Shown piece after piece: positions 1-64,000 of a stretch of 64,000 nt of DNA; within the stretch, counting starts at the first letter, position 1; each line of letters opens with the position of its first letter. The notes below the pieces were generated by a model, which saw only the letters and a list, made by a program, of their open reading frames with translations, was not told where the DNA came from and did no database searches. Made by a program: the position numbers and the translations under genes. Origin of the DNA: Prorocentrum cordatum (taxonomy: Eukaryota > Sar > Dinophyceae > Prorocentrales > Prorocentraceae); the NCBI GenBank assembly GCA_963575745.1, contig CAUYUJ010016297.1, positions 193,501 through 257,500 on the forward strand. The letters run 5' to 3'.

Positions 1-284
1 AGGAAGACCCGGAGGAGGAACGGGGAATGGCAGACGGGGGAAGCGGGGGCGCCCCCTCAGAGGGGACGGAGCCCGGCTCTTCCAACCTCGGACGCTTGAC
101 CTCGGGCGGGCTGCTGGCTGCCCGGGCTCTAGCGATGCACAGTGGGACGTCGTCCGGCTGCCGTAGCCCGAGCTGCTGTCGCCTCGGATCCGACAACGGA
201 GGATCGGGGGGAGGCGCTGGCCGCACTTCTTCGGCGCCGGGCTCGATGGCCTCAGTGGCGGGAGAGGGAGGAGAGACGGAAGGG

Positions 285-290
<6 letters not shown>
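1..290 (-). pseudogene. Continuation of retrotransposon pol (INT-RT linker) in a shifted frame
   Basis: Below the (CT)19 tract the minus strand stays open to the window edge in a frame shifted by one base from the integrase ORF. It encodes a Pro/Glu/Arg-rich stretch (about 95 codons, including EAIEPGAEEVRPAPPPDPP) like the low-complexity linker between integrase and RT in copia elements. The integrase frame itself stops at 252. The frame change coincides with the dinucleotide tract, so repeat slippage is the likely cause. Partial, cut by the window edge. Confidence 0.5.
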
Positions 291-328
<38 letters not shown>

Positions 329-2546
329 AATCCCTGTCTCCTGGTTCGGCGGACGGGGGGACAGTCGGAGGGGTCATCGCACCAGGTGGCTCTGAAATCT
401 CAGACTCGGGAATCGATGGAAGTCGCGACGCCGGCTGAGCCACAACCGATCCAGCTCGAGAGGCGTCGTGCCTGGGCCGGCCCAGTGGGCCGATCACCGA
501 CGGGGCGGGGGGTCGAGCCTCTGGCTGCTCTGGCTCGGCGGGTTCACGCCCGGGCCCTGGGGGTCGAGGTCCAGGGTCCGAGTCCCTAGCCGCTGGCTCG
601 TCCCAGGACTCGTCCGGGGGGGGGCCCTCCCGCTGGACGTCCACCGCTGAAACTCTCTTAGTCCTGGACGCCAGGAGAAGCTCCTGCCACTGAGGGTCCT
701 GGGCACGCTGCAGACCATGCTCTTCTTCGGGGCTCGCGAGGCGCAGCTGCTCTTGACTGCACTTCCACAATCTCACTCTAACGGCCACCCACACAGTGCC
801 CCCCTCGCTCAGGACCACCACGCCAGGACCCGCCCAACCATTTCGGCGGCGCCCCAAGGCGTCAGCTCGGGAAGAGGTCCTGGAGAAGTGGCGCCACACA
901 AAGACCCACTGGCCAGGCGTGTATCTCTGGACCGATGGCTTCTTGGATCGCGAGGCACGGCTAATCTTCTCTCTGGCAGTAACCTCCATAGCGAGTCGCC
1001 GAGCCGTAGCTCGAACCTGCTGAGCTCGAGCAAACTCAGCGCCGGCCTCATCCTGTTCGGACGCGGGTCTCACCATGTCCTGCCGTCCCGGCAGGCCCCT
1101 GTGATCATCGGACAGCGCATCATGGGGAAGTCGGGGGTTCTCTCCAAACACTAGCTGGAGAGGGGAAAACCCCCCGCGGTGCCAGAATCTGTTGTTGTGG
1201 GTCACGAGCTCAGTGATGAGGTCATCGAGCTCTTCGATCCCTTCCGGCACGAAAGACCCAGCCTCCAGCTCGGCTCGCACGCGATCCTTGACCCACCCGC
1301 CGTGTCTTTCCACACGGCCGTTCTGCAAAGGCGAGTCAGCGTCGCACACATGATGGCAGATTCCCCACTGTTCAATTCCCCGGGCAAACCTCGCTCCGAA
1401 CTCCGACCCGCCATCAGAGATCAGAAAGTGGGGGGCCCCCAGAGGCCGGATCCACGCCTTAAGAAACGCCGACCAGACGGCCGAGGCCGTGGCGGCCTCC
1501 GGCCTGACAACAACCTGGAGGCTGGATCCGTGATCCACGATGTTGAGATAGGCGCGGGTCACCCCCTGAAACTCAAGAAAGGACAAGTCCACACCTACGA
1601 TGTGGTTGAAGCGAAACGTCCTGGGAATGGCCACTCGACGGTGCACTCCCGATCTGGCTCGTTCGACGCACTCAGAGCAGTGGAACTTAGCTTGGACCCA
1701 GCGGACAAACCTACGCTTGGCACCCCCAGCTCTAAGAACTCGGGCGAATCTGCGAGTGTCAGGATGACCCATGTTGACATGGAGCTTGAAGGGGATACGC
1801 ATTTCATCCTCACTGGGTTCTTCCTCTTCGACCGGACTCTTCCCTGGGGGGGGCCGCAGTCCGAGTCTCAGGCTCGTCTCCGCTCTCGCCCGAAACATCC
1901 TCATCGGCCTCGCCCAGGTGAACTTGCCTTTGACACCCGCTCCAGACCACTGATCAGCCACCGCGCGGGCCACGAGCTGGGCGAACCTCTTGGGATACCG
2001 GGCCGCCTTCGTGGTAACCGTGCCTCCTTCCAACACGGAGTGCTCGTGTCCCCCCATGCACAGGTGGCCGTCCAGACGGTGAGCCAGGAGTGGGTGATTG
2101 GTGAGAATCCCTGTGGGTTTCTTATTCAGGCCTGTGTCATTCACTTGGAGCCCAAACTGACACATGTCAACCCGAACTCGCCTCACCCCTGGGAGCGAGG
2201 CGACACACTTGACGACGAACGTGCCCCACGAGGAGGCGTAGAGCGGGCGCTCGAAACCGGAGCACCTACCTTGGCTGACTTGGAAGCGCGCGACTTCCAT
2301 GCAGAGGATGAGATCCCTGATCCCGGCTGCTACGATTCGTTGCCAATCGAGCGGATCCATTGGATTCTTAGTAATCCGATTGATCGCTGAGAACGCACGG
2401 CACTCAGAGCAGAGCCAGACCATCTCGGGCTTCTCGCGGCAGAGGTTCTCCCACAGCTCCTTAACATGCTGCTTGTTGGCAGCATCCCAGCCCAGGCGAA
2501 GGCCCCAACTCGGCTGTCTCCCAATAGGCGCCCCGACCCGACTCAC
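252..2546 (-). CDS. Integrase region of Ty1/copia-like pol (764 aa, C-terminus frameshifted)
   Basis: Catalyses insertion of retrotransposon cDNA. Residues 44-56 have a CxxC pair (LCSEC). Residues 163-190 (GHEHSVLEGGTVTTKAARYP) look like the pre-integrase module. An HHCC zinc finger is visible at H256, H261, C290, C293. The RNase H-fold catalytic core has D320 (GVDLSF), D378 (ISDGGSEF) and E413 (NGRVERHGG), with 34 residues between the second Asp and Glu, as in DD(34-35)E integrases. The last 150 residues are Pro/Arg/Glu-rich linker ending in an RE repeat encoded by the (CT)19 tract and a premature stop. The first in-frame ATG is at 2546, but the region upstream is homologous in another frame, so this is not a natural start. 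Confidence 0.85.
289..326. repeat. (CT)19 microsatellite inside pol
   Basis: Nineteen uninterrupted CT units. On the minus strand they encode the RERERE run at the C-terminus of the integrase ORF, just before its premature stop. Confidence 0.95.
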
Positions 2547-2885
2547 CTCTGGAGATACCCTGGGGGGGGGGGGGGGAACACTTCGGTAAAGGCCGCTCTG
2601 GCCCTCCGATTCGTCGAGAGGTTCTCATCTGGCTCGAGCTGCTGAGAGGAGCCACTAACCCCGACCTCGGCCCCGCCCCGGACGCCGAAAGCCGCCGCGC
2701 ACTCGCCGAGAGCCCTGCGAACGGCGGCCCCACAGGCCACCTCTCGATCGCCGCTGTAGCTGTCGCCGTCAAGCCACTCGGGCCCGACTCTGTCTAGAAA
2801 CCTGGGCCTGGAGGAGGAAGGAGACAGACAGTGATCGGGAGGAAGGCTTGGGGGAGCTCTGGAGGCTTCAGGGGCGCAATTTTTC
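2547..2885 (-). pseudogene. Linker between coiled-coil region and integrase, frameshifted
   Basis: A minus-strand open stretch (part of an ORF at 2543-2947) reads as Ser/Arg-rich protein with RFLDRVGPEWLDGDSYSGD and ends in a poly-Pro run encoded by the G-run at 2562-2577. It leads into the integrase ORF only after a frame change at that homopolymer. No domain is recognised. I infer it belongs to the same polyprotein. Confidence 0.35.
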
Positions 2886-3800
2886 TTATTCCCTGGTGCT
2901 CTCGCTGAGCCAGGGACCGGACTGGACAGTTGCACTGCACGACGCACGAAGAGAGACGCAGCGGCGGCCCTGTGCCGACCTGCTGCTGCCCATGAGGTTC
3001 CTGACAGACGTCCGCACTCGTCGTCGCAGATGCTTTAGCTCGGGAAGCATGTCCCACTCCAGCGGGCTGGGCGGAACTGGGCTGACAGCCTCCTCGGGGA
3101 TCGTCGTGAGCCCGAGGACTCCCGTGGTCGTCGGAGCCGTAGTCGTAGTCTGCGACATCGTAGCTCCTCCTTGGCTGCCTGACGAGGCGTGCTCCGGCTG
3201 GCGCTGCGCCACTCCTCCGTCGGCTCCAGAGCCAGAGCCTCCGAGCCAGGGATCTCCTGGCGGCTGGTGCTCCGTCACGTGGAATGGTAGCTGCTGAGGC
3301 TGCGCTGCCACGTTGTAGAGGCCGCTCACCGCGTTCCCGATCTGAAGCATCATGTGCCCCATTTGCTGCACCGCCGTCTCGATGCTGTTGACCTGGGTGG
3401 CCACGCCGTTGACCGTCTGCTGGAGCTGGCCCACCACCTCGCCGAAATCCCCCAGAGCCGAGGACGCCCTTGATGGTCATGAGCTGCCGGAAGATCTGCT
3501 GCAACCCCTCCTCGATCTGCGTGGGCGTCTGCTGGGCGGCCATCACCACCTGGGTCGTGCGATCCAGCACCGCTCGGACCTGGCGCAGAGCTTGGACCCC
3601 CTCCGGCACCGCGTTCAACTGCCACTGAAGGCTCTGTACGAGACTGTTGAGAGAGTTGACCGTCGTGAGAGCGGCCGCCCCCTGGCGAAACTCTGGATTG
3701 TTCTGTAGAATGCCCACTGCCTGAGCAGCTGAGGCTGGGGCGTCTCGAGCGGCCTGAACCGCCGATGTCTCCGGGGGCGCCTGGGGCCCGGCAGCTCCGC
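2886..3800 (-). pseudogene. Coiled-coil region of the retroelement in two frames
   Basis: One frame (about 3440-3800) encodes an Ala/Gln-rich helical stretch (GILQNNPEFRQGAAALTTVN through QIEEGLQQIFRQLMTIKGVL). The next frame (2886-3437) continues with VVGQLQQTVNGVATQVNSIE and a Thr-rich patch. Heptad-like spacing of hydrophobic residues suggests a coiled coil. The frame switch near 3450 falls in a run of G/C bases. Position between protease and integrase is unusual for a structural segment; it could come from an older nested insertion or be an extra ORF of this element family. Confidence 0.4.
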
Positions 3801-4676
3801 GTGGCACCCAGACCAGTCGCTGCCCACATAATGAGCACCAGGATCCCGACCGTGCTGATTTCCATAGTACTTGATGGCGTGATGAGGATGATCGCAGGCG
3901 GGGGAAGACTTGGGAGGCGGCTTGGACGGAGGCTTCAATGGTACTGCTGCTGCTGCCGCATCTCCTCGTGCATATGGCCCGCCCACGTAGCCCTGGTCCG
4001 CTGAGGGGTGTCCGATCTGTGGTCCGCCCGCTGCTGGAGGCCTCCCTGGGTTGGCTGTCCCCGCTGGCTGATTGCCTCCTGGAGCGATGCCGGTCATCGG
4101 CGCCCTTGGAGGACCCTGCGCCCGGTGGCGGGGTCCGGATCCGAGCCCACCAGGAGGAGGCACGCGCGGGAGGAGAGGCTGCCTTGGCCACCCGCTGGCG
4201 GCTGCCGTCGATCCTCCTGCCGATGGTGGCGCCTGCTGAACTGGAGCTTCGCGAAGAGTCCAGAGAGGCTGCCCCGCCTCCCCAGAGGACGCTGCTGTCG
4301 AAGATAGCTGTGCCGTCTGAGCCAGCGAAGGGCCACCGTCGTTCTCGCCGCCATTCTCGAACTCGTGTGACAGCCCGGTGCCCATCTGCTGGTCGGGGGC
4401 TGCCGCTGTCGTCGGACCCCCCGAGCTCGGCTGGACCTGCGACGCTGCTGGATCGACTGAGCTGACCGACTCGGAGTCGGAAGTCTCTCGGCGGCTCAGG
4501 AAGTCCTCCGTGGCCTCCTTGGCCCCGGGCTCCTTCTTCCTCCCTGCCGCGGCCGTCGTGCACGTAGCGAGAAACACGATCAACGCGAGGAGCCTCCCCA
4601 TGCTGACTCTGCTGTCTCGGATCGATCTGGGATCGCGAGGAGATGAATCGACTGGAAGGCTGAACGTTCGAGCCAA
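3615..4676 (-). pseudogene. Pro/Ala-rich ORF with N-terminal hydrophobic segment between PR and INT
   Basis: A 353-residue minus-strand ORF. About residues 26-45 form a hydrophobic stretch (MGRLLALIVFLATCTTAAAG) that looks like a signal peptide or anchor, followed by a basic KKE patch and a long Pro/Ala/Gly-rich, low-complexity body. The C-terminal part, after KYYGNQHGRDPGAHYV, is probably out of frame because the neighbouring frame carries the better helical sequence. No family recognised. It may be an accessory or envelope-like segment, but nothing in the sequence proves that. Confidence 0.35.
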
Positions 4677-5390
4677 AATGGTCTACGCTGATGATGGCGA
4701 TGAGGATGAGACCTCCGAGGACCCAACGCGTTCGGTCCTGTGCCGCAGACCTGGTACTCCTAGGCCATTGCACCCTAGCTTCGTCGAAGGATCCTGAGGC
4801 CCGAACCGATCCTGGGACAGCTGGCTGAGGCCGCGACGCGTTGACCTCAATAAAGCTCCCTGAGTTCTCCGTGGCCCCGAACCCGCGGTAGTCCCCGGAC
4901 GTTCTGACGTAGTGGCCGCCGTAGCTCCGAAGTAACGCTAGTCCCCCGACGAGGTAGATGAGGACACCGATGAGGAGAGGGAGGATCATGCACTGAGACA
5001 CAACCCCATCGTCGGACATAACTGGCGGGCCCCTGTTGTCAATCAGGAAAGAGTCTGGCCTCAAGAACGGGTACTTCTTCAGGGCTGCTGCGGGGACCTT
5101 AGCCTCTTCCTTGAGAGGCTGAATAATCTCCACTAGACGGTGCCCAAACCCGAGCCTGGTCAACTTCACAACCTCGTCTAGCGTGTGGCAATACATATCA
5201 TTTCTAGGAAGGTCTATGACGCATCCCAGGTAATCCAAAAGATTTACGCTCAGGATGTGCGGCACATTCTCTGCCAAAGCGGTCGTCTCAATGATGCGCA
5301 GCGCGCCGCCTAGACAGAGGGGGAAGAGGATGACGTTGATCACCTTCGCCATGCCTCCCACTCCGCGGGCTGCCGTGGGCGGCCTGGCTG
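4640..5390 (-). pseudogene. Retropepsin C-terminal half followed by two hydrophobic segments
   Basis: The minus-strand frame from about 5390 reads GGMAKVINVILFPLCLGG, then VPHILSVNLLDYLGCVIDL, which matches the second half of copia-type aspartic proteases (flap strand followed by the LLPVxxLxxLGxxIDL element). It then runs into two membrane-like segments, MILPLLIGVLIYLVGGLALL and WVLGGLILIAIISVDHF. The N-terminal half of the protease lies in the adjacent frame, so a one-base frameshift near 5390-5400 splits the domain. Confidence 0.55.
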
Positions 5391-5880
5391 GCAGCGGAAT
5401 CCCCGCATACTGCGTCCCCCGCGCCGGGATCGACCAGCCCTTGGACAGAAGACGCGTCGACGAACACGGAGCCGCACTGGATCTCGGTCTCCTGCCAGGA
5501 GGGCAGGTGCGGAGGAGGTCCCAGAGCGCGCACGCCCTGACGGCCAGAGCCCTGGCTCACGAACCCGTCGAACATGTAGGCGGAGAGCTTCTGGCGATCC
5601 TGGTTTGGTCGACCGCTGCCGCTGCCTCCGCTGCCAGGACGAACTCCGCCGCCCAGGTGATCTCCATACTTCGGACACTCTTTCCCCCAGTGCACCTTCT
5701 GGTGACAGCGCTTGCACTTCGTGATCTTGATCAGCTGCTCCCGAGTCAGCTTCTTCTTGAAGTTACGGCCCTCTTGACCGCGGGCCCTGTCTCGTCGACC
5801 TCCCGCATCTCGAGCCCGCAACGCCCTGGCCGGAGGTGGCCCCGAAGATGAAGCACCTGGCTTCGGCTTGACGCCATAGT
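5391..5880 (-). pseudogene. Nucleocapsid zinc knuckle plus protease active-site region
   Basis: The frame contains a perfect CX2CX4HX4C knuckle, CKRCHQKVHWGKECP, typical of the RNA-binding nucleocapsid part of Gag, preceded by a basic KKKLTREQLIKITK stretch. Downstream comes VFVDASSVQGLVDPGAGDAV, which has the position and pattern of a retropepsin active site. The usual D-(T/S)-G triad is D-P-G here, so the protease is probably inactive even apart from the frameshift at about 5390. Confidence 0.7.
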
Positions 5881-5881
5881 A

Positions 5882-6740
5882 TTATCGATCCTTGCGGGCG
5901 GCGCGCTTCAGCTCCTTGTTATGCTTCCAAGTTCGGCCTGCGGGTCTGGGCCGACTCTCGAGAAGCCCCAGCGCGTCGTCCACCTGATCCTCAGACAAGT
6001 CGAGGTCCTCCAGTTCTGCGAGCAGGGCCAACTCGCCGTCCCCGGAGTCGCTGTCCTCTAAGTCCTCCTCTTCGTCATCGTAGTAGTTCTCGTCGTTGTC
6101 TTCCCCGGGGCCCTCGCGACCGACCTCCGACCGACCCGAGGAGTGAGGAGGGCGAGAGGAGGGCTGAAAAGGACCGGCAGAGGCATCTAGAACTGGACTG
6201 GAGTCCTCAGTAGCCGACGATGCGAGCACTGCTCCTTGGCCCTGTCGCCCGGGCAAAAGGCGCTCAGAGCCCCCAGCGCCCATCTGCCTGAGGGCCCAAG
6301 TCACGCTCCCGAAGTCGAGGCGACCCTGCGTGAGAGTCCGTAGGTTCTGAGTGCCCTGCGCGGTCAGACCCGCGCCTTCCTCTAGGAGGAGGCCCTTCAG
6401 CTTGGAGCTCATCCACAAGTCGTGGCCCCCGGCCTCCTGCAGTTGAGCTTCTCGGCGGCTCACATACTGCGTGAGGCTCTCCTTGGGCTCCCGCGTGGCC
6501 TCGAAGAACGCCTTCCTGCCAGCTCTCCGGAGGTCGTCGCCCTCCCTGGCTCCGGCCATCGTGTCCATGCGGGCGAGGAGGGCGTCGAGCCACGAACTCG
6601 CCGTCAGCTCGGATTCGCTGATGTCCTCGAATCTCGAATGAAAGCCGTAATCGAATAGCTTCAAGAATTTCTCGGCCCGACGCCACATGGGAACGTCGGT
6701 GTTGTTGTTCCATCGCTGGATGGATCTCTTCCACTGTAAG
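5882..6740 (-). pseudogene. Gag capsid-like region
   Basis: A 268-residue ORF starts at 6688 with MWRRAEKFLKLFDYGFHSRF; the same frame extends upstream through RWNNNTDVP to a good splice acceptor-like CTTACAG near 6734-6740. It contains helical sequence with LTQYVSRREAQLQEAG and LKGLLLEEGAGLTAQGTQNL, resembling the UBN2/copia Gag capsid, and ends with a strongly acidic Asp/Glu-rich tail. The zinc knuckle follows downstream after a short frame change. The Gag N-terminus upstream of 6740 is not resolved. Confidence 0.6.
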
Positions 6741-6899
6741 GGAGTGCACGTCTAGACCCTGCGTCCGCCTGAGCGGTCGATTAAATCGACGACGCACATC
6801 GAACCTCAAATTTCGCATCGACCTGGGCATCGCCAAAGGCGGTTTCGCGGACGTGCTTCCGCGCGCGAGTGGATCGATCACATCACAACCCTATTCGTC

Positions 6900-7880
6900 G
6901 CGCTTTTCCGCTCACATAAGTAATCGGCGGCATGAGGTCTGCACAGACGGCGGGCCACGGAAGCTGAACGAGCCGCCCCAACAAACGCAATGTTTCAAGT
7001 TTGTCCGCGCACGGCCCGCGGCGATCGCTCACTGAACCAAGGTGTTCACCTTGCAGGTATTTGATTTTCGTTGGTTTGAAGAAGACCGCGAACCCGCGCG
7101 ATCCCAAAATGGCGAGTTCCAGCCTCGAACGTGACATTTGCGATTACCAAGGAATCGCAATGGTCCAACACATGGTGTTGGCAACATTCGTTTGGAACGC
7201 GCGAAGGTCATATGTTTTGCCGCGCAGCTCATGCGACGCAGCGCCCCGCGCTGTGGACAGCCCCCTGAGCGACGTATGTTGCGTCGTTTTTGCGACCGCA
7301 CCTTCAGAGTGGCAACTTGCCCGGTGAGCGTTGCAGCGGCAACGCGGCATTCGCCCTACGGGGCGGGCGCGAGCAAACCTACTTGCGATTTGCATCGCGG
7401 ATCGGGTGCTCCATTGGCACCAAGCTCTACATTGAGCCGAAGCGGTTTGGTCCAAGATAGCCACGGAGCAAAAGGAGGAGGAAGAGAAAAAAAAGAAGAT
7501 GAGGAGGAGGGGGAGGAGGAGGAGGAGGAGGAGGAGGAGGGAAGAAGGAGGAGGAGGAGGCGGAGGAGGAGGGAAGGGGCGGAGGATTTTGGTTTAAAAA
7601 GCCTCATGCGGTTTCTGACGCTGCAGGGAAGATCCCCGAGCCAAGAACGCTCAGTCGGAATCGGGAGGAATTTCTGAGTTTCCACGGGCAGCTTGCGCGA
7701 GGGTTTTGGCAGAAGGATCTTGCTGGTGATCGGCGGAATGGCGTCAGCCAGTGGATTAGAGAGGGATCTTGTTCTTCGCAGTGGGCGAAGATTCGAATAC
7801 GCTGGCCGCTGGATAATCCCCCTCAGCGGCTTGCTGGCAAAATGCCTGCCTAACTACACAGACGCATGGATCCCCAGCCT
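6900..7880. other. Non-coding interval with a GA-rich tract
   Basis: No convincing gene. 7474-7580 is a purine-rich GGA/GAA tract on the plus strand, whose translations are low complexity. The rest contains only short ORFs without recognisable motifs. No LTR could be defined here. Confidence 0.5.
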
Positions 7881-8692
7881 CAGTCGATTTCGATCACGAC
7901 GCGATCTGTGGCCATCCCCTTGGTCATCTGCTTGGTCGCCTTGGGTGGCACACGGCCCCTGGTTGCCTTGGGGCCGAATCGATGAAGCCAGACTCCAACC
8001 ATGGGTTTCCAGACTCTGCTCCTGGTTTTCTTGGGGATCGTTTTGAGGTACTGGGTGAACGCCCTGCTCCGTTGTTCGTAGATTTTCTCGGCTAGCAGGA
8101 AGTCGCAACCGTCGTGAAATATATCCTCTTTCTGGCTGCCTCTAGGCCAGCGCACGTAGACCCCAGGTTGCCAAGACATGTCCACGGGCTTGGGCTTGAT
8201 CGGAGTCTTCATGAGATCATCCTCGAACAAGTCTTCTTTCGAGACACTCGCCATGGCAAGTCCACGGGGCCGCGTCTGCCGCCGCCTGGCCGAGTAAAGG
8301 CAAGCAACTGACCATTTGGGCCGAACATCCACGGATGCAACATCATGCAAGCGGTTCCCGAGATCAAGCTGACAGATCTGATGGGTTGCCTCTCCCGAGT
8401 CGGACGTGGGAGGACGCAGCAAGCGACATTGTCTTAATCGTAGCCGCAAGGCTTCACGGAAAAATTCGGAGTCCTGAAACATGCCTCTCCAGGCTGACCG
8501 ATCAAGACTCGCCGAGTGAGGGTGGAAGAGGTGAGGGAGGCAGGTGGCGATCTGAACCAAGAGTGAGAGAAGAAGAGAAAAACAAACGTATCCACCCTCA
8601 TCTCTCTGGAGGTTGCGCGCCCCTGGTCTGGCACGCGCTGTCTCGTTAACGGCTAGGAGGTGTTGGCATACAAAACGTATCACAAGTAACAC
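7880..8692 (-). CDS. Hypothetical protein; only the C-terminal part looks protein-like
   Basis: A 270-residue ORF. From about residue 146 (MASVSKEDLFEDDLMKTPIK) it has balanced composition, many charged residues and a conserved-looking tail (DMSWQPGVYVRWPRGS, then RAFTQYLKTIPKKTRSRVWK) rich in Lys/Arg. The first 145 residues look like translated non-coding sequence, so the real start is probably the Met at about 8257. The end lies 870 bases below the end of the zinc-finger gene (8750), in the same orientation. It could be a downstream gene in a unidirectional cluster. Function not recognised. Confidence 0.3.
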   Translation of the reverse strand: MLLVIRFVCQHLLAVNETARARPGARNLQRDEGGYVCFSLLLSLLVQIATCLPHLFHPHSASLDRSAWRGMFQDSEFFREALRLRLRQCRLLRPPTSDSGEATHQICQLDLGNRLHDVASVDVRPKWSVACLYSARRRQTRPRGLAMASVSKEDLFEDDLMKTPIKPKPVDMSWQPGVYVRWPRGSQKEDIFHDGCDFLLAEKIYEQRSRAFTQYLKTIPKKTRSRVWKPMVGVWLHRFGPKATRGRVPPKATKQMTKGMATDRVVIEID

Positions 8693-8749
8693 CTCGCTAG
8701 CTTCCCCATGCGCGTAGTGACCGGGCTCTCGCAGGCTCAGGGCGCGTCC

Positions 8750-11281
8750 TCACGCTGCCCCGAGCGCCAGGCGGATCGCCTTCATGGTCGCGTCAGCCCC
8801 GAACTCCTCCATCGCCTGCTCCATGGTCGTCTTGATGAGGATGCGCTCCTGCTCGGCGGCGCCCGAGCGCACGAAAGACCAGCGCATGCCCTCGCACGGC
8901 TCCTCGCTGACAAGGAAGCCGATCACCAGGAAGCCCGCCGGGATGATCTGGAGCGTCCCAGGCTCAGATTTGAAAGCGAAGCCATGCGACCTCACCATGC
9001 CGAAGAAACACTCCACGCTCATCTGACCAACTGCTTTCACTTTCTCCACCAGGGAAACTGGCAGGACCGCAGAGAGCTTCACACCGAATAGCACTTCGCT
9101 CCCCTGTAACGTGAGGCGACCCTCTGGCAGGCAGTTCGGAGTCAGCGCCACCTGAGACCACTCCTTCGTGTTGTGCCAGAACTGCACGTTGAAGGCGCTG
9201 TTGACCGCCTCGGTGCCCCCGACCTTGTTAAACGTCCTGGCGTCGATGGCAGCCCTGGCAAGCTTCGAGATCGCAGCGGCTGCCTGAGCGCTCACGATGT
9301 CGCTGTTGGCGCCGACGAGCCCGTTCTTCTGAATGTAGTTGCTCACCCAATTGCTGTGCGACTTGTAGTAGGGGAACTGGATCACCTTGTCGGCGATGGC
9401 CGCCTTCAAGAGCGCTGGCTCGGCCCCGACGGATGCGCCAACCTCTGTGGCGAAGTACCCTGCGATCAAGTTCGAGCCGACGTGGTGCTTGAACTCGTCG
9501 CCCGCGCTCTGCGCGGAGTGACGCAGCCTGCTGGAGCTCGCAAAGAAGCCCCCATCCCCGGGAGGGGAGGGGGAGGAGCTCGGGCAAGGGAACAAGTTGG
9601 GGCGAAAGAACGCCAGGTAGCTAATGGGCTACAAAGGTGGAGGAGGAGGAGGAGAAGGAGGAGGAGGAAGATATCGGGCAGGGGGAGGACGAGTAGGAGC
9701 AGGAGGAGCAGGAAGGAGAAAGGGAGGACGCGCAGGAGGAGGGGCAGGAAGAAGTGGAGTGAGAGGGAGGTGAGGAGGAGTTGGAGGATGAGGAGGAGAT
9801 CAGATGAGACGGAGAATAGTAGGAGGCTCTAGCTTCATATGGTGGAGGAGGAGTTGAAGGAGGGGAAGGAGGAGGAAACGAGAAGAGGATGAACCTATTG
9901 GATGCAAGCCACTTGGCCTGGGGATGATCTGATGCTCGCGGCTCATCTTGTCCGCCAGGTGCTCTGAGCGAAGAGCGGCCGCGCTCTGGCTAGCCTTGCT
10001 CTTCCTGGCCATGTCAGCAGCCTTGGTGTAGTCCCTGACCTTGTCGGTGAGGTCCTTCGACCTCTCCACGAACGATTTGGTTGTCTTGTTGAATAGCTTC
10101 GGCGTTGTCCACTTCTGCTTCTCCTCGGCCATCGCCTTCACCATCTGCTTGAACTCATCCTCAATAGACGGCTTCTTCAAGGCTGACCATTCAGCAGTGG
10201 CGGCATCGCTCTCCGTCTTGAGAGTGGTGAAGGCGAGGCGGCACGCCTCTGCAGTCTCGGTCATCTCCTTGGTGTTATCCGTGGTCATGTCCTCCAAGCC
10301 GAGCGACTCGGCAATGGCAGTGTCCATCTTCTCGCGCTTCGTAGTAACAGACGCGATCACCACAGCACTCTGTTTAGAAACCTCTGCATCCCACGCCAGC
10401 TGCAAGACCATCTTCGAGCGCTCCTTCTTCTCGCTGGGCTTCGTCGGGGTCCTGGACTGCTGCTCCTCAACGCCATCCTCCTGTTCCCTCTGCGCCTGCA
10501 TCGCGAGGTCGTGCTGGCACGCTGCGAGGAACTTGGTGTCGTGTACCTGGGCCGTGACCTCGCCCTCCACGGGAGCGCAGGGCATCTGCTCATCTCCCGG
10601 CGTAGCAATGGTCGGAATGATCGAAGAGCTCGTCCTCGCCCATTTTTTGCTTGTGTCGGTAGCCTCCGAAGCGAGCTTGCCCAGCTGGTCGGCGTTCTCC
10701 GCCACGCTCTTGCGCTTGATGGAGGTCGTGATCTTCTTCGACTGGCCCGACTTCACCTCGACGCCCTCGAACTCCCCGATGCACCACTGACCCCCCGCGT
10801 GCATCTTCATCGTGTCAGGGTCATCCAGGACACGCTTCCACTCCGTATCCCACTGCTGCTGCGTCCAATCCTTCTTTGGCGGGTCCTCGACGATGCGCCT
10901 GCCCTGCCGCGCGGCCCTCGGGACGTACTTATCAATCTCAGTGGTCCCTCTCTTCTTGATATCGGACTCGGAGACAGACACCTGCAGGTCACCCGAATCG
11001 AACGCACTGTTCTTATTTCCCTTGCGGTCCCTGTAAAACCTCACCTTCTCCTCTTTGGACTTCTTCTTGAAACTATCCATCACCTTCCTGCGCTGGAGGT
11101 TGCGATCCGTGTTGCAGCAATCAGTGCACTTCCTTTTGTCAAAGGGCTTGTCCTTGTTAACTGGGTACGACATGCTGATGGTCGTGGGGTCCTCGCACTT
11201 CTCGCACACGTACTCCACCACGGAAGAGGAGGCGCCCTGAACAGAGCCACAGTCGGAGGCCGCCGAGGCCATGGCGATCAC
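8750..11281 (-). CDS. Two-exon zinc-finger/coiled-coil protein of unknown function (about 710 aa)
   Basis: Exon 1 is 9918-11281 and exon 2 is 8750-9527. Joining them restores a continuous reading frame of 714 codons including the stop. The N-terminus has a Cys cluster, VCEKCEDP then KRKCTDCC (CX2C-X25-CX2CC), a probable zinc-binding ribbon. A basic region, WTQQQWDTEWKRVLDDPDTM and QWCIGEFEGVEVKSG, follows. The middle third is charged and helical (probable coiled coil), ending SREHQIIPR. Exon 2 encodes a more globular region (HVGSNLIAGYFATEVGASVG, FPYYKSHSNWVSNYIQK) ending LGALGAA-like at 8750. No transmembrane segment is seen. I believe similar ribbon-containing proteins are multicopy in dinoflagellates, from memory only. 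The start is Met-1 (11281) or Met-4 (11272). Confidence 0.55.
9528..9917 (-). other. GC-AG intron of 390 bp
   Basis: On the minus strand the boundary is CCCCAG|GCCAAG at the donor and TCCAGCAG|GCTGCG at the acceptor. Both sides share CAG|GC. The split codon AG|G is in phase in both exons, so splicing joins ...QIIPR to LRHSAQSAG... without a frame change. Most of the intron is a pyrimidine-rich (CTCCTC-like) tract. Non-canonical GC donors are known to be common in dinoflagellates. Confidence 0.6.
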
Positions 11282-11401
11282 GGTGTCGCTCGGATCGCTG
11301 AGGTAGGGGCCAAGGTTCAGATGCGCCAGGGCATGAACGGCTATGGAGACAAGACAACGATGCTTGATCGAACCAATCTGGGCCTTCGAACTCTGAGATA
11401 G

Positions 11402-11966
11402 GAAGCCGTCTGAAACCTACTTAGGCCAACCTTTCACTGTTCAAACTTCTCATGCTAGAAGACAGCACTGGAAAGTAACACCGGGCCCCCCTCCACATGT
11501 TTCACCGAAATCCCCTGGAGCGCTCGGCAGACCGAGTCAAGACACCTACTAAGGAATGCGCTGCCCACAACCCAGGCACAGAACGCTGCAGCGGGAGCAC
11601 TGGCCTCATACCACTGGATACAGACTGGGACGGACGAGTGCGCGAAGCGCTTGAATATTTATGGTGCTGTTGTGTACATAATTAAACTATGACCGAAGAG
11701 CGTTGGCGTACGTATGCGCTGTAGTATGCATTGCTGTGTGTACGTGTGTTGCTGCCTTGTTACCTGCATTGAACGAATGGTTGTGTACGCGTGATGCTGG
11801 TTTTGTCCTGGCCACCTCCAACAGAACGTGATATCAAGCTGGCCGCCATGATGATGCCTAATCGGCAAGGTCTCTTTTGTGCAGGCAACGCAGGCACATG
11901 GGCAATGGGCCTGAACTGGCCAATAAAATTCACCATAGCATCATTTCACGATGCAGGCGAAAACAC
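11402..11966. other. Intergenic interval without a recognisable gene
   Basis: Only short ORFs with no motifs. Lower GC than flanks around 11650-11780, with TG-rich runs. Could hold promoter or 3' UTR sequence of the flanking minus-strand genes, but no signal was identified. Confidence 0.4.
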
Positions 11967-12845
11967 TCACGCACGAAATCGATTGAAATGTCTCTCCCAT
12001 GACGCGAGGACTGCGTTGCAAAATGATATCGTATACGCTGCACTCTCGTGGAGGTGTTTGCCCCAACTAACTCTCCCACCGGCCTCCTCCGAGAACTTCG
12101 CCTTGTTTTGATGATCTCTTTTCCACTGGCGCAAGTTCATGGTGCGAATCAACAAACGGGCGGTTGGCATGTTGGTCAGCAAATGCGTGCACTTCGCCAT
12201 GTCATGGCCAAAACAACCCATCCAAGTTGTGATCACCTTCAGTGTACCACTGCTCGCTGCAATCAAGTCCACCATGCTCGGGTGAGAGAACATCCAAGAG
12301 TTAGCTGGCTGCTCGACAATGACATTCACACCCCGGGTGATGAGGCAACGTAATATGGCACACACGTTCACAACGATCAGATTACTTAGGCGCACCTTCT
12401 TGTTGGACAGGTTGCCCGAGGGGTCAGCAGAAGATCGCTTGTGCACAGACGAAGACAAATAAATGAATAATGAACAAGGTGGTCCTGCCATCACCAAACC
12501 CAGAGGGACCAACCTCAGGCAGAGTAGCAATATCATGAAGAACCCATCTTTTGCGGTAATGTCGTGACGTGGATCGAGTAGAATATCGACAGCTGCACTC
12601 TGATACCCACACTCTTCGAACACTTTGTGACCTCTCTGGCTGGCTGAGAACATGTCGACCATGTGGAGATCTCGCTCCACTTCGTTGCTGGTCACAAACG
12701 TCATGATGTCCTCTGCGTGCTGGTCTGCCTGGAACCAACTGTCCTCGGCAACTGTGGTGGCCACACCATCGTCGGCGTGACCGCCTACAACCATATGGGG
12801 CGCTCGGCTTCTGCCGCGCGATCCGACTCCGACAGTTGAGCTCAT
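11967..12845 (-). CDS. C5-cytosine methyltransferase-like protein (292 aa from the internal Met)
   Basis: The ORF is open from 13091, but sequence before the Met at 12845 is low complexity, so MSSTVGVGSRGR is the likely start. Visible motifs in order: HMVDMFSASQRGHKVFEECG (SAM-binding motif I, like DLFSGxGG), AAVDI (motif II acidic strand), VMAGPPCSLF (motif IV with catalytic Cys in PPC), VIVEQPANS (motif VI position, E conserved), then a C-terminal region ending in HESAAYTISFCNAVLASWER, the place where the ORF's last helix packs back on the fold. The target-recognition region is short. Such proteins occur in many copies in dinoflagellates and DCM genes have been reported inside dinoflagellate retrotransposons (de Mendoza and colleagues). 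No retroelement domain is adjacent here. Catalytic activity is not established. Confidence 0.55.
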   Translation of the reverse strand: MSSTVGVGSRGRSRAPHMVVGGHADDGVATTVAEDSWFQADQHAEDIMTFVTSNEVERDLHMVDMFSASQRGHKVFEECGYQSAAVDILLDPRHDITAKDGFFMILLLCLRLVPLGLVMAGPPCSLFIYLSSSVHKRSSADPSGNLSNKKVRLSNLIVVNVCAILRCLITRGVNVIVEQPANSWMFSHPSMVDLIAASSGTLKVITTWMGCFGHDMAKCTHLLTNMPTARLLIRTMNLRQWKRDHQNKAKFSEEAGGRVSWGKHLHESAAYTISFCNAVLASWERHFNRFRA

Positions 12846-13089
12846 CGCGAGCGCACGCGGCGCTCTGAGGCTGGGCTTGAGCGCCCGCAGCGCTCGGAAG
12901 CGAAACCTGAATGTGTCGAGCCCAAATGGCAACAGATAACTACATTGCACAGTGGTGCAGTTACCTCTTGTCCTACTGGGGGCTGTTTCAGCCTCAGGGG
13001 CCCAAGAACCAGGACCCAAGGGCCCTAGGCCCAATGGAAGCAGGAGGACCCAAGGAACCAGGGCCAAGGATGCGGTTCGCCAAGGGCGC

Positions 13090-13310
13090 ACAGGGCCAAG
13101 GACCCAGGGGGAGGAGGAGAAGGAGGAGGAGGAGAGGAGGAGGAGGAGGAGGAGGAAGAAGAAGAGGAGGAAGATGATGATGAGGAGGAGGAAGAAGAAA
13201 CAGATGAGTTGTTGTTTTCAAACAAGCTTGAACAAAAACAAAGAGAAAGAGGAGGACAGGAAAACTGAGGAGGAGGAAGCGAAAGAGAAGGAGGAGGAAA
13301 CGGATGAGGC
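13090..13310. repeat. Imperfect GGA/GAA purine tract
   Basis: Plus-strand purine-rich sequence dominated by GAGGAG and AGGAAG units. Its translations are poly-Arg/Glu or poly-Ser/Pro and are not real proteins. Confidence 0.8.
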
Positions 13311-14180
13311 GTATGATTCAATCAAGTTTGTAACCTCCACGGGCCTGAAGGACGAGGGCCCAAGGGCTCAAGGCCCAGGCGAAGTAGAAAGACCCAGGGC
13401 CAGGACCATGAATGAAGAACTCAGGGCTCAGCACGGGGGGATACCACTCATAGTCACGATGGTATCGAAAGTCTGGTTTGGCACATTCAGGTCCCCAGTG
13501 TAATAATGGCGTCTACGTTGCAGCCATCGGAGTCGATTGTTAATATTGTACATGCTTTGGTGAGCTTGCGTGCGGTTACGTACTTGCGATCGGGCTACTT
13601 CGAGGGGGATGATGATGATGAGGATGAGGAGGAGGAGGAGGAGGAGGAGCAGGAGGATACCCTCCCCTCCAACAAAGCCCCAAAGCGCAATCCCAGCACC
13701 CCCTCCCCCCAGCAGCCCCCCCCAAACACACGCACCAAACGCGACCCCCCAACCCAATCCCCCACCACGCCACAGCAGGACCGAACAACCCCTCAGCACG
13801 ACCTCCGACATACACACACACACACACACACACACACGCCCGGCAGAACTCCCAAGCACAACACCCTCGCACAACCACTGTGCACCACCCCCAGCACGAC
13901 CCCCGACACCCCCCCTCCCCAATACACACACGCACCCAGCACAACCCCTAGGCGCCAGAAATATTGATGGCCCATGCGGCCCCAGTCGGCGTGCTCTATC
14001 TTTCTTTCTCGGTGTTTCCTCTCTCTCTCACTCTCTTTCTCTCCCTCTCTGAGGCAGTCGATTCACATGCGCTTCGCTCAATTCCTCTACTCTAAGTCGT
14101 TCGATTGTTCTCATCGGCATTTTTCTACACTCTCGGACGCCAAAGGCCTCCACGGTAGCATCTGAGACCCCCCCAAAGCC
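13311..14180. other. Low-complexity intergenic sequence with GAT/GAG, C-rich, CA and CT tracts
   Basis: Holds a GAT/GAG tract at about 13608-13655, C-rich sequence at 13660-13800, a (CA)n run at about 13812-13838, more C-rich sequence to 13945, and CT-rich sequence at 14019-14050. No gene supported. Confidence 0.6.
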
Positions 14181-14416
14181 CCAAGAGGATTCCATATGAT
14201 AAGCGAGATGCGCGTTGTGGGGTCCTGGCAACGATTTGCAACATTATGGCGACATTTTGCTTCGGGGTGTAACAAACGGCATGTGATTGCCAAACTGCGC
14301 TCCCAAATAGCCTCGCAACGCCAACACCAATCCTCACGATCCCCAAGACGGCCCCCCTCTGCTCCCAACCACCCCCCAAGACCCCAAACCCCCCAAGAAG
14401 CCCCGCGACCGCCCCA

Positions 14417-14500
14417 CGACATTTCCGCGACATTTCCGCGACATTTCCGCGACATTTCCGCGACAATTCCGCGACAATTCCGCGACAATTCCGCGACAAT
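14417..14500. repeat. 11-bp tandem repeat, about 8 copies in two homogenised blocks
   Basis: Units start every 11 bases from 14417 to 14494. The first four read CGACATTTCCG and the next four CGACAATTCCG (the last incomplete). The block-wise sharing of the T-to-A variant shows local homogenisation. Period 11 is not a multiple of three, so repeat-encoded peptides cycle through all frames. Confidence 0.95.
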
Positions 14501-14667
14501 TGGTGACGATTTCGTGTCAAATCTGCCCCGAACCTCCTTTCTGTCCCCTCCCGGGCCCCCCCTGCCCGCCCTTGCTCAAATCCCTCTCTCACCAACCCCC
14601 GACCGCCCGAAACTGTCGCTTCAGATCTCAATAATGCCGCTACGGGCGCAAGGCAGCGTCAATCCAG

Positions 14668-15330
14668 TCAATAGTCCCGATTTGGGAGCTGCTCCTCCCA
14701 CTTAGCTACCAGATCAGGCGGCACTGGCGCGTGCTGGTGAACATCTTTGGGCTCACCTGGTGGGATGGCAGAGCCTACTTCATGCCATGCAAAAAGGAAA
14801 GCCACGCAACGCTTTGGTGTAGGGAACATGTGGAAAAAACCTATCCAGTCGACATCTTGCATGTCGGCTACATTGCGTGAGTGCTCGGGGTCGCTGTGTT
14901 GTGTGAGAGAACCTATCGAAATGTACTGTGACCGACCTGCCATCAGGGAGAACTTGCGTAACAGGAATGCCTGCGAAATCTGGCTGGAGCGCAACTACTG
15001 ACGGCATTGGTCCAAGCAACATGGGCATGCCTGGTGCGCCTGGGAGCGCGCCTGGCCCGACGGCATCGGCATCCATGATGGCTGCAGGGTCAGCTAATAC
15101 ATCAGGTGCCGTGCCCTTCAAGAGAGAAACAAAAAACTCATTTTTCTTTGAAGTGACATCGGGGCCTAATTCCTCGACCACTGTCAAATCTTCTAGCTCC
15201 AAGAGGCATGCGAAATAATGATGCGGGCACTTGCTGTACATCACAGAGAGCCCCTTCAAAAACACCCCTGCATAGAAACATAGCGCAGCGAGCCGTGCTT
15301 TAGACCCCATGACCCATCGTGCATCAATCT
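14668..15330 (-). CDS. Candidate 3'-terminal exon of the 14.7-21.1 kb gene (frameshifted)
   Basis: The minus strand opens after TGACAG near 15330 with IDARWVMGSKARLAALCFYA and continues through HHYFACLLELEDLTVVEEL, a Met/Gly/Pro-rich stretch and VTQVLPDGRSVTVHFDRFSH. It then needs a one-base frame change at about 14900-14950 to enter a second frame (NVADMQDVDWIGFFHMFPTP ... KWEEQLPNRDY) that stops at 14668. The two halves look like one protein, so either a short intron or a frameshift separates them. Function unknown. Confidence 0.35.
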
Positions 15331-16008
15331 GTCAGATGGCATCGAGCGTGATGGTCTCTTCGCCACGCCCAAACACCCAACCCGAACGAAGCACGTTGAC
15401 TAGCAAATCAATTCGGGAAGCCTTGCCCCATGGTTCACATCGCGTCGGCCCAGCAGCGATTGTGCCAACGCAAGAATACGAATGCCTCAACACGACACCC
15501 AATCCAGCGGCATTCAACCTGTGAGTTGGGGGTCTTTCGACAATCGGGCCGTCTGGTTGGTTTTGCTGGGGCCCCCGGGGCCCAGCAACACCAGCTAGAG
15601 GAAGATGAGGAGGGGGAGGAGGAGAAGGATGAGGAGCAGGAGTGGAGGGTTGAGGAGGAGGAGGAGGAGGAAGAGGAGGAGGAGGAGGAGGAGGAAGAGG
15701 AGGAGGATGAGGAGGAGGAGGAGGAGGAGGAAGGAGAAAGAACCATATGATCTTGTTCAGTCGAGTTTGAAACATACCAACGAGAAGGAAGATGAGTAGA
15801 AGGATGAGGAGGACGAGGAGGAGGAGGATGGTGTCTCTGGCCACGCAATCGGAAAGGGGGGGCGGATGATAAAGTCTTGGGTGGGTTGTCTACTCCTCCC
15901 TGATCTCCACCTCCTGCGAATACTGCTGTCCCTCCTCATCCTCCCCATCATGTTTCTGTCGTTATTTTGGATCAAGCCATGTTGGATCAAGCTCCCCCCT
16001 GACATTAT
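15331..16008 (-). other. Probable intron with a long CCT/GGA tract
   Basis: Between two candidate exons. 15601-15741 is a GAG/GGA tract on the plus strand (pyrimidine tract on the sense strand) and 15788-15830 a second one. The donor may be the GT in CAGGGG|GTTAGA at about 16016. Confidence 0.35.
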
Positions 16009-17265
16009 CTAACCCCCTGGGCACTTGTACAATGTCTCGCCGAACTCATCCAGCTCGGTTGATATAGCATTTGACTCCACCAAATCTTGTAACTCTCCGA
16101 TGTTGACATGGGGAATATCCATGAAATTGGCAACGCCGCCTCTGTCCACGATTGCGTCCACTATGCTCTGCTTGCGGTTTGCTAGCGCGAGCACTCCAGC
16201 GTCTGCGAGCATGTCTTCTGGGGGCGGAGCGATTGCAGGTGGCGGCAAAGGGTGTGAGAGCTGGGGCTGGGCACGTTTCTTCAGGACAACTTCTTTCATG
16301 GACGCACAGCTGTGGCATGTAACCCAAGACATAATATCTGCAACTGCGCGCTGAAAAACTACAGGGTCGCTCCACACCTTGAGTGACACCTTGGTTGACC
16401 CATCCTGCTTAAAACTTAAGCGCACATCACGACCGTCTTGGACAACATTCATACCGATAACCTCGACGACCCCTGACTGAGGAGCAATGTGGCACTGCTG
16501 CACCACTGTGTGGTCCTCTGGGTTTGGATTGGCCACGTACAAGAATCGATGACCGTGTATTTCGGGTGCGTGAGGTGGCGGCGGCACTACAGCCACAGTC
16601 TCCACAACGGTCCTCACATCTGGATCTCCTGCCTCTGGGTCTGGAAGAACAGCCAAATCGTACAAAACATTGGGCACACTGAAAACAGACCCTGCTGGGA
16701 AACGACTCTTCAACCAACCTACTACGATAGACTGGTTTGACGTCAATGGAAGGGCCCGCTTGATACGCTTGTCGTTTCGCATGTGTTCCCATTTGTCGTG
16801 GGCATCGGCCCCAGGACCCGCGTCAGGATGCAACGTGTCTACTCCGAAGCCATACGTCATCGCATATCGTTCTGAGTAAGTTCGAGGCAGCTTGGCATCG
16901 GGGCACAGAGGTTTTAGAAGAATGTCCCACATGTATTCAGACCACATCACACGGAAAAACTTATCCCCCTCCTCGTCGTCGAGCATGCTGATTGCATGCT
17001 GATGTCGCAAGTATGCGCAGATAGTAGCTGGCTTGAATCCAGATGCTGGGCCAGAGATCGCACTATGGACCTGAGAATGCAATTGCTCCACAGGTGTCTC
17101 GTCTTGCGCCGAGGCTGCAATTTCTTGAAACTCCACAAAGAGCATCGGAAAATCTTGGAGACTGGTGGCACCATCTGGAGCATTGGAATACACCTCGCAC
17201 ATGTGGCGCAAGCTGCTCCCCTGTTGCAAAATCCTGAGGCTCCGGGAGTGCTGGCGGTTGGGGTC
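16009..17265 (-). CDS. Large internal exon of the multi-exon gene, unknown function
   Basis: The sense strand has a very good acceptor, TTCCTCTTCCCTTAG, immediately followed at 17265 by an open frame from its first base: DPNRQHSRSLRILQQGSSLR. About 415 codons follow before a stop at 16009. Sequence is well balanced, with YLRHQHAISMLDDEEGDKFF, FRVMWSEYMWDILLKPLCPD, IVVGWLKSRFPAGSVFSVPN and a late CHSC pair. The tail has helical segments (DAIVDRGGVANFMDIPHVNI). No known domain recognised. Phase 0 at the 5' edge is clear; the 3' donor is less certain. Confidence 0.5.
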   Translation of the reverse strand, partial: DPNRQHSRSLRILQQGSSLRHMCEVYSNAPDGATSLQDFPMLFVEFQEIAASAQDETPVEQLHSQVHSAISGPASGFKPATICAYLRHQHAISMLDDEEGDKFFRVMWSEYMWDILLKPLCPDAKLPRTYSERYAMTYGFGVDTLHPDAGPGADAHDKWEHMRNDKRIKRALPLTSNQSIVVGWLKSRFPAGSVFSVPNVLYDLAVLPDPEAGDPDVRTVVETVAVVPPPPHAPEIHGHRFLYVANPNPEDHTVVQQCHIAPQSGVVEVIGMNVVQDGRDVRLSFKQDGSTKVSLKVWSDPVVFQRAVADIMSWVTCHSCASMKEVVLKKRAQPQLSHPLPPPAIAPPPEDMLADAGVLALANRKQSIVDAIVDRGGVANFMDIPHVNIGELQDLVESNAISTELDEFGETLYKCPGG

Positions 17266-17820
17266 CTAAGGGAAGAGGAAGTGTAGTGGTAGGCGTGCAC
17301 CCAACCCCCTAATTCGATAACCTCCCAGCCCCTGGGCTATCATGCTATCTACTTTGCTGTAGAGGTATACTAGGCAATCAAATGGCGTTGTACCTACGGC
17401 CCCCGCACGCACGCGTCGCTCAAACCTTGAACGCCAGAGATACGCATCACAACAAGGGCTCGCATGCATATACTACGACAAGGGCCCTGGGGGGATCCCC
17501 GAGGTCAGAACACAACTACATGCAAACGCACTTGGGGCTACAAAGCAATGTGGATACAAAGCAACACAAAGCACCTTATCTTCACGCTTCGCGCTGTATG
17601 CGTTATCTCCGCGCCCTCGCGCTGACCGCAGGAAGAAGCGACCTCCTGGGCCAGACCGTGGCGCGCGAGGCTAGCAAGTCAAACAGACGTGGGGTTACAG
17701 CTATCGGGAGCAGCCCGGGTAGAATGCGCATTCGAGATGTGAACGCTCTCACTACTACACCCCAATCCCTGCATCCAACCAGGGTCCCACCATATTTTTT
17801 CTTTATTGCTCCCTCCCTCC
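17266..17820 (-). other. Probable intron
   Basis: Sequence between the acceptor at 17266 and the preceding candidate exon has no convincing ORF. It contains CA/CG-rich, non-repetitive DNA. The donor is uncertain (several GA and GT candidates near 17820-17835). Confidence 0.3.
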
Positions 17821-18175
17821 TCGATGGCATCAAATTCCCCCATGCAGTCTCTTAGGCACCCCTTGCTCTGCGCTTCGGACGCCCCCATGAATTGACCAAA
17901 CACGCCAGCCAGACGCTGAGGAAGATGCTCATGGTAAGACATCTTGCCAGTTACAATAGCTATGAGCCTGACCTTCACTCTCTCCTCGAAACTTTTCACT
18001 GCCTGGAAAGACCCAATGGGAGTACGGACTAAGAAGTCTTGCAATGCCTCGCTCTGGACGCTGGATAACCGTTCGCAGATCTTGCGGCACTCCCCGAGCG
18101 CAAGCAATCCAGACCACCTGGGAGCGTGCAGTTTGAGTGCTAGGGCAAATCGCAGGGGGGGAGGGGCGGGCGCAT
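17820..18175 (-). CDS. Small internal exon of the multi-exon gene
   Basis: The minus-strand frame reads ALKLHAPRWSGLLALGECRK, then SSVQSEALQDFLVRTPIGSF and KVRLIAIVTGKMSYHEHLPQ, ending RDCMGEFDAIEE. Helical, Leu-rich, with no stop. Flanking sequence in the same frame degenerates. A CCCTAG acceptor precedes ALKLHAP at about 18150-18155. Reading continues naturally from the upstream exon's WKWEFVEDLLYWVVLAHP. Confidence 0.35.
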
Positions 18176-19032
18176 CAAACCACCATTGAACTACGCCCAC
18201 CTTGAAACTCGCGCGACTCTGTAGCATCATTCGCCAATGCGCGCAAGATCCGAGGTGGCCGCAGTTACGTGTTGGTTCCGACTGTGCCCCCCCCCCCAAC
18301 ACGTGCTATGTACGAAAGTGTTGCGCCGAGGACCTCCCCATCCAAAAACAACGCGCTGGCTTTTTTTCATCGGCAGCTGCGATGCCTCTCTTGCGCTACC
18401 GATGTTTCCCAGCTCTGGTCGCCGCAGGCCTCTTATCTAAATCGACGTCTGCGTGGCAAGGGCACGACGACAACCTCCTCGTTTCCTTGCCTACGGCAGA
18501 CGAGACGAGCAAGATCACGAGGGTCAATCCGAACCACGTGGAATCGGAACACACCTTCCTGAGATCTCGAGCCTCTTGCTCTGTGAAGACACCCTCGTAA
18601 ACCTGATGCAGAACAAAAAAAAACAAAAACATCGTTCCTCCTCGCCCTCCTGCTTCTTACCACCTGCTTCCTTTGCTCCCTCTCGCCCCCCCGTGCACCT
18701 CCTTTCCCGCACGCCAGTCCTCCACTCCTTGCGTCGTTGTTTCGCCCAGGCGAGGTCTAACAACACGAATGTTTGTTGGGGCTCGAAGTGCAATCGAAGA
18801 TGTGCATGCTAATGGGCCCCTCTCCCCCTCGTGCCAATGACCCCACATGCAACTTTGGATAGGGTGTGCCTACCCCTCGTGCAGTGCCTGTTGGAAGTCA
18901 GTGCTGTCCCTTGGCTGGTAGGACTGAGAGTGAGAGAGAGGAGGAATGAGCACGACGGAGAGGGGGGAGAATTGAGAGAGATTGAGAGGACAAAGGAGGA
19001 GGAGAAATGAGACAGGAAGGCTTGCGTGCGCA
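18176..19032. other. Probable intron or intergenic DNA; nothing coding recognised
   Basis: Contains a short C-run at 18289-18297, a purine-rich patch at 18920-19010 and small plus-strand ORFs without motifs. One plus ORF has a signal-like start but no supporting features. Confidence 0.35.
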
Positions 19033-20367
19033 TTATAAAAGGACGCATGCCTGAATATCCCAGTACCTCACAAAGATTGGGTGCGCCAGCACCACCCAGT
19101 ACAGCAAGTCCTCAACGAATTCCCATTTCCAATCTAAGAAGGATTGCTTGATTTTGTTCACGGTGTCTATCTCTATCTTCGGAGCGCCTCTCATGCATCG
19201 GCCAACGAAACGAGTTCGGTATTCTGATTTGCCAAGCAAGCCCAATAGAGTATTGAGCGCAGCCTTCCAGTCATCGTACTCGGGCTGCTTCACCACAGAC
19301 TCCTTCAACGCATTGAAAAATATGTGTTTGTGTCCGATGTGCTCAATTGCGTCTGGAAGGAACTGCACGTCCCGGGAGGCAGGATCATTAAACGATATCT
19401 CTCCTGATTCTATCTTGTTGATCGCATCGAGGAGGCTTCCGTTCTCAGAATACAGGAGCGGCGCTGTGCATATCTTTCGTTCGGTACCCTGATCGGAGAG
19501 AAAACCAGAAACTTGGCACCTCCACTCTGGGAAGAGATCGCCGAGTGCCGCTGCGAACATTAACTTGCAAGTTTTGTTGACGGTTGCTGAGTCCCTGCTG
19601 CCCAGACAACTGACTGGTAGCATCCGCCGCTCCCACCGAAAACCGCCACGCGGGTCGTCGCGCTTGAGGGGCTCCATCAAGTCCCGCTCCATGACAACCT
19701 CGTGGGCCATGAAGTAGTCGTAGCCTCCTTGGGGGCTGCTGTCGATGGTAATGGATCGAGAGATGCGCACGTCACGCCCTTTCTCAAGTAGCTTCCTCCT
19801 CCACAGCATCAAGATAACATCTGATCGAACGAAGTTTCTGGCAGTAGTAACCCTGTGTGGAACGCGCATCGCTCCCTCATCGATCTCCTTGGCGATCGTA
19901 TCGGCCGCGGGACGGCCGAGGAGTGCCCTGGCACAGATCTTAAAAGCATCCTTGGCACGATCAGGGTTTCGAAGCAGGCGATGAAGTTGCATGCAAGCGA
20001 TCATCGTGTCCACTGTATACTTCCCCCTGTCAGTCATGTACGATGCTTCGTCATCCTCATCATCATCCTCAACGGCTGGGGCGGCCTCTCCCTGGAGGCT
20101 TGCCTCCTCCTGCTCTGGCAACTCAGCTGCAACATCACCAGCGGCGCTCCCTGGTCCGAGACCTTCGGCAAGCCTGTGCTCTAGGTGAGCACCCGCCTTC
20201 GCAGGGCACTGCCTGTTGCACCCCGCAGCGCATATCCCTTGCCCCATGTCAGGAGCTCGCTTGATGCACTGGGGATCGTGCCCGAAAGGATTGCTCAGAT
20301 TTTCGCTCGAAGATTCCAGGCTGCATCCACGTGCGTACGAGGCCGCACGGCTATGGGGGTGGAACAC
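19033..20367 (-). CDS. Exon with putative DDE-like (RNase H-fold) region, uncharacterised family
   Basis: A 444-residue ORF whose first 70-odd residues are weak. It includes an acidic EDDDEDDEASY linker, helical sequence (DTMIACMQLHRLLRNPDRAK), then SRSITIDSSPQGGYDYF, and about 90 residues later VSGFLSDQGTERKIC. After another 80 residues comes HIGHKHIFFNALKESVVK and finally FLDWKWEFVEDLLYWVVLAH. A first Asp on a hydrophobic strand and a second Asp on a later strand is the layout expected of DDE transposases, but the third acidic residue cannot be assigned with confidence. I recall similar SD(Q/R)GTE-containing hypothetical proteins in dinoflagellates. Function is inference only. Confidence 0.45.
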   Translation of the reverse strand: MFHPHSRAASYARGCSLESSSENLSNPFGHDPQCIKRAPDMGQGICAAGCNRQCPAKAGAHLEHRLAEGLGPGSAAGDVAAELPEQEEASLQGEAAPAVEDDDEDDEASYMTDRGKYTVDTMIACMQLHRLLRNPDRAKDAFKICARALLGRPAADTIAKEIDEGAMRVPHRVTTARNFVRSDVILMLWRRKLLEKGRDVRISRSITIDSSPQGGYDYFMAHEVVMERDLMEPLKRDDPRGGFRWERRMLPVSCLGSRDSATVNKTCKLMFAAALGDLFPEWRCQVSGFLSDQGTERKICTAPLLYSENGSLLDAINKIESGEISFNDPASRDVQFLPDAIEHIGHKHIFFNALKESVVKQPEYDDWKAALNTLLGLLGKSEYRTRFVGRCMRGAPKIEIDTVNKIKQSFLDWKWEFVEDLLYWVVLAHPIFVRYWDIQACVLL

Positions 20368-20434
20368 CGGGCCCCAGGGACTAGAAAACTATGGGGCTAT
20401 GCGCGGTAGCGGGGTGCAAGAGGGGTGCCCATCC

Positions 20435-21124
20435 CTAGCAGTTCGCCAGTGGAATGCTGGCCTGCAGCCCCAAGAATCTCACGTGGAACTCTGGCGCGAC
20501 GATGACGGCACCAGCAACCAGTTCGCGGGGAAGAACAGTGTGAGGCAATATCCACAGACGTCCCAAGCCCGCCCTAGCGCTGACGCCCTCCCCCGGCGAC
20601 GACAATAGCTCGTGGACAGTTTGGCCAAGCATGTGCCCAGCAGGGTCTGGTGTGGCCATTACGCCAGTAAGTGCATGCCAAACGTGCCCAGAGATCTTCT
20701 GCACTCCAAGAATGTTCTGGCCATCGCGGATGAACCCATTCAGCGCATCTCCTGAAAGAGTTAGTGGCGGATTCAACATAAAAACATCACGCAGTTCGAT
20801 AGCAATGTATTTCCGAGCGTTGGCAGAAGCTTTGGCATGAGGCTTGGTCCCACAAACCGAAAACCACGATTGCCAAGCTCCTTGCTGACGTTGTTCTTCC
20901 TCCGTGGTGCCAACTGGCCTCGCTGGGCACAACGCCACGACGGCCTGGACAATGCGATCGCACTTGCGAGAAAAAGTCGGGTCGAAACGGTTAACGCCAT
21001 CGTCAGGCTTCAGCGACACAAGCAAAATGTGGCCGTGCTTACGGCGCCGATCGGGGCGGCGAGGGGGGCCTCCACTGGGAGCGGCCCCGCTGCCGATCTG
21101 CGGTCTGACCGCAGGAGGAAGCAT
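20435..21124 (-). CDS. First exon of the multi-exon gene, starts just after a spliced-leader relic
   Basis: A 229-residue ORF beginning MLPPAVRPQIGSGAAPSGGP at the first ATG, one base after the relic leader. It reads GHILLVSLKPDDGVNRFDPT, FSRKCDRIVQAVVALCPARP, ARKYIAIELRDVFMLNPPLT, and HVWHALTGVMATPDPAGHML. Composition is balanced and non-repetitive. The final residues (after about APEFHV) may be intronic, because good GT donors (GAGTTCC, CACGTGAG) lie there and the next exon is in another frame. Unknown function. Confidence 0.45.
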   Translation of the reverse strand: MLPPAVRPQIGSGAAPSGGPPRRPDRRRKHGHILLVSLKPDDGVNRFDPTFSRKCDRIVQAVVALCPARPVGTTEEEQRQQGAWQSWFSVCGTKPHAKASANARKYIAIELRDVFMLNPPLTLSGDALNGFIRDGQNILGVQKISGHVWHALTGVMATPDPAGHMLGQTVHELLSSPGEGVSARAGLGRLWILPHTVLPRELVAGAVIVAPEFHVRFLGLQASIPLANC

Positions 21125-21125
21125 G

Positions 21126-21147
21126 CTTGCGCCAAAATGGCTGAGGC
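21126..21147 (-). other. Relic dinoflagellate spliced leader
   Basis: On the minus strand, 19 of 22 positions match the DinoSL consensus, counting the degenerate first base, including the core AGCCATTTTGGC. It ends in CAAG directly followed by C and the ATG of the downstream ORF. It is not an SL RNA gene because the GT donor that should follow CAAG is missing. Relic leaders mark genes that passed through trans-spliced mRNA and reverse transcription (Slamovits and Keeling). Confidence 0.7.
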
Positions 21148-21998
21148 CCCGAGGAACGGCCAGGTCAGGGTGGAGGGCGGAGGGATAGAAAAGTCCGCTG
21201 ACCCCATTCGGGGCTTCAAGGCTCGCGGTCCAGCTCCTGAGCAGGTCGTTTTTTATCTTTATTGCAAGGTCATGGGCCCCTGCCCCCGATATGCTTACGG
21301 GTCGTCGTGGGCAACTTAAAAAAAAACATTGTCGGCGTCATCCCCTGGAACAAACGTTGGAAGATCACTGCGATGATCTGAAATGTTTGCACAGTGCCTT
21401 TTGCCCCTGCCCGATGCGCCTCAAACGCGACAGCGCAGCGGGGGGCGGTTATCGCAGCCCCCCCCTTAACGTCAGAATTGAAGCGAACGAAAGCGCGCCC
21501 ATCGTGCGGTGCTAAAGCTCGGTTAACGTATACGTGTTCGGCCGTGTTCATATTTTACACCAGATTTTGCGACCGTGCGAACGACGGATGGGGGCGGATC
21601 AGGCGACCCTAGGTTTTGGATTAGTTAGCAGGTTTCAATGGGGGTCATCCAACGTGCACGCGTTTAACCTTTGGTTTGGTGGATGTGTCTTGGTGTTTAA
21701 ATTGCGCCGCACTTGAAGCTGCAAGGATATGGACGGGGTGTGAAGTCCACGTGCCCTTTCGGACGGTGTGTGGCCACCATCGATCATGCATTTTTTGAAA
21801 ATTCAACATATTGTAACGCTTGTTTGGGGGGGAGAAATTTCGAACCATTCCAAGTTTTGCCCACCGATGTTTGTCGGATTGTGGTCAGAAGTGGCTAAGT
21901 ACTTCGAATCAAGTTCTGTTTCGTTAGCCTGCCTGCGAACTTGCGATTTCGTCTTGCTGCCACCCCCGCTCTGGTGCCGTTTTGGCACGCGCAAAAAA
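21148..21998. other. Intergenic interval
   Basis: No gene recognised. GC falls at about 21490-21960 compared with the surroundings. Short A and C runs are present; no repeats found. Confidence 0.4.
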
Positions 21999-22670
21999 TT
22001 AGAGTCGACCTTCCGATGCCACCAATCTAACGGCGGCCCGTCTGCGCCGCGCCGTCGATCCTCGACTTCTCCTCGACTTTGAGCGGACGCAGGGTCTAGT
22101 CGTGCACTCCCTTATTCCACTGTCTGAACTGAGCCCAGCCTGGCCAGCTGGGGGGGTCGCTGAAATCTCCGCGGCCCCAGCCGCCCTCGCGCCAGGAGCC
22201 GCCCCAGCTGCCTCCGCGGCTGCTGGATCCCAGGCGCCCGAGTCGCCCCAGCCGGCCTCGCTGCGACTGGCCCGCCAGTCGCTGCCGCGCCAGCCGGAGC
22301 TGCCCCAGCCGTCGTCGTTGCCCCAGCCCTGGCGTCCCTGGTCTCCTCCGGCTGCCTCGTCCTCGGTGGCGCGCTTGTCGCCGCGCTCGCTTTTCCAGGG
22401 ATCTTGCTGGGCCGACTGCCATGGGTCAGTTGTCGAATCTGCCTTGATGTCTGCACTGCTTCCCGGCGTTCGAGCCTTAGATCCAATAGTCTCGGAGACT
22501 ATGCTCTGCGCAAGTGGGGCCACTTGCTCCCGGATCATCTCCCGAAGCTCGCTCGCCGAGATGTTGCCAACTGCGCCACCCTGCGATCCGCTCGAGGCTG
22601 CGCTGCCTTGAGCTGCTGGTGGCCCGCTGCCAGCTGCATACTCACATTCATCCTTCCCGCCATCGGGCAT
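21999..22670 (-). pseudogene. Gag-like N-terminal fragment of a retroelement
   Basis: From the Met at 22670 (MPDGGKDECEYAAGSGPPAA) the ORF runs 223 residues. It has a helical segment (ISASELREMIREQVAPLAQS) followed by DPWQSAQQDPWKSERGDKR and a Trp/Gly-rich run with repeated GWGxSxW. Repeated DPW and tryptophan-rich low complexity are features I associate with the N-terminal part of copia-type Gag proteins of dinoflagellates. The fold-bearing capsid region is absent, so this is a truncated copy. It lies downstream of a second relic leader. Confidence 0.4.
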
Positions 22671-22845
22671 TGCACCTGCCGTGGACCACGCTGCTCGTCG
22701 GTGCGAGCGCGGCCGGGGCGGGAGGCACGCGAGCGCTGGAGCAGCCGACCACCCCGGGCCCGCTCTCCCTCGCGCCTCTGGCCGCCCGCCGGGACCGCGC
22801 TCGGCTACCAACTGTGGCAGTCGGAGGAGAAACAGATGTTTATCC

Positions 22846-22867
22846 CTTGAGCCACATTGGTTACGTA
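22846..22867 (-). other. Second, more diverged spliced-leader relic
   Basis: On the minus strand 18 of 22 positions match the DinoSL, with the end GTGGCTCAAG intact. The following base is G then GATAAAC, so no GT donor follows. It is 176 bases upstream of the Met of the gag-like fragment and in the same orientation. Confidence 0.5.
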
Positions 22868-22979
22868 ACACAAAATCCACTAGCTGAACCTATTCGTGAA
22901 ATTCTGGACCCCTGTCACAGATTGGAGCTCCAGTGCTCCTCGTGTTCCGAAGGGTCCCTGGCACGAGCAACCAAAAAGT

Positions 22980-23600
22980 CTTAAAACCACTCACACCTTT
23001 CGTGCGTGTCCTGCTCATGAACACAGACTGGGACTGGAGAGCCTTCGCCTGCAGGAGCCAGGAGGGACCCTACGGAGTCCACTGTAGCAGTAGCTACGGC
23101 ATTACGAAGACTGCTGGGACAGGCCTCCTTTGAGGCCGCTCTAAGACGCCCGTCGGCCAGTTGACCCCGGAGGGCCACGTGCAGCCCGCGCCCGCGGGAG
23201 CAGTGGCCGGCCCCAGGAGTGGCCTGCAAGAGGCCAGCCAAGGCAGGCAGACGGAGCAGAACAGTGGCAGCGGGGGCTCGGCCAACGGTGGAAGGGGCAG
23301 GTCTCGGGGCCTCACTGGAGGCAGAAGGAGCTGACCAGATAGCCCGCATGGGGCTCCTCTGGCCCACGTTGTCGACGCTGGGTGCTCTGGCCAGCGCGAC
23401 GTGCCAGCTCGAGGGTGCTCTGCCACGAGACGCGCCAGTGCAAAGCACAACCGCAATCCTAGTCTGACCTGGTCGGACTGTCCCTGGGCGGTGCTAGGCA
23501 TGCCCCGCATGTGCTTCGCAGAGCGCAACGGGGGATGGCCACCTTTGTGCCATCTGGAAACGGACCACGTCTCACATGGCGGCCCTCCCCCTGAGTTCAC
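22980..23600 (-). pseudogene. Second methyltransferase-like fragment, frameshifted
   Basis: The minus frame from 23600 reads GGGPPCETWSVSRWHKGGHP, then PLRSAKHMRGMPSTAQGQSD and RLGLRLCFALARLVAEHP, with SRWPEHPA. PPC followed by ETWS and later EHPA is the pattern of a divergent C5-MTase-like family in dinoflagellates (motif IV and motif VI). The remainder continues in another frame (SVDNVGQRSPMRAIWSAPSA, then LRAASKEACPSSLRNAVA), where a KEYP-like block would close the fold. The domain start (motif I) lies upstream in sequence not recognised. Confidence 0.4.
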
Positions 23601-23894
23601 AACTCTGTGACATCTGATGTGCTCGGTCCATGCTCGGCATCAGTTCGGGCATGTCCCCCTACAGGCGGATCTTGGACGAAAAATCGAAAATACCCCAAAA
23701 CAGATAATTCAATGCGTGGAGATCCCCATATGTGCATCTATTCGCATGGACCTGTCCGCCGTGAGTGTGTAAGCGCAAGAGTTTTCGAATATAAGCGGGT
23801 TTGAGTTGTGACGGCCTGGTCATGAGTCTAACTACGAATGAATTGGAGTTGTGAATGAGTCTCAACAGTACGAGCGCGTCTCTGCGCATGAGCC

Positions 23895-24060
23895 TGCGGT
23901 CTCCTGGGGCATCCTGAAACCTCCTGGGGCTTCCTGGGGCATCCAGGAGCCTCTTGGGGCCTCCTGGGGCCTCTTGGGGCTTCGAGTGGCCTCCTGAGGC
24001 CTCCTGGAGCCTCGCGCGGCATCCTGGGGCCTCCTGGAGTCTCCTGGGACCTCCTAGGGA
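23895..24060. repeat. 10-bp minisatellite, left block
   Basis: About 16 copies of a 10-base unit close to TCCTGGGGCC on the plus strand, with variants such as TCTTGGGGCC and TCCTGGAGCC. Confidence 0.9.
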
Positions 24061-24130
24061 GGATTCGCGCCCCAGAAGAGGCCCAATATATAGGAACAGA
24101 CGTACATAAAATATTGCGGATCGGAGCCGC
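24061..24130. repeat. Partial 53-bp minisatellite unit left of the LINE
   Basis: Contains GGATTCGCGCCCCAG and, from 24090, ATAGGAACAGACGTACATAA, matching the units at 30561-30757. The unit is broken at 24130 by the LINE 3' end. Confidence 0.8.
24118..24130. repeat. Target-site duplication, left copy (LINE 3' side)
   Basis: GGATCGGAGCCGC. Matches 30532-30544 (GGATTGGAGCCGC) at 12 of 13 positions and abuts the oligo(A) tail of the minus-strand LINE. Confidence 0.8.
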
Positions 24131-24137
24131 TTTTTTT
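24131..24137 (-). other. Oligo(A) tail of the LINE
   Basis: Seven T on the plus strand, A7 in the LINE sense, exactly between the 3' UTR and the target-site duplication. Confidence 0.75.
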
Positions 24138-24175
24138 AATGACAAGGCAGCCCGTGCAGCACGAACCGATCCTGC

Positions 24176-24326
24176 CGCCAAAATGGCGAGCCGCAAAATG
24201 CGGCGAAGAGGCCCGCAAACAGCGGCCTCCGAAAGCAGCGCGCACGCCGCGCTGCATGGGCATGCGCCGTCAGGCGAGGCAGCCGCACGAGCCACCATCC
24301 ACCCCGTGCCGAGCCTGAACAGGCTC
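24176..24326 (-). other. Hairpins in the LINE 3' UTR
   Basis: Three perfect inverted repeats: CGCCAAAATGGCG (24176-24188), GCCGCAAAATGCGGC (24190-24204) and GAGCCTGAACAGGCTC (24311-24326). Some LINEs rely on a 3' stem-loop for recognition by their RT; that role is inferred here. Confidence 0.6.
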
Positions 24327-24350
24327 AGACCACCGAAGGCACTCCCCAAC

Positions 24351-27300
24351 TCAATCACTTAGGCGCTTGCCCGTCTTTGGGTCCAAGCCCGCCCTGATGT
24401 TAGCGACCTCCAGGTTGCGCAGGCGCAGCGCATTGCCTGAGGCTGCGACGCACGTCTTGCCGAGCGTCCTGTGCTTGCCATTGATCTCCTTGGCGTACGC
24501 CTTGCAGCGCGTGCAGATCCTGAAGCCGTTGATGCTGAGGAGCGCATGGCCCACTCCTTCGGCTTCCTGGGTGCCTGATCCCCCAGGCTCGCCCACCTCC
24601 ATGGCGTCCTGGGCGACCGCGGGGCCCGCGTCCGCCCGGCCGCCAGCGGGGCCCGCGCGCAGGGCGCCCTGAGCCTCGCGAGCTGCGCGGGCGGCTGCCA
24701 CCGCACGCATGAGAGCAGCTCCAGGCGAGAGGTCCTGGCCGCTGCTGCTGCTGCTGCTGCCCCCGCCAGCCGCTGACGCCACTGCTGGCTGCTCGCGTGC
24801 GGCGCGGGCGGCGCCCACTGCGTGCATGAGGGCGGCGCCAGGCGAGAGGTCCTGGCCGCTGCAACTGCTGCTGCCTCCGCCTGCCGCTGCTGCCTCAGCT
24901 GGAGGCTCTCGAGCGGCAGCGACGGGGCTCGGCGCCATCTGCTGGGCCTCTGGCTCGGAGGACACCACAATCTCGTCGTCCTGCGTGCTCTGGGCCTCCT
25001 GCTCAAGCCTGTGCGCCGCTGCCAGCGCCACCGCCACCGCGCCTGCAGACGCCAGGGCCGAAGCAGCTGGCTTGCGCCTCGCGCCGCTTGCCACGGGCGC
25101 GAACGGCTTGCCAACGCATGGGTCCTTGAGCAGCCTCTTGATGCTGAGGTCGGTGTAGGCCGTCTTGAGGCAGGCCCTGCAGTGCACACCGTCGCCAGCC
25201 ACCTTGACCACGTCGTGCCTGGTGACGCTGAGAGGCGGCCCTTTGTGAATAGGCTTGCAGTTCGGGTCGATGTCCAGCTTCAGGTCAGCCGCCTCACACC
25301 CAGCGCGCGCGACCCAGTGCGCGACCCCGTCCAGCGTGAGAGACCGCCGTTGCCAGGCTTCACGCAGCTCGAGTGGTGCCCTCACTGCGGCAGCGACTGC
25401 CTTTGCAGCACGGTCGGCCTCCCAGTTGCCACGCCTGTCGCGGGCCGTGATGTCTCCTTTCTGAACCATGGCCTCAGAGGCATGCGCCTTCACCTTCTGA
25501 ATCGTAAGCCCCTGGGGCCCAATGCCGCCGAAGTCGTCAAGCGCCGCCCAGACTCGCCTCCAGATGCACCCCCAGGCAGAAGTCGCCTTGGTGGTGCTGG
25601 CTTCGCCCCTCGCCGTCAAGCCTTTTGTCGCATACGTGGCGTCGAAGGCCGCGGTGATCGGGGGCAGGCTGTGGCGGAGGAGCACCAGACACCCCAAGAG
25701 CTCGGCCCCGTCGATGGACTGCAAAGGCCCAGGCAAGGGAGTGCCTAGCGCCTTAACGGCCGCCTCAGGTCCAGGGTCCCAGTCGTCACCGCCGTCGGGC
25801 AGCTGCACCATTCCGCGAGCCCCCACCGCCAGCGATGTCCCAGCGTCGTAGACCGCTCCGTCGGAGTAGACCGTGGTGTTGGAAAACGGGAAGCCGTCGC
25901 CGCCCTTGAGCCACTGCACGTGCGCGAGGAGGTCGTCTCCAGGCGGGCGCCACTCGTGTAGGGGCTCGGGCAGGACCAGCCTCTCCAGGAGCGTAGTGAT
26001 GGTCACGCTGGTGCTGAAGGGGACGAGCTTGCTGATCTCGGCTGGCAGCGTCAAACTCAACCAGCTGTCCTGGCAGGCGGTGTGCCTGTGCCAGAGAGTG
26101 CCAGGCTGCTCTGGGTGCAGCTGGCAATGCGGCGTGTGCGAGAGCCGCGGAGCACCGTGGTACCTCCTGCTGTTCGGCCACTGCCCGAGGACGAAGACCG
26201 AACGCGCGTATCCTCGCTGGCTGCAGTTGAGAGGCTCCCAGCCTTTGGCCAGGCTGGAGCTTCCAACACCCTTGGCAAACCACCGCCACATCTGCGAGAC
26301 GAAGATGCCACTGCGAACATCAGCGTGCGTGCCGTCTGCCAAGAGCTTCATCTGCCACGCCTTCACGTCCATCGTGATGCACTGCTTGGCATACCACGGG
26401 GAGACCTCCAGTAGGTTGATGATCGTACCATTCGGCCTGACGATGCAATCGAGCGCCCAAGGGTCGTAGCCGATCCTCCTCAGGGGCATGACCACTGCGC
26501 CAAGCGGCCCGCGTACGTCTGCCCAGCAAGTAGTTGACCTCGCTGCCCACTCGAAAGCGGGCATGAGCTGCCCCAGCGGCACCCACTTCTCCCACACAGC
26601 GCGCGCCAGCGTGAAGCAGGGCGCCAGCGTAGCTGCAAAGAGAGGGTCGATGGTGGGAGAGCCCCCCACCAGCAAGCACGCCGTGAGCGACTTCCCATGG
26701 GGATTCGGCTCAATGGCGTGCCGCACAATGCTACGCGCCTGCTGCAGCTCCGTATTGTTGAGCCCCGTGCAGTTGATCCCGTAGAAGAGACTGGGAGCCA
26801 GCCCAGTCGATACGATCTTAGCCGCTGTGGCCCTTCCTCTGCGTAGACCCAGGAGCCGTCGGATCCGAGGAAGGCGGAGTCTGTTCTGCGTGATGCGGTG
26901 CCGCCTGACGACGCTGGACCGCCTGCCGCCCTCAGTGTAGTCGATGCCGAGGTTGCGCACTTCTCTGACACCGATGGCCCCAGTGGTCGAGCCCAGGTGC
27001 CTCTGGAGAGTGGCCCTAAGGCCTCTGCTGCTGGCCAGCACGCGCGACTTCTTGGCGGCAATGGACAGGTGCACCTTCGCCAACCCCTTCGCCACTGCCT
27101 TCGCGGCCATGGTGAGGTCCTTGGCCACTCGCTTCAGGCCACCCCAGCGCTGCAGCACCACGTCGTCGACCACGACCGCAGGTACCACCGTGGGGCAGGC
27201 CGCCTTCATCTCGTCGAGCGGCGTCAGAAGCATGACCTTCATGAACGTGGTGGCAAATGCATCCCCAGCCAACACCGTCTGCGTTACCACAAGCTCGTTA

Positions 27301-29456
27301 GAGCAGCACGACTCCAGGCTGATGACCCTGGGGAGCCGATAGAGGGAGATCTGCAGCTTGGCCAGCCACAGCGGGAAATCGCGTTGCCTGCACGCCTTCT
27401 GCAGGTTGCCGTGCAGGATCTGCTCGAAAGCCTTCCACAGGTCCATCATGACTGACGCCGAGGCCCAGTCCTGGCCTCTGTTCAGCTCGCCCATCATCTG
27501 GACCCATTCTGCCCGCGCCTGCTGCTGCCACACAGCCCTGTCGCAGCTCTTGCCTGAGCTGGCCCACCAGTAGTCTCTGTCGTGCGCCGCCTCCCAGTCC
27601 TTCGCGATGCGCCTGCGGAGCCTGCCGTGTATGCGTACCACCGCCCCCAGTAGCGCAATTGGGCGGAGTCCCCCGTCCGACTTGGGGATGAAGGCCATCT
27701 TGGCGATGAACGCGGGCCAGTCGCACTGCAGCTCGATGGCGACCAGCAGGTCGATGAGCGCCTCGATCCCAGCGTCGTCGAGCACACCCAGCTCGTGCGG
27801 CCGCAGCGCGTCGAACGATGAGCCGCTGGAGTCCCTGAAAGTGGCGATGACTTCCCTGATCTCGCTCACCGTTGGTCGGGCAGGTCGCTCACCAAGATCG
27901 TGTGGCCACTCGAGCGGCTCCAGTGCGAGCCCACTCCCCAGCGGCGTGGGGGGCCCTACTCCCCAGTACCCTGACCACTCCTTCACCAGGGCTTGGACTG
28001 TCTGGGAAAGCGTACGAGGCTCGCTCCCTGGGCCGCCAGTGATCCTGGCTTGCCAGCCCTGCGGAGGTTTGGTCCAGGAGTGGAGGGCCCCCGTTCCTCG
28101 AGCGTGGTTCTCGGCGACCCAGTCCGCGAAGCAGGCCTTCGCCTTGTCCGCGTCCCGCTGCACCAGCTTGTCCGCCATGGTGGCGGCGATGAAGCTCGCT
28201 ACCTGCAGCTGGGGCAGATCCATGGACTGCGCCGCCTGCGCAAAGCCCAGCAAGGTGATGTGGGCCTGCGTCGTCTCCTGCCTGGTGTCGGACTCGAAGT
28301 CAGGCTGCGCACTGCACAAGCGATCGAGCGCCTTCAGCGCCGTGTGCCTCTTCAGCTCGAGGTCAGTCTGAGCGGCACCCTTGAGCGCGATGGCCACGCT
28401 CTTGCACCACGACGTGGTGATGGCCACCCTTGGCAGCCTGGGCGCCGTTGGTTTCAGCACTTTGACCAGTGCCAGCCAGGGGCGCCGCTCTCGTCCAGCG
28501 AACTCGTAGTACGCGTGCTTGAGGCCAATGGCATCCAGCAAGTACCGCTCCGCGCAATGGATGAAGATCTGCCACATGTCGTCCAGCGAGGGCGACCCCG
28601 CCATACGGCCGCGCGCCTCCGCCCACCTCTGGGAGTGGTCCTCGGCGCAGCACGCCTTGGGTAAAGGGTACGGGAACTTCTTCGGCACCTTCATGACCTG
28701 CATGTACCTGTTGACAGAGCTGGCGTTGAACTTGAGCTCAACAGGGAAGTGGGGCGCAATATCCCATCCAAGCTTGATCGCTGCATGTGCTTCGGAGATC
28801 ACGTGAGAGATGACGAAGTAGTCGATCACTCTGCCAGACGGCCTGATGGTGCCGTCCGTTGGTGATGCCACTCTGCCTCCGACGCGCTCAAGGAAGCCTG
28901 AGCACTGCAGCTCGTGAGGCTCCATATTGAAGTCCCCCGCGATCACGAAGGGCTTGCCGATGGCCCGAATCGCCATCGCGATGCCGTCGAGGATGCCGAG
29001 GTTGTAGGCCGAGAGGCCTTCGCCAACCTTCAAGTAGACGTTGATCCATGCCAGGCCCCCAGGAAAGGGACCCGCCACATGCGCGACTGCCGCGCGGCCT
29101 GGCGTGAGCACTGTCGGCTGCCCCGCCTCGAACTCGCCAAGGCCCGAAGACCCCGGAGCCAACTGCAGGAGACCACCGTGCCCTGCGTGTCCCGCAAAGA
29201 CGTCGGTAGCAGGGGTGGCCACCGCATGCCATCCCAGCCTCTGCAGCTTGTCGGTGACCTCGTAGCACCTCTCCTGGGACAGGTGCGTCTCCTGGACTGC
29301 GATGAGGTCGCAGCTCCTGAGACTCTCGTAGCCGAGGATGCTCTCGAACCTGCTATAAGCGTTGGCGTTGATGGAGAGAGCTGTCCACCATCGCCCGCTA
29401 GGGTAGCTACCCTGAGGTCCGCGGCTTCTTGACAGAACGCAGGACCTCCAGGGCAT
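24351..29456 (-). CDS. LINE ORF2 polyprotein: AP endonuclease, reverse transcriptase, RNase H (about 1701 aa)
   Basis: It nicks target DNA and reverse-transcribes the element's RNA. Start chosen at 29456 (MPWRSCVLSRSRG), overlapping the end of ORF1 by 50 bases in another frame; the frame is open further upstream but there it underlies ORF1. Endonuclease, residues 27-245: N30, E56 (AVQETH), D175/N177 (GDFNMEP), D212 (RVIDYF), H236 (APHFPV). RT, about 530-820: D672 (MMDLWKAF), B motif LAGDAFATT, and catalytic VVDD at 762-765 in place of YADD/FADD. RNase H, 1195-1360: D1199, E1252, D1272, D1348, all present. Cys pairs CRAC near 1430 and CTRC near 1660 suggest zinc-binding tails. No stop or frameshift seen. 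Confidence 0.92.
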   Translation of the reverse strand: MPWRSCVLSRSRGPQGSYPSGRWWTALSINANAYSRFESILGYESLRSCDLIAVQETHLSQERCYEVTDKLQRLGWHAVATPATDVFAGHAGHGGLLQLAPGSSGLGEFEAGQPTVLTPGRAAVAHVAGPFPGGLAWINVYLKVGEGLSAYNLGILDGIAMAIRAIGKPFVIAGDFNMEPHELQCSGFLERVGGRVASPTDGTIRPSGRVIDYFVISHVISEAHAAIKLGWDIAPHFPVELKFNASSVNRYMQVMKVPKKFPYPLPKACCAEDHSQRWAEARGRMAGSPSLDDMWQIFIHCAERYLLDAIGLKHAYYEFAGRERRPWLALVKVLKPTAPRLPRVAITTSWCKSVAIALKGAAQTDLELKRHTALKALDRLCSAQPDFESDTRQETTQAHITLLGFAQAAQSMDLPQLQVASFIAATMADKLVQRDADKAKACFADWVAENHARGTGALHSWTKPPQGWQARITGGPGSEPRTLSQTVQALVKEWSGYWGVGPPTPLGSGLALEPLEWPHDLGERPARPTVSEIREVIATFRDSSGSSFDALRPHELGVLDDAGIEALIDLLVAIELQCDWPAFIAKMAFIPKSDGGLRPIALLGAVVRIHGRLRRRIAKDWEAAHDRDYWWASSGKSCDRAVWQQQARAEWVQMMGELNRGQDWASASVMMDLWKAFEQILHGNLQKACRQRDFPLWLAKLQISLYRLPRVISLESCCSNELVVTQTVLAGDAFATTFMKVMLLTPLDEMKAACPTVVPAVVVDDVVLQRWGGLKRVAKDLTMAAKAVAKGLAKVHLSIAAKKSRVLASSRGLRATLQRHLGSTTGAIGVREVRNLGIDYTEGGRRSSVVRRHRITQNRLRLPRIRRLLGLRRGRATAAKIVSTGLAPSLFYGINCTGLNNTELQQARSIVRHAIEPNPHGKSLTACLLVGGSPTIDPLFAATLAPCFTLARAVWEKWVPLGQLMPAFEWAARSTTCWADVRGPLGAVVMPLRRIGYDPWALDCIVRPNGTIINLLEVSPWYAKQCITMDVKAWQMKLLADGTHADVRSGIFVSQMWRWFAKGVGSSSLAKGWEPLNCSQRGYARSVFVLGQWPNSRRYHGAPRLSHTPHCQLHPEQPGTLWHRHTACQDSWLSLTLPAEISKLVPFSTSVTITTLLERLVLPEPLHEWRPPGDDLLAHVQWLKGGDGFPFSNTTVYSDGAVYDAGTSLAVGARGMVQLPDGGDDWDPGPEAAVKALGTPLPGPLQSIDGAELLGCLVLLRHSLPPITAAFDATYATKGLTARGEASTTKATSAWGCIWRRVWAALDDFGGIGPQGLTIQKVKAHASEAMVQKGDITARDRRGNWEADRAAKAVAAAVRAPLELREAWQRRSLTLDGVAHWVARAGCEAADLKLDIDPNCKPIHKGPPLSVTRHDVVKVAGDGVHCRACLKTAYTDLSIKRLLKDPCVGKPFAPVASGARRKPAASALASAGAVAVALAAAHRLEQEAQSTQDDEIVVSSEPEAQQMAPSPVAAAREPPAEAAAAGGGSSSCSGQDLSPGAALMHAVGAARAAREQPAVASAAGGGSSSSSSGQDLSPGAALMRAVAAARAAREAQGALRAGPAGGRADAGPAVAQDAMEVGEPGGSGTQEAEGVGHALLSINGFRICTRCKAYAKEINGKHRTLGKTCVAASGNALRLRNLEVANIRAGLDPKTGKRLSD

Positions 29457-30381
29457 CGCGGATCCTCTTGCGCTGCTCGTCGTCGTCGCCGCAGCCGCCA
29501 AGAAGCCCCCCAGGATCTTCTTCGCCCAAGAAGTCGTCGAAGTCGACGCCGCTCTCGGCAGGCGTCGCCCCCGCTGCTGGCGCCCCTGTGGCCCCTGCTC
29601 CGCCAGGCTGAGCTGCAGCTGGCTCGGGGCCAGGCGCTGCTCCACCTGCAGCAGCGGGCGCCCCTCCCTGCGGGCGAGCTGCCTTCGCCTCCTCAGCGAG
29701 CTCGTTGACCATCTTGGACAGCTGCTCGAGGAGGTCCTGGCCTGAGACTCCGTCGGTGTTGAGCGAGCCGAGCTTCTCCTTGATTGCATCAGGGCTGATG
29801 CCTCCGCCGTAGAGCGCGGCTGCCTCACGCTTGGCCTCCGCGAGCTCTTGCTGCAGCTGCGCGATGGTCTCCTTGGAGGCGTGCACCTGCTCCAGCGCCT
29901 TGCGAGCCACCTCAGTTTCACGCTTAAGCCGATCCTGAGCGTCTGCAAGCTGTCGAGCCAGCCCGTCCACCTTCTGGGGCGCCGACTTCCCCACCAGGCC
30001 GAGAGCATGGGCACGGCGAGCAGCATCCACCTTGCCCCGCGAGGACTGCGTGAAGGTGTGCTTTGTCGCGTCCCACGTCTCCTGCGTGAAGGTGGCCCAG
30101 ACCTTGACCTCCTCCGCACTGAGGGTGGTGCCAGAGGAACTCTTGTCTACGCCAGCACTCTTGCCCTTGAAAAGCTTGCCGTTGTGCCCCCACTGGTTGC
30201 TCGGCGGTGCGTCGGCCCACTTGCCCCGAGACGGAGGCTGACGGAGCTGCCACGGCTGGTGCCAGGGCTGCCCTGCTCCGCGAGGGAAGCGAGGTCGCAT
30301 TCCTCCGCACCCCGCCTTCGAGCACCGAGTGCGGTCGGCGGCGTGGTACTCACCACAAACGCACTGCCACTGGGGTGCCAT
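29407..30381 (-). CDS. LINE ORF1 protein: N-terminal zinc finger, coiled coil (324 aa)
   Basis: Probable RNA-binding/chaperone partner of ORF2 in the retrotransposition particle. Starts MAPQWQCVCGEYHAADRTRC; C7, C9, C20 and C25 form a small zinc-finger-like motif resembling the RanBP2 type. About residues 85-230 are helical and charged, with an extended coiled coil (RLKRETEVARKALEQVHASK, IAQLQQELAEAKREAAALYG). A Pro/Ala/Gly-rich linker follows, then an acidic GVDFDDFLGEEDPG patch and a basic C-terminus (RKRIRDALEVLRSVKKPR). The stop at 29407 lies inside ORF2, so ORF2 may be reached by reinitiation or leaky translation. No canonical RRM is seen. Confidence 0.8.
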   Translation of the reverse strand: MAPQWQCVCGEYHAADRTRCSKAGCGGMRPRFPRGAGQPWHQPWQLRQPPSRGKWADAPPSNQWGHNGKLFKGKSAGVDKSSSGTTLSAEEVKVWATFTQETWDATKHTFTQSSRGKVDAARRAHALGLVGKSAPQKVDGLARQLADAQDRLKRETEVARKALEQVHASKETIAQLQQELAEAKREAAALYGGGISPDAIKEKLGSLNTDGVSGQDLLEQLSKMVNELAEEAKAARPQGGAPAAAGGAAPGPEPAAAQPGGAGATGAPAAGATPAESGVDFDDFLGEEDPGGLLGGCGDDDEQRKRIRDALEVLRSVKKPRTSG

Positions 30382-30508
30382 GGCCGAGACACACTCAGTG
30401 TTATAAGTGCCAAAACGAGGGGAACCGCGCGCGCCGCTGAAGGTCGAGCTCGGGAAACAGAGCTATCCCGTGTTTGCCAGGAGGCTTGCAGCCCCCCAAG
30501 CATTGGGT

Positions 30509-30530
30509 CTTGAGCCAAAATGGCTACGGA
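30509..30530 (-). other. Exact dinoflagellate spliced leader at the LINE 5' end
   Basis: Minus strand reads T, then CCGTAGCCATTTTGGCTC, then AAG: all 22 positions match DinoSL (first base D = T). It is followed by ACCCAATGC, not GT, so it is not an SL RNA gene; it is the leader of a trans-spliced mRNA copied into DNA. One extra base (30531) separates it from the target-site duplication. Confidence 0.95.
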
Positions 30531-30531
30531 G

Positions 30532-30757
30532 GGATTGGAGCCGCAGGAGGAGGGCAATCTATAGGAACACACGAAAAACACCAAGGACTCGTGCCCCAGG
30601 GGAGGCTCAATGTATAGGAACATATGTAAAACATAGAGGATTGCATACACAGGAGAAGGACAACATATAGAAACATACGTATAACATCAAGGATTCGTGC
30701 TCCAGGTGAGGCCCAATCTATAGGAGCATACGTAAAACACATGGGATTGGAGCCACT
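30532..30757. repeat. 53-bp minisatellite (one partial and four units) with right target-site duplication
   Basis: Units start at 30561, 30614, 30667 and 30720, exactly 53 bases apart, each beginning ATAG(G/A)A(A/G)CA. A half unit at 30532-30560 contains the right copy of the 13-bp duplication (30532-30544). Together with the half unit at 24090-24130 it makes one complete but slightly longer unit. Confidence 0.9.
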
Positions 30758-30769
30758 CCAGTTGCCTTC

Positions 30770-31018
30770 TGAGGCCTTCTGCTCCTGGGGCCTCTCGGGG
30801 CCTCCTGTTGCCTTCCGCCTCCTGGCGCGTCCTGTGGCCTCCTGGGGCCTCTTGTGGCTTCCTGAGGCCTCCTGGAGCTTCCTGGGGCCTCCCGGAGCCT
30901 CTTGGGACATCCTGTGGCCTCTTGAGTCTTCCTGTGGCCTCCTGATGCCTCCTGGGACCTCATGTGGCCTCCTGGGGCCTCCTGGAGCCTGCTGGAGCCT
31001 CCTGTGGCATCCTGGGGA
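30770..31018. repeat. 10-bp minisatellite, right block
   Basis: About 24 copies of a unit near TCCTGGGGCC/TCCTGTGGCC, the same family and orientation as 23895-24060. Confidence 0.9.
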
Positions 31019-31049
31019 GAATCTGTGGCCACGAGTCTGGCCACCAAAA

Positions 31050-31425
31050 CAGGCAAACCGATCGAGACATCCTCAAATTCTGGCCCCCCTGGGTGGCGAA
31101 AATGAGCGCCTCGCTCGAGACATCCTCCAAATCTGCTCCGAAAGCGGAGGATGTTGAGCATGCAAACAGGCAAACCGCTCGAGACGTCCACGCCATGTGG
31201 GCGCGAACAGAGGCCGTGCAACACCCCTGGCGGCCCCCCCTTTAGGAGGCGCCTCGCACGAGACATCCTCAAAATCTGCTCCGAGAATGGAGGATGTTGA
31301 GCATGCAAACAGGCAAACCGCTCGAGACATCCCCGCCATTTGGGCCCGAACGGAGGCCATGCAACACCCCCGGCCGCCTCCCCTTAGGAGTGCTAAAACC
31401 AGCAAACCGCTCGAGACATCCTCAT
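31050..31425. repeat. 143-bp tandem duplication with internal hairpin
   Basis: GGAGGATGTTGAGCATGCAA occurs at 31146 and 31289, followed each time by CAGGCAAACCGCTCGAGAC and GCCATxTGGGC. Within each unit ACATCCTC(C) and (G)GAGGATGT form inverted arms around CTGCTCCGA. A shorter third piece precedes at 31050. Confidence 0.75.
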
Positions 31426-31465
31426 CATCTGGTCATCATCTGGTCATCATCTGCTCATCATCTGC

Positions 31466-31556
<91 letters not shown>

Positions 31557-31562
31557 TATCAT

Positions 31563-31632
<70 letters not shown>

Positions 31633-31960
31633 GTCATCATCATCATCATCATCATCATCATCAGCAGCAGCATCATCATCATCATCATCATAATCATCAT
31701 CATAATCATCATCATCAGCATCATCATCAGCATCATCATCAGCATCATCATAATCATCACCATCATCAGCAGCATCAGCGTCATCAAAATCATCAGCATC
31801 ATCACCATCACCAGCATCATCATCATCATCATCATCATCAGCCTCATCATCACCATCATCACCATCACCATCATAATCGTCATCATCAGCATCATCAGCA
31901 GCATCATCATCATCATCACATCATCATCATCCTCATCCATCATCCACCATCACCCTCAGA
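31426..31960. repeat. CAT/ATC trinucleotide array
   Basis: About 535 bases of (CAT)n with CAG and CAA interruptions. Long ORFs here (poly-His, poly-Ile, poly-Met) are artefacts of the repeat. Confidence 0.97.
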
Positions 31961-32590
31961 TTCACATCATACTCTTACCACAAGCATCAGCCTTGCTTGG
32001 TGCAGAGAGGAAGGAGGGGAAGTGTAGAGGTCCAGCGCGGTCAAATAATAACAAGAACCCCATGGTTTGGATATGGGGTATAATCAAAATAATCCATAAA
32101 TACTCAAAACGTCGTCCCCATACTATGTTTGACCACTTTTGAAGATTCCTCCTGTAGGGGACAGGCCCGACCAAATGCCTAACATCGTAGCATCACGTGC
32201 GAGGTCGCTTCTGACTGGACCCAGCGCGATGTCCACGCTGAGGACAATCACATCGACTGAAACGGCGGCGACAGAGTACCCCATGCGCCATCGGACATCG
32301 CCGCGGCGGCGATGTCCACAAAAAAAATCGAACAAAAAAGGTCGCCCTACGTATCTTCACCGGCACTTGCTGCGCAGCAAATCCGTAATACTCTCCTGGA
32401 TTGTACATGTAATAGAAGGGGTCCCGGGAGGATTCCTCGGGCACGGGGTCCGGACGATCGGCGAATGGTTTGGTGCATTCGTCTCTACAATCCTTTTGGG
32501 ATGGCGTAATCAGCCTCCAGAATGAATTCCTTAGCTTCGGCTACGCTGAACGGAAGTGCGTAAGCTGCGATAGAGGGGGACCGTGTTCCT
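31961..32590. other. Intergenic interval without recognisable gene
   Basis: Non-repetitive, lower GC near 32040-32150. Small ORFs have no motifs. Confidence 0.4.
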
Positions 32591-32596
32591 CTCCCC

Positions 32597-32760
32597 TGGT
32601 GGCTTTCGAACGCTAAAGCGGGCCCCTGGCGGCCGTCCGATCAACTCGGGTACCCACCGAACGGTCTCGGCGAGGCGCACCCAGCTGGAAGACTGGAGTG
32701 CCGCCAAGAACCGACGACAACGCCAGAAAACGCGCGAAAGCCTCGGCAACCTGGAGGTTC
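32597..32760. repeat. Dispersed repeat, copy A
   Basis: Shares GGTGGCTTTCG, GCGGGCC, CTGGCGGCCGT and the following ACTCGGG spacing with 60111-60270, followed by related GCCGCCAAGAACC / GCCGCCGAGAACC blocks. Same orientation in both copies. Confidence 0.55.
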
Positions 32761-32828
32761 CGCCCCACCCCCCCCCGAGCCTGTCTCCCCCAACGCTGCC
32801 CCTCAAGGGGGCGCAGAGCCTGAGCCTG

Positions 32829-32906
<78 letters not shown>
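32829..32906. repeat. (AC)n microsatellite, about 39 units
   Basis: Uninterrupted CA dinucleotides. Confidence 0.98.
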
Positions 32907-32910
<4 letters not shown>

Positions 32911-33600
32911 GTTTTTGTTCCGTCGCGGCGCGGCACAGGCGATCCGCTCGCGCGTCGAGCGATTCTGGGCTGCGGACTTGCGAGGGGCAGGAGGAGGAGA
33001 GGAGGAGGCGGAGGACGAGGAGAAGGGGGAGGAGGTGGAGGAGGTGGATAATTGTTGCGCCATCAACGGCTTCACCACATAAGGCCCCCCCAAAAAAGGC
33101 GAATCCTTACAGCAACTGTGGGCCATGCTGCAGGCTACATGCACCGAGCAGGCGCAAGAGAAAGGGCGACCTCGCCTCGGCGAGCGCCGCTTCTGGGAGG
33201 GGGTTTCGCGAGTTCCTTTCGGAGTGCCCGCTGTGGCCCCCTCCCCATCACGGGTCGCCCCTCGGCTCAGACGTCAACAACAAGGCATCCGTCAGCTGCA
33301 CAAGACATAAACCACTGTTGAAAGCCTTGAGTCATTGTCTGGCCTGCAAGGCCAGGGACAATGCAAAAGTAAAAAAAACAGAGCGCAGCCGAGCAGAGAA
33401 GCTGAACACATCTCTGCAGCAGCTCGCACGAGAGCGACGGGCGCGCCGAGGCGCGAGCGCGAGACTTGGCCCAGAGACCCTTGGGCGGCCCCTCGCAGGC
33501 CCGTTCGAACCAAGGGGAACGAGCTGCACCTGGACAGGGGCCCAAGCTAGACAGCACAGCAGCTCTGACCCTAAGCAAGAGGGTCGGGGAGGACAGGTTC
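32907..33600. other. Intergenic interval
   Basis: Short GGA tract at 32988-33045, otherwise non-repetitive GC-rich sequence with no supported ORF. Confidence 0.4.
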
Positions 33601-34845
33601 CCCCCCCCCCCGTCCCCTGACGCGCACTCTGGGCGAAAAAGGCGGCGGCCCCCTGAGCAGCTGTCACCGCGGGGGAGACATCACCCCACGGCCGTGCGAC
33701 AGGGGGACGAGGACAGCACTGGGCAGTGAAAAGGACGGCCAGCGGCGCTTGCACGACGAAACTCAGAAGCCCGAGTTCCAGGGCCGGCTGCGTAACCAGC
33801 GCCGCCGAGCAGGCCGCCGCAAAACCCCAGATCGAACCTGCCGCGTGAGCCCAACTCACGCCGAGAACCATTAGAGGCTAAAATAGCAAGCACCTCACAG
33901 GGCGAACGGTCGGGGAGGGCAGAATTGCCCCCCCCCCCCCCCCCCCCCCGCGCCCTGACGCGCCCCCTCGACACTGAGGGGCGGCCCCCTGAGCAGCGGC
34001 CACCGCAGGGGAGACATGGCCCCACGGCCGTGCTACGAGGGGGCGGGGCCAGCGACGCCTGCGCGACAGAACCCCAAGGCTCGAACTCCAGGGCTGGCGG
34101 CGCAGCCAGCACCGCCGAGCAGGACGCAGCAAAACCCCAGATCGATACTGCCACGCGAGCCCAAAGCACGCCAAGAAGTAAAGCAGCTAAAACAATACAA
34201 GCACCTCGCAGGGCGCACGGTCAAGGAGGACAGAGTTCCCCCCCCCCCCCGTGCCCTGACGCACTCTCTGGACACAGAAAAGACAACCCCCCGAGCAGCG
34301 GCCACCGCGGGGGAGACATCACCCCGCGGCCGTGCAGCAGGGGGAACGAGGGCAGCACTAGGCAATGATAAGGACGGCCAGCGGCGCCTGCACGACAAAA
34401 CTCCGAAGCCCGAGTTCCAGGGCTGGCTGCGTAAAAAGCACCGCCGAGCAGGCCGCCGCAAAACCCCAGATCGAACCTGCCGCGCGAGCCCAACTCACTC
34501 CGATAACCACAGAAGCAAAAATAAGAAGCACCTCGCAGGGCGCACGGTCAGGGAGGACAGAGTTGCCACCCCGTGCTCTGACGCGCACTCTGGACGCAGA
34601 AAAGGCAACCCCCTGAGCAGCGGCCACCGCAGGGGAGACATCACCCCACGGCCGTGCAACAGGGGGGCGAGGGCAACACCAGGCAATGAAAAGGACGGCC
34701 AGCGACGCCTGCTCGACGGAACTCCAAGGCCCGAGTTCCAGGGCTGGCAGCGTAACCAGCACCGTCGAACAGGACGTCACGCAACCCCAAATCGAACCCG
34801 CCACGTGAGCCCACTCGCGGCCAGAAAACGATTAGTTTAACATAA
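33600..34845. repeat. Satellite with four diverged units of about 300-340 bp
   Basis: The anchor CTGAGCAGC/CCGAGCAGC recurs at 33653, 33989, 34291 and 34613 (spacings 336, 302, 322). Each unit then has CACCGC, GGGGAGACAT, CACGGCCGTGC, GGACGGCCAGCG, CGAGTTCCAGGGC and AACCCCAGATCGA, and most are separated by a poly-C run of variable length (for example 33930-33949). Confidence 0.9.
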
Positions 34846-35115
34846 ACCAAGCACATCGTCAATCGAAACTGCAACAGCTCGGCGTTTCTCGTGGGGGGGT
34901 GTAAGCCGCGGCACAGGTAGTTTCATCCAGTACCAGCATGTCTTGACGGCCTGCCCTCGCAACGCTCACCAAGGCCTTTGACCCTACTGCCCGTCGAGTG
35001 ACACTTACATCTAACACAAATGAATATCACCAGGCAATCGGAACTATGAAATGAAATGACTCTATGCCCTGAACTTTGAAGAACAGTAGCATCTAATGTT
35101 GACAGATTGCTGCGC
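34846..35115. other. Short interval between satellite and decayed LINE
   Basis: No feature recognised apart from possible 3' UTR of the decayed LINE. Confidence 0.3.
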
Positions 35116-36078
35116 CTACCTGGAGGGGGTTCTTGCGAGGACATTTTGCCATGCAAGCACTGGGAGCACCCCCACATGCCTGGCCACCTTCTCGCAGGCG
35201 CGCGAGATCTTGGCCTGGCTAGGGGCGACAGGCACAGGCACATAGGGGACATCAAGCGACAACTTAAGCCAAAGCGGCAATAAGTTGGCAGCTAGGATAA
35301 AGCAGGCACGGGCTACAGTGACCAGAGCATATACCTCTGGATTGCTGGCAGCACCAGCTGGGTGAAGCTGTAGGCCATGCTTGGCCCCAGCGTCTGCATC
35401 ACGATTGCCGAAACGCAAGAACCTTTCCGAGCAGAAATGCCTTCCTCGTCCACGTCACGGTGAGCCTTGACCTTGACAATGGACTCAATTATACCACCTT
35501 CTACGTTGTTAGCGTTGAAAACCATTCCAGAAAACGATCGCTTGCCTGAGTAGCGCTCAGGCAGCGGCAATAAAGAGTGGCGCACTACTTTGGCACAATC
35601 ACTGTAGAGGACCGAGGGGAAGCACGCAACCTGGGCAACGGCACAGTGAGCCGAACATTGTGCGGCCTGCGGTGTCTGCGGAAAGCGGGCCCAGACTGGT
35701 CCTCGAACCTCCCAGCCACTTCCCGTCATCCGAAGTCGTAGAAATACACCAAGCAGCACGGGACAGCTCACGGACTACGTGGCGCTGGCCGGACCCACCA
35801 AGGAAGAGGTGACCCCACGCCCCCCCATTGGCGGGGGCCACGGGACCCCCGGGACTCTGAAGCTCATCAACGCGCCAAGCATACAGCAAGGCGTCGGCGC
35901 CCTTCACGACAGGACGCGGCAGGACATCAGCGGGATGAGCGAAAGCTCCACGAGTAGAAAGGGCGACCACGTGGCTGTCGGCCTCAGCTGCCCAGACTTG
36001 CGCGGAGTCCGAGACTACCGCGGCAGGGGCCAGCTGAGCTCGCAACTGCTCCACCGCGCCGAAAGAGCACTGCCACAA
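35116..36078 (-). pseudogene. Zinc motif and RNase H remnants of the decayed LINE
   Basis: The frame reads RLWQCSFGAVEQLRAQL (a CPxC...H...C-type motif region just upstream in another frame), then GHLFLGGSGQ, RAAWCI, VLYSDCAKVVRHSLLPL and ESIVKVKAHRDVDEEG, which match RNase H strand, DC and KVKAHRD elements. The expected first Asp (DGS) is GGS here. Several frame changes. Ends near 35116. Confidence 0.5.
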
Positions 36079-36128
36079 GCGGTGGAAGATACTGTCTGGT
36101 GCCCGCCGACAAAGAGGACAGAGCTCGT

Positions 36129-36941
36129 CTACCTGATACCCACACGCAAGAGCTTTGCCCGCAGTCCAGATAACATCACACGAGCAGGCCCTGATCCACC
36201 CTCTCTGTGCGGGGGTGAATGTTTACCGGTAGTGGCAGCTTTGGGGGCATCAAAGCAAACCCTGCGATCCATGCCCCATTTACCCCCCAAGTCCCTCTCG
36301 AGGCTCCTGCGATAGGCATCCGCACAATCGGTCTCCATGAGGCTGGGGGGAATCAGGCCTGAACTGAAAGTATAACCGCGATCGCCCGCAATCGAAACGC
36401 AATTGTCCATGGCCCAGCCAAGGCGCACAAGCGCGAGCCGAAGCGCCGAGAGGGGGCCACGAACAGTGGGCCAAGTAAAACACGGGAGAGCAAAGACAGA
36501 CTGCCAACTGCATCTCAACTCAGGGCGCCGAATAGAGAAAGTACGAACACGAGTCTGGGCCAACCATATCTCTTTTACGCGGACGATAATTGATCGCCGC
36601 ACCGAGCCTCGAAATTTCAAAGGGCCCCCTGGCGTCGTCGAGCGCCGATTGCGCCGGCGCGCCCACTTGCGAGCCCAGCGAAGATGCGCGCGCCAGCCAT
36701 TCGACCCAAACGTGTCGACGAGAGAACTCGACAACAGACCCTGCGGCCGTCGATGAGAACCAGGCGCGGTGCGGTGCATAGCTTTCGGCTTGCAAAGAAC
36801 ACCAAAACTGTGCACCGCGCCAAGCGGGGCGCCATATGCGGCGGGGTCTCTCAGAAAAATCCCTCCAGCACCTCCGCCGCAGGACCGCCGGGGCCCGAAA
36901 GGATTTCCAACGGTGCGAATGCAAGCGCAGATCATCCCCAA
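36129..36941 (-). pseudogene. Post-RT region of the decayed LINE
   Basis: A 270-residue ORF with ALRLALVRLGWAMDN, LIPPSLMETDCADAYRRSLE and KWGMDRRVCF. GP-x-LGW spacing and Trp/Arg-rich helices resemble the stretch between RT and RNase H of dinoflagellate LINEs. Not functional in its own right. Confidence 0.45.
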
Positions 36942-37044
36942 ATCCTCCTAAATGATCTTGCGCGAATCGGCATCTACAAAAAATGCCCCAGGGGTGCTGC
37001 CATGGCACGGTGCATGAATATAGTCTGCGGATCTTTGTTCCACC

Positions 37045-38163
37045 TCAACAGAGGTGCACACGCGGCAGGCCAGCAAGGGTCTTCTGACAGAATGCTGACA
37101 GCAGTGAGAGAACGCCCTTTCGAGAAAGGCCTGACAGTTGCCTTCTCATTGCCAGAAGAACTTGGTCGCTGACTCCAAGAAGGCCCGCGCCGCGCGTCCC
37201 GCCAGGGAGAGGACCGCGCGCGTGCACTCTCAGGGCTCGGCGACCCAAGTTCCCCGATTGCCGTTTGAGACGGCGAGCCTGCCGCCCAGCCAAAGCAACT
37301 CGGGCGTCGAGCCTGGAACAGCGCCCCGAAACACGCATCGCGGCTCCTGCGGCGTCATCCACTCCGAGTTCAACCGCAGCGTCGGTGACCCTGCCCCCTA
37401 GCTGGCCAAGCGCAGAAGCAAGATCACGGCCAAGTGCTTTGCACGAGGCAACCGTGCATATCTTTTCCAAAGAAAGCTTGCAATTCATCATGTTGGGGGC
37501 AGTGGTAGCATGATGAAGCGCAGCAGTGGAGGACACAAGACACAACATAACATGTTTGGAAGTGCCGGTGCATGAAATACTCGCGCCAACAAGGTTGGGA
37601 TAGATTGGGATGGTATCAGAGGAGGGTATAGCATACACGCTGATATGGGCGGTCGCCATACTGCACCCCGCCATCACTCCGTCGCCCAGGAAGCACGGGC
37701 CATCCAAGAGCCCAGCTGTCGACACTAACCTGCCGCATCTATAAGCGAAAATAGTGAGCCGAGTGAGCACCTGAGGAAAACCCACATGCACACAAAGCGC
37801 AACGAGAGTGCCCAAGTGGATAGTTTCATAATGCTGCAGAAAAAAAAAAACTGGCGCTAACTTCTTTCCTGGAGGCGCCAGCTTCGGCACGAACCGACTG
37901 CCCCCAGACCACATCCGAGGCTCCGCGAAACGCGCCAGCGACCCAATACCGACGGGGGCGTCGCTGCTCCCAGGGCAGGACACGAGGCCGTCGGAGACGG
38001 CCCCACACCCTGCACCAGGCGCAGAACACCCCGATCGGTCTGTAGCCGCCAGTAGGTTTTGTGAGCATGGCGAGAAGCACGGCGCTGATCTATCTGGGCA
38101 GCTGGTCGAGCTACTCATCAACTCATAAAGCACGCCAAGAGCAACGAGACCTTCATCGCACAA
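37045..38163 (-). pseudogene. Reverse transcriptase remnant of the decayed LINE
   Basis: Reads GFPQVLTRLTIFAYRCGRLV, then LGDGVMAGCSMATAHISVYA, matching RT motif B (GxxAGCSxAT). The catalytic DD is not seen where expected (after IPIYPNLVGASISC), so the polymerase is dead. Downstream helices (RLDARVALAGRQARRLKRQS) fit the thumb/connection region. Confidence 0.6.
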
Positions 38164-38274
38164 GAACTGGAAATGCCTGCAGTCAATCCATCGTAAGTGA
38201 CGGCCGAGATCTTCCTACCGCATAGACCACCCGTCGGGTGATAAGGAGGTGAGGGGGGGGGGAGGGACCAACGT

Positions 38275-39035
38275 CGCACTCGATTGATCTCACTATCGAA
38301 CTCACTACCGATCTCACAATCGATCTCAATCGCTAGATCTCACAATCGATCTGACTATCGATCTCACAATCAATCTCACAATCGATCCCAGAATCGATCT
38401 CACATTCGGTCTCGCTATGGATCTCACATTCGATATCACAATCGATCTCGCATGCGATCTGACTATCGATCTCACGATCAAACTCACTATCGATCTCATT
38501 GTCGATCTCACATTCGGTCTCACTATCGATCTCACTACCGATATCACAATCGATCTCGCATTCGGCCTCACGATTGATCTCTCTATCGAACTCACTTTCG
38601 ACCTCATTATCAATCTCACTATCGATATCATTATCGATCTCACTATCGATATCACAACCGAACTCACAATCGATCTCACATTCGGTCTCATCATCGATCT
38701 CACGATCGAAACCACTACCGATCTCATTACCGATAGTGATCTCACTACTAACTCAATCGATCGATCTCACAATCGATCTGACTATCGATCTCACAATATA
38801 TTCCACAATCGATCTTACATTCGGTCTCACTATCGATCTCACTATCGATAGCACAATCGATATCACAATCGATATCCCATTCGGTCTCACAATCGATCTG
38901 ACTATCGATCTCATTATCGATCTCACATTCGGTATCACAATCGATCTCACAATCGATCTCACAAGCGATCGGACATTCGATCTCACGTTCGATCTCCCAA
39001 TCGATATCACTACCGATCTCACTATCGATCATCAA
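38275..39035. repeat. 12-bp minisatellite rich in ATCGAT
   Basis: About 63 diverged copies of a 12-base unit close to ATCGATCTCACA, variants ATCGATCTCACT and ATTCGGTCTCAC. Because 12 is a multiple of three, all frames stay open, giving false SRSIT/TIDL repeat ORFs. Confidence 0.95.
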
Positions 39036-39094
39036 AACAAAACATCAACATCGTCATCATCATCACCATCATCATCAATATCATCACCCTAATC

Positions 39095-39270
39095 GGGACA
39101 CCGACGGGGCACCGGCGGGACACTGCGGGCCCCCGGCCGCCCGGAAGGGAGTCATTTGGTCCGGCCGCGCCTCAGCCACACGGGACGCCAGCGGGACACC
39201 GGCGGGACACCGCGGGCCCCCGGCCGCCCGGAAGGGAGTCATTTGGTCCGGCCGCGCCTCAGCCACACGA
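39095..39270. repeat. 87-bp tandem duplication
   Basis: GGAAGGGAGTCATTTGGTCC occurs at 39143 and 39230, with flanking CCGGCCGCGCCTCAGCCACAC in both. Confidence 0.9.
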
Positions 39271-39511
39271 GACTTTCTCTCGCCCGCCCACGCAGCTTCG
39301 CCTCGCCCGCACGGCACGCACGAACACGAAACCGAAATCGATTTCCCGGTAGGGGGGCTCTCCGTTCCACTTCTATCCCACCCCCTCACCTCCGATATTT
39401 CCACTGACCTCCCTGAGCTCGTCTGGCGTAGCACGAGGGAGAGAGGGGGCCAGAGACGCGGGGTCCAGATAGCCGGCTCCTGACCCACAAAACATGGAAA
39501 ACTGATCCCCT

Positions 39512-41294
39512 TCACTGGCCAGCAAGCTGAGGGGGTCGGCCACAAGGACCCAATCCCTGGACAAGGTAGCAGCGGGGACCCATGGAGTGGGCATTTCGAG
39601 CACCCTGGTCGATACCCTTAGTGAGCCACGCACGCCAATCAGCCTGAGCACGCGTCTTGAAGGCAGCATCCGCCTGGGCAGCAGCACCTGAAATAGATTC
39701 CAGGAGAACTTGAGCGGACTCGATCTGCTCCGAAGACATCTGCCCACCTTCCAACGCCGAAACAAAGTCGCGCACACGTTCGAAGGAGCCAGAGAACATG
39801 GAATAATGACGTTTAACGGAGGCAGGCGGGGCACAGAGCAAGGCACCTATCCTCGAAGCTAAAGAGCCTGAACCTTGGTCCGAGCAGCGCAGACTAAGGC
39901 AGGCACGAAACTGAGCTACCAGCTACAGGATGGCACGATGATCAGGACACCTGGGTCGCCCGCCCCTTCCCACAACACCTTTCCATATAAGCTGAGGCCC
40001 CTTGCTTCTGGTGCCCTCGACCGCCAGCTCCGCCCCCGCTATCTGCCCCAGCTCGGCCTCGACTACATCTGCCCAGGCCGCGTAGCCTGGAGACAAATGT
40101 CTGAAAGCAGCGGCTGCATCGCCAGCGGCGACGGCATCTAAACCAGCCTGCGCACGAGTGATGACATGAGTCCAGTCGGGGGGCTCAGGCCCCGGGCCAT
40201 AAACACGCCCCCTCGGAAGGGGGGGGGGCTTTCTGAAACACATAGCCTTCAACGACGCAGGAGACTTGCAGAAGGCTAAATCCACAGGGCGATGAAGGCT
40301 CAAAACCGCGTCGCGAACAACCGAACAGCTACGGAAGGCCTTGCCGAGGCCCGCAGAAATCACGGGTGGAAGGGGCCCCCCATTCCAAATTTGGGCGCGG
40401 CCGGGAGCGCGAATCAGCTGGCCCTGGAGCTCCGACACAAAATTAGTAGAGCGAAGCGTGTCAGGAGACATGTTCCGATCTCCCCCCATGACAAGCGAGG
40501 TGGAAGCGGCCCGCGCGCGCGCCTAACTGACAGAGAAGGCCCACGCTGCGATCTGACGCACCTTTGCTGTCATACGAGTAACCAGAGAAAGCGTCGAAGG
40601 TGAAACCTCCTGGGATATGCACCTTTGCTTGAGAGAGATGGCCCGCGGCGACGCAGCGCCCCATCCGCAGGGGGCAACAAACCGAGAACGGATGCATCGA
40701 GCACCGCAGCGCCTCCCGAAGCGCCCCCCTTCCGTCGAAACAGCTGGGGCCCGCGCGCTCTTCCAACCATTGCGAGCGCGCCGCTGAGAAGCAACATGCA
40801 CTAGAGGCGAACCGATGCCCCTGGACTAGGAGAACCGCAGCAGGCGCGTCAGGAAGCACCTTCTTGAGAGTGCCCCAGCTGTTGCAGTTGAGACTGCGAA
40901 CAACTAACTCGATCGAGCTCAGCCCGTCGGACACCGCGGGACCGCACGTGGGGCCCAGGGTCACCGGCGAGGAAAAGGGGGCAGTGGAAAACCTAGGGCC
41001 AGGCACCACAACCACAGGAGAGGCGAGCCCAGGAGAAGCCAGGACAAGATAGGCCTCTTCAGAGGGCAAACGAAACTGGCGGGCTTCGCGGTGGAAGCCT
41101 GCAGCGAGCCAAGACCTGGGCAACCTTCCGACAAGACTCGTTGCGACCTCCACAAAGTGCGACGCACCGCATTCATTCCTAAGGCCCCCTCGGCCTTGGT
41201 AGCGGACATCACGAGCACGGAGGGAGCGACGGAAGAAGGGCCGACAGGCCATGAGAAATGTGTGAAACGCGCGATTAGCGCCGCCCCCCTGCAT
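39512..41294 (-). pseudogene. AP endonuclease and linker remnants of the decayed LINE
   Basis: Frame 40461-41294 has VVRSLNCNSWGTLKKVLPDA and AVLLVQGHRFASSACCF, the first strand and QE(T/H) element of an APE-type endonuclease; the catalytic Glu is Gly here (QGH). Frame 39923-40489 begins MGGDRNMSPDTLRS (GDxNMxP element). Frame 39512-39841 is helical linker. At least two frameshifts. Confidence 0.6.
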
Positions 41295-41371
41295 CTAAGC
41301 GACGGCCTAAGCAGGGGGGAGCTCACCTGCTGAATCTGCCGTGGCTGCGAGCGCAGCATCGGCACGAGCCT

Positions 41372-42596
41372 TCAGTTCGGCAGTGGAAAGCTCACGCACA
41401 GGCTCTGACGGCCGGCTCTGGGCCTCAGGTGCCTTCGCTGGCGAAACAGCTCCACCTGCCGAAACTGCTCCACCGCTAGGCGCCGCCGATGCTGCTGATG
41501 CAGCTGCTGCAGCACCGTCGCCAGCTCCAGTTGCGCCGTCGGCCTCTCCTGCAGGTGCTGCTTGGTGGGCCTCTGCAAGAACGTCACCCTGGCGACGTAT
41601 CTTGGCCGCGAGGCGCCGCCGCAGATGTTTTTTTCATGATCTTCACGTACTTGCTTGGCTTGGTCGCTGGCCTGCTTGAACAGCGCGGCGCAAAGGTGCT
41701 TGACTCCGCCGGCCAGCTGCTTGGACCGACGGTCGAGCTCCTCACGATCTTGCGGCGAGACTTCGTACTCCGCGTCGTCGACATCGAGGAAGCCCACGTC
41801 AATAGTGGGCACGTCGTCGACCTTCCCGTCCAAGATGTCCTTGACGGAGAGCACTGCACACCCAGAAGAGTGTTCACGAGCAAGCTTACCAATGAGAGAT
41901 TTATGAATGTCTTCGACCGTCTGAAGCTCCTTTTCGCAAGGAGACAACCTCTTCACGTTGACGACGGCGAGCGTTTTCCTGTTCCTCGTACTCAATGAGG
42001 GCAGCTTGAAGCCGCTTATCCGTCTGCCTGAGCTTGGCGTGCGCAGAGTTGACCTGGAACTGCACGGACTGCGTGGGGGAAGGAAAACGCGGATCCTGTG
42101 CCACGGCTCGATACCGAGCACCTCCTTCGGGATCCACCCCTATCTGGAGGAGCACAGCAAGTTGATCAATTTCATCAGGAGGCAACCCGCCCAAAGCAAG
42201 AGAAGACTTGTCCTTGGCGGGAGTGCAACCCTTAGTGGGACGATATGTCCATTCACATGTCGGTGACCATGGCGACTTACAGTGCTTGTACCATGTCCAC
42301 GTCGCCAAGTTCTTTTTACACGCGCACTGGCAGCAAACCCATCGCCCCTGGACCAACTGTTGCTGGCAACCGCCTCCTTTGCCAGAACCCTTTCCTGCTC
42401 CACCTGCAGGTTGAAGTCTAGGTTGAAGAGGGGGCACGGATTTGAGGCGACGGGAGCGATTCCAGCGGTTGACAAGCCCGTCAGAAGGAGCACCACCGCG
42501 GCCAGCCATGGCGGCACCTGAAGACGGGGACTGGTTCCGTGCCTGGGGGGAATGGCTCGCTATCGCACGGCCTTTCCGAACAGTTCGCGATGGCAA
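41372..42596 (-). pseudogene. ORF1 remnants of the decayed LINE
   Basis: The upstream frame (41901-42596) has a Cys-rich patch, RWVCCQCACKKNLATWTW and CKSPWSPTC, similar in placement to the ORF1 finger of the intact LINE, followed by a coiled coil (LRQTDKRLQAALIEYEEQEN). The downstream frame (41372-42121) continues KELQTVEDIHKSLIGKLARE and an acidic DVGFLDVDDAEYEVSPQDRE segment. One frameshift near 41960-42000. Confidence 0.55.
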
Positions 42597-42623
42597 AGGC
42601 CTGGGTCTCGGAAAGGCTATTTA

Positions 42624-42957
42624 GAAGGAGGTGGAGAAGGAGGGGGAGGAGGGGGAGGAGGAGGAGGAGGAGGAGGAGGAGGAGGAGGAGGAGGAGGAGG
42701 AGGAGAACGAGAGGAGGAGGAGGAGGAGGAGGAGGAGGAGGAGGGAGGAGGAGGAGGAGGGGAGAGGAGGAGGAGAGGAGGAGGAGGAGAGGAGGAGGAG
42801 GGAGGAGGAGGGAGGAGGAGGAGGAGGGGAGGGGAGGAGGAGGAGGAGGAGGGGAGGGGGAAGGAGGGGAGGAGGAGGAGGAGGAGGAGGAGGAGGGGAG
42901 GAGGAGGGGGAGGAGGGGGGAGGAGGAGGAGGAAGAGGAGGAGGAGGAGGAGGCCGC
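42624..42957. repeat. GGA/GAG tract, about 330 bp
   Basis: Plus-strand purine-only sequence of GGAGGA units with few interruptions; potential G-quadruplex or triplex former. Confidence 0.97.
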
Positions 42958-43225
42958 ATGCAGGAGGGGGGGGGAGCAAAGGCGGCTGCTGCCAAACGCG
43001 CGCGCGCGGGGGGGGGGGGCTCGCCTCTCCCCGCGGCGGCTTCCGCCGAGGGAAGCCCCCGCTGGCGCTCGAGGAGCTCCGCCGCCCCATCGCCGAGGCC
43101 GCAGGCGCCGCGCGCCCCGGCGCGCTCTGCGGGGCAGCGGCGGCCCCGGCACCGCGCCAGCTCCGAGAGGGCGGCGGGCGGGAGCGCGCGGGGGAGCGAG
43201 AGATGGAGAGCACATGGGAGCTGGC
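42958..43225. other. GC-rich spacer between purine and pyrimidine tracts
   Basis: Very GC-rich with CpG/CGCG runs; ORFs in all frames are composition artefacts. Confidence 0.4.
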
Positions 43226-43362
43226 CATTCCTCCTCCTCCTCCTCCTCCTCCTCCTCCTCCTCCTCCTCCTCTCCCTCCTCCTCTCCTCCTCCTCCCCCT
43301 CCTCCCTCCTCCTCCTCCTCCCTCCCTCCTCCTCCTCCTCCTCCTCCTCCTCTCCTCCTAAA
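43226..43362. repeat. CCT/CTC tract, inverted relative to 42624-42957
   Basis: About 135 bases of (CCT)n on the plus strand, complementary to the purine tract 270 bases away. Confidence 0.97.
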
Positions 43363-44400
43363 CCAGAACCAGAACCAGAACAAATCGGGTCAGCGAGCAC
43401 AGAGCCGAAGCCAATACAGCTCAAACCTTCCGAGAGGACGAGGGGGAAAACACAGACAGAGGCTATAGATGCCTCTCGGCAGCCTGGCCGAAAGTGTAGT
43501 AGGAACCAGGGCCACTCAGAGGAGAAAAGAGGTCCTCCACCCACCCGCCCTCTCCATCCCCCCATCCCCCAGGGCGGAGATCTGCTCTACAGTGGGGCAG
43601 ATACTGAGCCTGGTCCAGCTCGCTTTGCACCCTTGCGGGAAGGAGGCTAAACCTAAACAGCGAAGAACCCCAGGAAGCATAGAGTAAGGAAGGATATATC
43701 AGTAAGAGGACCCAGCTTCGCAGTTTAGGAACACGAAGGCGCCCGACGCCCCACCGTCGACGACAGACGATCGCCGACGACCACCAGCGACCGCCCGACC
43801 AGTGTCGACAGCGGGACGCCGACCCATCAGCGACGACCGACGACGACCGACGAGGCCGCCGCTGAGGGCCGGCGCGCCGCAGACGCGGGCCGCCGCGGGC
43901 CGCCGAACCTGAGATCAGACGGCGCGAAAAATCGGGCACGAAGCCCTGGACCACACCTTTCTGCGCCACTGCTCGAGCCGGGTCGATCTGTGGCGAGATT
44001 CCCGGCACAATACACGTTTTGACGCCAGGACCTCGGGCGGAGGGCGACCGCCGAAGGGACGCCGCCCACGGCACGCGGAACGCGCGCAGGGGGGCCTCGG
44101 CGGGTTCCCTGCGGGCCGCGCGGCCGGGCGCGCAGGGCGCCGCCGCCTCGTGCGGGGGGGGGAGCGCTCTCCGCGGGCTCTCCCCCCTCGTTCTTCTGGC
44201 GCGGGCGCGCGCAGGCGCTGCGCTCTGGCTTCCACGGCCCTTGTGCCCAACTCGCTGCCGACCGACACGCCCCGTTGCTGGCCGGCCGCTTGCTGGACTC
44301 AGCTCGCCGCAGATCAAGAAGTATGCGCTGTGCTGCGCACTTGGCCTCAAGGAGAACGTCGGGGGGGACCGGCTCAGGGAAGGGGGGGCCATCGAGCAGG
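43363..44400. other. Non-coding interval with long minus ORF of doubtful meaning
   Basis: A 309-codon minus ORF (43463-44392) contains GVKTCIVPGISPQID but is otherwise Arg/Pro/Ser-rich and looks compositional. No domain found. Confidence 0.35.
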
Positions 44401-44449
44401 AATCGGCGATACATCACCGATAGATCGGCCATATGAGCCCACGATAGCA
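44401..44449. repeat. Dispersed palindromic module, copy 1
   Basis: TCGGCGATACATCACCGATA, then GATCGGC and GCCCACGATAGC. Closely matches 59961-60008. Confidence 0.7.
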
Positions 44450-44489
44450 AACTGCGCTGGGCCGCTCCGCGAGCCCCTTCCTTCTGGTG

Positions 44490-46965
44490 GCGGAGTGTGC
44501 GTGTGCGTGTGCGCGTGCGCGTGCGCGTGCGTGTGCGCGTGCGCGTGCGCGCGCGCGCGGCGTGCGCGTGCGCGTGCGCGTGTGCGCGCGCGGGTGGGAT
44601 TGAGGGTGGGGGTGGGGGTGGGGGTGGAGGTGTGGGTGTGGATGTGGGTGTGGGTATGGGTGTGGGTGTGGGTGTGGGTGTGGGTGTGAGTGCGTGTGCG
44701 CATGCGCGTGCGCGTGCGCGCGGGTGGAAGTGGGGGTGTGGGGGGGAGGGTTGGGGTGGGGGGGGGTATGGGTGTGGGTGCGGGTGCGGGTGCGGGTGTG
44801 GGTGTGGATGTGGGTGTGGATGCGGGTATGGGTGTGGATGTGGGTGTGGGTGTGTGTGAGTACGTGTATGTGTGTGCGCGTGTATGTGTGTGTGTGTGCG
44901 TGTGCGTGCGTGTGTGTGTGTGTGCGTGTATGTGTTTGTGTGTGTGGTACGTACATGTAAATGTATATGTGCAGTATCTGGAAATGTCTATGTATGTGTA
45001 GCTGTACTTGAGTATGTGAATGGATACGCATATGTGTGTATGTGAGTATACATATGCATATGCATGAATATATGAATACGCATGTGTATCGGTATACGCA
45101 TATGTATTTGTGTATGTAGATGAGTGTGTATATGTCTGTATATGTAAAAGTATAGTATGTGCCTGTGTGAATATATGTGTAGATGCACTGTGTTATGTAT
45201 AGGTGTATGTATATGTATATGCATGCGTGTGAGTGCATGTGTATGTGTATGTGTGTGCATGTGTATGCGATTGTGTATGTGTGTGTGCATGTTGGGTGTA
45301 TGTGTGTGCTGTATGTGTGTCGTATGTGTGTGCGTGTGTGTGCGTGCGTGTGCGTGTGCGTTTACGTGCATGTGCGTGTGCGTGTGCGTGTGCGTGTGCG
45401 TGTGTGTGTATGTCTATGTGTATGCGAATATGTAAATGTGTGGCTGGTTGGATGTGGATGTGTGGATGTGTGTATGTGTATGTGCATGTGCTGGTGTCTG
45501 TGTGTATGTGTATGTGCATATATTTGTGCATCTGCATGCGCATACGCATATGTACACGTATGTGTACATGTATATGTACAGTGTATGGATGTGCGAATGT
45601 ATTTGTAGATGTATAGTGTGTGTACATGTATGTATAACGTTTGCTGTATAGTAGATGTATATGTAGATGCCTGTGTGCACATGTATGTGGAGGTGTATGC
45701 GAATGTGTAAGTGTATGTGTATGAGCTGGCGTATGTGTATGTCTATGTGTATGCGTATGTGAATGCGCATGGGTCTGAGTATGTGTATACGTATGCCTAT
45801 GTGTATGTGTGTATGAGTGTGTGTATGTGCATGTGTGGTGTATGTGTGTGGTATATGTAGGTGTATGCGTGTGTGTATGTGTAGGTGTATGCGTGTGTGT
45901 ATGTGTATGTGTATGTGTACGTGTATGTGTATGTGAATGTGTACGTGAGTGTACATGTCTGTGTATGTGTATGTGTGTTGTAAGTGTGTGTTGTATGTAT
46001 GTTGTATGTGGGTGCGCGTGCGTGTGCGTGGGCGTGTGCGTGTGCGAACGCATTTGTGTGAGTGCGCGTGTGCGTAGACGTTTGCGTGTGCGAATGCGTT
46101 TGCGTGTGCGTGTTCGTGTGCGTGTGCGCGTGCGAGTGCGTCTATGTGTGTGAGCGTGTGCATGTGGTTGCGCGTGCGCGTGTGCGCGTGCGTGTGCGTT
46201 TGCGTGTGCGTGTGCGTGTGCGTGTGCATGTACGCGTGCGTGTGCGAGTGCGAGTGCGTGTACGCGTGCGCGTGCGTGTGCGTGTGCGCGTGCGTGTGCG
46301 CGTGCGTGTGCGTGTGCGTGTGCGTGTGTATGTGTGCGTGTGTGTGTGTGTTCGTGTGTACTGTGTGTGTGTTTGTGTGTTTGGTATAGTTGGTCTTTGT
46401 GTGGTGTGTATGTGTGTGTGTGTTTGTGAGTGTGTGTGTGTGTGTTTGTGTGTGTGCGCGTGTGCGCGTGTGCGCGTGTGCGCATGTGCGCTTGTGCGTG
46501 TGTGTGTGTATGTGTCTGTGTGTCTGTGTGTCTGTGTCTGTGTCTGTGTCTGTGTCTGTCTGTGTCCGTTGTGTTGTGTTGTGGTGTGCTGTGCTGTGTT
46601 GTTGTGCTGTGCTGTGCTGTGCTGTGTTGTGTTGTACTGTGGTGTGTGTGGCTGGGTGAATTGTAATGCTTTGTGTTGTGGCATGTTGTCCTGAGTTGTG
46701 TTGTGCTGTGATGTGCCGTGTTTGTGTGTTGTGTTGTATTGGATTGTGGCGTGCTGTGTTGTGCGTTGTTGTATTGTTGTGCTGTGTTGTGTTGGTGTGT
46801 TGTGTTGTGCTGTGTCGTGTTGTGATGTGTGTGTGCGGTTGGGTGTGTTGTGTCATCGTGTGCTGTACTGTACTGTGCTGTGCTGTGTTGTGTTGTGTGG
46901 CGTTGTGTTGTGATAGTATGTTGTGTTGTGTGGTGTGGTGTGGTGTGATATGGCACACAGGAGAT
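44490..46965. repeat. 2.4-kb alternating purine-pyrimidine (TG/CG/TA) tract
   Basis: Starts as GTGTGC/GCGCGC, becomes GGGTGT, then TATGTG, then GTGCGTGTG and finally TGTTGTGCTG. Long ORFs on both strands (poly Cys-Val or His-Thr) are artefacts. Length and alternation favour Z-DNA. Confidence 0.95.
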
Positions 46966-46979
46966 GACGAGGAGCACGA

Positions 46980-47224
46980 GGAGGAATATTGCGACTCCTC
47001 TTCCTCCTCCTCGTATTGTCGTCGTCTTCGTCCTCGTCTTCATCTTTCTCCTCCTCCTCCTCCTCCTCCTCCTCCTGCTCCTCCTCCTCATCATCATCGT
47101 CTTCCTCCTCTTCCCTTCCTCCTCCTCCTCCTCCTCCTCCTTCTCCTCCTCCTCCTCCTCCTCCATCTCCTCCTCCTCCTCCTCCTCTCCTCCTCCTCCT
47201 CCTCCTCTTCCTCCTCCTCCTCTT
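46980..47224. repeat. CCT/TCC tract
   Basis: About 240 bases of pyrimidine repeats with a small CAT insert at 47088-47098. Confidence 0.95.
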
Positions 47225-47239
47225 ACTGTGATTAGTTCT

Positions 47240-47565
47240 ATCACTCGCATTCGTACGACTACTATCAGTAATGATTATGACCAGCACGGTCTCGATTAGT
47301 AATATAATCAGCAGTACTACCAGTATGATTAGAAATATGAAAAGCAAGCATTAGTAATAGTGTTACAGTTGTTATTGTTAATACTAGAAATAAAAATGCG
47401 CATGATAATAATCGTATCAGCATGTGTACAGCATTGGTAGTCGCATTAGTAGTAGCATCAGTATTCGCAGTAGTAACAGTGCGAGTACGAATACTAGTAC
47501 TACCACTAGCATTCGTATTTGTATCAGTAGTAATATGAGTAGCAATACTCGTATTAGTATGAGGG
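47240..47565. repeat. AT-rich degenerate TAGTA/GTATTAG tract, copy 1
   Basis: Quasi-periodic sequence dominated by AGTA, TAGTA and CGTATTAG words, with much lower GC than the window average, ending just before the GAACGGTCATTC motif. Confidence 0.6.
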
Positions 47566-47570
47566 GTCCC

Positions 47571-47592
47571 GAACGGTCATTCTTTGTCCCTG
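47571..47592. repeat. Conserved motif after the AT-rich tract, copy 1
   Basis: GAACGGTCATTC followed by TTTGTCCCTG. The second copy is at 50389-50410 (20 of 22 positions identical). Confidence 0.8.
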
Positions 47593-47625
47593 CGCGCGCG
47601 TAGCCGGATGGAGGGCACGGCCTCT

Positions 47626-47825
47626 GGGGGCTACACTTGGGGGCTACACATGGGGGCTACACTTGGGGGCTACACATGGGGGCTACACTTGGGGGCTACA
47701 CTTGGGGGCTACACTTGGGGGCTAGACATGGGGGCTACACTTGGCGGCTACACTTGGGGGCTACACATGGGGGCTACACTTGGGAGCTACACTTGGGGGC
47801 TACACTTAGGGGCTACACATGGGGG
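47626..47825. repeat. 13-bp minisatellite, about 15 copies
   Basis: Unit GGGGCTACACTTG / GGGGCTACACATG; CTACAC recurs every 13 bases from 47631. Three units make 39 bases, so a 13-residue TWGLHMGATLGGY-type peptide repeat appears in open frames. Confidence 0.95.
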
Positions 47826-47894
47826 TTCTGGGGGGACGGGGACAGGGACAACTCATCCGGAGTCATCTCTGCCCAAGCGGCTTCTTCCTGCACC

Positions 47895-48274
47895 ATGGCA
47901 CCCAAAGCGAAGGCTAAGGCGAAGGCTCAACTGAAAACTGACCGGATCTATCGCGTACAGAATCTCCCCCGGGTTTCCGGAGGCCTCGTTGGACACAATG
48001 CAGAAAAACGGGCCAGCATCTTAGCCCGTCCTGGATCATTAATGTCTGTCCTTGTTGCGGTGCGCCTGTACGAACCCCAGATGACTACAAGGCAACGTCG
48101 TCCATTAGGTGCCCGATGCGGGTCCACACCCCTGGCGGCAACTGCCAGTATGATTACGATTTCAAGACGAAGCCGCATTGCTGGCGACAACGTCCGGTGG
48201 CGCCTGCAGAGCGCGCTGCTGCCCGGGAAAAGGCGGTGCGAGATGTTCTTCTCGCCATGGAGGTGCAGATCTAG
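47895..48274 (+). CDS. Small Lys- and Cys-rich hypothetical coding region (possibly two exons)
   Basis: Starts MAPKAKAKAKAQLKTDRIYR at 47895. From a CATCTTAG acceptor-like site at about 48024 another frame reads SWIINVCPCCGAPVRTPDDY, RCPMRVHTPGGNCQYDYDF and ends ERAAAREKAVRDVLLAMEVQ with a stop at 48272-48274. CPCC plus later Cys and His residues suggest a small zinc-binding protein. It is the only plausible plus-strand gene in the window; it could be the N-terminal fragment of a mobile-element ORF1. Donor site not located. Confidence 0.3.
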
Positions 48275-49170
48275 GCTGGCGAGGCCAGCGAAGCAGGGCT
48301 CTGGGGGCGCGTGCGCACCGAGGCAGCTTTGCGCGTCTCGCTGGCTGGAGACGTGGCGCAGGCTTACGTGGCGCATGTGCAAGCAGGCCCGTGATTCCTG
48401 CCGGATCCCTTGAAAAAGACCACCGACACCTGCTGCTCGCCCTTCTTCCCCGCTGTGCGCCCTCTTCCTCCACCCTCGCCCTGCTGCTCCCTCTGCTTCC
48501 TCTGACAGGGCGCGCCCGCGCGCAAGGCTTCGCCCGCCGCCGCCGCCGACCCCTTACTCTTATCCGCGACTGCGGGATGCTACGTATTAATATTCGCATT
48601 AGTGTGAGTTTCTGAGAGCATGGACTTGAGCTCGCTCAAGTTTCGCTCTGCAGGGGGGGGGGACGCCATTCCCGACGCATTTAATGCTCGGTGGGGGGGA
48701 CCACAGGCCCCCAAGAAGCCCCCAGGATGCTCTGGAAGAAGGGGGGGGGACGCAATTCCCGACGCATTTAGTGCTCGGGGGCGGAGGGGGCCACAGGCCC
48801 CCAAGAAGCCCCCAGAAGGCCACCAAGAGGCCCGAAATAGGCCCCAAAAGGCCCCAAAACGAACCCCCAAAAGGCTTCCCCAGGACCCTTGCTCAATCCC
48901 CTGAGCCTCAGTCCTCAAGCCTGAGAATTCTTAATGGGCCCGGACCCCAAGCTCTCAAATCTCTTCAGGCTCCCCGCGCGCCCTCCGGGGCCCCCAGAAT
49001 GATCCCGCATGACATTTTCAAGCCCAAGAGAGGCCCAAAACGGGCCAACAGGACCCCAACGGGCCCTCAAGACGACCCAAGAAAGCCCCGAATCACCGAA
49101 CGATCGGTCCAAGACGCCCAAAATAACCCATGGTCATCACCATGATAAACAGCATCATAATCGTCAGAAT
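48275..49170. other. Non-coding interval with an 87-bp tandem duplication
   Basis: ATTCCCGACGCATTTA recurs at about 48668 and 48755 with shared flanks ending in CACAGGCCCCCAAGAAGCCC. The rest consists of CCCCAAAAGGCCC-like low-complexity DNA at 48800-49090. No gene. Confidence 0.7.
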
Positions 49171-49182
49171 CTGCATCAACAT

Positions 49183-49185
49183 AAG

Positions 49186-49253
<68 letters not shown>

Positions 49254-49420
49254 ACATCATCATCATCCTCATCCTCATCCTCATCCTCATCCTCATCCTC
49301 ATCCTCATCCTCATCCTCATCCTCATCCTCATCCTCATCATCATCATCATCATCATCATCATCGTCATCATCATCATCATCATCATCATCATCGTCATCA
49401 TCATCAACATCATTATCCGG
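49183..49420. repeat. CAT and CATCCT array
   Basis: (CAT)n at 49187-49260 and 49335-49420 flanking a (CATCCT)n block at 49262-49338. Confidence 0.97.
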
Positions 49421-49499
49421 AGTGCCCCAGATCGGCGGCACAGGCCAGAGGCCAGCACGGTTACTTTATCAGTATCAGTCCTGAGAGTATGAATACTTT

Positions 49500-50388
49500 T
49501 TAATTTCTAGTGTTCGTACTATTGCTCTTATTATGTTGCGTCACACGTTTGGTATTTCTGATACTCTTGGTTTACTAAGTAGTAGTGTGGTTAGTACTAC
49601 TACCAGTCAGATGCATTACGGATACTACTAGTATTGTTACTCTGAGTAAGAATCGCCGTGGTATTATTGTTATTGGTCATCTCGTTATCCTCAATAGTAC
49701 CACTTCGTTGCCTCATTAGAACTACTGTGGGTATTCTTCGTACTCTTCATGTTATTGGCACTCCTCGTCTTTTTGTTTGCACTGGTTTGTTTAAATGTCA
49801 CTTATATTAGTAGTGAGCCTCTCTGCGTGATATGTATTAGTATGCGTTTCTGCATATGTTTATATTGAGATTCTTACGTTAAGTATTCATCGTGTTCGCA
49901 GTATGATTGGTTTTCGTATTAGTATCAGTGCGCATCGTATTAGTCCTAATGTTGTCGTTTTGTTGCTAGTGTTAATGTTGTTTTTAGCTTCCTGGTAATT
50001 ACTGTGGGTATTACTATTGTGATTCGGATTACCATTATTATCAGAATGGCTCGTTCTCTTCATATAAGTAATAGTATGGTTATTCCTCCTAGCAGCATTC
50101 GTGTTATGAATAGGCTTCGTCAGCTTAGCCCTAATATGAGCGGAATTCGTAGCATTATGTGCCTTAGTTATCCCAATTCGTCGTCTCATTCGTCCTATCA
50201 TTACTTAGTCCTCTTAGTTTATTACGTCTCGCCCTAAGCCTGAGCATTATTACTCATGTCACTCGTATTATTACTTGTCTAACCAATACTCCTCTTAACC
50301 GTATTTTTATCATTCCCATGCATCTTCTAGTGTTAGCGCCATCATTTCTAGTATTACCGTTCTTCTGATCCATCAGAGTGAGGGGGGC
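49500..50388. repeat. AT-rich degenerate TAGTA tract, copy 2
   Basis: About 890 bases of the same word usage as 47240-47565 (GTATTAG, TAGTAC, CGTATTA), no ORF with protein-like composition. Confidence 0.6.
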
Positions 50389-50410
50389 GAACGGTCATTC
50401 ACTGTCCCTG
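50389..50410. repeat. Conserved motif after the AT-rich tract, copy 2
   Basis: GAACGGTCATTC followed by ACTGTCCCTG; preceded by GAGGGGGGC as copy 1 is by GAGGGGTCCC. Confidence 0.8.
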
Positions 50411-50444
50411 GGTGCGTGGCTGAAGTGGGATTCCGCGATGCGGG

Positions 50445-50765
50445 TTATTGTCGTTGTTGCTGTTGTCGTTGTTGTCGTTGCTGCTTGTTTGTTTGTTTGC
50501 TTGTTTGCTTGTTTGCTTGCTTGTTTGTCTGCTTGTTTGTTGTTGTTTGGCGTCGTCCCCCCCGCGGCCGGGCCCGCGACCCACCCACAACCCACGCCCG
50601 CGACCCACCCGCGACCCACCCTCCTCCTCCTCCTCCTCCTCCTCCTCCTCCTCCTCCTCCTCTTCCTCCTCCTCCTGCTGCACGTCCCTCCTCCTCCGCC
50701 TCCACCTGCTCCTCCTCCTCCTCCTCCTCCTCCTCCTCCTCCTTCTCGCACGCCGCCCGTAGAAG
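50445..50765. repeat. TTG/TTTGC repeats and CCT tract
   Basis: TTGTCGTTG and TTGTTTGC repeats at 50447-50550, then CCT repeats at 50620-50745. Confidence 0.9.
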
Positions 50766-51325
50766 GAGAAGGAGGACGACGACGTGACCTTTGAGGGAAC
50801 CCTCGGCGCCCGCTTCTTCCGTGAGCAAGGGCCGGCCGCCCGCGCCCTTGGCGCAGGGGGCGCCAGAAGGCCAGCGGCACGGGCGGCGGTCTGGCGCGCG
50901 CCATCGCCGCCGAGCGCCGCCTCCTCCGCCTCCTCCTCCTCCGCTTTCTCGTCCTCCCTCGCTTCCTCCTCCGCCGCTTCCCCCTTCTCATCCCCCCCCT
51001 CCTCCTCCGCCTCCCCCTCCTCCTTTCCCATGCTGTGCTGAATCGCAGAAGCTGCAATGACAACTGGCCAGCGATCGGGGCCCCTTACCCGCAAAGCCAG
51101 AGTCGGGCGTGGCGTAGCAAAGGTCGGCGCCGGCATGGACGGAACTGTTCAACAGGACGCAGTCGAGCCAGCGATGCGAACCACACTTGGCTCGAAAACT
51201 TTGCAAATGATGATGCGGCAAATGCATGTTCGGAATGACCATGCCGCACCCACTTGCCATCTTCTGAAGAGCAGCACCCCTGCAATACACCAAATCATTC
51301 GGGCCAACATGGCCGCAGACTTCAT
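50766..51325. other. Interval with pyrimidine-rich spacer; no gene supported
   Basis: CCTCCGC/CTTCC-rich to 51030, then non-repetitive sequence. Confidence 0.4.
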
Positions 51326-53590
51326 TCACTTCACACCCCCTCCGCGCACTCGCGTCCGCCAAACGATCCTAGGAGGAAATCTGCCTGGCACCATCCTGGC
51401 ATCTTCCAACACTTGCCGAACATGAGTGGGGGAGGGCGCGTCGAGCGCACCTTGGCGATAAGGAGGAGCACGTACAACAGCAGTGGCACGCACAAACCGC
51501 GGCGCGTCTATACCAACCAGTTGAAACTGTTCGACCGACTGCAGCACATGAACACGCTTGCGTTGCAGCCTGAGATGACCGCGCTGACCTCTTCCGAAAG
51601 GAACGAGAAACTTGACCAAGACCGCGCACCCCAAATCTCTGTTTTCAGAACCGCTGTTGCCTGCCAGCAAGTTGTTCACCTCGAACCCTCCAGATGGGTA
51701 CGACGTCTCCTGAATGCCTGCCAGCAAGACTGCCTCGTCTTGGAGTTACGGGCGAATGCGCTTTGCCCTGGACTTCTGCTCGGAGAAACGGCGCGGTCCA
51801 AATCACCAGCACAGACGGCGACGTCAATGAAGGCAGCAAGCTTGTAGTTCAAGTAGTTAGGCGCCTTCTCAGACACGATCACTGCCTGCGTAGACGCGCC
51901 TGAAACGCGCTGCTCATGGACGCGGAAATTGAAGCCCTCGCTCGACCATGGGAGACGAGGTCTGATCAAGAACTGCCACTCGGCCTCAACGCAGTACTTG
52001 AGCGCCTTGCGCGGTATGTCTGGGACAGATGGAGGAACAGAGTCCCCATACTGAATGCAACGGGACCGAATGTCACGCAAGACTGCGGATGCCAATGCGT
52101 CGACGCCCGAGGCGAGCTCGACCCTGCTGGGCGCCTTGTCGACTGCCACCACGCTGCCGCAGACGACGCGCAACTGCCGGCCCTAGGAAGGTGCCAGGAC
52201 AGGATTGCCACCCAAACGACGCGGGCAACATAAACGGCGCTGCGAGTCTCGTCGCCCATGGACCCATGGACGCGGCGGCACAAGCGAACTGCGCCCGCGC
52301 AGCTACTTATCCCCGACATGCGAAGCCCACAGAGTCCTGCAAGACATGGATCCACACGAAAGCAGCCAATTCAAGAGAAGCGAGGTAGAGGGAGGCGCCA
52401 GAGCAGATGCGATGACCGGCGGGCCCCGAGCATGGGCGGGGCGGGCGCATGCGAAGAGCCGAGTCGGCACAAGGATGAAGAAGCTAACTGCGAGCGATCC
52501 CACGGAAACGAAAATCGCCCACTTCATCTGGAGGAGAAGCTACGACAACTCACTGAGCCGCTCAACTGGACGCGACGCCGGGACCCCCGACAGGGAACCG
52601 AATTGCCCACATGACCCACTGGCCCACTGGGGCTGCTGACCACCAACACCCGAGGAGACAAATGCCGAGTGGTCTGCGCGCATGCAAGTCGACGACGTGA
52701 CACGAAGTCTGCTCAGCTCCCCTGGACCAGAAGATTGCGCTGTACAATCCAGAGTGAGTGGCTCCCTCCTTTCGCCCGCCCGACGGTGCTTGCGGGGTCG
52801 GTGAAACTGCTTTCCGTCTCGAAGCCCCTCGAAGCCCCAGCGCTGGATAAAAAGATGATACTGAGCATGCAGATCCCCCGTCGAATACATCATGCATGTC
52901 GCAGGTGTCTGGCTTACCCTCAGCTTCGTGCGCGTACGTGTGAAGGACAACAGCCCTGGCAAAATGCCCCTGCCTACTGCCCTGGGAAGGCCGAGTTCGG
53001 GCCCCCCCCTTCGGGGGCCACCACAGTCACATGCAACCCCGCCCCCACCCTGACTACCCGCTGCCACCGAGGTCCTCAGGCTTGCCACGACGAAGACGGC
53101 CCCCCTTGCCATCATCATAACGACTTCGAACGGATGAGTCTCGCCCTCGGTCAAGTCGAATCGGCGGGGGGATGTGCGAGAGGAGTGTTGAGACGCGATG
53201 CCCTCCGAGGAGGACTACCAGTGGGATAAGCAGGCCGAGGCGCCTCACCAATGACTCCCACTTCCGACCGAGAGGATGTCTGCAGCCTCCTCGTTCACGA
53301 TTTTCTGCTCCTGCCAGGGGTTGCGGGGGCGGCGGCGGCGAGAGCGGCCTGGAGGCAGCCGCCTTGGACGGGGGGGGGCGCGCGCCCAGCGGGGGAGGAG
53401 GCGGCGGTGGCGAGTTGGTCTCCGCGGCCTTTTGGGCCTCCTCGTGTTGCTTCTCCTTCTCAACTTCCATGCGATCGTCCACGTTGGCCGTGGGACGTGC
53501 CTCCTGCTGCACTTGAGTCCGCTTCAGCTGCCCGGTAGCCTGTGCCAGCCGGGCTGAGAGATCATGGCGTACATTGACCAAATGACCCAA
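51326..53590 (-). pseudogene. Decayed LINE-like fragments
   Basis: Frame 51326-51727 reads LLAGIQETSYPSGGFEVNN, then RDLGCAVLVKFLVPFG and VGIDAPRFVRATAVV, resembling the QET and (G)CALLV elements of an APE-type endonuclease. Frame 51676-52173 is an unknown helical stretch (KALKYCVEAEWQFLIRPRL). Frame 53054-53590 begins with a coiled-coil-like DLSARLAQATGQLKRTQVQQ followed by a Pro-rich linker, as in an ORF1 protein. Minus orientation and order (ORF1-like before endonuclease-like) fit one old LINE; frames are broken throughout. Confidence 0.4.
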
Positions 53591-53599
53591 GTGTTTTTG

Positions 53600-54265
53600 T
53601 TCAACCTTATCGCGCCTCTCCTGGATGATTGAAGCCCGCTTGGCAGTGATCTTCCCTGCTCCCCGACGTGCACTAGATCAAAAATTCCAGCATTCCAATC
53701 TCAGCAATATCAAAAACGTCCATGAGCGGCGTTTTGTCCGCAGCTCGCATGGTGCTGACCACTTCCGCCAGCTGGTAGATCCGTTTTCAGGCCATCTTCT
53801 TGTAACAAGAAACCTGATCCTTGTCGGGTGAGACGGGCAACGGTTCCCAAGACTCTGAGACCTGCGCAAACGCAATTTGCACGGGGGCGATATCATTGAC
53901 AATTTTGCGCAAGGAATTATCAAAACGTTTCCTGCTCTGTGACCGATCAGACCTCTTGCGGTCCTGAACCCTTGGAGGTCGAAGGCTTTCTCGTGCGAGA
54001 TGGATGACTGGCCTTCGTATCTGACGTCTCTGCTTTTCAAGCTTCGCCAAAATATTGGCATAACCAGGAAGTCTGACCGATAAATGTGCCACAAGAACCA
54101 GACCACGACCACGGAGCCATTGAGCTGTGGCGCATGCGAAGCTTCTCGATGGCGCCACTGATCCCGAGTACCGTGCGATCCGTGGCTCGGAGCCTCCGAG
54201 CTCTGCGATGCCAGGCGGGCTCCGCTTGGCTTCTGCCTCGCTTCGCCGTCGGGCGTGCAAGGCAC
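53600..54265 (-). pseudogene. Basic helical ORF fragment, unknown
   Basis: The frame reads LPGYANILAKLEKQRRQIRR, then RVQDRKRSDRSQSRKRFDNS and FAQVSESWEPLPVSPDKDQV. Charged, helix-like, in the same orientation as the downstream LINE-like fragments; may be more of the ORF1 region. No domain recognised. Confidence 0.3.
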
Positions 54266-55590
54266 AGCAGCCAGGGAGCCTGGCTATCGCGCGGACGCGC
54301 GGGGTCGCCCTGCGGGGCAGCGCGCGGGCGGTGGGGGGGGGACACCGCGCCCCGTTCGATGGGGGTAACGCCTCCTCCTCCTCCTTCTCCTCCTCCTCCT
54401 CCTCCTAATCCGAATCCTCCTTCTCTCCTCAATATCCCCCCTGACTGTCAACAGGCGGATTTGTTTGCAGCGTCTTCGAGAGATTATCCTTTCAAATGTA
54501 CCACTGTCATTCCCCAGCCCTCCTGCAAACATTCACAGTGGAAGCGTGAGGCAGTAGATGATGGCATCGGTTCGAACTCAACCCGCAGAGGGTCGATGCC
54601 GTGATTACCTGGATGACAAAGAAGATCGACGTGCGCTGTCTGAGGCTGCGAGATCCAAAGATCTACGAGAAGCTCCTCGGGGAGCTTCTCGCGGATCTAC
54701 AAATATCCGAGGCGGCCACGAGGAACAACCCCTCTGCAGTCTGGGCGGAAGCGCAACCGACACCAGATCACGATAGGGCCAAGCCAGCACAGCCGCTCCT
54801 CGACATGCCAGGCGGGGATCACGAGCCCAGCGTCCAAGCGCACCAACTACCACCGCATGCACACCAGCTCCCCAGCTGGTTCTCAGTCAGCTCGGGCAAG
54901 ATGCTGCCGACCGGGACGAGTTGGGCAACCCCGAAAGACCCTCGACGGGGCACACCTGATAGAAGCCCGCCCCTGGGCCCCAGAACATTTGAAAACTTGT
55001 GACAACCTGCCAAGATCTCCGAGGAGACGTGCTGACCGAAAATTCGGCTACACGCAAGAGTGACCCTAGGCAAGCGTGACCTTTGTGGTGCGCGCCTCGA
55101 GGGTTCCGCGGGGAGGCCGAATCCAAGCCCGCCAGCCAAGACTGGGGGGCCAATGTGAACTCTGGCAGCAAAGGCCACTCTGGCGAAGGAACCTTCTTGC
55201 GCGTAGCCGAAGCACGCCCGCGCGGCAAGCCAACACCTCATCGGTGGCGTTCTGCAGCAAGTGCGCGCTAATGGCTTCCGGGCGGAAACTGCCGCTCGCC
55301 GGCTCAGCGGCAACCAGGTGACGCGAGAGGCACAGAGATGGAGGAGCATGCCGGTGGCACTCTGCCGGCGTGGCTTGGGCGCGCCCAAATGGCGGCCAGC
55401 AGACACCGGGCACGCCTGGCATCGGGCACACGCTCGTACGGATGACGGATCCGTGGAAAGATGAGGCCAATACCGCTGAAGCTAGGGCTGGCAGTGAGAC
55501 AGGCCTTTGAGTTGAACGAGAGCAACGCACGCGCGCTGTGCCACGCGTGCGCGCAAGCCCTAGGACTGCGGCAGCAGTCATGATATACGG
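54266..55590. other. Interval without a recognisable gene
   Basis: Short CCT tract at 54370-54406. Several medium ORFs on both strands have no motif; none preferred. Confidence 0.35.
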
Positions 55591-55599
55591 CTTTCTTTC

Positions 55600-55900
55600 A
55601 ATCCATCACCGTCCTTCCCTCTTCCCCCCCTCCACAACCAATCCCTGCTCCCCTCCCCCCCGTCCTTCCTCCTCCTCCTCACCTTACCCCTACTCCTCCT
55701 CTCTCCTATCCCCCTCCCCCTCGTCCTCCACCACTCCTCGCCCCCCCCCTCGTCCTTCCTCCTCCTCCTCCTCCTCCTCCTCCTCTCTCCCCTCCTCCTC
55801 TCCCTCGTCCTCCACCCCTCCTCGGAGGGAGGGGGAAGAGAGAGAGAGAGAGAGAACAAAAAAAAGAAACAACAACAAAAAAACGGAAGCCGGAGGCAGC
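55600..55900. repeat. Pyrimidine tract followed by GA and A-rich runs
   Basis: CCT/CTCC repeats to 55822, then (GA)n at about 55834-55854 and AAAAAGAAAC runs. Confidence 0.9.
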
Positions 55901-56144
55901 AGGGAGGTGAGGAGGATGTGTCAACCCATTTTCCCCGACCTCGTGTATTTTCGAATGGACCCAACACTTCGGGCCCAACATGGGGACATCCGATGGAGGG
56001 CGTCCTTCAACGAGTAGCATCCTGGGGCTGTGCCCCCGAGTTTCCCTCCATTTCTGAGTGAGCGGCATGGGTCTTCGGGGCCGAGTCTGGGACTGCGGGC
56101 TGGAATCGCATGCGGAGGGGGAGAGGCAGGAGACAGGAATAGAG

Positions 56145-56335
56145 GGTCAGCATATTGCAGAAGTACACTTTCTCGGAGGTCCGCGCGGATTGATTGGATC
56201 GGCGCTGAACCCCCTCCCTGGCGCGCGGAGCGAGGCAGGGGCGGCGCCGGAGGCGCCGCAAGAGGGCCCAGCGCCGATCCGAGAAATCCGCGCGGAGCTC
56301 CGGAAGTGTATGTTTCAGCCGTCCCTTCTTCATCG
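56145..56335. repeat. Dispersed GC-palindrome element, copy 1
   Basis: Contains GCGGCGCCGGAGGCGCCGC (inverted repeat) flanked by GGTCCGCGCGGATTG on the left and AATCCGCGCGGAGCTCCGGA on the right, followed by TATGTTT. Copy 2 is at 60285-60450. Confidence 0.65.
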
Positions 56336-56339
56336 AAGG

Positions 56340-56980
56340 AGGCAGGAGGGGGGACAGGAGAGGCGAGAGAAAGAGGGACGAGAGGGGAGGGACGGAAAAA
56401 ATCGCCTGCGGAGGAGAGGGAGGGGCAGGAGGCAGGAAGGGCAGGAGGGAGGAGGAGAGAAAGAAGAGAGGAGGGAGGCAGGAGACAGGGAGGAGGGGTG
56501 GTCCGGGCAGCGCATGTAGGTAGTGCATTTGCGAACGGGCGTGAGCTTCTTGAGTGTTTTGCGCAGGATGATGCATGTGTGATCCAGGGGGGGCGGGGAG
56601 AGAGGCAGGGGAAAGTGGGGGCGAGGAGGGGGTTGGGTTGAGGGGCCGGGAGCAGGAAGGAGGGGCGGAGGGGGGGGGGGAACAGGAGGCAGGAGGGAGA
56701 GAGAGAGAGAGAGAGCGGGACAGGGGCGAGGGGGCTGGAGAGAGAGGGAGCCGTATCCCCCCCCCCCTCGGCGGGCGACGCGGGGGGGCGCGGTCTCGGA
56801 GCCTCGGCCCCGCCGCCGGAGAGGGCCGCCACGCCGCGCGGCCGCCTGGGCGCCCAGGGGCCGCCTGGCTGGAGGGGGGGGCTCGGGCGGCGGAGCAGTC
56901 CGGCTCGGAGGCGCTAGGCGAGCGAGGCCACCACCACGGGCTGGGGACGGAGTGCTTCGGCGCTTCAGCGCCAGAAGGAA
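56340..56980. repeat. Purine-rich GGA/GAGA low-complexity region
   Basis: GGAGG, GGCAGGAGG and a short (GA)n at about 56697-56716. Translations are compositional. Confidence 0.75.
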
Positions 56981-56982
56981 GT

Positions 56983-58680
<1,698 letters not shown>

Positions 58681-58716
58681 CATCATCATGGAGGCCTTTG
58701 AAATTGATTCTGAAAA

Positions 58717-58892
58717 GATGGGGTCGGAGGATCGCGCCGCATCGTCGACGCATCACTGATGATTTGGCCATACATTGGCGACATCGGCGATGCATCGGCG
58801 ACGTCGGCGACGTCGGCGTGGAGAAAACCGGGTTCCACATCGAGCCACATCTTCAATGCATCGGCGATGCGGCCCGATCCTCCGACCCCATC
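58717..58892. repeat. Hairpin (inverted-repeat) element
   Basis: Arms 58717-58754 and 58855-58892 are reverse complements at 34 of 38 positions (GATGGGGTCGGAGGATCG against CGATCCTCCGACCCCATC). The 100-base loop contains repeated GGCGACATCGGCGATGCATC. Confidence 0.85.
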
Positions 58893-59960
58893 TACTCCGA
58901 CCCCATATGGGAGGCCAAGATGGAGGGGTGGGTCAGGTTGGGCTGAAGCAGCACAAGAAGGCATCAAGCTGGCGCCCACCGAGAGCGAAGAGGTGGACTA
59001 GATGCATCTGCATCCGCTCGCCAGGTCGATACCTTCCGCAGCTGCTCAAACGCTGTGGCCGGGAAGGCGCGAGCGGGTGAGCGGAGAGAGGCTGGTGCTC
59101 TCCGTGGGGCATCAAGTCATGCAGACCCGCGAGGCCCCTCAAGGGGGGGTGGAAGGAGGAAGGAGAGAGGAGAAAGGGAGGGAGGGTTAAGACGAGATTC
59201 AGAGAGCTGAGACAGCGCCTGGAGGTCGGCAGGAGAGCACACCAAGCCCCTGGCAGGGAAGACCCGCCAGGCCATCGCGTTCTGGGCATCCCTCGCTCTG
59301 GCGGGAGCGAGGGTGGGCAGCTGTGCGTGGCCTACGTGGGGGAGCACTGCGGTCATCAGAAAGCGCTTCGGGGAACAGACGCGGCAGTCCAAGCTTCACG
59401 AGGTGCCGCCATCGTCGCCTGGAGCCGAGAGGGTCGGGCGCACTCTGGCATGGACTACGGATCCGTTGATCTGGAGCCAATGCCGCCTGATTTGGCGACG
59501 GAGCGCGTGGATTTTCCATGGATGCGGGACCCGTCGCTCATCGACGCGCCACAATCCATGCTTGCGCTTGCTTGGGGGGGGGGGGGGCGTCTCCGAAACC
59601 TCCCTCACAAAAAAGGTGGGGCCCCAAAGCCAAGAAGAAGCTAGCAAAAGACATCCTGCCCTTTCCCGGTGGGCTTCTCGCGAGATCGGGAAAGCTTCGG
59701 GGTGCTGATCAAGCTTTTTCACATGCGTTTCGTGCCCTTGCCGAGTGGAGTGTGCTCGATTGTCGCTCCCCCGCCACCGAGGCGGCAGAGAGCCCTCCCG
59801 CGGAGATCGCTGACCCCCCCAGCAGCACCGCCAGCCGTGGCGCACAGCCTTTGTGTGAGCTCGGCCACCTGGGCTCGGCTGGCCACCTCCCCCCCCCTCC
59901 TGTTGAGGGGGGATGATCGGGGGGACCTGGCTGAGGGGGGCTGGGGTAACCTCGACCTGC
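58893..59960. other. Interval without recognisable gene
   Basis: Poly-G run at 59574-59587, C-rich patch near 59890. ORFs on both strands lack motifs. Confidence 0.35.
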
Positions 59961-60008
59961 AACCGGCGATGCATCGCCGGTAGATCGGCGGTAGGCCCAC
60001 GATAGCGA
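59961..60008. repeat. Dispersed palindromic module, copy 2
   Basis: Contains the perfect 18-base palindrome CCGGCGATGCATCGCCGG followed by TAGATCGGCGG and GCCCACGATAGC, matching 44401-44449. Confidence 0.75.
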
Positions 60009-60110
60009 AAAACGGCACGCTCCCAGGCGGGATGGGGATTTCAGGCCCCTGCCAGCGACTAGTGGGCGACTGGGAATGGATGCGCCCCTCCATGAGCCTA
60101 ACCCCATGGT

Positions 60111-60270
60111 GGCTTTCGGGTCATAACTCGGGCCTCTGGCGGCCGTTCGGGACGAGTCGGGCTTCCCCGGAGCGCTCGCGTCGAGGCGCGGCCGCTGGGA
60201 GGCATCCCGAGGCTGAAAAGCCGCCGAGAACCCAGGAGAACATCCGAAAAAACCTCGAATCGCGAACCTC
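60111..60270. repeat. Dispersed repeat, copy B
   Basis: Partner of 32597-32760 (GGTGGCTTTCG ... CTCTGGCGGCCGTTCG ... GCCGCCGAGAACC). Confidence 0.55.
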
Positions 60271-60284
60271 GGAACAGGGTGAAC

Positions 60285-60450
60285 ATAACAAAGCTGCAAA
60301 ACATGATCTATCGGAAATCCGCGCAGACTCCTTGGCCCTGCACTCCACGTCGCGCGCCCAGGGCGGCGCCAGAGGCGCCGCCAGGGGGCTCCAGCTCGGC
60401 TATCCAAGAACTCCGCGCGGAGCTGCGACAGTTTATGTTTACTGCTGCCC
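60285..60450. repeat. Dispersed GC-palindrome element, copy 2
   Basis: GGCGGCGCCAGAGGCGCCGCC palindrome, preceded by AAATCCGCGCAGACTCC and followed by ACTCCGCGCGGAGCTGCGAC and TTTATGTTT; same orientation as 56145-56335. Confidence 0.65.
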
Positions 60451-61190
60451 TCGAAGAACTCCGGCCCCCCTCGAAAACGAACGTTGCCCCTCACCCGTGC
60501 GATCGCTCGCCCTCCAGGGGCGAGAAAACGGCAGCCCGCCTGCGCGGGCCACCGCGCCGGTCCCGGCCCCCGACAGCATCCAGCGCTCGAGGGCGGCCCG
60601 CTGGGTCTGCGTGAACCTGCGGGCGCGGGGGCCTTCCTTGTGAAGGCCGGCCTCCGATGCATCGAGCCCCACGCGAGCTCCCACCTCCGACCAGGTCCAT
60701 GCGTCGTGTGCCTTCCAGGCAGAGGAAGTGATGCCAGAACAGGAGTTCAGATTGGAACTTCATGGAACCTTCCCCCCCTCCCCACCCCCCTGGCCCTCGA
60801 CACCCAATCCCCCCCGCTACAGCCCCCTCCCGCCTCTCCCAAGCGGATTCGCGCGGCAGCGCGAGTGTGTCGAACGTGCCATGCTCTTGGCCAGAGTCCT
60901 GCTGGGCCGGCCCAAAATCATACATGATTCCCGTGGGCGGGGGGGATACTCATCGACTGTGGTTTTCTCTACCATCAAGACTGATTGCTGAGGGCACCCG
61001 AGAGGACACGAGTCCGTTCCTAGGGCAACCTGTACTCCGTATATGAAGAGGACACGAGGCGCTGTATACAACACACAAGAATACACTTGGTTTCCAGGGT
61101 CGCCCTACCGTAGCTCTCCCCACGCATGCCGAATGTAAGGCTGGACGGCGCGAGCAAGGCACCAGTGATCTTGCAGTTGCTGACATAATG
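60451..61190. other. Interval without recognisable gene
   Basis: C-rich at 60768-60840. Nothing else identified. Confidence 0.35.
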
Positions 61191-61767
61191 TTTCAACTTC
61201 TGGAGTTCTAAAATGCGAACAGAATATGCAAATTCAAATGGAAATTGCAAAACTCAATCGACACATGACAACTACCTGACAACTCTCTGACAGAATTGTC
61301 CAAATATGAAAGAAGTTGCAGAAATCGAACAGATGATTCAATCAAAACTGAAAGAATTCGATCCAAAATCTAACAGAATGTGCAGAATTCTCACGGAATG
61401 CAGAGTTTGAATACTTATACCAGAAGTTGTTAAGAATCTGCAGAGCCCTAACTTAATGTGCCAAGTCTACACAAACGTCTAACAACATTATACCACAATT
61501 AGCCGAAGTCTAGCAACATGCGCAGAACTTGCGAATGTGAAACACAAACTTCACTGAGTTCGACCAGAATTTTAATATGCATTGCAGAATTAGCAGGGTT
61601 TGCGGAATTTGCATCGCGTTTGAAACATCCGAAGTTGAAACAATAGGACCGCAAACGCTTGAAGTGAGTGTTTTTCTCCACAGAAACAGACAGCGCTTCC
61701 ACGCCACTGGGGATTTCACGTGGTAGTGGTGGGCAACAAGATCATTCCCCATCCCATACATGAGTCT
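61191..61767. other. AT-rich 3' flank of the secreted-protein gene
   Basis: GC drops sharply compared with both sides; words GCAGAAT, CAGAATT and TGAAA recur irregularly. It lies directly downstream of the stop at 61768 and could be 3' UTR or a degenerate repeat. Confidence 0.45.
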
Positions 61768-63384
61768 TCAAAGGAAACTCGCCTCTGCAACCGAGGCGAC
61801 GGATACGCTGGGAGACGACTCGACCAATAATTGAAGAAGAGAAGCGTGGTGAACGCAAGCCTCCGCGGGCATCGCTGCCTCGGTGTGGTCATCTTCTCCT
61901 AGCAATCCTCCGACAGCAAACCCGGAGTGCCCAAGGTGCTTCACGTAGAAGTTCAAGTACTGGAGGCCTTGCTGAGTGTGCCCACGCGCTACTTTAAGCT
62001 CGACCTTCCCAAACTTGAGCCATTTCGCGATCATTGCGTGCACACCCTCGGCTTCGAACCGGAGACCGTCTGTCCCTGTCGCCTCCACCCAGGCCCCTGT
62101 GATATTCAGGTCTTGGAAATACATGTCTGCGCATACTCCACCCAATTGACGCGCCTCAGCCTCCACACGGAGCATTGCGTGCTCGTGCCATCCACGAGGG
62201 ATATTTATCAGAACATGCTTGCCCGGTTTCATCAAATCAAACCGCTGACCCAGAACATTTTGCAGGTGGGGATCGCCAGTGGCAGCCACACTCCCGGCTC
62301 CGCCTGCCATGGGAGCCCCACTGGGGAGCGTCGGGTGTGGCGTCGGCCAGCCTGGAGGATATGTTGGGCTGGGCGTCGGGCTGGGCGTAGGGAAGGGCGT
62401 CGGGAAGGCCGTCGGATAGAGCGTCGGGAAGACCGTCGGGTAGGGTGTTGGGTAGGGAGTCGGGTACGACGTCGGGTGGGGCGTCGGGTAAGGCGTCGGG
62501 TAGGGCGTCGGGTAGGGCGTCGGGTATGGCGTCGGGCTTGGCGTCGACACCACCTCTGAGCCGAAGGCCTGGAAGTAGTTCAGCCCACCGCTAGCCCCGT
62601 AATAGCTGTCCATCTGGAACTTGACGTATCGAATGCCACTCGAAGGGCCAGCGTTCGAAACGACAAGGGGGGTGCCCTGTATCGGATAACACGATGCCAA
62701 TGTTCCCGAAGCGGCAAGAGTAAAACTGACGGCGTCGCTGGACACGTATATGCTATAACCCGCTGTAGACCGATCGTTGTACGGTGTGTTGCACGTGTTG
62801 AGGAGCCGGAACTCGGTCACAGTGGACGAACTGTCCAATATCAATGTGAACCACGATGTTTGTCCGTTGGGGGAAAGCCACGTCTGCTGATTGTAGTGGC
62901 TGCCACCTTGCCATGTCGGATCCAGAACGGCCGAGGGTGGGAATCGACTATCATAGTAATTGCCATTGGCATATATGGTGGCACCCAGTGCCTGAGGCAT
63001 AGAATACACGATATTGTTGCCACCAGTGCTGCAAGATGAAGCAGGCGTAGATGCATCTGTAGGGGTTGGCGAGGTCTTCAGGCAGAAGCAGGCCGTCGAG
63101 TCATGCACAGAAAAGGCGACATATCCTAAAAGGGCAGAGCATCTTCCCGCGCACTGCGAGGCCTTGGAGTCGATCGTGCCAGACAGAATCCGATTGCAGT
63201 CGACGTAGAACGTCTCCGAGCCCGTGGCGCATGACCACTGCGGAAGTGACGCGCCATATCCCAAGTAGGAATAGGTAGACGTTGCATGAGTGACAGATTG
63301 CGCATGAAGCTCCCGCTCCTGGAGATGCAAGGCGCCTGCTTGGCCCAGGAGAACGAAGAGCGCGGCGATGCCGGACGCCGTCAT
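61768..63384 (-). CDS. Secreted multidomain protein: WSC-like, discoidin-like, VWD-like (538 aa)
   Basis: Probably an extracellular or cell-surface carbohydrate/protein-binding protein. Residues 1-19 are a signal peptide ([13 protein letters not shown]). Residues 58-119 hold a Cys-rich module ([20 protein letters not shown] ... ACFCLK) resembling WSC domains. Residues 132-276 look like an F5/8-type C (discoidin) domain: [54 protein letters not shown]. Residues 281-352 are a PTPYPT-type stalk. Residues 365-500 start [20 protein letters not shown], typical of a VWD-like domain, with [20 protein letters not shown]. The frame is intact without visible introns. Start at the first Met, which directly begins the signal peptide. 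Neighbour relations are unclear. Confidence 0.8.
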
Positions 63385-63897
63385 GCCAGCGAGGCCACGC
63401 AGCTACCTCAACTTGCAGGTGGTCAAGGTAATTAGTATGCAGCGTGTGATGCACGTTTGAAGTTTGATCCCGAATGTCTGCGGGCGGGCTCAACAACGTG
63501 CTTGTTGGTTTCAACTCAGCCCCACGTGCGCCTCTGCTCGGAAAATTCGGCTTGAGACTTGCGGAGACGGAAACGGGAGATTTTGAAACCAAACCAGGCG
63601 AGTCGGGGAGATCCTGGTTCCATCTCATGACCACGGCTTGCTCCTTGAAGCTTCGCCTAAGACTGTTCATGGGGAGTCAGACCACCAGACTACAGTCAAT
63701 CCCACTCGTCCTCTGTGGGGTCACTGTTTTCTGCGCTCAGGAACCTCCTTCCTCGCCCTCGTGCTCACTCTCCACCTCACCCTCAGTTCTCGTGATCGCT
63801 GACACTCGAATAGATACACAGAACCTTGTCAAATATGGCATCATCATCAATGTCAGCGCTATCGCACGCGAGATTCTAAGATACGACTGTATACCAG
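63385..63897. other. 5' flank of the secreted-protein gene
   Basis: No recognised gene. A minus-strand frame is open from the window end to about 63745 (GIQSYLRISRAIALTLMMMP ... EVESEHEGEEGG) and could be part of an exon of an acidic protein, but there is no further support. AG dinucleotides at GAGGTAG (about 63405) could serve as the trans-splice acceptor. Confidence 0.3.
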
Positions 63898-64000
63898 GCT
63901 CTGCCTCGGCCTCTGCCCCTGCATCTGCCTCCTCTGTCTCTGCCTCCTCTGCCGGTGCCTCTGCCTCTGACTCTGCCTCTGCCCCTGTCTCTGCCTCTGC
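63896..64000. repeat. CTCTGC hexanucleotide array, cut by the window end
   Basis: Diverged (CTCTGC)n, with CCCTGC and CTCGGC variants; reads as Ala-Glu repeats on the minus strand. Confidence 0.9.

Follow-up and report, generated by a model that had tools for sequence, protein, structure and literature searches.

A LINE-type retrotransposon beginning with a complete dinoflagellate spliced leader in Prorocentrum cordatum

The locus

The window analysed here is a stretch of 64,000 nucleotides from the dinoflagellate Prorocentrum cordatum with a GC content of 59.0%; a value of 59.7% is given for the species (passages of PMC10666404). The element on its minus strand is best read as a dinoflagellate non-LTR retrotransposon (LINE) with two ORFs and an APE endonuclease, and it looks young. 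Its components and flanks are as follows.

24131..30530, minus strand: LINE element, 6,400 bp, from the start of the dinoflagellate spliced leader (DinoSL) to the end of the oligo(A)
30509..30530, minus strand: complete DinoSL TCCGTAGCCATTTTGGCTCAAG, 22/22 match; ACCCAA comes next, without a GU/GC donor
30531, minus strand: extra base (sense C) between the leader and the right repeat, possibly untemplated
29407..30381, minus strand: ORF1, 324 aa, ATG 127 nt past the leader; relatives P0011 and P0012
24351..29456, minus strand: ORF2, about 1,701 aa; APE-type endonuclease, RT (VVDD), RNase H, C-terminal Cys motif by eye
24176..24203, minus strand: tandem hairpins CCGCATTTTGCGG (24191-24203) and CGCCATTTTGGCG (24176-24188) in the 3' UTR
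24131..24137, minus strand: oligo(A) of 7 A, the sense 3' end
24118..24130, unstranded: left copy of the candidate 13-bp target-site duplication, GGATCGGAGCCGC, 12/13 against the right copy
30532..30544, unstranded: right copy of the candidate 13-bp target-site duplication, GGATTGGAGCCGC, 12/13 against the left copy
30532..30780, unstranded: 53-bp tandem array of the right flank, which served as insertion target; on the left side, 24061-24130 holds one unit and part of a second

The leader occupies the extreme 5' end of the element (minus strand, window positions 30530-30509) and matches the DinoSL at 22 of 22 positions with D=T; the element sequence continues from it as ACCCAATGC and the sense 3' end reads GTCATTAAAAAAA. 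Two matches to the 21-nt DinoSL core with at most three mismatches were found in the window (none in 100 shuffles), namely the exact one at 30509-30529 and another at 21126-21146 with 3 mismatches. The dinucleotide following the leader is AC, as opposed to the GU or GC of SL-RNA genes, a feature described for the post-leader sequence of SL genes in Fugacium (passages of PMC6616646); because AC rather than such a donor comes next, we read the leader as a spliced exon. On the other side of the leader the 53-bp tandem array is one base away, and neither a second leader nor an SL-gene repeat is found there. An exact 22-base DinoSL at the 5' end and an oligo(A) at the 3' end had both been claimed in an earlier note on this DNA, and both are present, the latter as 7 A; the coordinates 24118..30544 given there do delimit a LINE, but they take in both flanking repeats, the element proper spanning 24131-30530.

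Coding capacity of the element

ORF1 has a Cys-rich N-terminal stretch and a coiled-coil-like middle, as judged by eye, and no Pfam model scored above the cut-off on it. A protein search (about 8,000 candidates scored from a larger pool) yielded at least two relatives, P0011 with 72% identity over 100% and P0012 with 84% over 58%, which derive from contigs of 1,399 and 1,340 bp, respectively; the predicted ORF1 start is the same in P0011 and in this LINE. ORF2 extends from an ATG at 29456, which we take as the start for being the first in-frame ATG near the ORF1 stop, to a stop at 24351, and overlaps ORF1 by 50 nt. Across the whole element the ORF2 frame contains 3 stops and the remaining five frames 27, 29, 30, 42 and 88.

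The endonuclease model PF03372 scored above the cut-off on ORF2 (E 8.9e-6), and the RVT_1 and RNase_H Pfam models gave no match on this ORF2 protein itself. The assignment of RT and RNase H is made because of the relatives and the alignment: RVT_1 is matched at E<=0.1 in five of the six members of alignment A2, and RNase_H in P0006. In P0001 numbering, the residues N22, E48, D167, N169, D204 and H228 are present in the endonuclease (EN), D664 of motif A and the paired D756 and D757, aligned with the relatives, in the RT, and D1191, E1244, D1264 and D1340 in RNase H. All of these positions, whose catalytic role we take from knowledge of the families, are invariant in the three-protein alignment A1. 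The earlier assertion that both frames are open and carry the EN, RT and RNase H catalytic residues is therefore borne out, with 324 and 1,701 aa and the expected acids in place. The RT motif reads VVDD in place of YxDD, and the usual aromatic residue is missing. P0006 is 37% identical to ORF2 over 1,378 columns and both proteins read AVVVDD, while P0003 has LYVDD and P0004 VYIDD; since VVDD is common to P0006, it looks like a subfamily trait and not damage in this copy.

At least two relatives of ORF2 were found by protein search and at least six more by profile (about 8,000 candidates scored each, out of a larger pool), three of the six profile-found relatives aligning over less than one third of the query. 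With public relatives of both ORF1 and ORF2, this is, as far as sequence comparison tells, a real family. An AlphaFold2 model of 1,096 residues of ORF2 was poor (mean pLDDT 51, pTM 0.31); the top three Foldseek matches of this poor model were human LINE-1 ORF2p (E 4.9e-9 to 2.3e-8, with low TM-scores of 0.14-0.19), and most matches ranking below these were APE/exonuclease-III-type nucleases; no solved structure was matched by sequence at E<=0.01. The relatives' DNA was sought in viral_contigs, with 0 pattern matches for ORF2, 78 stretches for alignment A1 of which 0 were confirmed and 5 stretches for ORF1 of which 0 were confirmed, and in plasmids, with no match. No long terminal repeats appeared among the 60 matches (>80 nt) listed from the self-comparison. 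The C-terminal part of ORF2 contains an internal tandem duplication of about 129 nt at 81% (window 24675-24917) with Ser/Ala-rich runs.

The 3' untranslated region and the insertion site

The two 3' UTR hairpins are neighbours, each with a 5-bp stem and a TTT loop, and the second has the 11-mer GCCATTTTGGC in common with the DinoSL. When the last 220 nt were shuffled, this 11-mer turned up in 5 of 5000 sequences, and at least two such hairpins in 84 of 2000; compared with shuffles, the last 110 nt fold with a z of -2.48 and, less clearly, the last 70 nt with a z of -1.47. The hairpins could be a signal recognised by the reverse transcriptase, or they could be due to chance. Rfam searches of 24000-30760 at E<=1 returned only a sub-threshold flpD and no ribozyme family, and at gathering scores no match was obtained in the whole window.

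Both flanks of the element belong to the same 53-bp tandem array, the units of which begin GGATT. The two 13-bp repeats differ by a single mismatch (TCGG versus TTGG, that is CG versus TG), as would be expected from deamination of a methylated C. A resident array unit at 30744 also agrees with the right copy at 12/13, which makes it as similar to that copy as the left copy is. The score of the repeat pair was equalled or beaten by 24 of 20000 random pairs of window positions, and by 665 of 19407 pairs inside the right-hand array. A target-site duplication is likely, and the pre-insertion target would then have been a single 13-bp site, GGATYGGAGCCGC. The proposal that a 13-bp duplication abuts both ends of the element can be retained in that a repeat pair flanks it, but not to the letter: the copies agree at 12/13, one base (30531) precedes the leader, and the array units are themselves alike.

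Leader relics and other elements in the window

In Alexandrium cDNAs the cut in the relic leaders follows nucleotide 7 and falls at an AG (passages of PMC3229502), while in Fugacium transcript relics begin CCA and genomic relics are longer, genes with tandem SLs being offered as another source (parts of PMC6616646); in a 2025 study, TG is put forward as a non-canonical acceptor (parts of PMC12014239). A degenerate tandem relic lies in the window at 15955-15991 on the plus strand, where a truncated 13/15 relic comes immediately after a 17/22 leader, both reading GGATCAAG (22+15 nt). The pair has 5 mismatches in 30, compared with 8 for the next best pair in the window and 9 for the best of 60 Markov-simulated windows, and the plus strand after it has no long open frame in the translated stretch. 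It fits re-splicing at the internal AG, and a tandem-SL gene as donor would be compatible with it too. The degenerate leader at 21126-21146 (minus strand, 3/21 mismatches) lies directly 5' of a 229-aa ORF (20435-21124, minus strand) with no Pfam match at E<=0.01, and a leader-like CGTAG-A-CCATTTTGGCTC with one inserted base occurs within a long ORF at 4667-4681 on the minus strand.

A second, broken LINE-like element is present at 35400-42600 on the minus strand, where tblastn recovers pieces of EN, RT and RNase H: the matches of P0001 and P0003-P0008 fall within 40498-35439, and an ORF1-like region reaches to about 42.6 kb by eye. Near its 5' side, the end of which is not precisely defined, a scan with the 21-mer allowing 3 mismatches found no leader. 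Between about 38270 and 39030 this second element is interrupted by a satellite built of ATCGATCTCAC-like units. Elsewhere in the window, a 764-aa ORF (252-2546, minus strand) reads like the integrase region of an LTR retrotransposon, with no Pfam match at E<=0.01, and the ORF that follows (2794-5361) may be part of it too; the stretch 44001-46000 has a strong GC skew (+0.43), long mechanical ORFs and internal repeats.

Beyond the window, a scan for the exact leader returned one contig in viral_contigs (L001) and two in genome_contigs (L002 and L003). L001, an IMG/VR contig whose genes are AT-rich and, in our reading by eye, giant-virus-like, carries two exact 21-nt DinoSL copies at 1936-2913 (minus strand), one of them just before a GC-richer 254-aa ORF, and perhaps reflects viral capture of a trans-spliced host mRNA. 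L002 (32-52, plus strand) and L003 (4334-4354, minus strand) each contain an exact DinoSL in MAGs labelled Dehalococcoidia and are possibly chimeric or mis-binned; by eye, no EN/RT protein was seen among their ORFs of at least 120 aa (3 and 1, respectively).

Origin of the insertion

A complete leader, with AC next to it, at the extreme 5' end of an element encoding EN and RT argues that the integrated template was a trans-spliced RNA. On the whole reading, which for this one copy we consider very probable, a trans-spliced LINE mRNA was integrated by target-primed reverse transcription. The 22-nt DinoSL exon would have been joined to the pre-mRNA of a source copy at an acceptor immediately preceding ACCCAATG, and the LINE RNA, processed as a host mRNA, would have gained a 3' A tail. 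It would then have been the template for target-primed reverse transcription into the 53-bp tandem array, synthesis reaching the 5' end and turning the leader into DNA, with the 13-bp duplication arising on integration. The leader, the non-donor junction, the open ORFs and the catalytic residues can be read directly from the letters; the duplication and the A tail are supported, short of proof, whereas a cap, action in cis of the element's own proteins and a recent insertion are presumed, as is trans-splicing as the normal route to the full-length RNA of the family. Of the capped, trans-spliced and polyadenylated template put forward in the earlier note, trans-splicing is upheld by the complete leader and its AC junction, polyadenylation is indicated by the 7 A, and the cap would follow by implication. 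In favour of this reading we count the exact 22-mer at the end, the AC junction, the openness of the frames, the homologues, the fold match to LINE-1 ORF2p, the repeat pair, the GC content close to that of P. cordatum and the SL relics elsewhere in the window. Against it count the restriction to a single copy, the imperfect duplication within an array, the short tail, the extra 5' base, the non-canonical RT motif, the lack of an RVT_1 match, and the second LINE-like relic, on whose 5' side no leader with 3 or fewer mismatches was found.

Two alternatives would detach the leader from the RNA template altogether. An exact SL at one edge is what would be seen if the leader belonged to an SL-RNA gene or to the target site, the LINE lying beside or within an SL gene; we regard this as extremely improbable, given that there is no GU/GC donor, that the 53-bp array is one base off and that the far end is without an SL. 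That the assembly has joined an SL cDNA to genomic DNA is suggested by the single copy, and is nonetheless very improbable, given that a single tandem array makes up both flanks and that these carry a matching repeat. The remaining readings accept a trans-spliced template and differ over the life cycle of the family. There is an appreciable possibility, somewhat short of an even chance, that the family propagates from an unspliced, promoter-bearing RNA and that this LINE mRNA was recycled as a host mRNA would be, by a LINE or copia RT acting in trans; such a scheme would bear on the life cycle but leave a trans-spliced mRNA as the template. Ordinary mRNA recycling is widespread and the reverse transcriptase responsible is unsettled (passages of PMC6050394 and PMC3229502), other SL relics lie in the window, and the 5' side of the second LINE-like relic lacks a leader, all of which agree with such a by-product. 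Both ORFs are intact, however, and the marks of integration are LINE-like, and a complete leader together with both ORFs is presumably what LINE proteins acting in cis would copy.

Continued propagation through the leader can be conceived in several forms. A 15-nt tandem relic behind the LINE leader was not found, the best 15-mer of the 5' UTR agreeing at 9/15; this degenerate candidate, TCGTTTTGGCACTTA, was discarded, with 1036 of 2000 shuffles being equally good. Tandem 15-nt relics are expected only in multiply recycled copies. As no relic stands behind the leader, the parent of this LINE was not re-spliced at the internal AG: either it had an acceptor of its own before ACCCAATG, or a fresh leader replaced the parental one precisely at the terminal AG. 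Renewed trans-splicing at that terminal AG, as advanced in the earlier note, is unsupported as written, published relics being mostly read as cut at the internal AG, after nucleotide 7, and re-use of the terminal AG is possible. Extended to a recursive scheme, in which a read-through transcript receives a new leader at the old terminal AG, so that every generation restores the same 5' end, it agrees with the single clean leader free of a 15-nt relic and with the CTCAAG leader end directly preceding the element body. We think this scheme unlikely: cDNA relics end at the internal AG (passages of PMC3229502 and PMC6616646), and the tandem relic of this window itself has the 22+15 form. The integrated leader might instead act as a small promoter, its TTT(G) motif initiating transcription of the inserted copy, an idea put forward for retrogenes by Song et al. 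(parts of PMC6050394), and the leader is intact here; a counterargument from relic ages is given in the same source, and we hold this to be quite unlikely. Taken jointly, the propositions that the family is routinely SL trans-spliced, that each generation carries a fresh leader, that promoter-less copies are revived by read-through and trans-splicing, and that the same machinery is behind SL-mRNA recycling make up a scenario that is conceivable but doubtful.

Comparison with known systems

The element resembles LINE-1-type APE non-LTR elements in its two ORFs, APE-like EN, RT, fold match to ORF2p, candidate duplication and short A tail, and differs from them in its host spliced leader, its RNase H domain, its VVDD motif and in that no promoter was identified. 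CRE/SLACS elements of kinetoplastids insert in SL genes; a CRE/SLACS-type insertion in an SL-RNA gene was considered here and rejected, the target being the 53-bp array. Like the L1Tc and ingi elements of trypanosomatids, this is a LINE in a host with SL trans-spliced mRNAs. Those elements have their own Pr77 promoter and unspliced transcripts, and the L1Tc RNA is released by a ribozyme (passages of PMC8190864), which is HDV-like (parts of PMC4035085), whereas the present element has a spliced leader and no Rfam ribozyme match.

DinoSL-tagged retrogenes, in which a complete or relic DinoSL heads an integrated cDNA, are well known (parts of PMC6050394, PMC12014239, PMC7245778, PMC8045281 and PMC11453091). 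The likeness extends to the leader; in contrast to those retrogenes, the cargo here is a LINE encoding EN and RT, with a single full leader and a candidate duplication and A tail. Endogenous viral elements of dinoRNAV are likewise non-host RNA with a DinoSL integrated in dinoflagellate genomes, but there the cargo is viral and fragmented and no autonomous element is involved; for the DinoSL-bearing RNA virus and its genomic relics, LINE-mediated retroposition has been proposed (passages of PMC10235124). Among titles and the openings of abstracts we found no report of an SL-headed LINE, which is not proof of absence.

Implications for dinoflagellate retroposition

The reverse transcriptase behind the recycling of dinoflagellate mRNAs is stated to be unknown in passages of PMC6050394, where Ty1/copia LTR elements are thought likelier, and copia transcripts are described in Oxyrrhis (parts of PMC3942190); the LINEs of Symbiodiniaceae and Polarella have been read as remnants of an old expansion (passages of PMC8045281). 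An intact SL-headed LINE with integration marks of the LINE type indicates that copying of a trans-spliced RNA can reach the 5' end when the insertion is LINE-like, and it provides a defined candidate enzyme. That a specific LINE enzyme, the trans-spliced template and the site of integration all come together in a single piece of DNA would be surprising to a specialist. If the arrangement were family-wide, a LINE could keep its 5' end through the leader of its host.
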